Shown in pieces: positions 1-44,630 of a stretch of 44,630 nt of DNA. The DNA is from a virus, in the IMG/VR virus record IMGVR_UViG_3300010354_000161, positions 1 to 44,630 of that record; one strand, 5' to 3'. Both the position numbers and the translations under genes were made by a program. A model generated the notes under the pieces. The model was not told the origin of the DNA and did no database searches. It saw only the letters and a list, made by a program, of their open reading frames with translations. Within the stretch, counting starts at the first letter, position 1; each line of letters begins with the position of its first letter.

Positions 1-1
1 G

Positions 2-241
2 TGGGATCGTTATAGCATCGCGCAAATTGAGCGGTTCGCTACACTTGATGATGCCAATTCTGCTGCATTTCAAACTATCACCGATGATAGAGAGAATGAG
101 TGCAACAGTTACGATTGCATCCGTATCTGGAATCGCCAGGATAATGCACTCGTCAAAGAGTGGATCTATTGCTGTGACGATGCCGACTCAGATGGCGAAG
201 GTGGGATGATCGGACTCGGTTACGATTGGCACCTAATTTGA
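2..241 (+). CDS. C-terminal end of an unidentified protein (5' truncated by window edge)
   Basis: The reading frame beginning at base 2 stays open for 79 codons and ends at TGA 239-241, directly before a strong hairpin. The visible tail is acidic with several Cys and Trp residues, including a DDADSDGEGG stretch, and ends in WHLI. I do not recognise the family, and the true start lies outside the window. Codon choice is G+C-rich, like the next gene and unlike everything after about base 900. The frame was chosen because it is open from the edge to the hairpin; an ATG-started frame at 27-209 in another phase looks like a shadow. Confidence 0.6.
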   Translation, partial: WDRYSIAQIERFATLDDANSAAFQTITDDRENECNSYDCIRIWNRQDNALVKEWIYCCDDADSDGEGGMIGLGYDWHLI

Positions 242-247
242 ACACTT

Positions 248-269
248 AGGGGGGATCATTCTCCCCCCT
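248..269 (+). terminator. Hairpin after the first partial gene, terminator-like
   Basis: AGGGGGGA (248-255) pairs perfectly with TCCCCCCT (262-269) around a 6-base loop. It lies 7 bases after the stop of the preceding gene. The following bases are pyrimidine-rich (TTCATTCTC) but not a clean U-run, so termination strength is uncertain. The octamer ACACTTAG (242-249) leads into it and recurs before the next hairpin. Confidence 0.55.
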
Positions 270-303
270 TCATTCTCACAAACAACACCTAAGGTAAGCA
301 ATC

Positions 304-723
304 ATGCGCCACCCAATCATCCGCCACACTGACCGTCCCGCCTATTCTTTTGCTGGCATTGTCAATGCTATTGAGGAAGCACAGAATCGCGGTCTCAAAA
401 GGATCACCATGCGCTTCTCTGACTTTATAGTCAAACCCAGCAAATACGCTGGCAAGATGTATGTCTTCTCTCACGATAAAGAGGTGAATCAGTGGGGCAC
501 AATGAGCAACATTTACCTCGGTTGGATTACATCTAACGCCACCAACCTAGGTGAGGTTGATCTAATCAAGCGGGTGCAATCCGTTGCCGCTGATCCTTAC
601 TCTGCTGCTAAACTTTATGGGCAGAATACTGGTTCCTGCTCATGCTGCGGGCGTGAGTTAACCAACGCCCTCTCAATCGAGTTGGGGATTGGTCCTATTT
701 GTCGGGAGAAGTTCGGTCTCTAA
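304..723 (+). CDS. DUF6011-type zinc-motif phage protein, function unknown
   Basis: This is a 139-residue protein. Its last 30 residues hold a compact Cys motif, CSCCGRELT near residues 112-120 and LGIGPIC ending at Cys133. That pattern matches the small phage and bacterial domain called DUF6011, which is expected to bind one zinc ion. The first about 100 residues have no motif I recognise. The ATG at 304 has AAGG about 10 bases upstream and the gene ends just before a perfect hairpin, so it may be a single-gene transcript or the last gene of one. Its G+C-rich codons contrast with the AT-rich structural genes. The domain assignment is from memory of the motif; the biological role is not known. 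Confidence 0.75.
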   Translation: MRHPIIRHTDRPAYSFAGIVNAIEEAQNRGLKRITMRFSDFIVKPSKYAGKMYVFSHDKEVNQWGTMSNIYLGWITSNATNLGEVDLIKRVQSVAADPYSAAKLYGQNTGSCSCCGRELTNALSIELGIGPICREKFGL

Positions 724-735
724 GTTACACTTAGT

Positions 736-764
736 GGGCGGCAGTTGTTTATACTCTGCCGCCC
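736..764 (+). terminator. Strong hairpin after the DUF6011 gene
   Basis: GGGCGGCAG (736-744) is perfectly complementary to CTGCCGCCC (756-764), giving a 9-bp G+C-rich stem with an 11-base loop, 12 bases after the stop codon. No U-run follows, so it may be a processing or stability element rather than a factor-independent terminator. It is preceded by ACACTTAG (728-735), the same octamer as before the hairpin at 248-269. Confidence 0.55.
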
Positions 765-822
765 TATCTGTGAGTGATTAGCAGTTTTTATCATTCGTTC
801 GTTCGTGTTTGGCAGTTCTTAT
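741..822 (+). repeat. Three short direct repeats GCAGTT(N)TTAT in non-coding DNA
   Basis: GCAGTTGTTTAT begins at 741, GCAGTTTTTAT at 781 and GCAGTTCTTAT at 812. The first copy is partly inside the hairpin and carries one extra T. A triple TTCG run lies between copies two and three (about 793-805). The role is unknown; spaced copies in a non-coding stretch could be protein-binding sites. Confidence 0.4.
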
Positions 823-867
823 GGGTCGGGGTGGCGTACCCATGGGGGTCATGGGGGCGGATCCCCG
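821..867. other. G-rich, hairpin-prone non-coding segment
   Basis: ATGGGT (821-826) can pair with ACCCAT (838-843), and CATGGGGG occurs twice, at 841-848 and 850-857, followed by CCCC at 863-866. It sits at the point where base composition changes from G+C-rich to AT-rich. No open reading frame of useful length crosses it. The whole gap 724-977 holds only this, the repeats, the hairpin at 736-764 and a possible promoter. Confidence 0.35.
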
Positions 868-949
868 ATATAAAAACCCCAACCTCCCCTAACCTACAAA
901 GTGTTACCCAAGCGTTCAAAATATAAGAGTCAAAACAAAAAAATTCCTA

Positions 950-955
950 TATAAT
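950..955 (+). promoter_or_regulatory. Possible sigma-70 -10 element upstream of the AbrB-like gene
   Basis: TATAAT is a perfect -10 hexamer 22 bases before the ATG at 978. At the expected distance upstream there is only a poor -35 (about three of six matches), in an AT-rich stretch, so this is a weak call. Confidence 0.3.
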
Positions 956-977
956 TTGAAAACTGAAAAACCCTTAT

Positions 978-1154
978 ATGAAAAAAAATTCCGCAGAAAA
1001 TTTTAAGTCCCTACAAGTCGATCCAATCACTGGGGAGTATTATATTAATTTGCCCGAATGGATGGTGAATGAACTCTCATGGTATGAAGATACAGAAATC
1101 AAACTCGAAGTTGATGGAGACGAATTAATACTTTCAGAAAAAGAAAATGACTGA
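978..1154 (+). CDS. Small AbrB/SpoVT-like protein (58 aa), possible DNA-binding regulator
   Basis: ATG at 978 to TGA at 1152-1154 gives 58 residues. The core, DPITGEYYINLPEWMVNEL followed by KLEVDGDELILSEKE, follows the pattern of swapped-hairpin AbrB domains: a turn with G, a strand ending in LP, a short helix, then two strands around a DGDEL turn. Such domains usually dimerise and bind DNA. No antitoxin partner is visible beside it. It is the first gene after the composition change and overlaps the next gene by 8 bases (ATGACTGA), suggesting coupled translation. The AbrB assignment is my inference from pattern only; similar small proteins of unknown function are common in cyanophages. Confidence 0.6.
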   Translation: MKKNSAENFKSLQVDPITGEYYINLPEWMVNELSWYEDTEIKLEVDGDELILSEKEND

Positions 1155-1338
1155 AAACAAATATCACATTTACCTAAAAGATAAGTGCATATATCATTCA
1201 CTATCTCAAGAACAATTTGACAATACTTGGAAAATGATCAATGAGTTTCTCACCGTCACTGATGACACGAAGAAAGAAGATCTCTCATATGAAGAAGTTC
1301 TTTTCTCAAGAGAAATCGTATTAAATTCATCTCATTGA
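1147..1338 (+). CDS. Small cyanophage protein of unknown function (63 aa), paralogue of 2150-2320
   Basis: The start ATG overlaps the preceding stop. The N-terminal part YHIYLKDKCIYHSLSQEQF matches the small protein at 2150-2320 in the pattern Y-x-I-Y, then I-Y-x-x-L-S-x-E, then an aromatic residue, so the two appear to be paralogues. This type of short protein recurs in cyanophage genomes without known function. Its stop codon lies inside the -35 element of the promoter at 1335-1363. Confidence 0.7.
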   Translation: MTENKYHIYLKDKCIYHSLSQEQFDNTWKMINEFLTVTDDTKKEDLSYEEVLFSREIVLNSSH

Positions 1339-1363
1339 CAAGTGACTATATAACTGGTATGAT
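1335..1363 (+). promoter_or_regulatory. Near-consensus sigma-70 promoter upstream of the glycosyltransferase-like gene
   Basis: TTGACA (1335-1340) is a perfect -35 and TATGAT (1358-1363) a five-of-six -10, separated by exactly 17 bp. The predicted start of transcription is near 1370, 17 bases before the ATG at 1387. This is a host RNA polymerase type promoter, as expected for early genes, in contrast to the NATAAATA motifs further on. Confidence 0.7.
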
Positions 1364-1386
1364 ACTGAAGTAAAAACTATTCAATT

Positions 1387-2145
1387 ATGGCTAAAGGATT
1401 TACTGTAAAAGCAAAAGCGCCAGTAGCAAGTTCAACTGCTCCAGAATGGGATTATGAATTAGCAAAAGAGATGGTAAAAGGAAAATCCGTCGTCTTTTGT
1501 TTACCAGGAAGAGGAGTTTCTTACGCTTATCTAAAAAACTTTGTACAACTTTGTTTTGACTTAGTGCAGGCAGGGGCGAGCATTCAAATCTCACAAGACT
1601 ATTCATCCATGGTAAACTTTGCAAGATGCAAATGTTTAGGAGCGAATGTACTGCGAGGACCTGATCAACTTCCCTGGGATGGAAAATTGCATTATGATTG
1701 GCAATTGTGGATTGACTCTGACATTATCTTCAACACAGAAAAATTCTGGCAGTTGATCTTAATGGACAAAGACATTGCAAGTGGTTGGTATTGTACCGAA
1801 GATGGTCATACAACTTCAGTGGCCCATTGGATGGAAGAAGAAGATTTCAGAAGCAATGGTGGTGTCATGAATCATGAGACCATTGAGAGCATCAGCAAGC
1901 GTCGTAAACCATTCACAGTTGATTATGCTGGATTTGGATGGTTAATGATTAAGAAGGGAGTCTTTGAACATCCAGAAATGAAGTATCCTTGGTTCGCTCC
2001 AAAGATGCAAATCTTTGAATCTGGTGAAGTTCAAGACATGTGTGGTGAAGATGTGTCATTCTGTCTGGATGCAAAAGAAGCAGGATTTGAAATTTGGTGT
2101 GATCCTCGTATCAGAGTTGGTCACGAAAAAACAAGAGTTATTTGA
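1387..2145 (+). CDS. Glycosyltransferase-like protein (GT-A fold type)
   Basis: This 252-residue protein has the marks of a metal-dependent nucleotide-sugar transferase: a beta strand and turn near residues 33-45 (SVVFCLPGRGVS), an SQDYSSMVNFAR segment near 69-80, the metal-binding type motif WIDSDI at 108-113 (Asp110 and Asp112), GEDVSFC at 220-226, and a late DPRIRVGHEK with His246 that could complete metal binding. The donor and acceptor are unknown; phage enzymes of this type modify DNA, virion proteins or host surface sugars. It has its own near-consensus early promoter and is followed after 4 bases by a small gene. I see no signal peptide. Family is fairly secure, specificity is not. 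Confidence 0.7.
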   Translation: MAKGFTVKAKAPVASSTAPEWDYELAKEMVKGKSVVFCLPGRGVSYAYLKNFVQLCFDLVQAGASIQISQDYSSMVNFARCKCLGANVLRGPDQLPWDGKLHYDWQLWIDSDIIFNTEKFWQLILMDKDIASGWYCTEDGHTTSVAHWMEEEDFRSNGGVMNHETIESISKRRKPFTVDYAGFGWLMIKKGVFEHPEMKYPWFAPKMQIFESGEVQDMCGEDVSFCLDAKEAGFEIWCDPRIRVGHEKTRVI

Positions 2146-2149
2146 ATCA

Positions 2150-2320
2150 ATGACAAGTAATCACGAAAAATACAATATCTACTGCAATGGTCGCAAAATT
2201 TATTCCGATCTTTCAGAGGAAGACTATTTTGATGTGATGGAAGACTTGGCGCAAGAGTTTTATGAAAAAGGAACTCCTGCGCCTTATGAATTAAACACTG
2301 AAATTATTAAGGAGAATTAA
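2150..2320 (+). CDS. Small cyanophage protein of unknown function (56 aa), paralogue of 1147-1338
   Basis: An in-frame ATG at 2015 exists but lies inside the glycosyltransferase-like gene; the ATG at 2150, four bases after that gene's stop, gives a 56-residue protein that lines up with the small protein at 1147-1338 (KYNIYCNGRKIYSDLSEEDYF). That alignment decides the start. The tail PYELNTEIIKEN differs. The last codons, AAGGAGAAT, contain the ribosome-binding site used by the next gene. Confidence 0.65.
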   Translation: MTSNHEKYNIYCNGRKIYSDLSEEDYFDVMEDLAQEFYEKGTPAPYELNTEIIKEN

Positions 2321-2325
2321 ATCTT

Positions 2326-2481
2326 ATGGCAGTAAAAGCAAAAGGTGGTTTGAACAAGAACAGTTCTTATATTCCAGGGCCTCCTAAGAAATCTCGTCAG
2401 GGAGATGGTGGTGGAACTAAGTACGCTGCATCTTCTCGTAATGGGGCACGTAAGAAGTATAGGGGTCAAGGTAAAGGATAA
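2326..2481 (+). CDS. Small basic glycine-rich cyanophage protein (51 aa)
   Basis: ATG at 2326 to TAA at 2479-2481 encodes 51 residues rich in Lys, Arg and Gly, starting MAVKAKGGLN and ending KKYRGQGKG. AAGGAG at 2309-2314 serves as ribosome-binding site. The stop overlaps the next start (TAATG). Short basic proteins with this opening are, to my knowledge, widespread in T4-like cyanophages; function is unknown, though the charge would allow nucleic-acid binding. Confidence 0.7.
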   Translation: MAVKAKGGLNKNSSYIPGPPKKSRQGDGGGTKYAASSRNGARKKYRGQGKG

Positions 2482-3110
2482 TGGCATACTTAAACCATAG
2501 TCTTCCAGATTGGTCTTGTTACATTCGTAACGAGTTTCTTTTCAATCATCAAAAAGGACATGGTGAAGTAACCAAATGCGATGTGCATTCTGTTGCAAGT
2601 ATTGAAAAAAGAGTTCCTCTATTTGAGGCATTTCTCGAAAACGGCGTGAATTGGACTAGAAGACCACTTCACGCTTTTTGCTGGAAACCTGATGCTCCTA
2701 TTGAACCACTTGAAGATATTATGTACTGGGATTGTTTTTCACCATATATTGATGTTCAAAAACGTGCTCGTCTTTCTGGATTACAAGCAGAACTTATTCG
2801 TCCAGATGGAAAAAAAGTATTAGGAACCTATATGTTTTCTCTTGATTGGTCTTGGGAAAACAAAGGTATTCCAGATCTTAATTTTTCAGAAACTCCTGAA
2901 CATAAATGTGCTCATTTATTCAAAGTTGAAACTGGAAATTATTATGCATATCCAAATAATAGAATAATTTGGTATGATAATGCCTGGACATTTAATAGAA
3001 TTGATAAAAATCCTGGTTATGAAATTGATATGACGGTTTATTCGGTTGAAAATAAAAGAAAACTTGAAACATCAGACCATTATATGTACGAACTTACAAA
3101 CTTAAAATAG
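2481..3110 (+). CDS. Conserved cyanophage hypothetical protein (209 aa)
   Basis: The start ATG overlaps the stop of the previous gene. The protein is soluble-looking and rich in aromatic residues (many Trp and Tyr, for example DWSWENKG near residues 126-133), with no membrane segment, signal peptide or nucleotide-binding motif that I can see. It ends just before the late promoter motif at 3112, so it is the last gene of the early-type block. I do not recognise a function. Confidence 0.65.
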   Translation: MAYLNHSLPDWSCYIRNEFLFNHQKGHGEVTKCDVHSVASIEKRVPLFEAFLENGVNWTRRPLHAFCWKPDAPIEPLEDIMYWDCFSPYIDVQKRARLSGLQAELIRPDGKKVLGTYMFSLDWSWENKGIPDLNFSETPEHKCAHLFKVETGNYYAYPNNRIIWYDNAWTFNRIDKNPGYEIDMTVYSVENKRKLETSDHYMYELTNLK

Positions 3111-3111
3111 A

Positions 3112-3119
3112 AATAAATA
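3112..3119 (+). promoter_or_regulatory. T4-type late promoter motif (AATAAATA) before speD
   Basis: The octamer fits NATAAATA, the late-promoter form reported for T4-like cyanophages. Transcription would start about 6-7 bases downstream, near 3125, which supports the start of speD at 3156 rather than 3126. Confidence 0.55.
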
Positions 3120-3155
3120 ACTTTTTTGCTAAAAACTGAATTGGAACAGTATTCG

Positions 3156-3482
3156 ATGGGTAAACACCTACTCCTAGAGGTGTATGATGTTGATTTTGAA
3201 GCGATTAATGATGTGGAATCGCTTCAAAATACAATGATCAAAGGTATAAATCGCGCAAAAATGACGATTTTGAACACTTTTTCCCATTGTTTTGTTCCAC
3301 AAGGATGTACAATTGTGATTGCACTCGCAGAAAGTCATGTTTCTTGTCATACATGGCCTGAAAATGGGTGTCTTGCGATTGATGTTTATACCTGTGGTGA
3401 TGGAAATCCAAAATTAATCGCACTTGAACTTTTAAAATACTTAAATTCTGATAATTATAGGATTAGGGAGATAGATCGTTAA
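3156..3482 (+). CDS. speD: S-adenosylmethionine decarboxylase proenzyme (SpeD)
   Basis: SpeD removes the carboxyl group of S-adenosylmethionine to give the aminopropyl donor for spermidine synthesis. Counting from the ATG at 3156 the protein has 108 residues and opens MGKHLLLEVY, as bacterial SpeD does. The motif ESHVSCHTWPE holds the Glu59-Ser60 self-cleavage site that makes the pyruvoyl group; His65 and Cys80 (in DVYTCGDG) match the family's processing and catalytic residues with the usual spacing of 5 and 15. An upstream TTG start at 3126 would add ten residues, but the late promoter would then place the transcript start at that codon. This is a host-derived metabolic gene of the kind cyanophages carry. 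No spermidine synthase is visible in the window. Confidence 0.93.
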   Translation: MGKHLLLEVYDVDFEAINDVESLQNTMIKGINRAKMTILNTFSHCFVPQGCTIVIALAESHVSCHTWPENGCLAIDVYTCGDGNPKLIALELLKYLNSDNYRIREIDR

Positions 3483-3490
3483 ATAGTTTT

Positions 3491-3544
3491 AAGGAGATAG
3501 CAACCTCCTTTCAAAAAAGTTCTGTTTTTACACAAAAACAGGAG
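3491..3544 (+). promoter_or_regulatory. Paired hairpins with possible switch controlling the 82-aa gene
   Basis: AAGGAG (3491-3496) pairs with CTCCTT (3505-3510), followed by an A-rich stretch. CTGTTTTT (3522-3529) pairs perfectly with AAAAACAG (3534-3541) around ACAC. The ribosome-binding site AGGAG (3540-3544) abuts the second stem and could instead pair with CTCCT (3505-3509), giving two mutually exclusive folds. Seen in sequence; the regulatory role is inference. Confidence 0.45.
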
Positions 3545-3549
3545 CTAAA

Positions 3550-3798
3550 ATGTCTAATTTACCAGTTGATAGAGATTCCAGTTACATGCACAAGATGTGG
3601 GGAACTACATCTCTTGTAACTGATTATCAGAATACTCAAAAAAATAAGGTGATTCAGGAAATTATGCATGATGATATTCCCAAAAATCAACATCATCTTA
3701 AAGAACAATCTGAAATGCATCAAAAAATCCGAAATTCGGAAGATTATGACGATTGGGAATACGGTACAGAGCCAAATTATGGAATTTCTTGGAAATAA
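3550..3798 (+). CDS. Small hypothetical protein (82 aa) between speD and gp25
   Basis: The ATG at 3550 has a good AGGAG 5 bases upstream. The 82 residues are hydrophilic and His/Asp/Glu-rich in the second half (for example HHLKEQSEMHQKIR and EDYDDWEYG), with no membrane segment or Cys motif. I do not recognise it. A late promoter motif follows its stop, so it ends the transcript that starts before speD, or is co-read with it. The unusual leader hairpins suggest it is regulated separately from speD. Confidence 0.65.
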   Translation: MSNLPVDRDSSYMHKMWGTTSLVTDYQNTQKNKVIQEIMHDDIPKNQHHLKEQSEMHQKIRNSEDYDDWEYGTEPNYGISWK

Positions 3799-3799
3799 A

Positions 3800-3807
3800 C
3801 ATAAATA
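3800..3807 (+). promoter_or_regulatory. Late promoter motif (CATAAATA) before gp25
   Basis: NATAAATA match directly after the stop at 3798 and 24 bases before the gp25 start. It would drive the baseplate block gp25, gp6 and the giant gene, which follow with gaps of one base. Confidence 0.65.
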
Positions 3808-3830
3808 ACTGAAGAAAAAATCCTGTCCAA

Positions 3831-4241
3831 ATGGCAATTAATCCGGTTACAAGGATATCAAGATCATTTAAAGATATTAGTTTATCTTTTGAACCTCATC
3901 CTGTGACAAAAGACTTGCCAATTTTAAAAAATGAAAGAGCGATTATAAGATCGGTTCGAAATATTGTAGAAACTATACCAACTGAAAAGTTTTTCAACTC
4001 TGATTTTGGTTCTTCAGTGAGATCTAATTTATTTGGTATTCTTGATTACGCTACAGTGTCTATTATTGAAGATGAAATTAAAACTTCAATAAACAATTAT
4101 GAACCAAGAGTTGAAAATATTAAAGTTATTGTTAATCCAGAACTAGATAATAATTCTTTAGAAATTTCAATTATTTTTGATATTATTGGACAGGATTTTC
4201 CAACACAAGAGTTTACTTTTATTTTAGAGGCAACGAGATAA
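3831..4241 (+). CDS. gp25: Baseplate wedge protein gp25
   Basis: This 136-residue protein is of the GPW/gp25 family (T4 gp25 has 132). The family's features are visible: NERAIIRSVRNIVETIPTEKFF near residues 34-55, then FGSSVRSNLFG near 60-70, then a C-terminal strand pattern ending ILEATR. In T4, gp25 sits at the inner core of the baseplate wedge with gp6 and gp53 and helps start sheath assembly. Its place directly before gp6 matches T4-like cyanophage order. Confidence 0.93.
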   Translation: MAINPVTRISRSFKDISLSFEPHPVTKDLPILKNERAIIRSVRNIVETIPTEKFFNSDFGSSVRSNLFGILDYATVSIIEDEIKTSINNYEPRVENIKVIVNPELDNNSLEISIIFDIIGQDFPTQEFTFILEATR

Positions 4242-4242
4242 A

Positions 4243-6150
4243 ATGCCTTTCACTAACTATACCAATCTAGACTTTGATCAAATAAAAACCTCAATTAAAG
4301 ATTATTTGAGGGCTAATTCAACTTTCACCGACTTTGATTTTGAAGGATCAAATTTTTCAGTTTTAATTGATACTTTAGCATATAATACTTACATCAATGC
4401 ATTCAATTCAAATTTAGCAGTAAACGAAGTATTTTTAGATTCAGCAACGATTAGAGAAAACGTAGTATCTCTTGCTAGAAATATTGGTTACGTTCCAAGA
4501 TCTCGTAAGTGTTCAACTGCAGTCGTTTCATTTGATATACAAACGACAAGCAATTCATCAACACTTACACTTCAACCAGAAATAGTTTGTGTAGGTTCAG
4601 TAGATAATAGTTCTTATATTTTTTCAGTACCGGAAGAAATTACTCGCACAGTATCTGAGAGTGGTGTTGCAAAATTTGAGAATATTACTGTTTATCAAGG
4701 AAGGGTTTTAACTGCAACGTTCACTGTTGATAGTTCACTAGATCAAAAATTTATAATCCCTAATCCATACGTTGACACAAGCACGATTAGAGTTTACGTA
4801 AAAGGTGTAGGAGATTCTGGATTAGGTAAAAAATATGCTTTAATTGATAATATCATTACAGTTAATAAAGATTCTGAAACTTTTTTAATACAAGAAGTTC
4901 AAGATGAAAAATATGAACTTCTGTTTGGTGATGATATATTTGGCAAAAAACTTGCGAATGGATCAATCATTACGGTATATTATATCGTAACTGAAGGTAA
5001 AGATGGAAATGGATCATCAGAGTTTAGTTTTGTTGGTTCAATTAAAAATTCCAATGGAGTTGTAATTGCACCTTCAAACACAGTTACTGTTACAACTTTA
5101 GATTCATCTAAAAATGGTTCAAATATAGAATCCATAGATTCCATTAAATATTTTGCTCCTAGACTCTACTCATCACAGTATAGAGCCGTAACATCTAATG
5201 ATTATGAATCGATCATTAAAAATATTATCTACCCAAACGCTGAGGTTGTTAATGTAGTTGGTGGTGAAGAGTTAGAACCACCAGAATATGGATCAATCAC
5301 AATATCAATTAAACCAAAGGAAGGACTATATCTTTCCGAATTTGAAAAACAATTAATATTATCAAAATTAAAACAATATGCAATTACTGGAATAAATCAA
5401 AAGATAATTGATATTAAAGTCCTCTATGTTGAATTGGATTCTTATACTTACTATAATAGTTCAATTTCTCCTGGACCAGAATCGTTAAAAACTAAAGTTA
5501 CAAATTCATTATCATCTTATTCAAATTCTTTAGATGTAAATAAATTTGGTGGAAGATTTAAATATAGTAAGTTACTACAAATTATTGATAATACTGATGT
5601 GTCAATAACTTCGAATATTACTAAAATTATAATTCGAAGAAATTTAAATACTTTATTAAATCAATTTGCTGAATATGAATTATGCTATGGAAATAGATTT
5701 CATATTAACTCCGAAAGTGGTGGAAATATAAAGTCCACTGGTTTTAGAATTGCAACAGAATCTGAATTTTTATATTTAACTGATGTGCCGAATGCCGACA
5801 AACTTACAGGAACACTTGCAGTTATAAAATTATCTTCAATTCCAGGAGAATCTCCAAGAACAGTAGTTAGTTCTGCAGGAACCGTTGACTATGTGAGAGG
5901 TGAAATTAGATTAAATGCAATCAACATTGTAGGAACTGAAAAACCTAATGGTGTAATTGAGGTTCAAGCGTATCCAGAATCAAATGATGTCGTTGCTCTT
6001 AAAGATCTTTATTTAACTTTAGATATTTCAAAAAGTAAAATAAATATGATTAAAGATGTAATATCTTCAGGTGAAAACACATCTGGTGTTTTATTTGCTA
6101 GAGATTATTATCAATCAAGTTACTCTAACGGAAGTTTAATTAGAGAATAA
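4243..6150 (+). CDS. gp6: Baseplate wedge protein gp6
   Basis: At 635 residues it is close to T4 gp6 (660). The N-terminus (FTNYTNLDFDQIKTSIKDYL, then VLIDTLAYNTYINAFNSNLA) is the typical opening of gp6/J-like baseplate proteins, and the central part contains YSSQYRAVTSNDYESIIKNI near residues 310-330, the conserved RAVT-x-x-DY region. gp6 dimers join neighbouring wedges into the inner baseplate ring. It starts one base after the stop of gp25 and is followed one base later by the giant gene, so all three are probably translated together. Confidence 0.92.
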   Translation: MPFTNYTNLDFDQIKTSIKDYLRANSTFTDFDFEGSNFSVLIDTLAYNTYINAFNSNLAVNEVFLDSATIRENVVSLARNIGYVPRSRKCSTAVVSFDIQTTSNSSTLTLQPEIVCVGSVDNSSYIFSVPEEITRTVSESGVAKFENITVYQGRVLTATFTVDSSLDQKFIIPNPYVDTSTIRVYVKGVGDSGLGKKYALIDNIITVNKDSETFLIQEVQDEKYELLFGDDIFGKKLANGSIITVYYIVTEGKDGNGSSEFSFVGSIKNSNGVVIAPSNTVTVTTLDSSKNGSNIESIDSIKYFAPRLYSSQYRAVTSNDYESIIKNIIYPNAEVVNVVGGEELEPPEYGSITISIKPKEGLYLSEFEKQLILSKLKQYAITGINQKIIDIKVLYVELDSYTYYNSSISPGPESLKTKVTNSLSSYSNSLDVNKFGGRFKYSKLLQIIDNTDVSITSNITKIIIRRNLNTLLNQFAEYELCYGNRFHINSESGGNIKSTGFRIATESEFLYLTDVPNADKLTGTLAVIKLSSIPGESPRTVVSSAGTVDYVRGEIRLNAINIVGTEKPNGVIEVQAYPESNDVVALKDLYLTLDISKSKINMIKDVISSGENTSGVLFARDYYQSSYSNGSLIRE

Positions 6151-6151
6151 T

Positions 6152-9100
6152 ATGGTACAATCAAATTTTGAATCCAAAGTAAAAATTCAAGACATTATTG
6201 ATAATCAAATTCCAGAATTTATACTAGCAGAAAATCCAAAATTTTCAGAATTTTTGAGGCAGTATTATATTTCTCAAGAAAGTCAAGGTGGAAATATAGA
6301 TCTTATTGAAAATTTAGTAGAGTATCTTAAGTTAGATAATTTAACTCCAGATGTAATATCTGGTAGTTCATCATTAACACAAAATGTATCAATAAATGAT
6401 ACTACAATTTATGTTAATAATACTGATGGATTTCCAAATTATTATGGATTAATTCAGATTGATAGTGAAATTATCACATATAAAGAAAAACTAAATGATA
6501 GATTCACTGGATGTATTCGTGGATTTAGTGGAATTAACTCTTATGATACAGAATTAGTTTTTAGTTCCACACAAAAATCTACTCATTTGAGTGGAACTAA
6601 AGTTACTAATTTGAGTGTGTTATTTTTACAAAAATTTTATGAGAAAATAAAATTTACTTTTTTACCCGGATTAGAAAAAGTAGATTTACACAAGTCTTTA
6701 AATATAAACAATTTTATTAAAAACTCTTCAACTTTTTATAGAGCAAAGGGAAGTAAAGAATCATTCCGTATTTTATTTAATGCTTTATATGGAATTGAAC
6801 CAACTGTAGTAGATTTAGAAACATTTCTTTTTAAATCATCAGGATCAAAATATAAAAGAAGAAAAGAATTGATCTTTGAAAGTTTAGATACAAATACAAA
6901 TCCGTTAGCACTTACTGGATATCAAGTAGTAAAAACTAACGATTCATCTGTCTTTGGATCAGTATCTGAAGCGGAAATATTTACTCGTAATAACAAATCT
7001 TATTATAAGTTTTATATTTTTGTCGGTTATGATGATTCAAATTCAGAAAGCAGTGGAGAATTTTTAATTACACCATCGACAAAGGTTGTAGAAAAAATTT
7101 CTTCTACGGATAATGCAAAAGTAATTACAGTAGATTCTACAGTTGGATTTCCGAAGTCTGGTAGTATATTTTATAATCAAATAGAAATTTTTTATACTGA
7201 TAAGAGTGTAAATCAATTTTTTGGGTGCTACACTAAAGGAAAAACCTATGTAGATCTCAATATTAATAAAACTTCAATTTTACATTCAAATGATACTTAC
7301 TTTGGTTATGAGAATGGTGATAAGACTAAAAAAGTAGTTCTTCGTCTTTTGGGGACAATTAATAATATTGTTGTTAATGATTCCGATTCTGAATATATTT
7401 TTAGTGAAGGTGACAAACTTTATATTAAAGAATTGGGAAATTTGATTACTTCTGGAATAGAAAATAATTCTCAAGTAGTTGCCAATAGTTTAATTTATAA
7501 TACTAGTTCTAGATATCAACTTAATAAAATTTTAAATTCAGAATCTTCTATTACACTTTCTGAAGTAGACAAGTCATCACTTAAAGTTGGAGATTATGTA
7601 GAATTTTTAGAAAGAAATACAGAAATTATAGCAAATAGAAGAAATTCTGAAAATCAAATTGTACAGACATTTGATAATCAAAAAGTTGAAAGTATTTCAT
7701 TTAATGCTGGACAATCTGGATGGGAAATTGGATTTGATTTTGATTTACTTTTGTTAGATCCTTTAAAAGAATATGATATAAGAAGAAAATTAAAAATTGC
7801 ATCTAGTTCATCAACTTCATCTCAATTAAAGTACAATAATATTACTTGCGATGTAACAAATCTATACTCTGAAAATAATGAGAATTTTTATGTTGCATCA
7901 AATTCATTACCATCATATGTAATAGAAAAAAATATATTTTCTTATAATGCATTGTCGGTGGTAAATTTCAACAACATTGAACAAAAATATGAATCTATTG
8001 AATTTTCTAATGTAATATCTCTTTTAAGTGGGGATAAAGTATTTTATTCTTATACAAATTCTCCAATACCAGGTTTAACTGAAGGAGAATATTATATAAA
8101 GGTTTCTTCAAACAAAAAGGAAATAAAATTATATCGTTCAAGATCATTTATAGCAATAGATAAATTTTTGTATTTGGGAGCAATTCCAAATAATAGTACT
8201 CATACATTTACATTGCTTCAGCAAAAAACTGAAGATGGAAAAATTTATCCTCAAAAGTTGTTTAAAAAAATTAAACTAAGTGTATCTGAATCTAATGATA
8301 TCCCAGATCCAATTGGAACAGAAACAATTGGAATTTTGGCAAATGGAGTTGAAATTTATAGTTATGTATCAAATGATAAAGTTTTTTACGGTCCTTTAGA
8401 GTCTGTAAAAATTCTAAATTCTGGAGAACAGTATGATGTTATAAATCCACCAAAACTGGAATTTTCATATGGTAATGCTAAATTGCAACCAGTTGTTCAG
8501 GGATACGTAGATAAAGTATATGTTGATCCTCAAGAATTTAATATTGATACTCCAATAGAAGTTAAAATAACTGGAGGAAACGGAAAAGGAGCCGTACTAG
8601 AACCAATAATAAGTTTAAAAAGTAGAGAAATATTTTTCGATGCTAGAGAATTGTCTAACGGTGGTGGATTAAGTTTATCATCAGAAACAATTACATTTTT
8701 AACAAAACATAATTTGGTTGATGGGCAGAAAATAATTTATGATATTAATAGTATTGGTAACCAAAAAATAGGATTAGGAACTTTTCAAGGATCAGATGAT
8801 ATTGTTAATTCTTACTTAGAAAATAATTCCGTTTTCTATACAAAAGTTATCAATGATGAAACTATTCAAATTTACCCAACATTTTCCGATTATCAGGCTG
8901 GGATAAACACTGTTGGATTTACTACTTTTGGAAATCTTGGTGTTCATAAATTTAAAACTGAACCAAAAAAAATCTTAGAATCAATTAAAGTAATAAATGG
9001 TGGTGAAGGATTTACAAATAGAAAATTAATTGTAAAACCATCAGGAATATCTACTTACAATCACACGGTTAACTTTATTAACCATGGATTTTTAAGTGGA

Positions 9101-12100
9101 GAATTAATTTCCTATGATTATGAAACGTCAAACATTTCTGGAATATCAACTCTTAACCAGTATTATGTTTTAAAAGTAAATAATGATTCGTTTAGATTGT
9201 GTAATGCTGGTGTAGCAGGTACTGATAATCAAAATTATGTTAGACAAAATTATGTTAAATTTTCTTCAACTGGATCTGGGTATCAATACTTTAACTATCC
9301 AAAAATAACCACTGAAATTGTATATTCATCTCAAAATTCAAATTCTATAAGTACTGTTACAACCACTCCCGTAGTTAAAGGATCTATAGTTGAATCTTAC
9401 CTTTATGAAAATGGCAGTAATTATGGATCTAGTGTATTAAACTTAGAAAATACTCCAGATGTTAAAGTTTTAACAGGAGAATTTGCAAAGTTTTCTCCTG
9501 TTATTATTGGAGGAAAAATAACAAAAGTTTTAATTTCTTATTCCGGATTAAATTATTATTCTGTTCCAGAAATAATTGTAGAAAGTAAAAGTGGAATTGG
9601 TGCAATATTACGAGCAACAATATCGAATGGAAAGGTAAATTCGGTTATTGTTATAAATGGTGGGTATGGATATGATCCAAACGATACAACTATTAAAGTA
9701 GTGTCTTCTGGTAAAAACGCTGTATTTTTACCCAAAATAAGATCATTAACATTAAATAATTCATACAAGTATGGAACTCAGACACAAAATTATCGTGATC
9801 CATCTTATGAATTTTTACGCAAAACAAAAGATAATAATTTACAATATGTAGTAACAGGTTACTCTGAACTATTGAAAGTTTTATTTAATGAGAATAGTCA
9901 AAATCATTCTCCTATTATAGGATGGTCATATGATGGAATTCCAATTTATGGTCCTTTCGGATATTCAAATTCAAGTAACCCTGGAGAGGGTGTAAGATTA
10001 ATAAAATCCGGATACTCATTAACTACAGTAGAAAATAGAGTGTCAGTTGATGAATATCCACTCGGATTTTTCATTGATGATTATAAATTTACCAATTCTG
10101 GAGATCTAGATGAATATAATGGTAGATTTTGTAAAACACCAGAATATCCAAATGGAGCTTATGTTTATTTTGCTACGGCAATTTTAAACCCAGAAAATAA
10201 GTATGTCGGATTCTTTCCATATTTCATAGGAAAAAATTATAGAAATAAACCAATTCTTGGAAATATTAAATCTTTATTAGATCAAAATTTCAATTTCAAT
10301 GAATCAAATTTATTGAGAAACACTTTGCCTTATAAATCAGGTCAGAAATACGGAAGAAATGATTTTATTCCATATAATCTCGATCAAATTTCAGAAGTAA
10401 CTAATACAGTTGCCGGACAAATTCAAAATATAAAAATAACGAATTCTGGAAATAATTACAAAGTTGATGATATATTGTATTTTAATAATGATGAAACTTC
10501 TGGATATGGATTAGATTGTACTGTAGAAACGGTAAAAGGTAAAAAAATTGATAAAATAGAATCTAAAATACAAATATATGAGAATGCAAAGTTATTTACA
10601 TATAAAGATAATAATTTTTATGTGAAATATCAACCTAATTATGATATTGTTAACAACTCTTTTGTTACTTTATCAGGATTAACTTCATCCTTTTCACATT
10701 TAAATGGTGAGCATTTAATAACTTTATCAGAATTTGAAACTAAATTAAGCCTCGAAATACCAAATGGTAGTGTAGGTGTAGTTACTGATATTTACCTTCA
10801 AAGTTTTCCAAGACAAGTCTCTATAGGAAGTTCAATAAAAATTATTAATACTAATGGCGATAAGTACTTTACAATATTAAATTACTTTGATGATATTGGT
10901 GCTATAAGAGTAGAGAGATCAAGTTCTGGATTATGTACAGCAAATTCTGCAGTTGTATTTTTATCAGATATAATCACTAATCGTAATGATGAAATTTTAA
11001 GATCTTCTAACGAAAATTATTTAAGATATTTTAATCCAGTAACTTCAGTTGGTGTTGGTACTTGGTCAGGTTCATTTGCAAACAAAACAATATACAACGG
11101 TCTTAAACAACTTACAATTTCAGTACCAACACAGTCAATTTATTTACCAAATCATGGATTTTTTACAGGACAGAAAATTATTTTAAGAAAGTCTAAAACA
11201 AATGCAGGATCTATATTAGTTTCAAAGGAATCAAACAGCACACCATTTTCACTTTTAGGATCTGGTTCAAGTGAGGTAGTATACGCAATAAACAAATCTA
11301 GAGATTATATTGGAATAAGCACTTTAGTTGCCGATTCTCAAAATACAAATGGATTATATTTTAGGTCTGAACCTGATCCCGGAATAATTGATGGTACAGA
11401 TTATCATAAGTACAAATATTCTTTCGAAAGTACGTATGCTGAAACATTATGTAATGTAACGAATGTAAGAAGTACAGTTTCAATTTCAACATTTCACAAT
11501 TTGGAGAAAAATGATTTTATTAGTTTAACAGTTAAACCTCAAAAAAGTGTAGGTATAGGTAGTACTTCATTTGTAAATTTGGAATATATTGATTCCATCA
11601 AGTCAATAGGAATAAACAAGTTAAAATTTACTCCAAATGAGGTTGATTTATCAAACAATAGGTTGAGCATAGTAAATCACAATCTCAGTAGTGGTGATAA
11701 AGTTTTTTATATTTCAACTTCAATAATTGGAGGATTAAGTACAGGTTCTTACTATGTTTACAAAATTGATGTTAATAATATTAACTTGTGCGAATCTTAT
11801 ATCGATTCAACTGCAAATCCTATCAAAATAATAAAATTTACATCTGTTGGTATTGGTACACAAGAGTTGACTTTGGTTCAACCAAGAATAAATGTTGTAA
11901 GAAACAACGACTTAGTTTTTAAAGTTTCTGATGCTTCTTTAAAAGATTATAATTTTAAATTCTATTTTGATGAGAATTTGAAAAAAGAATTTGTGTCTGT
12001 ACCATCATCATCGAATTTATTTTCTATTGTAGGAGTTAATACTATAGGCGTTAGTTCTGATGCTTCTGTAACTTTAAAATATTCAGACTCCTTACCAGAT

Positions 12101-15100
12101 AAACTTTATTATAGTTTAGAAAAAAATAATGAATTGATATCTGTAAAAGATGATGTTAAAAATAGTTCAGAAATTTATTTTATTGATAGTGAATACTCAG
12201 GAACTTATGAAATATTTAATGTAAATAATACCTCATTTGACATTAAATTAAAAAATATACCAGAAGAATCTCTGTATAACTATTCAGATTGTAAAACTTT
12301 AGAGTATTCTACTAGTTCAAAATTTGCTTCGGGTCCAGTTAGTAAAGTTAAAATTATAAATTCAGGTTCAAATTATAAAAACATACCTTATTTTTCAAAA
12401 ACTAATTCCACAAATGGAGTTGGTTTAGATGTAATTCCAGTATCAACTAACATTGGAAAATTAGAAACAATAAGTGTAAAAAGCACTGGTTTTGAATATT
12501 CTGTAGATAGGACTTTATCTCCAAAACCAAGCACGACAAATATAGTAAAAATATCATTTTCAAACTTACTTTTAAATGTAACTGTCAATGACGGTGGAAA
12601 AGGATATGCTTCTGCTCCTAATTTAGTTATTGTAGATTCTGTAACTGGTGAAAAAATAAACAAAGGACTTCTTGTAGCAGAAATGAGTGGATCTTCTAGT
12701 TCTGGAAATAAAAATATATCAAAAGTATCTGTTCAAGCACCTGTTAATGGATTACCCAGCAATCCAGTTACAATAAAATCAGTTAATAATTCAAACGGAA
12801 TTATAATTGACAGAATTGAGTCATCAAGATCTGGAATAATGACATGTTTAATAAGAACTCCTATCTTAGGATTTTCAACAGATCCTTTTTTAACTGGTGA
12901 TGAAGTATTTTTAGAAAATATTGAAATAGTTCCTAATAGTGGTAGGGGATTTAATTCTGAAAATCATGGTTATCAATTTTTTAAAGTAACTAATTATGTT
13001 CAAGGATCTAATCCAGGAAGAATGGTTATTAAAATACCTGAATTATATGGAGATCCTGGAGAAGCAATTTTATTCCAAGTTAATACATTTGCAACGGCAA
13101 TCAAAAAGACAAAATATCCCTCTTTTTCAGTAAAACAAGATTACAGTTTATTTTTACCGAATGAAGATGTTATTTTAATTTCTGGAACAGATAGACTATT
13201 AACAAATTTAGTAGTTGGAAAATCTAATAAAAATTATTTAAAATTATTAGGAGATTATGAATTACAGGTTGGTGATGTAATACAGGGATCTGTAAGTGGT
13301 TATTTAGCAACGATAGAAAAGATAAATTCTTTTAATGGTACATTTTTAGTTGGTGCAGAAAATATAAATTCTTTGGGATGGGATGATGAAGTTGGAAAGT
13401 TAAGTAATAATAATCAATATTTGCCGGATAATGATTATTATCAAAATTTATCATACACAATAAAAACTACAAAGACTTGGAATGAATCTTCTTCAATAGT
13501 AAACTCTTTAGTTCACCCAATAGGAACAAAAAATTTCATCGATACACAAATTGCATCATCATCAACTGGTATTGGATCTACATCAGCATTAAGTTCAAGT
13601 GTAGATATTACTCAGTCATTTATATCAGAATCTAGAGTTGATACGATAAAAGATTTAGATGTTGTTACGGATTTTGATGTTAATTTAAATAGTTCAAGAA
13701 TAATTAGATTTAAAAATTTAAAATTATTAGATTATTTTGAAGCAAAAACTAATAGAGTTTTGCAAATAGATGATATTAGTGGATTATTTTCTAGCACTGA
13801 TGATAATGAAAAAAGATTAGATGGAATTATACTATCTCTCCCTAAAGATCAATCTTTTGGAAGATTTTTATTCCAAGTAAAATCATCAAACAAAGATTTA
13901 ATTCAAGATAATGTAAATGAAATACAATTTACAGAAATAATTTGTCTAAAAGATTCTAGACAAGTATCATTTATTGAAAAAAGTACTTTGACAAATGGGC
14001 ATGATAATGGTGAAGAACCAATTTTCTTTGATTCTAAGATAGCAGAAATAAAACCAGTATATGATGATGCTAAAAATTACTATTTTACATTTTTACCAAA
14101 AGATCCATATGATACAGATTATGAGATTAAAATATTAAGCACATCATTTTTAACAAATAGTGAATCGAACTCTTCGATTGATTTTGATTCAACTACAGTT
14201 TTCAATACTGTAGACTTGGTTCTTCCTCAAGAGTTTAAAAATATTTTATCACTTGATTCTTCAAAATATTCATCTTTCTGTTCACAGATACAGGTTCTCA
14301 ATAGAAAGACTTTTGAAATGAATTATGTTGAAATTTATGCATCTTATGATGGCAACAATATTTCTTATGCAAATTACTATTTTGATTCTAAAGGTAACGG
14401 AGATCTTTCTCCTACGGGACAAAGTTATGGATTTATAGGATCTTTCGGATTTAGTATCACTAATTCTGGATTACTTAAATTGGATTATTTAAATGAAACT
14501 ACTCTTGATAACATAACAGTTAGTGCAAAAACAATTTGTTTTAATAACAACTCTTCTGTAGGAATTGCTAGTACTTATAGATTCAAAACAAAAAATCAAA
14601 AAGATGGATCTGAAAGAACAGCAATAATTAGTTCTGGAACTACTTCAGTTTCTACATCTTCAACAATTTTCTCTTACAATAGTCAGTTATTTTCAAGTAT
14701 AAAATCTATAGTTAAGGTAAGTATTGGAAATACTACTTGCGTATCACAACTCATGATAATACATGATAATTTAAATTCATTTATTACAGAATATCCTGTT
14801 CTTTTCTCAGGTGATAAAAATATTATTGGTGTAGGAACTTTTAGTTCATCATTTACTCAAGATAAATTTTCAGTAATATTTAAACCATATGATAATTTTG
14901 AAAATGAAAACATTTCGATAAGATATTATAATGAAATATTCTACAGTTTCTTAGATGAAGTAAATTTTCCACAAAATCTCTCAATTAATCCACTATTGGA
15001 AAAAGTTAATGTTGCAAAACATTTTGGATTAAACTCTAAAGATAAAAATAGATTAAATTTTAATCTGAAATATAGAGAAACTTCAATATTTGCAAAAACA

Positions 15101-18100
15101 TTTGATCCTGGAGATTCGGATATATTTAATTTAGCAACAGGTGTTTTTACAATTCCAAATCATTTCTTTAGTACTGGAGAAAAATTAATTTATACTCCAG
15201 GATCAACTTTTATTGGCGTTGGCCAAAGTTCGATGGGAATCACACCAGGATCGATGACAGATACTGGAGTTACAACAAGTAGATTACCATCAAGTGTTTA
15301 TGCAATTAAAGTAGATAATGATAAGTTTAAAATAGCTCTTACAAAAGCAAATGCTGAAGGATCCACTTCAATTACCTTTACAGATTTGGGAGAAGGTAAT
15401 GCTCATATGTTTGAGATGTTTAAGAAAAATGAAAAATCTTTAATTACTATTAATAATTTGATTCAATACCCATTATCTTATACTGGTATTGCACATTCTT
15501 TATTTGGAAACGGTGGACAAATTGGAATTGGAAACTCATTCTTCACGTTGAGTGGAATTAGTTCAATAAAACCAACAGATTTATTAAAAATTGATAACGA
15601 ATATATGAAAGTTCTTAATGTTGGTATAGGTACAAGTAACTCTGGACCAATAACATTTACATATGGTGATAAAAATATTGTTGAAGTTGAAAGAGGTTTT
15701 GTGGGAACTTCTGCAACTTCACACTTGGATGATTCTGAAGTAAAAGTATTTACTGGATCTTATAATATATCTAAAGATCAAATATATTTTACTCATCCCC
15801 CAAGAGGAAATATATTTGATTTAGTTACTAATGATGAAAGAAATTTGAAGAGGGCAAGAGCATCTTTTAGCGGAAGAGTATTTTTAAGAAAAGATTATTC
15901 TTCGAATGTTATCTTTGACGACATTTCTAGGCAATTTACTGGTGTTGGGCAAACTTTTATATTGAAATCACAGGGAATAAACACTGTAGGATTGGGAACT
16001 ACTTCAGGAAATGGTATATTATTGATAAATGGAATTTATCAAACTCCACTTACTCAAAATATTACAAATCATAATTTCCAAATTAAACAAAATACAACAT
16101 TAGGTATTAGTAGTGTAGTATTCAGTGGTATAAGAGATCTTGATACTAATGAAATTAATATTTCAGAATCTGACATAAACCAAAATCAATTACCGAGAGG
16201 TGGAATTATCGTTTCTTTAGGGTCAACTTCTGGTCTTGGTTACGCTCCTTTAGTTGGAGCAAAAGTTAAAGCTGTGTTAGATAACTCAAATGGTTCAATT
16301 ATAAGTGTAGTTGGTATTGCAACAACCGGAAACCCAATAGCGTTTACAACAGTATCTTATGATAATCAAAGTGGAATTTTGGATATTTTTTCAACATCAA
16401 TAGGGGAACTGTCTGGGGTAAATCAAGTAAAATTAGTTGGACTTGGATTTACTTGTCCATCAAATCCCGGAATAGTATCATATTTTCCAAGTCACAACGA
16501 TTCTCTCAACATTATTGGAATCGGTACTACTTCATTCTCGGTTAGAGTGGGAACTAGTACTCTTCCACACTATTATGTTGGATATGGAACAATATATCCT
16601 TGGTATGAGAATTTAAATTTTGGATCTGGATATAGAAATCCAGTTTCTATAGCAGTAACCGAAAAAAATCATGTAGGAAGTGCCGCAACAATAACAGCAA
16701 CTGTCGGTGCTGGAGGAACTTTAAGTTTTAATATTATTGGAATGGGTACAGGGTACTCAAATCCAACGATTGCAATTTCACCACCATCATATGAAAATTT
16801 AAATATAATAGGTGTATCTAGACTTGGAATAGGACAAACTACAGATACTGGAATTGGTTTATTATTAAATGTTGAAGTTGGTGCAAGCAGAACAACTGGA
16901 ATAGGTTCTACTTATTTTGAAGTTTCTTCATTTAAAGTGACAAGATCTGGGTATAATTTTAGACGGGGTGATATTTTTAAACCCGTTGGTCTTGTAACTG
17001 CACAAGGATTAGATAGTCCTTTGGAAGAATTTAGACTTACTGTTTTAGAAACATATAATGATAATTTTTCAGCTTGGCAATTTGGTGAAATGAATTTAAT
17101 AGATTCTGTTAAAAAATATCAAGATGGAAATAGAACTAATTTTCCACTGTATTACAACAATGAACTATTGAGTTTCCAAACTAATGTAGATGATCCAGAC
17201 TCTCAAGTTATAGATTTTGATTCTTTACTTGTCATCTTTATAAACGGAATACTTCAAGAACCAAAAATTGCATATGAATTTGTTGGTGGTTCTGCAGTAA
17301 GATTTTTAACTGCACCAAAGAAAGATGATAATGTAGAAATTTATTTTTACGTTGGGACTAGAGGATCAGACTCTGAACAATTTGATGTTAATCCTGTTAT
17401 TCAAGTTGGAGATACACTTCAAGTGTACAGTAACAATTCAAATTTACCAACTACAATTACACAAAATCCAAGAACTGTTTTCGATATTTTATCATCATCA
17501 TTATTGGAAACTAATTTGTATTTTGATCAAGGAATTGATTCTAGTAATTTGAAACCAGTTTATTGGACAAAACAAAAAGAAGATCTTATTATAAATGAAA
17601 CAATATATTCAAAATCTAGAAATTCTTTAGAACCTCAAATTTATCCAACATCAAAAATTATAAAAAATGTAACATCTTCGGATAATGAAATATTTGTTGA
17701 TAGTTTAGGAATATTTAATTATGAAGAAGAAATTCCAAATGAAACATTTAGTTTAATTATTATACCTTCAGAACAATCAGTTCAAGTTGGTATAGTGACT
17801 GCAATTGTTTCTGCTTCAGGCACAATACAATCTTTAAATATTGAAAATTCTGGAAGTGGATATGGAAATTACACTCCTAGTATCAAAATATCCAACCCAT
17901 ATACTGGAATTACAACATTTAAAATTGACAATAATACAATTGGAATAGGATCTACAGCAACTGCACAACTGACAGTTTCTAGTGGATCAATAAGTAATGT
18001 TGTAATTGTTAATCCAGGTTTAGGATACACAAATACAAATATTCCTCAGGTTATTGTTGAAGAACCACCATTTTCGTTTGAAAATTGTTCAGGAGCAAAT

Positions 18101-18613
18101 GTTGCTATAGGTTTTGATGGAATAATTGTGGGTATTGGTACTACAGTTGGAGTTGGTACAGATTTGGCCATGAAATTTAATTTAGAAAAATTTAGTGGTA
18201 ATTATTCAGACTTATCTGTTGGATATCCAATTTATGTGTTTGATACTAATGTTGGATCAGGGATTACATCCGTAGATTCTAATGATTCTCAAATTGTAGC
18301 AATCTCAACCTCTTTTGTAGATAATATCTACTATGTTCACAATATTGACACCAATACAGGTACAATAATATGTAATATATTGTCAAATAGTACTAATGTT
18401 ATTGGAATTGCAACTACAGGGAACACTGCAAATCCTGTTGGAAAATTTTCTTGGGGAAAAATTGGTGGAATTGTTAGAGGAACAAATCCAGTTTCAATTG
18501 GAGTTAGTGGATACACTATAAATTCTGGATTATCAACATATCCATCAATTCAAAGAAGAGGATATGGATTGAGAAAAAGTGGCGCACTTAAAATAGATTT
18601 GTCTCCAGCATGA
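6152..18613 (+). CDS. Giant baseplate/tail structural protein at the gp7 position (4153 aa), with YHYH domain and internal repeats
   Basis: This single frame takes 28% of the window. It lies where T4 has gp7 (1032 residues), between gp6 and gp8, so it is probably a wedge protein or gp7 functional counterpart; I cannot show gp7 homology by eye. The N-terminal about 200 residues (FLRQYYISQES, later FRILFNALYGIEP) look like a conserved attachment domain. Near residues 1235-1365 there is a YHYH-type domain (HSPIIGWSYDGIPIYGPFGY at 1252-1271, DLDEYNGRF, FFPYFIGKNY), although the name-giving YHYH is replaced by YVYF. At least ten copies of a G-x-G-Y beta repeat (from about 750, 942, 1124, 1164, 1424, 2063, 2142, 3526, 3893, 3949) and five or more NHG-x-x-x-G modules (about 848, 974, 1664, 1840, 3002) fill the rest. 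Codon use is very AT-rich. Confidence 0.85.
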   Translation: MVQSNFESKVKIQDIIDNQIPEFILAENPKFSEFLRQYYISQESQGGNIDLIENLVEYLKLDNLTPDVISGSSSLTQNVSINDTTIYVNNTDGFPNYYGLIQIDSEIITYKEKLNDRFTGCIRGFSGINSYDTELVFSSTQKSTHLSGTKVTNLSVLFLQKFYEKIKFTFLPGLEKVDLHKSLNINNFIKNSSTFYRAKGSKESFRILFNALYGIEPTVVDLETFLFKSSGSKYKRRKELIFESLDTNTNPLALTGYQVVKTNDSSVFGSVSEAEIFTRNNKSYYKFYIFVGYDDSNSESSGEFLITPSTKVVEKISSTDNAKVITVDSTVGFPKSGSIFYNQIEIFYTDKSVNQFFGCYTKGKTYVDLNINKTSILHSNDTYFGYENGDKTKKVVLRLLGTINNIVVNDSDSEYIFSEGDKLYIKELGNLITSGIENNSQVVANSLIYNTSSRYQLNKILNSESSITLSEVDKSSLKVGDYVEFLERNTEIIANRRNSENQIVQTFDNQKVESISFNAGQSGWEIGFDFDLLLLDPLKEYDIRRKLKIASSSSTSSQLKYNNITCDVTNLYSENNENFYVASNSLPSYVIEKNIFSYNALSVVNFNNIEQKYESIEFSNVISLLSGDKVFYSYTNSPIPGLTEGEYYIKVSSNKKEIKLYRSRSFIAIDKFLYLGAIPNNSTHTFTLLQQKTEDGKIYPQKLFKKIKLSVSESNDIPDPIGTETIGILANGVEIYSYVSNDKVFYGPLESVKILNSGEQYDVINPPKLEFSYGNAKLQPVVQGYVDKVYVDPQEFNIDTPIEVKITGGNGKGAVLEPIISLKSREIFFDARELSNGGGLSLSSETITFLTKHNLVDGQKIIYDINSIGNQKIGLGTFQGSDDIVNSYLENNSVFYTKVINDETIQIYPTFSDYQAGINTVGFTTFGNLGVHKFKTEPKKILESIKVINGGEGFTNRKLIVKPSGISTYNHTVNFINHGFLSGELISYDYETSNISGISTLNQYYVLKVNNDSFRLCNAGVAGTDNQNYVRQNYVKFSSTGSGYQYFNYPKITTEIVYSSQNSNSISTVTTTPVVKGSIVESYLYENGSNYGSSVLNLENTPDVKVLTGEFAKFSPVIIGGKITKVLISYSGLNYYSVPEIIVESKSGIGAILRATISNGKVNSVIVINGGYGYDPNDTTIKVVSSGKNAVFLPKIRSLTLNNSYKYGTQTQNYRDPSYEFLRKTKDNNLQYVVTGYSELLKVLFNENSQNHSPIIGWSYDGIPIYGPFGYSNSSNPGEGVRLIKSGYSLTTVENRVSVDEYPLGFFIDDYKFTNSGDLDEYNGRFCKTPEYPNGAYVYFATAILNPENKYVGFFPYFIGKNYRNKPILGNIKSLLDQNFNFNESNLLRNTLPYKSGQKYGRNDFIPYNLDQISEVTNTVAGQIQNIKITNSGNNYKVDDILYFNNDETSGYGLDCTVETVKGKKIDKIESKIQIYENAKLFTYKDNNFYVKYQPNYDIVNNSFVTLSGLTSSFSHLNGEHLITLSEFETKLSLEIPNGSVGVVTDIYLQSFPRQVSIGSSIKIINTNGDKYFTILNYFDDIGAIRVERSSSGLCTANSAVVFLSDIITNRNDEILRSSNENYLRYFNPVTSVGVGTWSGSFANKTIYNGLKQLTISVPTQSIYLPNHGFFTGQKIILRKSKTNAGSILVSKESNSTPFSLLGSGSSEVVYAINKSRDYIGISTLVADSQNTNGLYFRSEPDPGIIDGTDYHKYKYSFESTYAETLCNVTNVRSTVSISTFHNLEKNDFISLTVKPQKSVGIGSTSFVNLEYIDSIKSIGINKLKFTPNEVDLSNNRLSIVNHNLSSGDKVFYISTSIIGGLSTGSYYVYKIDVNNINLCESYIDSTANPIKIIKFTSVGIGTQELTLVQPRINVVRNNDLVFKVSDASLKDYNFKFYFDENLKKEFVSVPSSSNLFSIVGVNTIGVSSDASVTLKYSDSLPDKLYYSLEKNNELISVKDDVKNSSEIYFIDSEYSGTYEIFNVNNTSFDIKLKNIPEESLYNYSDCKTLEYSTSSKFASGPVSKVKIINSGSNYKNIPYFSKTNSTNGVGLDVIPVSTNIGKLETISVKSTGFEYSVDRTLSPKPSTTNIVKISFSNLLLNVTVNDGGKGYASAPNLVIVDSVTGEKINKGLLVAEMSGSSSSGNKNISKVSVQAPVNGLPSNPVTIKSVNNSNGIIIDRIESSRSGIMTCLIRTPILGFSTDPFLTGDEVFLENIEIVPNSGRGFNSENHGYQFFKVTNYVQGSNPGRMVIKIPELYGDPGEAILFQVNTFATAIKKTKYPSFSVKQDYSLFLPNEDVILISGTDRLLTNLVVGKSNKNYLKLLGDYELQVGDVIQGSVSGYLATIEKINSFNGTFLVGAENINSLGWDDEVGKLSNNNQYLPDNDYYQNLSYTIKTTKTWNESSSIVNSLVHPIGTKNFIDTQIASSSTGIGSTSALSSSVDITQSFISESRVDTIKDLDVVTDFDVNLNSSRIIRFKNLKLLDYFEAKTNRVLQIDDISGLFSSTDDNEKRLDGIILSLPKDQSFGRFLFQVKSSNKDLIQDNVNEIQFTEIICLKDSRQVSFIEKSTLTNGHDNGEEPIFFDSKIAEIKPVYDDAKNYYFTFLPKDPYDTDYEIKILSTSFLTNSESNSSIDFDSTTVFNTVDLVLPQEFKNILSLDSSKYSSFCSQIQVLNRKTFEMNYVEIYASYDGNNISYANYYFDSKGNGDLSPTGQSYGFIGSFGFSITNSGLLKLDYLNETTLDNITVSAKTICFNNNSSVGIASTYRFKTKNQKDGSERTAIISSGTTSVSTSSTIFSYNSQLFSSIKSIVKVSIGNTTCVSQLMIIHDNLNSFITEYPVLFSGDKNIIGVGTFSSSFTQDKFSVIFKPYDNFENENISIRYYNEIFYSFLDEVNFPQNLSINPLLEKVNVAKHFGLNSKDKNRLNFNLKYRETSIFAKTFDPGDSDIFNLATGVFTIPNHFFSTGEKLIYTPGSTFIGVGQSSMGITPGSMTDTGVTTSRLPSSVYAIKVDNDKFKIALTKANAEGSTSITFTDLGEGNAHMFEMFKKNEKSLITINNLIQYPLSYTGIAHSLFGNGGQIGIGNSFFTLSGISSIKPTDLLKIDNEYMKVLNVGIGTSNSGPITFTYGDKNIVEVERGFVGTSATSHLDDSEVKVFTGSYNISKDQIYFTHPPRGNIFDLVTNDERNLKRARASFSGRVFLRKDYSSNVIFDDISRQFTGVGQTFILKSQGINTVGLGTTSGNGILLINGIYQTPLTQNITNHNFQIKQNTTLGISSVVFSGIRDLDTNEINISESDINQNQLPRGGIIVSLGSTSGLGYAPLVGAKVKAVLDNSNGSIISVVGIATTGNPIAFTTVSYDNQSGILDIFSTSIGELSGVNQVKLVGLGFTCPSNPGIVSYFPSHNDSLNIIGIGTTSFSVRVGTSTLPHYYVGYGTIYPWYENLNFGSGYRNPVSIAVTEKNHVGSAATITATVGAGGTLSFNIIGMGTGYSNPTIAISPPSYENLNIIGVSRLGIGQTTDTGIGLLLNVEVGASRTTGIGSTYFEVSSFKVTRSGYNFRRGDIFKPVGLVTAQGLDSPLEEFRLTVLETYNDNFSAWQFGEMNLIDSVKKYQDGNRTNFPLYYNNELLSFQTNVDDPDSQVIDFDSLLVIFINGILQEPKIAYEFVGGSAVRFLTAPKKDDNVEIYFYVGTRGSDSEQFDVNPVIQVGDTLQVYSNNSNLPTTITQNPRTVFDILSSSLLETNLYFDQGIDSSNLKPVYWTKQKEDLIINETIYSKSRNSLEPQIYPTSKIIKNVTSSDNEIFVDSLGIFNYEEEIPNETFSLIIIPSEQSVQVGIVTAIVSASGTIQSLNIENSGSGYGNYTPSIKISNPYTGITTFKIDNNTIGIGSTATAQLTVSSGSISNVVIVNPGLGYTNTNIPQVIVEEPPFSFENCSGANVAIGFDGIIVGIGTTVGVGTDLAMKFNLEKFSGNYSDLSVGYPIYVFDTNVGSGITSVDSNDSQIVAISTSFVDNIYYVHNIDTNTGTIICNILSNSTNVIGIATTGNTANPVGKFSWGKIGGIVRGTNPVSIGVSGYTINSGLSTYPSIQRRGYGLRKSGALKIDLSPA
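9857..10246 (+). other. YHYH-type domain inside the giant protein
   Basis: Codons for about residues 1236-1365 of the 4153-residue protein. The core HSPIIGWSYDGIPIYGP fits the YHYH family, whose members begin with an H-x-P-I-x-G-x-A/S-x-D-G-x-P-I-Y-G pattern, followed by L-D-E-x-N-G-x and a late F-P-Y. YHYH domains occur in secreted and surface proteins and in cyanophage tail proteins; their activity is not established to my knowledge. Confidence 0.7.
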
Positions 18614-18621
18614 TATAAATA
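18614..18621 (+). promoter_or_regulatory. Late promoter motif (TATAAATA) before gp8
   Basis: Perfect TATAAATA immediately after the stop of the giant gene and 18 bases before the gp8 start. Confidence 0.65.
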
Positions 18622-18639
18622 ATAAAAAAACATCTTAAC

Positions 18640-20229
18640 ATGCCAGCTTTTGTTACAGATCAATTTAGAATTTTAAACACTAATAATTTTGTCAATTCTA
18701 TAGATTCTGGTACTGATAACTACTACGTTTTTGTTGGTTTAACAAATCCAGTACGAAATGGATTTGGGAGGAATATAAATTGGGATTATCCAGATGCTCC
18801 AGATCCAAACTTAGTAGTATTACCAAATCCAACTGATAATTTTGAGTATTTACCTCATTATGGAGATACTATAATATATGGGAAAAAAATAACATCTCAA
18901 AATGTTAAAAGATGTATAAGAAGAATTGATTGGACTCAAGGTGTAAAATATGACATGTATCGCCATGATTATAGCGTAACTAATAGATCTAAAGTTACAG
19001 ACAGATCTAGGTTATATGATACAAATTATTATGTAATGAATAGTCAGTATCAAGTGTACATATGCATATCAAATGGGTCGAGTGGAATTAGTTCTACAGG
19101 TAATCAATCTCAAGATGAACCTTTGTTTATAGACTTAGAACCATCTAAGGCAGGAACTAGTGGAGATGGATATTTGTGGAAATATTTATTTACTGTTTCA
19201 CCAACAGATATTATAAAATTTGATTCTGTTGAATTTATACCATTACCAAATAATTGGCAAACTTCTACTTTGCCACAAATAGTTTCAGTTAGAGAAAATG
19301 GAGACTCTACTCTTAACAATAATCAAATTAAATTTGTTTATATTGATAATGGTGGTGGTAGTTATAATACTGGAGAAGTTAAAATTTTAGGTGATGGGAC
19401 AGGAGCAAGAGTTTATGTTGAAACTAATGAAGATAATCAAATAGTAAAAACAACTGTAACTTCTGGTGGTAGTGGATATACTTATGGAATAGTTGATCTA
19501 GGTCCATTACAGATTAGTGATAGTATACAATTTCCAGCAAAACTTATTCCAATTATACCACCTTCTAGAGGACATGGATATGATTTATATAAAGAATTAG
19601 GTGCTGATAGAGTTTTAATTTACACTAGGTTTGACGATTCTTCTAAAGATTTTCCTGTAGATACCAAATTTGCTCAGATAGGAATATTAAAGAACCCAAA
19701 AAACTTTGTTTCAGATAGTCTTTATACTGCAGATAGATTTTCCGGTCTATATTCTTTGAAAATAAATTTATCAGGATCTACACTACCAACAATCGGTGAA
19801 AGAATAGAACAAATTTTTTCAAATGGAAGCAAAGCAGTTGGATATGTATCTTCTTATGACAGGATAACAAAAGTATTAAAATATTTTAAAGACAGATCAT
19901 TACACTATCAACCGCTTGGTCCAAATTATGATCAAACAGATTATGTTGGAATATCATCGTCTGCTGATGCAACAGTTAATTTCAGTACTAGTGGAGGTCA
20001 AATTAAAGGTACTGAGAGTGGATTTATATGCACTATAGATAGTACATTTAGCAATTCGGTAGTAACTGTAGAAAACAAAACTATCAACTTAGATGTTACT
20101 TTTACTTCGGGAATTGCAAAACCTGAAATAAATAAAACATCGGGAGATATTATTTACATTGATAATAGGCCTTTAGTAGAAAGAAACTCTAGGCAAAAAG
20201 AAGATATTAAAATTATTCTAGAATTCTAA
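18640..20229 (+). CDS. gp8: Baseplate wedge protein gp8
   Basis: Order and sequence point to gp8: the N-terminus with FVGLTNP at residues 32-38, RCIRRIDWTQGVKYDMYRHD at 91-110, then SRLYDTNYYVMN and GYLWKYLFTV near 178-185, are typical of the gp8 family in T4-like phages. T4 gp8 has 334 residues; the extra length here comes largely from residues 230-290, which hold two copies of the G-x-G-Y beta repeat (YIDNGGGSY at 234-242, VTSGGSGY at 273-280), and from a C-terminal extension. In T4 gp8 dimers sit in the peripheral part of each wedge and bind gp10. The stop is 3 bases before the next gene. Confidence 0.88.
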   Translation: MPAFVTDQFRILNTNNFVNSIDSGTDNYYVFVGLTNPVRNGFGRNINWDYPDAPDPNLVVLPNPTDNFEYLPHYGDTIIYGKKITSQNVKRCIRRIDWTQGVKYDMYRHDYSVTNRSKVTDRSRLYDTNYYVMNSQYQVYICISNGSSGISSTGNQSQDEPLFIDLEPSKAGTSGDGYLWKYLFTVSPTDIIKFDSVEFIPLPNNWQTSTLPQIVSVRENGDSTLNNNQIKFVYIDNGGGSYNTGEVKILGDGTGARVYVETNEDNQIVKTTVTSGGSGYTYGIVDLGPLQISDSIQFPAKLIPIIPPSRGHGYDLYKELGADRVLIYTRFDDSSKDFPVDTKFAQIGILKNPKNFVSDSLYTADRFSGLYSLKINLSGSTLPTIGERIEQIFSNGSKAVGYVSSYDRITKVLKYFKDRSLHYQPLGPNYDQTDYVGISSSADATVNFSTSGGQIKGTESGFICTIDSTFSNSVVTVENKTINLDVTFTSGIAKPEINKTSGDIIYIDNRPLVERNSRQKEDIKIILEF

Positions 20230-20232
20230 AAA

Positions 20233-20997
20233 ATGGCACAAAAAACTAATCTCAACGTTAATCCATATTTTGACGATTTTAATTCTGATAAGAATTTTTA
20301 CAAAGTTTTGTTCAACCCAGCAAAACCTGTACAAACTAGAGAATTAAATACAATTCAATCTATCTTGCAAGATCAGATAGAAAATTTTGGAAGCCATATT
20401 TTTAAAGAAGGTTCTGTAGTTATACCTGGTGGAATAACTTATGATTCGGAATATTCTGCAGTAAAATTAAACTTTAATTCATTTGGAATTGATATATCTA
20501 CTTACATAAACAAATATCTTGGACAAACTATTAGAGGACAAGTTTCGGGAATAACTGCAACTATATCTCAAATTGTTTTACCAAATGGTAATGATATTGA
20601 AAATATTACTCTGTACGTTAAATACAGAGATTCTGATTCAAATTACAGTAAAAAAACATTTTTGGATGGAGAATCATTACTTTCTACAGAATCAATATCT
20701 TATGGAATCAATAATACTATAATTCCAGAAAATACACCATTTGCATCTTTAATATCTGAAAATGCAACTTCTTTAGGATCTTGCGTTTCTGTAAATGATG
20801 GTATTTATTTTGTTAGAGGAACTTTTGTAAAAGTTAAAAAAGAAACTTTAATTTTAGACTATTATACAAATATTTCTTCTTATAGAATAGGATTTAAAGT
20901 ATCTGAACAAATTGTAACTACAAAAGATGATGAAAGTTTATTTGATAATGCTAAAGGTTTTACTAATTATGCATCACCAGGAGCTGATAGATTATAA
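20233..20997 (+). CDS. DUF4815-type virion protein, N-terminal fragment ended by an in-frame TAA
   Basis: The 254 residues from ATG 20233 carry the typical DUF4815 opening (NVNPYFDDFNSDKNFYKVLF, then PAKPVQTRELNTIQSILQDQ) and end at GADRL followed by TAA (20995-20997). The same frame is then open without interruption through 21283 to 27735, and the residues right after the stop (ISLSLTKKLLSD) continue the family pattern. A single base change, for example from AAA (Lys), would explain the stop. The whole gene would be 2500 residues. The stop may be a true mutation, a sequencing error or a functional split. The TAA lies inside a perfect TATAAATA motif. Related full-length proteins are common virion proteins of T4-like cyanophages. 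Confidence 0.75.
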   Translation: MAQKTNLNVNPYFDDFNSDKNFYKVLFNPAKPVQTRELNTIQSILQDQIENFGSHIFKEGSVVIPGGITYDSEYSAVKLNFNSFGIDISTYINKYLGQTIRGQVSGITATISQIVLPNGNDIENITLYVKYRDSDSNYSKKTFLDGESLLSTESISYGINNTIIPENTPFASLISENATSLGSCVSVNDGIYFVRGTFVKVKKETLILDYYTNISSYRIGFKVSEQIVTTKDDESLFDNAKGFTNYASPGADRL

Positions 20998-21000
20998 ATA
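20993..21000 (+). promoter_or_regulatory. TATAAATA motif containing the interrupting stop codon
   Basis: A perfect late-promoter octamer formed exactly at the in-frame TAA of the split DUF4815 gene. It would start transcription near 21007, about 276 bases before the first in-frame ATG at 21283. In DNA this AT-rich several chance copies are expected in 44 kb, so the coincidence is suggestive only. Confidence 0.3.
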
Positions 21001-21282
21001 AGTCTAAGTTTAACAAAAAAACTTTTATCTGATACTGTTGATGTTGACTTTATTGAATTACTTAGAGTTGAAAATGGATTTATTAAAAAATTAGAAAATA
21101 AAACTGACTATAATTTACTTAAAGATTATATTGCTCAACGAACATATGATGAATCAGGAAATTATACAGTTTCTCCATTTAAAGTTTCTGTCAATAATTC
21201 ATTAAATAATTTACTCGGAAATAATGGAATTTATTTTGAAGATGAATTAACTTCATCAGGCAATAAACCAAATGATGATTTA

Positions 21283-24200
21283 ATGTCTGTAACTATAAGT
21301 CCGGGAAAAGCATATGTTAAAGGATATGATGTTGATAAAACTGGTACTACAATTTTAGATGTAAATAAACCGAGAGACAAACAAACGGTAACTAATGTAT
21401 TAGTTCCCTTTAAAATGGGAAATATTTTAAGAATTAATAATCTTTATGGTACACCAACAAATAGATCCACAGTATATTTTTATAGTCAAAGAAGAAACGG
21501 TGCAACAAGTTCCGCAAATGGTGTTGAGATAGGATCAGCAAGAGTTTACTTATGTAAACTAACTGATGCCGCATATGAGGGAGCAAAAACAAAATGGGAC
21601 TTATATCTTTATGATATCCAATTTTATTCATACTTAACTATTAATAATTCTTTAACTTCAACAGAGTTACCAGTTTCTTCCCAAGTTGTTGGTAATAGTA
21701 GCGGCGCGGTTGGATATGTTGTAAGTGCCGGAACAAGTGGAAATGTAATAAAACTAAGGCAAATATCGGGAAATTTTTTACAAAATGAAAGTATATCAAT
21801 TAATGGTACAAATTTATTATCAAGATCAATTTTAAACGTAAAAAAATATAATTCATCAGATATTAAATCAGTATTTTCTTCAGGAAGTCCTGCGTTTTTA
21901 GCAGACTCTATTTTAGATTCGTTTATTCCTGTTGGATTTAGTGCTCAAGATCAAATTACAATTAGTTCCAATGGAACGACAACTTCTAGTAAAGGATTTA
22001 GTGGACTAAGTACGGACACAATAGTAAAATATTCTAGACCAGGATTTAGTACAGAAACATATAATGTCATCAGTAGTGTTAATCCAACTTCATTTACATT
22101 AAGTGGAATATCAACAGTTTCTGACGTAAATGATGGTGCAGTAACTAATTCTCAAATTCAATCTCGTTTTGTAATCGGAAAATCCAACATAATTGAGCAA
22201 AACTCATCATATCTGTATTCAGTATTACCAAATAATAATATATCTGATATAGATTTGACTGGATCGCAATTAAAATTTTCAGCACAATCAACAGAATCTG
22301 TTGTAATATCTGGCGGAACTTTATCCTTAAATACTTCCAACTTCACTTTACCTGGAAATTCTGGAACTGTTAAATTTGACACCTTTGATGCTGAAAAGTA
22401 TTCAATTCATTACAATGATGGTTCTATACAATCATTGACCGATGATCAAGTTACTTTTAACTCCGAATATAGTCAAGTTACTTTTAAAGGATTGACTAAT
22501 GGAAAAACCACGAGTTTAATTAACGCCACATTTACAAAAACTGGAATACAAAGTAAAACAAAAGTTCATAAAAAAAGTACAATTGTTAATGTAAATTTAT
22601 CAAAGTATTCAAAATCAGGCACTGGAATAAGTACATCAGTAAATGATGGTTTGGATTATAATCAATTTTATGGACTGAGAGTACAAGACAATGAAATTTG
22701 TTTAAGATATCCAGATGTAATAAGAGTTTTAGCAGTCTATGAATCACTGGACACTTCTTCACCATCTTTTGATAAATTAAACTTTTCGTCAATATATAAT
22801 ATTTCAGTAAATTCTGTAGTTGGTGAAGATGTAATAGGAAAAACTAGCAAATCAATTGCAAGAATTGTTTATAAAGATCCATCTTATCCAAATAGTATTG
22901 AAATCGTTTATCTAAACAACAACAGATTTGAATCTGGAGAAGAAATATCCTTCAAACAATCCAATATAAAAGCCGAACTTTCATCAATATCTTTTGGCAG
23001 ATACAAAAATATAACAAATGCTTTTAAACTTGATAAGGGACAAAGAAACGAATATTATGATTACTCCAGAATAGTAAGAAATCAAAATGAACCAGAACCT
23101 AATAAAAAGTTATCTATAGTATTTGATTATTATGAAGTTTCTGACACTGATAGCGGAGATTTATTTAGTATTGCAAGTTATGGTCAAGAAAATTATTCAA
23201 AAGACATACCTAGTATTGGATTTTTAAATATTAGGGCATCAGATACTTTAGATTTTAGACCAAGAGTTTCTTATTTTAGTGGATCATCATCATCACCTTT
23301 TGACTTTTCATCAAGAAATTTTGGACAAACTCCAAAAGTTATAATTACACCAAATGAATCTAGTTTAGTTAAGTATAATTTTTATCTCGGAAGAATAGAT
23401 AAAGTTTGTATCGATAGTTATGGTGGCATAGTTGTAGAAAAAGGTGTTTCTTCAACCAATCCAAAAGAACCAATAAAATTTGGAGATACTCTCGAAATTG
23501 CAACTATTTCATTACCACCCTATCTTTATGATAGTTCTGATGCAGAAATAACCCTTATTGATAATAGAAGATATACAATGAGGGATATTGGAAAAATAGA
23601 AGATAGAGTTGAAAATTTAGAATTAATTACTTCACTTTCTTTATTAGAATTAAATACACAGTCTTTACAAATAAAAGACGCTGATGGTTTAGATAGGTTT
23701 AAAACTGGATTTTTCGCAGATTCATTTAAAGATAATGACTTTATCGATCTTGTAAATTCTTCGGTTGAAACAATTTCTGAAATAACATCTAAGGAATTAA
23801 CTCCGTTAATTTCAAAAAATTCATTGAAAAATGAAATTATACCTTTAATACCACAATCTGATAATCAGTTAGATTTAAAACAAAATTTTGAATTATTGGA
23901 CACTAGAGTTAAAAAAACTGGTCAGGTAGTAACTTTAAATTATGAAAGTGTAGATTGGATAACTCAACCTTTAGCAACTGTACAAAATGATGGATCTCCT
24001 AGAGTTGAAAATGTAAACCCATTCCATGTAGTGCAATATGTTGGTGATATTAGATTGCATCCATTTTCAGATAGTTGGGTTAGAACAGTTTCTCTTGCAG
24101 ATAGAACTATTGTTTTAGAAAATAAAATTAACTTAGAAAGTAAAGTAACTACTGAAAGACTTACTTTAACAACTCCAAATAATACAACTGGAATTGGGCA

Positions 24201-27200
24201 AGGTGACTTAGGAACTGCTAAAATTAGAGATACTTGGACTGACTTGAGTTTATCTGACTCATTTATTGAAGGAAACCCAGAAGTATTTGTAAGTAAATCG
24301 GAAAATACATCTGAAGCTTCTACAGAACGAACTTTTGTAGATAGTCAATTTGATCGTTTTATGAGGTCAAGAAATACTGAATTTTCGGCGGCAAATTTAT
24401 CACCTTTCACTAGATATTATCACTTTTTAGATGGTCATTCTAATATTGATTTTACTCCAAAATTAATTGAAGTTTCAACTGATTCTTCATTACAAAATTT
24501 AGGAACCAAAGGATCTTTTCAAATTGGAGAAACTGTAATTGGTACTTTTGGCGGTGAACAAATTATTAAATTTAGATTATCTCAACCAAATCATAAATTT
24601 GGAAAATTTGATAATCCGACTACTACTTATAATGCAAATCCATATTTAAAATCTGAAACTTTACCATCCGGTTATAGTGAATCATCATCCGTTTTAAATA
24701 TAGATACATTTTCACTTGCAGATGAAGTTCAAGGAACATACTTCGGATATTTAGTTAAAGGTACTTTATTAGTTGGTGAATCTAGTGGAGCATCTGCTTA
24801 TGTAAAAGACTTGAGATTGATCACCGATAACTATGGTGATTTAATTGGTACATTTTTTATAAGAGATCCAAATTCATCACCAGTACCATTAATAAGAATA
24901 CCAACTGGAAATAAAACTTTTAAATTATCATCTAGCGTATCAAATGAAAATGGATTGGTGAATAATTCAGAAGTCTCTACTGCGGAAACTTCTTACCTAT
25001 CAGAAGGAACAGTACAAACTTACCAAAATATTATAAGACAAAACAAAATTACTGCTACCTTAACAACTACAAATAATATAAGAATAAGAACATTAAATGC
25101 AGTTAGAAATGAAAATATTTCTACCGCACAACTTCCTCCGCAACAAGTATTTAATATAACAAATATAACTCAACAAGTAGTTAGAAGACAAGCACATGCA
25201 GATCCTTTAGCTCAAACTTTCCTCGTTGGTTCTAGTCGTGGATTAAATTCATTTAATGATGATGCTAATGGAGCATTTTTAACGGCAGTTGATTTATTCT
25301 TTGCATCAAAAGATCCTGGAAATGCTCCAGTAACAGTTCAAATTAGAACAACTGAACTTGGAATTCCTACTCTGTCAATAATTGGCGATCCAGTTACTCT
25401 TAGACCAGATGATATTAAAGTTTCAGATGATGGTTCAGTCCCAACTAGAGTAACATTTCCATATCCAATCTGTTTACCACCAGGATTAGAGTATGCAATA
25501 GTCATATTGGCACCTCAAAGCACTCAATATAATTTATGGTGCGCTAGAATGGGTGAAAAAGTTATTAGTACTCTTGGACTGCCAGATGTTGAGTCTTCAA
25601 GATATTCACAACAATTTGCAATAGGTAGTTTATTCAAATCACAAAATGGTTCAATATGGTCGGAAGATCAATATGAAGATTTGAAATTTAAGTTATATAA
25701 AGCAAAATTTGTTGAAACTAATGGTGTTGTTTATTTCCACAATCCATCATTAGATAAAAATAATCAATATGTTAGAAAATTACAACCAAATCCAATTACT
25801 ACACTACCAAGAAAGTTAAAAGTAGGAATAACAACAGTATATGATAGCACTCAAGTAAATACAATTTTAGTAGCAGGTAGAAAAATAACTGAGACTACAA
25901 AAGGTCATATTTATGGAAATATTGTTAGTACTGGTTGTTCAGTGTCTGCAGTGGCAATCAATACTGGTGGTAGAAACTATCCAGTTGGAGTGTCTACAGT
26001 AAATACGTTTAATTTAACTGGAAATGGTTCTGGATTGCAATTAAAAGTTACGGTTGGTTCGAGTGGAAATATTACTGAAATTAATGAAATTAAATCTTTC
26101 GGATCTGGATATGCAATTGGAGATGTTGTTGGTATAGTTACATCTACAACTAGTGGTGATTCCAATACACCAAAGGGACAAGGATGTTCAATAACCATCA
26201 CTGGAAACAATAATGCAATAGATACTTTATATTTGACTAATGTTCAAGCACAATCTTTTACAAATGGATCTGAGTTAAGATATTATAATAACGCAGGAAA
26301 TGCAGTTACTTTAGGATCTACGACTATTACTTCTTCACAAACTTATGGAAGTTTTTCTGACGGAAATTATTTTAAAGTAAATCATTTTAATCATGGAATG
26401 TATGCATCAAATAATCTTGTTGAGGTAAGCGGAGTAATACCAAATACAGTAACAGTATCACTACCTTCTCAGTTAGATAGAACTGGATCAATTATGAATA
26501 TATTGAGTGCAGATTCTACATATTTCCAAACATTTGAAGGATTTGCCGTCAGTCCTTCAAATCCTGGATATATATTAGTTAATAATGAAATAATTAAATA
26601 TACTCAAGTAAATTCAACATCTTTAGAAGGATTAGAACGTGGTATAGATGGAACAGTATCAATAGATCACCCACAAAATTCTATTATCAGAAAATATGAA
26701 TTAAATGGAGTTTCTTTAAGAAGGATCAATAAAATCCACGATGTGTCTGATACTGGTATAGATTTAGATGAATACTATTTACAAATTGACAGAGATGGTA
26801 GTCCTGGAAATTTTGGATTAGATCGTTCAACTGATCTTTCAACTGAGATAAGTGGACAAAAATTACCATTTTTATCTTTTAATTCAGAATCATCTGTTGG
26901 TGGAAATGCAGTTTATGCATCAGAAAATATTGTATTTGATACTGTAATTCCATATTTTGATGCAGTAAATCTTGGGTTACCAAATCAAATAAGTACTCAA
27001 ATAAGAACAGTAACTGGAACAAGTGCTGGTGGTAACGAGGTATCATTTAGTGATCTTGGTTATGAAGATGTACTAATTAATCAACCAAATAAATTAAATA
27101 ATTTAAGAATGATTGCATCTAAGGTAAATTCTGATGAATACTTAGATTCTATGCCAAGAAATAAATCTTTTATTACGGCATTATCAATTTCATCAAATAA

Positions 27201-27735
27201 TTATAATTTATCACCGATGATATTTTTAGATAATACATTTACTGAATTTAGGTGTGCCAGATTAAATAGTCCAAAAATAAATTATATCTCTGATAATAGA
27301 ATAAATGGATTATCAAATGATCCACATGCAGCAATTTATGTTTCCAAAACTATTAGGTTAACTCAACCATCAAATAGTTTAAAAGTAATCTTGTCAGCAT
27401 ATAGACACTCTTCTAGTGATTTTAGAGTTTTATATTCATTAGTAAAAGCAGAGTCTAATGAAATTTCTCCATCTTTTACTTTATTCCCCGGATATGATAA
27501 TTTAACTACAGATAATAATTTGGACGGTTATTTGGACGTAATTAATGAATCTTTAAATAGTGGTCTTCCAGACAAGATTACTTCAAGTAGTTTGGATAAT
27601 CAATTTTTGGAGCATCAATATACTGCACCAAATGTTGGACCATTTATAGGATTTAAAATTAAAATTGTCATGTCTGGAACCAGACAAGATAAGTATCCAA
27701 GATTTAAAGACATTAGAGCAATAGCATTACTATGA
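21283..27735 (+). CDS. DUF4815-type virion protein, C-terminal part (2150 aa from first ATG)
   Basis: This is the same frame as 20233-20997, open from base 20998. The first ATG after the stop is at 21283, with no Shine-Dalgarno sequence, so 95 conserved-looking codons (20998-21282) would be lost if translation restarts there. Visible parts: KISPGKAY-like strand at the start (TISPGKAYVKGYDVDKTGTT), a long beta-rich middle, RLHPFSDSW near 24050-24080, ADPLAQTFLV near 25198, one G-x-G-Y repeat unit (KSFGSGYAIGD, about 26094), an NHG module (about 26390) and an LERGIDGT module (about 26630). It is most likely a baseplate or tail-fibre-like virion protein. The stop overlaps the next start (ATGATGA). 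Confidence 0.8.
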   Translation: MSVTISPGKAYVKGYDVDKTGTTILDVNKPRDKQTVTNVLVPFKMGNILRINNLYGTPTNRSTVYFYSQRRNGATSSANGVEIGSARVYLCKLTDAAYEGAKTKWDLYLYDIQFYSYLTINNSLTSTELPVSSQVVGNSSGAVGYVVSAGTSGNVIKLRQISGNFLQNESISINGTNLLSRSILNVKKYNSSDIKSVFSSGSPAFLADSILDSFIPVGFSAQDQITISSNGTTTSSKGFSGLSTDTIVKYSRPGFSTETYNVISSVNPTSFTLSGISTVSDVNDGAVTNSQIQSRFVIGKSNIIEQNSSYLYSVLPNNNISDIDLTGSQLKFSAQSTESVVISGGTLSLNTSNFTLPGNSGTVKFDTFDAEKYSIHYNDGSIQSLTDDQVTFNSEYSQVTFKGLTNGKTTSLINATFTKTGIQSKTKVHKKSTIVNVNLSKYSKSGTGISTSVNDGLDYNQFYGLRVQDNEICLRYPDVIRVLAVYESLDTSSPSFDKLNFSSIYNISVNSVVGEDVIGKTSKSIARIVYKDPSYPNSIEIVYLNNNRFESGEEISFKQSNIKAELSSISFGRYKNITNAFKLDKGQRNEYYDYSRIVRNQNEPEPNKKLSIVFDYYEVSDTDSGDLFSIASYGQENYSKDIPSIGFLNIRASDTLDFRPRVSYFSGSSSSPFDFSSRNFGQTPKVIITPNESSLVKYNFYLGRIDKVCIDSYGGIVVEKGVSSTNPKEPIKFGDTLEIATISLPPYLYDSSDAEITLIDNRRYTMRDIGKIEDRVENLELITSLSLLELNTQSLQIKDADGLDRFKTGFFADSFKDNDFIDLVNSSVETISEITSKELTPLISKNSLKNEIIPLIPQSDNQLDLKQNFELLDTRVKKTGQVVTLNYESVDWITQPLATVQNDGSPRVENVNPFHVVQYVGDIRLHPFSDSWVRTVSLADRTIVLENKINLESKVTTERLTLTTPNNTTGIGQGDLGTAKIRDTWTDLSLSDSFIEGNPEVFVSKSENTSEASTERTFVDSQFDRFMRSRNTEFSAANLSPFTRYYHFLDGHSNIDFTPKLIEVSTDSSLQNLGTKGSFQIGETVIGTFGGEQIIKFRLSQPNHKFGKFDNPTTTYNANPYLKSETLPSGYSESSSVLNIDTFSLADEVQGTYFGYLVKGTLLVGESSGASAYVKDLRLITDNYGDLIGTFFIRDPNSSPVPLIRIPTGNKTFKLSSSVSNENGLVNNSEVSTAETSYLSEGTVQTYQNIIRQNKITATLTTTNNIRIRTLNAVRNENISTAQLPPQQVFNITNITQQVVRRQAHADPLAQTFLVGSSRGLNSFNDDANGAFLTAVDLFFASKDPGNAPVTVQIRTTELGIPTLSIIGDPVTLRPDDIKVSDDGSVPTRVTFPYPICLPPGLEYAIVILAPQSTQYNLWCARMGEKVISTLGLPDVESSRYSQQFAIGSLFKSQNGSIWSEDQYEDLKFKLYKAKFVETNGVVYFHNPSLDKNNQYVRKLQPNPITTLPRKLKVGITTVYDSTQVNTILVAGRKITETTKGHIYGNIVSTGCSVSAVAINTGGRNYPVGVSTVNTFNLTGNGSGLQLKVTVGSSGNITEINEIKSFGSGYAIGDVVGIVTSTTSGDSNTPKGQGCSITITGNNNAIDTLYLTNVQAQSFTNGSELRYYNNAGNAVTLGSTTITSSQTYGSFSDGNYFKVNHFNHGMYASNNLVEVSGVIPNTVTVSLPSQLDRTGSIMNILSADSTYFQTFEGFAVSPSNPGYILVNNEIIKYTQVNSTSLEGLERGIDGTVSIDHPQNSIIRKYELNGVSLRRINKIHDVSDTGIDLDEYYLQIDRDGSPGNFGLDRSTDLSTEISGQKLPFLSFNSESSVGGNAVYASENIVFDTVIPYFDAVNLGLPNQISTQIRTVTGTSAGGNEVSFSDLGYEDVLINQPNKLNNLRMIASKVNSDEYLDSMPRNKSFITALSISSNNYNLSPMIFLDNTFTEFRCARLNSPKINYISDNRINGLSNDPHAAIYVSKTIRLTQPSNSLKVILSAYRHSSSDFRVLYSLVKAESNEISPSFTLFPGYDNLTTDNNLDGYLDVINESLNSGLPDKITSSSLDNQFLEHQYTAPNVGPFIGFKIKIVMSGTRQDKYPRFKDIRAIALL

Positions 27736-27950
27736 TGAATAATTTAATCGCCGTAGAAGGACATCCAAATCTTTTTAGAGATAAAAATACTGGAGCAATT
27801 GTAAATTGTGATAATGCTTCCTATGAACAATATTTGAATAGTCTTTCAAATAGAATGAATACTAAGAAAGAAATCCAATCTTTAAAAAAAGAAGTTGGTG
27901 AAATTAAGTCATTACTAAAGGAGTTATTAAATGAAACCAGAAAACATTGA
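27732..27950 (+). CDS. Small coiled-coil protein (72 aa), unknown function
   Basis: The start overlaps the stop of the DUF4815 gene. The N-terminal half (VEGHPNLFRDKNTGAIVNCD) looks like a small folded motif known from cyanophage structural regions; the C-terminal about 35 residues (NTKKEIQSLKKEVGEIKSLLKELL) form an obvious coiled-coil heptad pattern. It may be a small virion or assembly protein. The last 20 bases overlap the next small gene. Confidence 0.7.
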   Translation: MMNNLIAVEGHPNLFRDKNTGAIVNCDNASYEQYLNSLSNRMNTKKEIQSLKKEVGEIKSLLKELLNETRKH

Positions 27951-28095
27951 TTTGCAAGACATTAATAAATTATTTGAATATGAGAAACATTGTCGAGTTA
28001 TTGATGAGATGAATCAATCTGATTTAAAATTATTTGCCAAACTTTATCTCAAATTGTACTTAAAACAGCAAGAAGTTTTAGCATTAATAAATTGA
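27931..28095 (+). CDS. Very small conserved-type protein (54 aa), unknown function
   Basis: ATG at 27931 to TGA at 28093-28095, 54 residues (MKPENIDLQDINKLFEYEKH...), with an excellent ribosome-binding site AAAGGAG at 27917-27923. It overlaps the preceding gene by 20 bases in another frame. The protein looks all-helical and ends KQQEVLALIN. Context between virion genes suggests a small structural or assembly protein. The strong ribosome site and tight packing are the main support. Confidence 0.65.
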   Translation: MKPENIDLQDINKLFEYEKHCRVIDEMNQSDLKLFAKLYLKLYLKQQEVLALIN

Positions 28096-28103
28096 CATAA
28101 ATA
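28096..28103 (+). promoter_or_regulatory. Late promoter motif (CATAAATA) before the neck gene block
   Basis: NATAAATA match immediately after the TGA at 28093-28095 and 23 bases before the ATG at 28127. It would drive the block from 28127 through gp13, gp14, gp15 and gp16. Confidence 0.65.
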
Positions 28104-28126
28104 AAACATATATATGTTTTTAATAA

Positions 28127-28477
28127 ATGGCATCAGCATATGTAGTTAATTTAAATATTGATACCAATACATCTTTTAGCCAAAGTTTTAATTTAGCTAA
28201 TGACAATAATGCACCATTAAATTTAAATAACTACAATATAAAGTCTCAGTTGAGAAAGCATCCACAAAGCACTTCATACGTAAACTTTATTGCAACTGCA
28301 ATTTCTCCAGCATCTCAAGGAGTTATATCTATAAAATTAGATCCACAATCTACAAATAATTTAAAACCTGGAAGATATATGTATGATGTTATTATTGAAA
28401 ATGTATCAACAAATGAAAAAATTAAAGTGGTTCAAGGATCAGTTATTGTTTCAAACAGTATAACAAGAGACAGTTAA
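28127..28477 (+). CDS. Small beta-rich virion-type protein (116 aa)
   Basis: The 116 residues alternate as short beta strands: VVNLNIDTNTSFSQSFNL, LNLNNYNIKSQLRKH, GVISIKLDPQSTNNLKPGRYMYDVIIENV and KVVQGSVIVS. This strand order, with a turn K-P-G-x-Y near the end, resembles immunoglobulin-like modules such as the BppU N-terminal domain of phage baseplates. The resemblance is pattern only. It starts a late transcript and directly precedes gp13, so a role in the tail or neck is plausible. Confidence 0.65.
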   Translation: MASAYVVNLNIDTNTSFSQSFNLANDNNAPLNLNNYNIKSQLRKHPQSTSYVNFIATAISPASQGVISIKLDPQSTNNLKPGRYMYDVIIENVSTNEKIKVVQGSVIVSNSITRDS

Positions 28478-28481
28478 TAAT

Positions 28482-29309
28482 ATGGCAAAACCAGCATCGC
28501 GCCAACAATTAATTGATTATTGTTTGAGAAGATTAGGTGCTCCAGTTCTAGAAATTAATGTGGATGATGATCAAATAGATGATTTGGTAGATGATGCTCT
28601 ACAATACTTCCATGAAAGACACTTTGATGGTGTTGAAAGAATGTATTTAAAATACAAAATCACGCAAGAAGATATTAATCGTGGAAAGGCGTCTGGCACA
28701 AGTGGTCCAGGATTGACAACAACAACTGCATCATCTAACGTAGGTTCTTTTAGTTTTTACGAAACCTCAAATTACATACAAGTTCCAGATTCTGTAATAG
28801 GAATAGAAAAAGTTTTTAAATTTGATACCAGTTCTATTTCTGGTGGAATGTTTAGTATAAAATATCAATTGTTTTTAAATGATCTTTATTATTTCAACTC
28901 GGTAGAATTATTGCAATATGCAATGGTTAAAAGTTACCTTGAAGACATTGATTTTTTATTAACTACTGACAAACAAATAAGATTTAATAAAAGGCAAAAT
29001 AGGATGTATTTAGATATTGATTGGGGAGCACAAACTGCTGGTAATTTTTTGATTATAGATTGTTATAGAATTTTAGATCCAAATGATTTCACTAAAGTCT
29101 ATAATGATAGTTTTTTAAAACAATATTTAACAGCACTTATAAAAAGACAGTGGGGACAAAATTTAATTAAATTTAGAGGAGTTAAGTTACCGGGTGGAAT
29201 TGAATTAAATGGTAGAGAGTTTTATGAAGATGGTCAAAGAGAATTAGATGATCTTAAGCAAAGAATGGCATCCGAATACGAATTACCTCCGTATGATTTC
29301 ATAGGTTAA
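28482..29309 (+). CDS. gp13: Neck protein gp13
   Basis: The 275-residue protein opens ASRQQLIDYCLRRLGAPVLEINV with an acidic DDDQIDDLVDDALQYFHERHFDG segment at residues 24-46, the hallmark of gp13 head-completion proteins in T4-like cyanophages (T4 gp13 has 309). gp13 and gp14 form the neck that closes the filled head and receives the tail. It is followed two bases later by gp14, as in T4. Confidence 0.92.
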   Translation: MAKPASRQQLIDYCLRRLGAPVLEINVDDDQIDDLVDDALQYFHERHFDGVERMYLKYKITQEDINRGKASGTSGPGLTTTTASSNVGSFSFYETSNYIQVPDSVIGIEKVFKFDTSSISGGMFSIKYQLFLNDLYYFNSVELLQYAMVKSYLEDIDFLLTTDKQIRFNKRQNRMYLDIDWGAQTAGNFLIIDCYRILDPNDFTKVYNDSFLKQYLTALIKRQWGQNLIKFRGVKLPGGIELNGREFYEDGQRELDDLKQRMASEYELPPYDFIG

Positions 29310-29311
29310 TT

Positions 29312-30709
29312 ATGGCATTAAATCCATTTTTTTTAAACGGATCAATATCAGAACAAAATTTAGTTCAACAACTAATAAATGAACAACTAAAAATTTTTGG
29401 AGTTGAGGTATCTTACCTTCCACAAAAATTTGTAAGAAAAGAAACTATATTAAGAGAGATTAGTGCCTCTAAATTTGATGATGCTTTTTCTATAGAAGCA
29501 TATGTTAGTAATTATGATGGATATACTGGATCTGGAGATATTTTATCAAAATTTGGAATGAATTTAAAAGATGAACTAACTTTAATAATATCAAAAGAAC
29601 ATTTTGAAAACTTTATATCATCTTTTTTGATAGATATGGATCCAGATGAAATAATAGTTTCTTCTCGCCCAAGAGAAGGGGATTTAATTTATTTTCCTTT
29701 GGGTAAAAGATTATTTGAGATAAAATTTGTAGAGCATGAACAACCTTTTTATCAATTGGGAAAAACTTATGTTTATGAATTAAAGTGTGAACTCTTTGAG
29801 TATGCTGATAACATTGGTGGTTGGGATAATGTAAATACCACGGTTGATGAAATAGATGAAACTCTTGAAAATCAAGGATATATTACTACTCTCAAAATGT
29901 TTTCAACTGGAACTAAAGCAACTGCACAAACATCATTAAGAAGTGGATATGTCAGAAAAATAAATATTATTAATGATGGTTACAATTACAGCACTGTACC
30001 TGTAGTTGCGATTAGCAGCGCACCCTCCGGTGGAATAAATGCTGAAGCAGTTGCTATCACATCATGTATTGGTAATTTTTGCTCCGTAAGAGAGATTCTA
30101 CTGGTCAATCCGGGGGCAGGATACACAGTTGAACCAACTGTATCAATTATTGGTTCAACGGGCACTGGAGCAGTAGCAAAGGCAGTCATAGAAAAAACTT
30201 ATTCTGGAATTGGTAGTATAACAATATCAAATAATGGATTTGGATATGTTTCTTCACCTTCAATAGGATTTTCTTCACCAACAGTTGGATCTGCTGTTAC
30301 AGCAAAGGCAAAGACATTTGTTAATTCCCAAGGATTGGTTAATAAAATATTAATATCTGATGCTGGTATTGGATATACTGAAGCACCAACAATTTCTATT
30401 TCTAATCCACCGTTATTAGTTGGTATCAATACATATTTCTTCAATGAAGTTGTAACTGGACAAACTTCTGGTGCAAAGAGTAGAGTTAAAAATTGGGATG
30501 AGGTTGCAAAACAATTAAAAGTTGGCATTGTTGATGGTGAATTTTTACCTGGAGAAATTATAGTTGGATCTATATCTTCAGCAAGATATTCACTACACAA
30601 GTATGAAATACCAGATTTATATGATAAATATGAACAAAACGACGAAATACAGCAAGAATCTGATTTAATAATTGACTTTTCAGAAAAAAATTTATTCGGT
30701 AATTACTAA
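29312..30709 (+). CDS. gp14: Neck protein gp14 with inserted beta-repeat domain
   Basis: Residues 1-190 and the C-terminal about 80 match the gp14 neck family (MALNPFFLNGSISEQNLVQQ, then FVRKETILREISASKFDDAF, later SDLIIDFSEKNLFGNY). T4 gp14 has 256 residues, this one 465. The difference is explained by residues about 213-370, which hold four G-x-G-Y repeats at NIINDGYNY (218-226), LLVNPGAGY (263-271), TISNNGFGY (304-312) and LISDAGIGY (347-355), spaced 41-45 residues. The same repeat occurs in gp8 and in both giant proteins of this window. The insert may project from the neck. The stop shares its last base with the gp15 start (TAATG). Confidence 0.9.
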   Translation: MALNPFFLNGSISEQNLVQQLINEQLKIFGVEVSYLPQKFVRKETILREISASKFDDAFSIEAYVSNYDGYTGSGDILSKFGMNLKDELTLIISKEHFENFISSFLIDMDPDEIIVSSRPREGDLIYFPLGKRLFEIKFVEHEQPFYQLGKTYVYELKCELFEYADNIGGWDNVNTTVDEIDETLENQGYITTLKMFSTGTKATAQTSLRSGYVRKINIINDGYNYSTVPVVAISSAPSGGINAEAVAITSCIGNFCSVREILLVNPGAGYTVEPTVSIIGSTGTGAVAKAVIEKTYSGIGSITISNNGFGYVSSPSIGFSSPTVGSAVTAKAKTFVNSQGLVNKILISDAGIGYTEAPTISISNPPLLVGINTYFFNEVVTGQTSGAKSRVKNWDEVAKQLKVGIVDGEFLPGEIIVGSISSARYSLHKYEIPDLYDKYEQNDEIQQESDLIIDFSEKNLFGNY

Positions 30710-31506
30710 TGCTAGGAACTTATTTTTATCATCAAAATGTAAGAAAAACAATTGTTGCTTTTGGAAATCTTTTTAATAATATAATTGTTAAACACAAAGA
30801 TGGAAATGACAATGACTACAGTGAGTTAAGAGTTCCTTTAGCATATGGACCTACACAAAAGTTTCTTGCACGTCTTGAGCAGCAAGCTGACTTGAATAAA
30901 CCAGTTGCAATAACTTTACCAAGAATGTCATTTGAAATGAATTCTATTAAATATGATCCATCAAGAAAATCTGGAATAAGTCAATCATTTAAGGCTTCTG
31001 ATGGAAATAATATTAAAAAAGTTTTTATGCCAGTTCCTTATAACATAGGATTTGAATTAAATATAATGGCAAAATTAAATGATGACGTTCTTCAAATTAT
31101 AGAACAAATTTTACCGTTTTTTCAACCAGCCTTCACAGTTACTGTAGATATGGTTGATACTATAGGAGAGAAAAAAGATATCCCTATTGTTTTAGATGAT
31201 ATTTCTTTTAGAGATGATTATGAAGGAGATTTTTCTACAAGAAGAATACTTTTATATACCTTACAATTTACAGCAAAAACATATCTCTTCGGACCAATAA
31301 CTGACAGTACAGATAATCTTATTAAAAAAGTTCAAGTCGATATGTATTCGACTACTGACGTTAAAACTGCTAAGAGAGAGATGCGATACACAGTTACTCC
31401 CGATCCAATTGATGCTGGACCAGATGATGACTTTGGGTTCAATGAAAATTGGCAGTTTTTCGCGGATGCAAAGGATTATAGTCCAGTTCAGCAAACTGAT
31501 ATTTAA
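30709..31506 (+). CDS. gp15: Tail sheath stabiliser/terminator gp15
   Basis: 265 residues (T4 gp15 has 272). The opening MLGTYFYHQNVRKTIVAFG and the segment VPLAYGPTQKFLARLEQQ at about residues 42-59 are characteristic of gp15. In T4 a gp15 hexamer caps the sheath and tube and docks the tail to the neck. Gene order gp13-gp14-gp15-gp16 is fully conserved here. Confidence 0.94.
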   Translation: MLGTYFYHQNVRKTIVAFGNLFNNIIVKHKDGNDNDYSELRVPLAYGPTQKFLARLEQQADLNKPVAITLPRMSFEMNSIKYDPSRKSGISQSFKASDGNNIKKVFMPVPYNIGFELNIMAKLNDDVLQIIEQILPFFQPAFTVTVDMVDTIGEKKDIPIVLDDISFRDDYEGDFSTRRILLYTLQFTAKTYLFGPITDSTDNLIKKVQVDMYSTTDVKTAKREMRYTVTPDPIDAGPDDDFGFNENWQFFADAKDYSPVQQTDI

Positions 31507-31511
31507 ATTCA

Positions 31512-31949
31512 ATGAAATCTAAAAATTTTGAAAGTCTAGACAATGCTTTGAATACTAGTAACGATATTCAAGTATATAATAATCCAGACTCTATTCAAGT
31601 CGAAAGTGAACTACAAAGTTCAAAAATAAATCTTGATATAAAAAAAGATTATGAGTATACACGGGCAAATTTGTATTCATTAATTGAAAAAGGTCAAGAA
31701 GCAATTGATGGAATCATGGAATTGGCTGCAGAAAGTGATCAACCAAGAGCCTATGAAGTTGCCGGACAATTAATTAAAAGCGTTGGAGACGTAACTGATA
31801 AATTGATTGATCTTCAAAAGAAATTAAAAGATATTGAAGATGAAAACGTAAAAACAACAAACAATGTTACAAATAATGCCGTTTTTGTTGGATCAACTTC
31901 AGAATTATCAAAATTACTAAAACAAGGTTTTCTAAATAATAAAGAGTAA
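31512..31949 (+). CDS. gp16: Small terminase subunit gp16
   Basis: 145 residues (T4 gp16 has 164). The centre is helical with KKDYEYTRANLYSLIEKGQEAIDGIMELA at about residues 45-73 and AYEVAGQLIKSVGDVTDKLIDLQKKLKDI at about 80-108, which matches the gp16 family, whose central helices form a coiled-coil ring. gp16 regulates DNA cutting and the ATPase of gp17. Unlike in T4, three other genes lie between gp16 and gp17. Confidence 0.88.
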   Translation: MKSKNFESLDNALNTSNDIQVYNNPDSIQVESELQSSKINLDIKKDYEYTRANLYSLIEKGQEAIDGIMELAAESDQPRAYEVAGQLIKSVGDVTDKLIDLQKKLKDIEDENVKTTNNVTNNAVFVGSTSELSKLLKQGFLNNKE

Positions 31950-31963
31950 CTCTTATTCTTCTA

Positions 31964-33775
31964 ATGGGTTGGTCTGAAAAATATAAAAAATCGATAGATT
32001 GTGACAATCCGAAAGGATTTTCTCAGAGAGCTCATTGTCAAGGAAAAAAGAAAAAAATGAGCATTAGGGAATACAAAGAACCTATAAAGTTTTCTAAATT
32101 TGCTCACAAAACAAAGCATCTTGGAAAAACTACACATCAACTAGATCCAAATTTAGATCTAAAACATCTTGTTCATCATGCATCAGTTGAATTCTTAGAT
32201 AAAGATGCAGATGGGGATGTTGACATTTTTGATAAATTAGGTATTCCTGATGAAAGTCCTGGAAAAGATTATGAAAAAACTTCCAAACAGTTAATTAAAA
32301 AACAAAAGGGAGAAATTGAACATAGTAAAAGAAAAATTGCATACTATGAAGGAACTTTACATCATTGGTTTAAAGGATCAAAATCAAAAGATGGAAAACC
32401 TGGATGGGTTCAAGCAGATGGTTCTCCATGTGCAAATGAACCTGGAGAAACTAAAACACCAAAATGTTTTAGTAGTGCAAGATTAAAATCATTAAAGAAA
32501 AAGGGAAAAAAAGGCGAATCATTAATAAGATCTGCAGTTAGACGTAAGAGAAAAAAAGATAAAGCGCAGCAGAGAAAAACTGGAGGAGCAGCACCAACTA
32601 ATGTTCCAACATTTGCAAAGGGTAGAAAAGATCCTAACTATGTAAAGGCAGAACCAGGAATTAAAGAATCAATGGAAATCAAAGAAGCAAGAAAAGACAA
32701 ACCCAGTAAAGGTAGTGGCACTAAAGATGCTTGCTATCATAAAGTTAAATCTAGATATAGTGTTTGGCCAAGTGCTTATGCATCTGGTGCCTTAGTTAAA
32801 TGTCGTAGAGTTGGTGCTGATAATTGGGGAACTAAATCGGAAAGTACAAGTTCTTTATCATATGATTGGGATACCCCAATTCGTGAAAGGGCGGATAGAT
32901 ATTGTCCAAAATGTGAAAAATTGGAACTAAGAAGTGAATGTAAATATGGTCCAAAATACTGGGATATGTTTTCGTTACCAGCAGAGATAGTTAGTTCAAA
33001 AAAAGATTTTAATATAACTATGCCGCATCCTGGAAATATGCCAGAAGGATATGACCACGAGTATTCAATGGCTCGATCAGAACTTTCAACTATTATTTCA
33101 GCAGCAAAAAGACTTCGCAATAAAATGAAAAAAGGTGAAGGAAATATTGAAGCATGGGTTCAATCAAAAATTACTAAAGCAGCAGATTATATTGATTCTG
33201 CCGCAGATTATGTTGATAGTGGTGAAATGAAAGAGCAGGTAGTTGGAGGATCTGTTAAATTAAAACCTGGAAAAGGTCTTGGTGGAGGTGTTCTTTCATA
33301 TCCAGAAGGTGGAGCACCAAAAAAACATGGAGACAAGGAACCAAAACTTCCTAGACTTCAACAGGCACACTATGAACCTGAGGGTGAAGTAATTGATGAA
33401 AAGTGTTGGCCTGGATATAAAAAGAAAGGAATGAAGACAATGTTTGGAAAGAGATATCCAAATTGTGTAAAGGCAGAAGAATATTCGAATTGGAGATCAG
33501 ATTTTGGGTTATCTGAAGATTGGCAGTCAGTAAATCGTAAGGATAAAACTGATGGATTAAGTCCCGCCGCAGTTAAAGCATATCGCAGAGAAAATCCAGG
33601 TTCTAAACTTCAGACTGCAGTAACTGAAAAGAGTCCAAAAGGAAAGAGAGCAAAACGTCGTGCATCATTTTGCCGTCGTATGTCTGGAATGAAATCAAAA
33701 CTAACTTCAGCGAAAACTGCAAGAAATCCAGATTCAAGAATCAACAAAGCACTCCGTCGTTGGAACTGTAACTAA
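31964..33775 (+). CDS. Modular basic multi-cysteine protein (603 aa) with EF-hand-like loop, unknown function
   Basis: A string of small Lys/Arg-rich modules, most with a Cys pair: Cys13/25 (NPKGFSQRAHCQGKKK), Cys156/168 (after HHWFKGSKSKDGKPGWVQ), Cys257/280 (KDACYHKVKSRY...VKCRR, DUF5872-like), Cys314/317/326 (RYCPKCEKLELRSEC), Cys481/501 (DEKCWPGYKKKG...RYPNCVK) and a C-terminal domain from about 518 (DGLSPAAVKAYRRENPGS... ending RRWNC, DUF6321-like). Residues 79-90 (DKDADGDVDIFD) are a good match to an EF-hand calcium loop. DUF names are from memory. Lying between the terminase genes in a late operon, it is probably a virion or packaging-associated protein and its charge suggests DNA contact; this is inference. 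The stop shares a base with the next start. Confidence 0.75.
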   Translation: MGWSEKYKKSIDCDNPKGFSQRAHCQGKKKKMSIREYKEPIKFSKFAHKTKHLGKTTHQLDPNLDLKHLVHHASVEFLDKDADGDVDIFDKLGIPDESPGKDYEKTSKQLIKKQKGEIEHSKRKIAYYEGTLHHWFKGSKSKDGKPGWVQADGSPCANEPGETKTPKCFSSARLKSLKKKGKKGESLIRSAVRRKRKKDKAQQRKTGGAAPTNVPTFAKGRKDPNYVKAEPGIKESMEIKEARKDKPSKGSGTKDACYHKVKSRYSVWPSAYASGALVKCRRVGADNWGTKSESTSSLSYDWDTPIRERADRYCPKCEKLELRSECKYGPKYWDMFSLPAEIVSSKKDFNITMPHPGNMPEGYDHEYSMARSELSTIISAAKRLRNKMKKGEGNIEAWVQSKITKAADYIDSAADYVDSGEMKEQVVGGSVKLKPGKGLGGGVLSYPEGGAPKKHGDKEPKLPRLQQAHYEPEGEVIDEKCWPGYKKKGMKTMFGKRYPNCVKAEEYSNWRSDFGLSEDWQSVNRKDKTDGLSPAAVKAYRRENPGSKLQTAVTEKSPKGKRAKRRASFCRRMSGMKSKLTSAKTARNPDSRINKALRRWNCN

Positions 33776-34089
33776 TGAAATCATTTAAACAATTTCTATC
33801 AGAAAGTATTAATATTGCTGGAGATTTCAATGGAAATCTCTATGTCAACAGTTCTGAACCACAATCGGAACAAGTTGGCGAATCTTTTATTGCTGATGTA
33901 GTTTGGCAAGGAAGATTATATCGTATGGAAGTTGAGGGAAAAATGATGAATAAAAATGAACTCGCAGAGCAACTTCAAGGAGAGTATCCTGGAGCAATTG
34001 TTCATAACATTTATCCAGTAACTTCAAGTTCTATAAAAATTAAAAATTCACAAAGATATCAACCAGAAAGATTGGCATGGGGTGATTGA
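33775..34089 (+). CDS. Small protein (104 aa) with capsid-targeting-like N-terminus
   Basis: The N-terminus MKSFKQFLSES resembles the T4 capsid-targeting peptide of internal proteins (consensus near MKTYQEFI-x-EA), and LSE at residues 8-10 fits the L/I-x-E cleavage rule of the gp21 prohead protease encoded at 42659-43309. If so, the mature protein would be packed inside the head with its first 10 residues removed. The remaining about 94 residues (ADVVWQGRLYRMEVEG, then LAEQLQGEYPGAIVHNIYPV) look like a small alpha/beta fold that I do not recognise. The start overlaps the previous stop (TAATG). Confidence 0.7.
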   Translation: MKSFKQFLSESINIAGDFNGNLYVNSSEPQSEQVGESFIADVVWQGRLYRMEVEGKMMNKNELAEQLQGEYPGAIVHNIYPVTSSSIKIKNSQRYQPERLAWGD

Positions 34090-34092
34090 TTT

Positions 34093-35409
34093 ATGGCACA
34101 ATTTAATAAGAATACTCAAGACTTTTTAAATCAAGAAAGAAGTCTCTTTGAAGTTTATATGCAAGCGGATAGATATGGTGAAATATTTGATCCGGTAGGT
34201 CAAGGGTTTAATGGTGATCTTTTTGGTAGAGTAAAAGTATCAAATGCATATACTATCTTTGACTCTACTCATAGATACTCTCAAGATGGAGATTTTGATG
34301 ATGTTGTTCTTGGTGTAGGTTCAACAGTAGGAATTATCACCGCACAAAGTACTGCAACATTAGGAATTGGAACAACTGCAGGGTGTTCTATTATCAGAGA
34401 AACTAAAAGAGTATTTCCTTATCAACCAGGAAAATCATTACAAGTTTTTCAAACTTTTGTTTTAAGTCCAGCAAAAACTAATTTAGTTCAAAGAGTTGGT
34501 TATGCTTCATCTGAAAATGGTATTATGTTGGAGCTTGATGGGTCTCAACTGAATATTATTAAGAGAACTGCAATTTCTGGAGTTTCTACTACTATAACTG
34601 TACCACAGTCTCAATGGAATAGAGATACTTTGGATGGCACCGGATTTAGCACTAGTAATCCAAGTGGAATTAGATTTGATATTACCAAATCACAATTAAT
34701 GTTTACAGAGTATGAATGGTTAGGTGTTGGTTGTGTAAAAGTTGGATTTGTAAACTCAAATGGAAAATTTCATACTGCTCATGTTTTTAACCATGCTAAT
34801 ACACTTGATAGTGTTTACATGACTACTGCATCTCTCCCATGTAGGTATGAGATTTTAAATAGCGGAATTACAACATCATCATCCACAATGAAACAAATTT
34901 GCGTATCTATACAGTCAAATGGTGGATATGACAAATTAGTTAGAAGAGACTTTGCAAGAAGAACAACTTTAAAAACTGGTATATCAGTAACTACATTTAC
35001 ACCTCTTGTTAGTATTAGACTAAAACCTGGAAGAGAGGATGCAGTTGTCTTACCTCGTGGTGTTAAATCAGTTGTAGATTCAAACGCTGGTGTAATATAC
35101 GAATTAGCATTAATTAGAAATGCTACATTATCAAATACCGAAGCATTAGTTTGGGAAAACACAACATCTGAAAATGTTCAGCAAAATACAGATGCAACTA
35201 CAATGTCTGGTGGAACTATAGTTTTTAATGAATTTAGTACAGCAGCAAATAAAATAGGTGGAGGTTTAGATATTGAAGCATTATATAATTGGGATTTGCA
35301 ACTAGGAAGAACACAATCAAAAGTAAGTGATATTTACACAGTTGCTGTTAGATCAATTACTGGAACTTTGGACGCAACTGCTTCTATTGATTTTTTTGAT
35401 TTAACATAA
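34093..35409 (+). CDS. Putative virion structural protein (438 aa) between gp16 and gp17
   Basis: The protein is strand-rich with many Ser, Thr and Gly. Notable parts are SNAYTIFDSTHRYSQDGDFD near residues 50-69, YQPGKSLQVFQTFVLSP near 110-126 and NGIMLELDG near 144-152, then KMTEYEW-like and VGFVNSNGKFHTAHVF segments, typical of a jelly-roll or lectin-like virion protein. Proteins of this kind occur between the terminase genes in marine T4-like phages. It shares the short VGxGSTxG turns found in the neighbouring tail proteins. The exact place in the virion is unknown to me. Confidence 0.7.
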   Translation: MAQFNKNTQDFLNQERSLFEVYMQADRYGEIFDPVGQGFNGDLFGRVKVSNAYTIFDSTHRYSQDGDFDDVVLGVGSTVGIITAQSTATLGIGTTAGCSIIRETKRVFPYQPGKSLQVFQTFVLSPAKTNLVQRVGYASSENGIMLELDGSQLNIIKRTAISGVSTTITVPQSQWNRDTLDGTGFSTSNPSGIRFDITKSQLMFTEYEWLGVGCVKVGFVNSNGKFHTAHVFNHANTLDSVYMTTASLPCRYEILNSGITTSSSTMKQICVSIQSNGGYDKLVRRDFARRTTLKTGISVTTFTPLVSIRLKPGREDAVVLPRGVKSVVDSNAGVIYELALIRNATLSNTEALVWENTTSENVQQNTDATTMSGGTIVFNEFSTAANKIGGGLDIEALYNWDLQLGRTQSKVSDIYTVAVRSITGTLDATASIDFFDLT

Positions 35410-35413
35410 AATT

Positions 35414-37111
35414 ATGTCTGATAAGGTTTACTTAGGCAATCCTAATTTAAAAAAAGCAAATACACAAATTCAATTTACTGAAGAACAAATAATTGAGTTC
35501 TTAAAGTGTAAAGAAGATCCTGTATATTTTGCAAAAAATTATATTAAAATTGTTTCTCTTGATCATGGATTAGTTCCTTTTGAACTATATCCATTCCAAG
35601 AAAAATTAATTAAAAACTTTCATAATAACCGATTCAATATTTGTAAAATGCCTCGCCAGACGGGTAAATCTACAACTTGCGTTTCGTATTTGTTACATTA
35701 TGCAGTTTTTAATGATAATGTAAACATTGCAATTCTAGCAAACAAAGCATCAACTGCAAGAGATCTTCTTAGTAGGTTACAACTTGCTTATGAAAATTTG
35801 CCTAAGTGGATGCAACAGGGTATCATATCATGGAATAGGGGTTCTTTAGAATTAGAAAATGGATCAAAAATTTCGTCAAACTCTACTTCTTCATCTGCTG
35901 TGCGAGGCGGATCCTATAATGTCATCTTTTTGGACGAATTCGCATTTATCCCGAATCACATTGCTGATGACTTTTTTGCCTCTGTTTATCCTACTATTTC
36001 TTCTGGTCAAAGCACGAAAGTAATTATTGTTTCTACTCCTCGCGGTATGAATCACTTTTACCGCATGTGGCATGACTCTGAACGCGGTAAAAATGAATAT
36101 GTACCTACAGATGTTCACTGGTCGGAAGTACCTGGTAGAGACGAAGCATGGAAGAATCAAACCATAGCAAATACTTCTGAACAACAATTTAAAACAGAAT
36201 TTGAATGTGAGTTTTTAGGGTCTGTTAATACTTTAATTAGTTCAGCAAAACTTCGTAATTTTGTTTATGAAGATCCGATAAAAAGAAACGCTGGATTAGA
36301 TGTTTATGAACATCCAAACAAAGAAAATAATTATTTGATTACTGTTGATGTTGCTCGCGGAATAGGAAATGATTATTCTGCATTTGTTGTTTTTGATATT
36401 ACTCAATTTCCATATAAGACTGTTGCAAAATATAAAAATAATGAAATTAAACCAATGCTGTTCCCAAGCATCATTGAAGAAGTTGCAACCGCTTACAATA
36501 ATGCTTGGATTTTAATAGAAGTAAATGACATTGGAGATCAAGTAGCAAATATTTTACATTTTGATTTAGAGTACGATAATATTTTAATGTGTTCTATGAG
36601 AGGTCGTGCTGGGCAAATAGTTGGATCTGGGTTTAGTGGTAAAAAATCTCAACTTGGGGTTCGCATGACTGCATCAGTTAAAAAACTAGGTTGTTCTAAT
36701 TTAAAAACATTATTGGAAGATGATAAGTTGCTTATTAATGATTATGATATGATTAGTGAATTAACAACTTTTATACAAAGACATAATTCATTTGAGGCTG
36801 AAGAAGGATGTAATGATGATTTAGCAATGTGTTTGGTCATATTTTCTTGGTTAGTTGCTCAAGAATATTTTAAGGAAATGACAGATAATGATGTTCGTAA
36901 AAGAATATATGAAGAACAAAAAAATCAAATAGAACAAGATATGTCTCCTTTTGGATTCATTGACGATGGACTAGACGAAATGGAAGATATTTTAGACCGA
37001 ACAAATAATGACCGTTGGATATGGGTTGGGAATGATAAGAGTAAACAAGCTTTAGAAGTTTGGAATGTAGATGAATATGGAGATAGATCTTACATGTGGG
37101 ATTACAGATAG
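35414..37111 (+). CDS. gp17: Large terminase subunit gp17
   Basis: 565 residues (T4 gp17 has 610). The ATPase domain has Walker A PRQTGKST (80-87), Walker B VIFLDE (170-175, with catalytic Glu175) and the coupling motif STPRGMNHFYRMW (207-219). The nuclease domain has Asp312 in ITVDVARG, Glu369 in LIEVND and Asp468/469 in GCNDDLAM, matching the metal-binding acidic triad of T4 gp17. It pumps DNA into the prohead through the gp20 portal and cuts the concatemer. Around 35880-36130 Arg codons are often CGN, whereas the neighbouring tail genes use almost only AGA. Confidence 0.97.
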   Translation: MSDKVYLGNPNLKKANTQIQFTEEQIIEFLKCKEDPVYFAKNYIKIVSLDHGLVPFELYPFQEKLIKNFHNNRFNICKMPRQTGKSTTCVSYLLHYAVFNDNVNIAILANKASTARDLLSRLQLAYENLPKWMQQGIISWNRGSLELENGSKISSNSTSSSAVRGGSYNVIFLDEFAFIPNHIADDFFASVYPTISSGQSTKVIIVSTPRGMNHFYRMWHDSERGKNEYVPTDVHWSEVPGRDEAWKNQTIANTSEQQFKTEFECEFLGSVNTLISSAKLRNFVYEDPIKRNAGLDVYEHPNKENNYLITVDVARGIGNDYSAFVVFDITQFPYKTVAKYKNNEIKPMLFPSIIEEVATAYNNAWILIEVNDIGDQVANILHFDLEYDNILMCSMRGRAGQIVGSGFSGKKSQLGVRMTASVKKLGCSNLKTLLEDDKLLINDYDMISELTTFIQRHNSFEAEEGCNDDLAMCLVIFSWLVAQEYFKEMTDNDVRKRIYEEQKNQIEQDMSPFGFIDDGLDEMEDILDRTNNDRWIWVGNDKSKQALEVWNVDEYGDRSYMWDYR

Positions 37112-37130
37112 TTCTTAAAGCGGAGGAAAT

Positions 37131-37138
37131 TATAAATA
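37131..37138 (+). promoter_or_regulatory. Late promoter motif (TATAAATA) before gp18
   Basis: Perfect TATAAATA in the 62-base gap between gp17 and gp18, 36 bases before the sheath gene start. The gp18 start has its own GGAG ribosome site at 37163-37166, so sheath and tube are set up for high expression. Confidence 0.75.
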
Positions 37139-37173
37139 TTTTTAGATAATTCTGGATAGTACGGAGAATAAAG

Positions 37174-39822
37174 ATGCCACTAAATTTAGCATCTCCTGGA
37201 ATTTTAGTAAGAGAAGTTGATTTAACTGTTGGAAGAATAGATCCAGTATCAGCTTCTGTAGGCGGTATTGCAGCTCCATTTGCAAGAGGTCCTGTTGATG
37301 AACCAACTTTGATCGAAAATGAAAATGATTTATTGAATACATTTGGAAGACCATATTCTGTAGATAAGCATTATGAGCATTGGATGGTTGCATCATCGTA
37401 TCTTGCGTATGGTGGAACCATGCAAGTTGTCAGAACAGATAGCACTGATTTAAAAAATGCTGCTTATGGAACTGTTCCAGTAAAGGTAAAAAGTTTACAA
37501 CATTATACTGAACTTGGATACTTAGATAATCCATTAACAGATGTAACTGTATTAGCAAGAAATCCAGGTTCTTGGGCAAATGGAATTAAAGTTTCAATTA
37601 TTGATTCTAAAGCAGATCAGATTTTAACAATAGATAGTACATCTGGTTTAACTGTTGGATTGGGAGTAACTCAAGCAGTTCCAGCAGGCACTCAAGATCC
37701 CGGTAAAGGTGTAATTGACGGATATTTTAAAGGTATTATTACTAATGTAGATTCTGCAAATAGTAAAGTAGCAGTAAAATTCTTATCACATGTTTCATCA
37801 GCATCAACTGAAACTGCTAAAGACTATCAGGCATCAGGAATCTTTAAATTTGGATCAGTAGAAACTACTTTTGTAGGAACTGGAGCAGGAACAACTTCAG
37901 TTACTGTTTCAAGAGGATCTTTAGGTAGCACTGCAAATTCCACAATTAGTGCTGGAACTGCAGTTACTTCCTATTATCTTGAACTGACTAGAACAATTGA
38001 TACAATTGGTGGAACTACAGTATCTGCAAGTGATACTGCAATTGGTATCGTAACAACGGGAATATCAGTTGGTGCCAATAAGTATTTTATCATCGGAAAT
38101 GAAATAATTTCATTAGCTTCGGCATCAGTTGGAGTTGGTCAAATTACCGGATTAACTAGAGCACAATTTGGAACATCAGCAGCTTCATATGCAGATGGAA
38201 CTTCTTTAAAATATGTAACTCGTAATGCTGATGTAGCTACTGTAACCGAATATGTTTCTTCATCTGGGGCAACAAACATCGGTCTTACAACATCACTTAC
38301 ACCAACTCAGTTAGGTGCTAAAGTAAATGCAAATGGAATTTTGTCGATTGGTTCTGAATTTTTACTTGTTTCTAGACTTTTAGATGGTTCAAGTTCACTG
38401 AAAACTCCAAGTGCAGTTGTTGACTGGTTTGATCAACAGCAAATTACATTAAGTAGTGGGTCAAAACTTTCATGGAACGCTGTTGCTCCAAGACCAGGAA
38501 CTTCACAATTTGCGGCAGATAGAAATTCAAGATTTGATGAACTTCATGTTGTCATAATTGATGATGAAGGTACTGTAACAGGAAATTCTGGTACAATTCT
38601 TGAAAAACATCTTGCACTTTCAAAAGCAAAAGATGCTCTTTATTCTTCTGGAAGTCCATCTTCTTGGAGAAAGTATCTGAGCAATGGATCTGAGTATATT
38701 TTTGCAGGATCATCTCCAGTAGGAATAGTTACAACTGGATTTAGTTCAGGTTATACAATTGCATCTGATGTTGATTGGGATCAAAATGCTCAAGATATAA
38801 TTTTCGCAGCATGTGGAGCATTGGATCTCAAGTTAACTGGTGGGAAGAACTATGATGGTCTTTCAGACTTAACTCAATCAAATTCTCTTTCAGCAACTAT
38901 TGGAGAAATTAAAACTGCATATAGTTCTTTCTTAAATGAGGAGGAAGTTGATATTGACTTTTTACTCATGGGATCTGCTGGATATACTCAAGCAGAAGCA
39001 CAAGATCTTGCTGCAGAGTTAATTAAAATTGTAGAATCAAGAAAAGATGCAATCGCATTCATTTCTCCATATAGAGGATCTGCAATTACAGATACATCAT
39101 CACAAACTTCAGATACAATTAGAGATATTGACACTATTACTAATAACGTAATATCTTTCTATGCTTCAGTTCCATCCTCAACTTACGCAGTATTTGATAG
39201 TGGATACAAGTACATGTATGATAGATTTAATAGTACTTTCAGATATGTACCATTGAATGGTGACATTGCAGGATGTTGTGCAAGAAATGATATTAATAAC
39301 TTCCCATGGTATTCCCCAGCAGGAACTGCCAGAGGAGCAATTTTGAATGCAGTAAAACTTGCTTACAATCCTGGAAAAGTACAAAGAGATCGTCTGTACA
39401 CCAATAGAATTAATCCTGTAATACTTTCGCCAGGTGCAGGAATAGTTCTCTTTGGTGATAAGACTGGATATGCAAAAGCATCGGCATTTGATCGGATTAA
39501 TGTTCGTAGATTATTTGTTTATCTTGAAAATGCAATTTCGGCAGCGGCTAAGGATCAACTTTTTGAATTTAATGATGAATTAACTAGAACAAACTTTGTA
39601 AATATTGTTGAACCATTCCTCAGAGATGTTCAGTCTAAGAGAGGTGTCTATGATTATGTTGTAATCTGCGATGAAACTAACAATACTCCTGCAATTATTG
39701 ATGCTAACGAGTTTGTTGCAGACATTTACATTAAACCAACAAAGTCTATCAACTTTATTGGACTGACCTTCATCGCCACCAGAACTGGTGTTGCTTTTGA
39801 AGAAGTAATCGGCAATTTCTAA
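37174..39822 (+). CDS. gp18: Contractile tail sheath protein gp18
   Basis: 882 residues against 659 in T4. The N-terminus (LASPGILVREVDLTVGR, then GGIAAPFARGPVDEPTLIENENDLLNTFG at 29-58) and the C-terminal domain (NPGKVQRDRLYTNRINPVI, RINVRRLFVYLENAI, ending FIATRTGVAFEEVIGNF) are the conserved sheath core. The extra length lies in the middle, about residues 150-430, the region that faces outward in T4 gp18. It contains a module like those in the giant proteins (IIGNEIISLASAS near 307-318, LTRAQFGTSAASYADG near 327-342). Good ribosome site and own late promoter. Confidence 0.96.
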   Translation: MPLNLASPGILVREVDLTVGRIDPVSASVGGIAAPFARGPVDEPTLIENENDLLNTFGRPYSVDKHYEHWMVASSYLAYGGTMQVVRTDSTDLKNAAYGTVPVKVKSLQHYTELGYLDNPLTDVTVLARNPGSWANGIKVSIIDSKADQILTIDSTSGLTVGLGVTQAVPAGTQDPGKGVIDGYFKGIITNVDSANSKVAVKFLSHVSSASTETAKDYQASGIFKFGSVETTFVGTGAGTTSVTVSRGSLGSTANSTISAGTAVTSYYLELTRTIDTIGGTTVSASDTAIGIVTTGISVGANKYFIIGNEIISLASASVGVGQITGLTRAQFGTSAASYADGTSLKYVTRNADVATVTEYVSSSGATNIGLTTSLTPTQLGAKVNANGILSIGSEFLLVSRLLDGSSSLKTPSAVVDWFDQQQITLSSGSKLSWNAVAPRPGTSQFAADRNSRFDELHVVIIDDEGTVTGNSGTILEKHLALSKAKDALYSSGSPSSWRKYLSNGSEYIFAGSSPVGIVTTGFSSGYTIASDVDWDQNAQDIIFAACGALDLKLTGGKNYDGLSDLTQSNSLSATIGEIKTAYSSFLNEEEVDIDFLLMGSAGYTQAEAQDLAAELIKIVESRKDAIAFISPYRGSAITDTSSQTSDTIRDIDTITNNVISFYASVPSSTYAVFDSGYKYMYDRFNSTFRYVPLNGDIAGCCARNDINNFPWYSPAGTARGAILNAVKLAYNPGKVQRDRLYTNRINPVILSPGAGIVLFGDKTGYAKASAFDRINVRRLFVYLENAISAAAKDQLFEFNDELTRTNFVNIVEPFLRDVQSKRGVYDYVVICDETNNTPAIIDANEFVADIYIKPTKSINFIGLTFIATRTGVAFEEVIGNF

Positions 39823-39839
39823 TTTAGAGGTTAAATCAA

Positions 39840-40430
39840 ATGGCAACTAGAACACAGTTTAATCCACCTCCTCTTAGAAAAATTACTGACTTCAAAAGTC
39901 AGTTAACTGGAGGTGGTTCAAGAAGTAACCTTTTTGAAGTGGTTATTTCTTTCCCAGATATTGCAAAAGTTGATAATGCAGTATTAGAAAAGTCTAGATT
40001 TTTAATTAAAGCTGCAAACTTACCAGCATCAAACGTTGCTTTGATTGATGTTCCATTTAGAGGTCGTACTCTGAAAATTGCTGGTGACAGATCATTTGAA
40101 AGTTGGACAATTACAATCGTTAATGATACTGATTTTTCAATTCGTTCAGCATTTGAAAATTGGGTTAATAAAATCAATAGAGTTTCTGACGGAACTGGTG
40201 TTACTAATCCAGTTTCATACAGTGCTGATGCCTTTGTTTATCAGTTAGATCGTGATGGTCAGACTCTGAGAGCATATCATTTGTATGATTTGTTCCCAAC
40301 TTCTGTAGCAGCAATTCCTGTTTCCACAGACAACTCAAACATTCAAGAGTTTACTGTAGAACTTCAAGTTCTTTGGTGGGAAGCAATTAAAGGTAATTCT
40401 CCTGTTTCAGGTGGTGTAGATATTAACTAA
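39840..40430 (+). CDS. gp19: Tail tube protein gp19
   Basis: 196 residues (T4 gp19 has 163). The conserved pattern is visible: RSNLFEVVISFP near residues 28-39, FLIKAANLPASNVALIDVPFRGRTLKIAGDR at about 55-85, and a C-terminal strand ending EFTVELQVLWWEA. gp19 hexamers stack to form the inner tube that is pushed through the host envelope when the gp18 sheath contracts. AGAGG at 39826-39830 is the ribosome-binding site, 9 bases before the ATG. Confidence 0.95.
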   Translation: MATRTQFNPPPLRKITDFKSQLTGGGSRSNLFEVVISFPDIAKVDNAVLEKSRFLIKAANLPASNVALIDVPFRGRTLKIAGDRSFESWTITIVNDTDFSIRSAFENWVNKINRVSDGTGVTNPVSYSADAFVYQLDRDGQTLRAYHLYDLFPTSVAAIPVSTDNSNIQEFTVELQVLWWEAIKGNSPVSGGVDIN

Positions 40431-40436
40431 TAAATA
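40429..40436 (+). promoter_or_regulatory. Late promoter motif (AATAAATA) before gp20
   Basis: NATAAATA match overlapping the gp19 stop codon, 31 bases before the gp20 start. Confidence 0.55.
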
Positions 40437-40467
40437 GTGTATAATTAGAGGTTTTTAATCATATACT

Positions 40468-42153
40468 ATGGCAAAACTTTTTGGATTTTCTATTGAAAGT
40501 AATCAAGATAAACCTAAATCTTTAGTGTCCCCCGTTCCTCCGTCAAACGAGGACGGGGTTGATCATTATATTGCAAGTGGTTTTTATGGTCAGTATGTAG
40601 ACATTGAAGGTGTTTATAGAACAGAATATGATTTACTTAAAAGATATAGAGAAATGGCATTACACCCAGAGTGTGATAATGCCATAGAAGATATTGTAAA
40701 TGAAGCATTAGTAAGTGATTTATACGATTCGCCAGTTGAAATAGAACTTTCAAATTTAAACGCAAGTGATAAGTTAAAAGATATCATGCGTAAAGAATTT
40801 AAATCTATCAAAGAAATGATGGATTTTGATAGAAAATGTCACGAAATTTTTAGAAATTGGTATATTGATGGCAGACTATATTATTTAAAAGTAATCGATG
40901 TTAAAAATCCTGGAGCAGGTATACAGGAAATAAGATACATCGATCCAATGAAGATGAAACATATTAAGCAGGAAAAGAAAAGTAAAAAAAATCAAATTGC
41001 TAGATTTCCTAATGGTCAAGAGGATATTAATTTTCCAGAGATAGAAGAATACTATGTATATACACCATCTTTAAATTATGCGTCATCATCATATAGTACA
41101 AAACCCCAAAAAGGAATTAAGATAACTAAAGATTCAATTTCATATTGTACTTCAGGTTTAGTAGATAGAAATAAAGGAACTATTTTATCATACTTACATA
41201 AAGCAATCAAGGCTCTCAATCAACTTCGCATGATTGAAGATTCTCTTGTAATTTATAGATTATCAAGAGCACCAGAAAGAAGAATTTTTTACATTGATGT
41301 TGGCAATCTTCCAAAAGTAAAGGCTGAACAATATCTTAAAGATGTAATGAGTCGCTATCGTAACAAACTGGTTTATGATGCAAATACTGGTGAAGTTCGC
41401 GATGATCGTAAATTCATGAGTATGCTTGAAGACTTTTGGCTTCCAAGAAGAGAAGGTGGTAGAGGAACTGAAATTACTACTCTTCCAGGAGGACAAAATC
41501 TTGGAGAATTATCCGATGTTCAATACTTTCAGAAAAAACTTTATCGTGCATTAAATGTTCCAGAATCTAGAATTACTGGCGATACTGGATTTAATCTTGG
41601 TAGATCTTCAGAAATTTTACGCGATGAATTAAAGTTTGCAAAATTTGTAGGAAGACTTAGAAAAAGATTTGCGAGCATGTTTAATGATATGCTTCGTACA
41701 CAGTTATTACTTAAAAATATTGTTTCCCCAGAAGATTGGGAAAAAATGGAAGATCATATTCAATATGATTTCTTATATGATAATCAATTTGCCGAGCTCA
41801 AAGAATCTGAGATGTTAACAAATAGGTTAACACTTGCAACCACTATTGAACCATATATTGGTAAATATTACTCTACTGAATATGTAAGAAAGAAAGTTTT
41901 ACGTCAAACTGATTCTGAAATTATTGAAATTGATCTTCAAATTCAAGATGAAATTCAAAAGGGTATTCTTCCAGATCCTAATGCTCCAGTGGATGAAAAC
42001 GGAAATCCAATTCCACAAGATGGTGGAGTTCCTCCAGAACAAGCAATGGTTGGAGCAGAAGAAGCACCACTTGGAGAAGTTCCAGAAGAACCTGGAATTG
42101 ATGCATCGATGGTACAACCACCCGAAATTAAACCAAAAGGTGGAAAAATATAA
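40468..42153 (+). CDS. gp20: Portal vertex protein gp20
   Basis: 561 residues (T4 gp20 has 524). Recognisable parts are DHYIASGFYGQYVDIEGVYRTE near residues 32-53, YREMALHPECDNAIEDIVNEAL near 60-81, VIYRLSRAPERRIFYIDVGNLPK near 261-283 and FNLGRSSEILRDELKFAKFV near 372-391. The stretch around 41277-41305 is where widely used cyanophage g20 survey primers bind, in agreement with a cyanophage source. The gp20 dodecamer forms the unique head vertex, starts prohead assembly and is the channel for gp17. The C-terminal 55 residues are Pro/Glu-rich and look disordered. A G+C-rich hairpin lies within codons 21-31. Confidence 0.96.
   Translation: MAKLFGFSIESNQDKPKSLVSPVPPSNEDGVDHYIASGFYGQYVDIEGVYRTEYDLLKRYREMALHPECDNAIEDIVNEALVSDLYDSPVEIELSNLNASDKLKDIMRKEFKSIKEMMDFDRKCHEIFRNWYIDGRLYYLKVIDVKNPGAGIQEIRYIDPMKMKHIKQEKKSKKNQIARFPNGQEDINFPEIEEYYVYTPSLNYASSSYSTKPQKGIKITKDSISYCTSGLVDRNKGTILSYLHKAIKALNQLRMIEDSLVIYRLSRAPERRIFYIDVGNLPKVKAEQYLKDVMSRYRNKLVYDANTGEVRDDRKFMSMLEDFWLPRREGGRGTEITTLPGGQNLGELSDVQYFQKKLYRALNVPESRITGDTGFNLGRSSEILRDELKFAKFVGRLRKRFASMFNDMLRTQLLLKNIVSPEDWEKMEDHIQYDFLYDNQFAELKESEMLTNRLTLATTIEPYIGKYYSTEYVRKKVLRQTDSEIIEIDLQIQDEIQKGILPDPNAPVDENGNPIPQDGGVPPEQAMVGAEEAPLGEVPEEPGIDASMVQPPEIKPKGGKI
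40530..40558 (+). other. G+C-rich hairpin inside the start of gp20
   Basis: CCCCGTTCCTC (40530-40540) pairs with GAGGACGGGG (40549-40558), ten base pairs with one bulged T and an 8-base loop. It is the most G+C-rich spot in the structural region and uses codons (CCC, CCG, GAG, GAC, GGG) that neighbouring sequence rarely uses. Confidence 0.6.
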
Positions 42154-42156
42154 ATA
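42149..42156 (+). promoter_or_regulatory. Late promoter motif (TATAAATA) before the prohead core gene
   Basis: Perfect TATAAATA overlapping the gp20 stop codon, 24 bases before the ATG at 42181. Confidence 0.65.
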
Positions 42157-42180
42157 TCATTATAATAATAAAATAAATTT

Positions 42181-42387
42181 ATGGATAACATTATAGATTT
42201 GATTGCAACTGATTCTTCGCCATCTTCGATTGCAGATGAAATTAAAGCAAGTCTTTTTGCAAAATCTGCTGAAAAAATTGATCAAATTCGCCCATATATT
42301 GCAAATTCTATGTTTGGAGTAGAAGAATCTGAAGAAGAGAATTTCTCCGAAACTGATGATGAAGTACAAGATCAGGAAAAAGAATAA
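42181..42387 (+). CDS. Small acidic prohead core protein, gp67-like
   Basis: 68 residues between gp20 and gp21, the position of T4 gene 67 (80 residues). Like gp67 it has a helical first half (ADEIKASLFAKSAEKIDQIRPYIANSMFG) and a strongly acidic tail (EESEEENFSETDDEVQDQEKE). T4 gp67 is a prohead core component cut by gp21. The name rests on position, size and composition, since sequence identity to T4 is hard to judge by eye. The stop shares its last base with the next start. Confidence 0.7.
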   Translation: MDNIIDLIATDSSPSSIADEIKASLFAKSAEKIDQIRPYIANSMFGVEESEEENFSETDDEVQDQEKE

Positions 42388-42653
42388 TGACAACAAAACT
42401 TTTAGCAGATGAAATTAATTTACCTATAACAACTGGAACAGCAACTAGTTTTAGTTCTGCAACAGTTGTTCGTTTGGTAAATACTGATACTAGTGCTCGA
42501 ATAGTTACAGTAGTTGAAACTCAAAGTGGTACTGGTATTGGATCAATGACGATGCCAGGAGGAACAGTCGAACTTCTTGTAAAAGCACCAAGTCATTGTG
42601 TTTATGCGAATAGTGCTTTAGTTAAAGGAGCAAAAGTAGGATTTACAAATTAA
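42387..42653 (+). CDS. Small beta-rich protein (88 aa) between gp67-like gene and gp21
   Basis: In T4 this slot holds gene 68, a helical core protein, but this sequence is strand-rich (ATVVRLVNTDTSARIVTVVETQ, then MPGGTVELLVKAPSHCVYANSALVKGAKVGFTN) and does not look like gp68. It has the appearance of a small beta sandwich, perhaps a decoration or minor capsid protein. It overlaps the preceding gene by one base and is 5 bases from gp21, so it is made with the prohead proteins. I do not assign a function. Confidence 0.65.
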   Translation: MTTKLLADEINLPITTGTATSFSSATVVRLVNTDTSARIVTVVETQSGTGIGSMTMPGGTVELLVKAPSHCVYANSALVKGAKVGFTN

Positions 42654-42658
42654 GAACA

Positions 42659-43309
42659 ATGAAATTAATCACAGAAGAAGTATCAGAAGTTAAGTTTATT
42701 ACTGAAGGAAAAGGTAATAATCAAAAAATGTTTATTGAAGGAATTTTTCTTCAAGGAAACATTTGCAATCGCAATGGAAGAATGTATCCTATGGAAACTC
42801 TTTCACGCGAAGTAAAAAGATACACAGAATCTTTCATCAACAAAGGTCGTGCTCTCGGTGAACTTGGTCACCCTGATGGACCAACTGTAAACCTTGATCG
42901 AGTTTCTCATAAAATTGTGTCTTTGACTGCAGAAGGTTGCAACTTCAAAGGTAAAGCACAATTACTCGAAACTCCAATGGGTAAGATTGCAAAGTCTCTT
43001 ATATCTGAAGGAGTAACTCTTGGTGTTTCTTCCCGTGGTGTCGGTTCATTAAAAATGACTAATGAGGGTCATAAAATTGTTGGTGAAGATTTCATGCTTG
43101 CTACTGCTGCTGATATTGTTGCAGATCCTTCTGCCCCAGATGCATTCGTTCAAGGAATTATGGAAGGAAAAGAATGGATTTGGGATGGAGGAATTTTACG
43201 CGAAAGACTTGTTGAATCGACAAAGCGTAGAATTAACACCCTAGTTGATGAAAGAACTCTCCAAGAAAACAAAGTTTTATTGTTTCAAGAGTTTCTCTCA
43301 AATTTATAA
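42659..43309 (+). CDS. gp21: Prohead maturation protease gp21
   Basis: 216 residues (T4 gp21 has 212). The herpesvirus-assemblin-type serine protease core is visible: His71 in GELGHPDGPTVNLDRVSH, the Ser nucleophile in VTLGVSSRGVGSL (Ser124 or Ser125; the family pattern is S-S-R-G), and EDFMLATAADIVADPSAPDA around 143-162. It cleaves scaffold, core and capsid proteins after L/I-x-E during head maturation, then destroys itself. Candidate substrates in this window are gp22, the gp67-like protein, gp23 and possibly the 104-residue protein at 33775. Confidence 0.95.
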   Translation: MKLITEEVSEVKFITEGKGNNQKMFIEGIFLQGNICNRNGRMYPMETLSREVKRYTESFINKGRALGELGHPDGPTVNLDRVSHKIVSLTAEGCNFKGKAQLLETPMGKIAKSLISEGVTLGVSSRGVGSLKMTNEGHKIVGEDFMLATAADIVADPSAPDAFVQGIMEGKEWIWDGGILRERLVESTKRRINTLVDERTLQENKVLLFQEFLSNL

Positions 43310-43311
43310 TT

Positions 43312-43319
43312 TATAAATA
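43312..43319 (+). promoter_or_regulatory. Late promoter motif (TATAAATA) before gp22
   Basis: Perfect TATAAATA 2 bases after the gp21 stop and 32 bases before the gp22 start; it probably drives scaffold and major capsid. Confidence 0.7.
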
Positions 43320-43351
43320 AATATAGATTATCATAAAACGATCTAAAACAA

Positions 43352-44458
43352 ATGTCCGTTGGTAAAAATTTACAAGAAATGGAAAACGTAGTAACCAAAG
43401 GCGCAGCACCTGCAGAACCAATGCAAAAGTTGGCAACTGGGATTCCAGCTGGTCAAACTGGAAGTTGGGAAGATTTAGGTGGCCCTACTCCAGAAAATTA
43501 TCGTCCCGATGACGATTCTGCAAAAATTAAAGATCCCGCAACAACTCTTGCACAAGTAAGAAATGTAGTCAATGCTAAGGCAGCAGCAGTTAAAGAAGAA
43601 GCTGTTGACGAAGAAGAAGACGTAATTTCTGAAGAGGAAGAAGTTGAAGAGGAAGATTTGGAGGCAGAAGCAGAAGCAGGTGAAGAAGAAGGTGAGGAAG
43701 AAGAGGTAGTTGCAGAAGAAGAGTTTGACATTGAAGAAGATGTCAACGCTCTCCTTGCTGGCGAAGAACTTTCTGAAGAGTTCCAAGAAAAAGCACGTAC
43801 TATTTTTGAAGCTGCTATTCGTTCAAAAGTTTCCGAAATTAAAGAAGAACTTCAGCAAACTTATGAAAATGCACTTATTGAAGAAGTTCAATTTATTAAG
43901 GAAGAATTAACAGAGCGAGTAGACGCTTATCTTGAGTATGTTGCCGATGAGTGGATTAATGAAAATGCACTCGCAATCGAGCACGGTCTCAAGACTGAAA
44001 TGACCGAATCATTCCTCCAAGGAATGAAAGGTCTTTTTGAAGATCATTATGTTTCAATCCCTGAAGATAGATATGATGTAATCGAGAGTATGGTAGATAA
44101 ACTTGATGAAATGGAAGAAAAACTCAACGAGCAAATAGAAAGAAATATTGCTCTGAATAGAAGATTAGCAGAGTCGGTTGCTGATGTAATTTTTGCAGAT
44201 GTCACTGAGGGTCTTGCACTTTCTCAGAAGGACAAACTCGCTTCTCTTGCAGAAAATGTTGAGTTTGATAGTGAAGAAAACTATCGTGAGAAACTGGTAA
44301 CACTGAGGGAATCGTATTTCCCATCAAACGCTGGTACTCAAAGAGACGACTCAGAAACTTTATCTGAGGAGACTTCCTATGGTTCAGATTTAACCGAATC
44401 TGTATCTCCAATGATGGGAGCATATCTTCAGACTCTGAGCAGAGTCGCTAAAAAGTGA
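43352..44458 (+). CDS. gp22: Prohead scaffold protein gp22
   Basis: 368 residues (T4 gp22 has 269). Position between gp21 and gp23, extreme acidity and a long helical second half (for example ARTIFEAAIRSKVSEIKEELQQTYENAL at about 146-173, MVDKLDEMEEKLNEQIERNIALNRRL at about 247-272) identify the main scaffold. The extra length over T4 comes mainly from an almost uninterrupted Glu/Asp tract at about residues 85-128. Many L/I-x-E sites (for example LQE near residue 10) are available for gp21, as expected for a scaffold that is degraded before DNA packaging. Confidence 0.92.
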   Translation: MSVGKNLQEMENVVTKGAAPAEPMQKLATGIPAGQTGSWEDLGGPTPENYRPDDDSAKIKDPATTLAQVRNVVNAKAAAVKEEAVDEEEDVISEEEEVEEEDLEAEAEAGEEEGEEEEVVAEEEFDIEEDVNALLAGEELSEEFQEKARTIFEAAIRSKVSEIKEELQQTYENALIEEVQFIKEELTERVDAYLEYVADEWINENALAIEHGLKTEMTESFLQGMKGLFEDHYVSIPEDRYDVIESMVDKLDEMEEKLNEQIERNIALNRRLAESVADVIFADVTEGLALSQKDKLASLAENVEFDSEENYREKLVTLRESYFPSNAGTQRDDSETLSEETSYGSDLTESVSPMMGAYLQTLSRVAKK

Positions 44459-44508
44459 TTTTTAAATTATAACAATCAAACTAAATTTTTTAAAAGAGGT
44501 AAAAACCA

Positions 44509-44630
44509 ATGCAAATGTTCAATGCAGAATATTTGCAGGAGAAGTGGGCACCTATCCTGGACTACTCAGGACTCGATGAAATCAAAGATTCACATCGTAG
44601 AGCTGTAACCGCTATCCTGCTCGAAAACCA
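44509..44630 (+). CDS. gp23: Major capsid protein gp23, N-terminal part (cut by window end)
   Basis: ATG at 44509, with AGAGG at 44495-44499 as ribosome site, opens a frame that runs to the window edge (40 full codons). MQMFNAEYLQEKWAPILDYSGLDEI followed by HRRAVTAILLENQ matches the gp23 N-terminus of T4-like cyanophages and follows gp22 as in T4. This part belongs to the region removed by gp21 during maturation. No NATAAATA motif is seen in the 50-base gap before it, so it is likely transcribed from the gp22 promoter or from a diverged one. Confidence 0.93.
   Translation, partial: MQMFNAEYLQEKWAPILDYSGLDEIKDSHRRAVTAILLEN

Follow-up and report, generated by a model that had tools for sequence, protein, structure and literature searches.

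A late promoter of the form NATAAATA/TATAAATA has been described for cyanophages and T4, with NATAAATA in S-PM2 (PMC2984593). VrlC, which replaces T4 gp7, is an integral part of the two-layered baseplate according to PMC7029224, so its loss should be costly, and the DUF4815/VrlC baseplate gene is probably essential.

The stretch analysed here (the window), an IMG/VR contig of 44,630 bases, probably covers part of an uncultivated virus. Its genes make up the structural region of a relative of the T4-like cyanophages. This cyanophage-like virus is known from metagenome DNA alone; among isolates, Synechococcus phage S-SRM01 was the closest that we found. The window carries genes for a gp6-like wedge protein, a 4,153-residue protein, gp8, DUF4815/VrlC, neck proteins, terminase, sheath, portal and scaffold. 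The gp8-like gene (18640-20229) lies directly before the DUF4815/VrlC gene and the neck genes follow, the placement expected of this family, after gp8 and among baseplate and neck genes. The 4,153-residue open frame (6152-18613), which has a YHYH-domain match, is situated between the gp6-like and gp8 genes; at the matching position S-SRM01 has an 11.7 kb gene annotated as a baseplate wedge initiator.

The in-frame stop in the DUF4815/VrlC gene

The giant DUF4815/VrlC baseplate gene occupies 20233-27735 on the plus strand, spans 2,500 codons and matches both PF16075 and phrog_358. Read from the ATG at 20233, the frame meets a TAA at 20995-20997 (plus strand) and is then open up to the stop at 27733-27735; this single internal stop is what an earlier note on this DNA had described. 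Nearly all relatives have one uninterrupted DUF4815/VrlC frame, whereas the window frame is broken at this codon. The N-terminal open frame (20233-20997, plus strand) encodes 254 residues and ends just after PGADR-L, in which PGADR is near-invariant. The frame that begins at the first in-frame start after the stop (21283-27735, plus strand) encodes 2,150 residues and lacks the conserved residues 255-350.

The identification of a DUF4815-type virion gene, also made in the earlier note, was borne out by PF16075 scores of 83.4 bits for the N-terminal piece and 108.8 bits for the C-terminal piece, against a curated cut-off of 30. Furthermore, the family sequence runs unbroken across the stop, as had been claimed: in phrog_358 (2056 columns) the N-terminal piece covers columns 1-249 and the C-terminal piece columns 251-2054, indicating that a single codon is affected. 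The sole match in a PDB search was a distant DUF4815 chain, 9euf.

Alignment of the frame with relatives, a check that the earlier note had proposed, covered 248 distinct relative neighbourhoods, one of which has a gap at the stop site. The other 247 all have a sense codon there (216 Lys, 17 Gln, 9 Arg, 4 Ser and 1 Gly), so that the stop was found in 0 of 247 and is private to the window contig. Both of the closest contigs, at 89% nucleotide identity, encode Lys. The relatives compared include no other copies of the window phage's own population, and an exact-pattern search of IMG/VR around the site for that population returned no match. An IMG/VR-wide scan with the site motif gave no matches with TAA or TAG, whereas at least 120 contigs matched with AAA or AAG. 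No in-frame stops were detected in the ~495,000 aligned codons of the relatives, some contigs being counted twice, and no relatives were found in bacterial and archaeal genome contigs.

Apart from the stop, the gene is conserved, and dN/dS is low on both sides: against the closest relative, L086, it is 0.115 for the gene as a whole, 0.08 upstream of the stop and 0.16 across residues 256-351. In the first 500 residues, none of the 72 near-invariant columns shows a departure from the consensus in the window. When changes were polarised, relaxation of constraint at residues 255-350 in the window lineage was not significant (p = 0.44). Residues 1-350 carry more replacements in the window lineage than in L086 (p = 0.03); we do not take this excess as a signal, because replacements in the window lineage are not more frequent there than in the rest of the same gene (p = 0.30). 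Comparison with the genes of the closest relatives revealed no other broken genes in the window, the remaining flags being antisense or minor frames. Since the gene is not decaying, any stop must be very recent or not real.

The late-promoter motif at 20993

The TAA lies inside an exact copy of TATAAATA at 20993-21000 (plus strand), which the earlier note had pointed out and read as a late-promoter motif. We examined this motif in 806 genes (2.47 Mb) of related contigs, the window included. Inside coding DNA TATAAATA was seen 21 times, compared with 248 expected from codon shuffles (~12-fold depletion), and its reverse complement was seen 16 times inside genes, compared with 344 expected (~20-fold). 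No other arrangement of five A and three T that we tested is as strongly depleted in genes as TATAAATA or as frequent upstream of them, where TATAAATA copies mostly stand 20-29 nt ahead of the ATG. Both its depletion in genes and its placement before the ATG agree with the late promoter of PMC2984593. Taken as a class, TATAAATA copies are true late-promoter motifs in these phages, with the strongest enrichment ~25 nt before the ATG. The late-promoter reading in the earlier note is supported to this extent, and stray late promoters are strongly avoided within genes of this phage group.

Of 1,635 gene ends, 30 have their stop within TATAAATA, and in the majority of these cases an ATG follows after 15-60 nt. 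Such an overlap of stop and promoter motif is a normal, compact way of joining genes in this group. The window itself provides an example at 42149-42156 (plus strand), an ordinary late promoter that holds the TAA of the portal gene (42151-42153). This arrangement is like that at 20993, but at the portal-gene junction the ATG of the next gene follows at 42181.

The window has five copies of TATAAATA, all on the plus strand. Shuffling gives a mean of 8.4, and the motif is thus not enriched in total number. The caution in the earlier note that chance copies are to be expected accordingly holds for the raw count, but in this phage group the placement of the motif is far from random. Four of the five copies sit just upstream of genes (18614, 37131, 42149 and 43312), and only the copy at 20993 lies deep within a gene, a striking position given the depletion of the motif inside genes of the group. 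The 20993 copy has the exact sequence of the T4-like late promoter, which elsewhere in the window precedes structural genes. However, such promoters have a start 20-30 nt on, and this copy is inside a gene with no start at that spacing: the first in-frame start (ATG, GTG or TTG) after the stop is the ATG at 21283, 290 nt past the motif, and out-of-frame starts within 120 nt of 20993 yield products of at most 18 residues. The motif is also not conserved, being present within 60 nt of the site in 0 of 248 relative neighbourhoods.

A lysine-type codon stands at the site in most relatives, and one base change suffices to turn it into TAA and to spell the motif, in agreement with the proposal that a single substitution made both. 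Approximately 1,260 single-base changes could make a stop in the gene, of which 2-3 also spell TATAAATA; a coincidence of this kind has a probability of about 0.2-0.3%, not corrected for hindsight.

Origin of the stop

The earlier note had left three options: a real lesion, a sequencing error, or a functional split of the gene. The privacy of the stop (0 of 247) and the lack of a start at late-promoter spacing favour a lesion or an error over a functional split, which has neither a start codon nor conservation on its side. The stop is very probably a private single-base nonsense lesion, which most likely stems from an error in sequencing or in the consensus, or from a rare variant unlike the viable phage. 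One base change in a lysine-type codon would have produced TAA in an otherwise intact, conserved VrlC/DUF4815 gene, and the overlap with TATAAATA would then follow from the flanking codons, the one before ending in TA and the one after being ATA. In the working phage the product is most likely a single polypeptide of about 2,500 residues. We infer that the phage does not tolerate the lesion, which would be either an error or unfit.

The mutation might instead be real and fixed, with full-length protein obtained by readthrough, by a suppressor tRNA or by complementation in mixed infection. The intact remainder of the gene, free of further decay, would suit such a tolerated change. No tRNA genes were found in the 44,630-base window; the contig is a fragment, and suppressor tRNA genes could lie elsewhere in the genome. 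Against a fixed mutation, the stop is seen in no relative, and TAA is normally the least read-through of the stops. Furthermore, TAA is not generally reassigned, since genes of the window, the portal gene among them, and of related contigs use it as a stop, and in the latter it is the commonest. We consider a tolerated, fixed mutation improbable.

Still less probable is a nascent gene fission, in which a functional 254-residue protein would end at the stop and the C-terminal part would be transcribed from the late promoter embedded there. The best argument for this functional reading is the chance overlap of only about 0.2-0.3% between stop and motif, which keeps its probability from being near zero. 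The motif is, moreover, a late promoter in this phage group, and a stop within it is a normal junction, as at the window portal gene. What tells against a split is the downstream sequence: with no ATG at promoter spacing, a C-terminal product would have to begin at the in-frame start 290 nt on and would lose residues 255-350, a region whose constraint is not significantly relaxed in the window lineage. The option of a separately transcribed C-terminal piece, raised in the earlier note, is accordingly disfavoured, as initiation at 21283 would discard ~95 conserved residues. The cut also adjoins the near-invariant PGADR, and none of the 248 relative neighbourhoods has the motif near this site. 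That one substitution gave stop and late promoter together as a first step of fission, by analogy with ordinary junctions and with one naturally split relative, would thus be a highly unlikely history.

Recoding of TAA is ruled out by the genes in the window and in relatives that end in TAA, and general decay or poor consensus quality by the absence of a second lesion and of any departure at the 72 conserved columns.

Should the stop prove real and functional, it would show that one base change supplying both a stop and a promoter can split a large viral gene. If a private lesion is the correct reading, as we favour, the locus is a warning that a single base in a metagenome contig can halve a conserved 2,500-residue virion protein in annotation. 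Two side results are of use in themselves, the avoidance of the late-promoter motif inside genes and the true DUF4815 splits elsewhere.

Comparison with split and intact DUF4815 genes

Natural splits of DUF4815, in which two open frames encode the one protein, were found in a few contigs (L084, L307, L192, L257, L292 and L299), mostly near residues 1170-1650, later than the window's break at residue 255. L084 and L307 are split near residue 1170; in each, NATAAATA precedes the second ATG by about 25 nt, and the junctions (L084:10841-10883 and L307:4979-5001) each consist of two adjacent genes with a late-promoter motif. L307 shows the stop-in-promoter arrangement, as the TAA of its first half overlaps the motif, AATAAATA, and an ATG follows about 25 nt on. 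The junction DNA of L084 closely resembles the promoter in front of gp8 in that contig (L084:5634-5661), as though it were a copy. In L192 and L292 the split is farther on, again with NATAAATA before the second start, and in L257 and L299, also split farther on, an extra open frame lies between the halves: a separate small gene in L257 and an ORF of about 290 residues in L299. Fission of DUF4815 is thus possible in the family, and every known case shows either a complete gene start or a gene placed between the halves. The window has neither a start at the right spacing nor an intervening gene. The break in the DUF4815 gene of a further contig, L038, looks like a small frame error rather than a natural split.

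Another broken gene is that of S-SKS1 (HQ633071), in which the DUF4815 frame is interrupted about 10-30 codons downstream of the position of the window's stop. Unlike the window's stop, the S-SKS1 lesion consists of two one-base frame changes in A runs (L002:3780-3860), which are probably sequencing errors. The whole 7-kb DUF4815 gene is unannotated in the S-SKS1 record.

In S-SRM01, VrlC (QPX48161.1) is a full-length homologue of the window protein, with 66% identity to the N-terminal piece and 51% to the rest. It is encoded by one 7.3-kb gene of similar size that likewise comes after gp8 and, unlike the window gene, runs without an internal stop.
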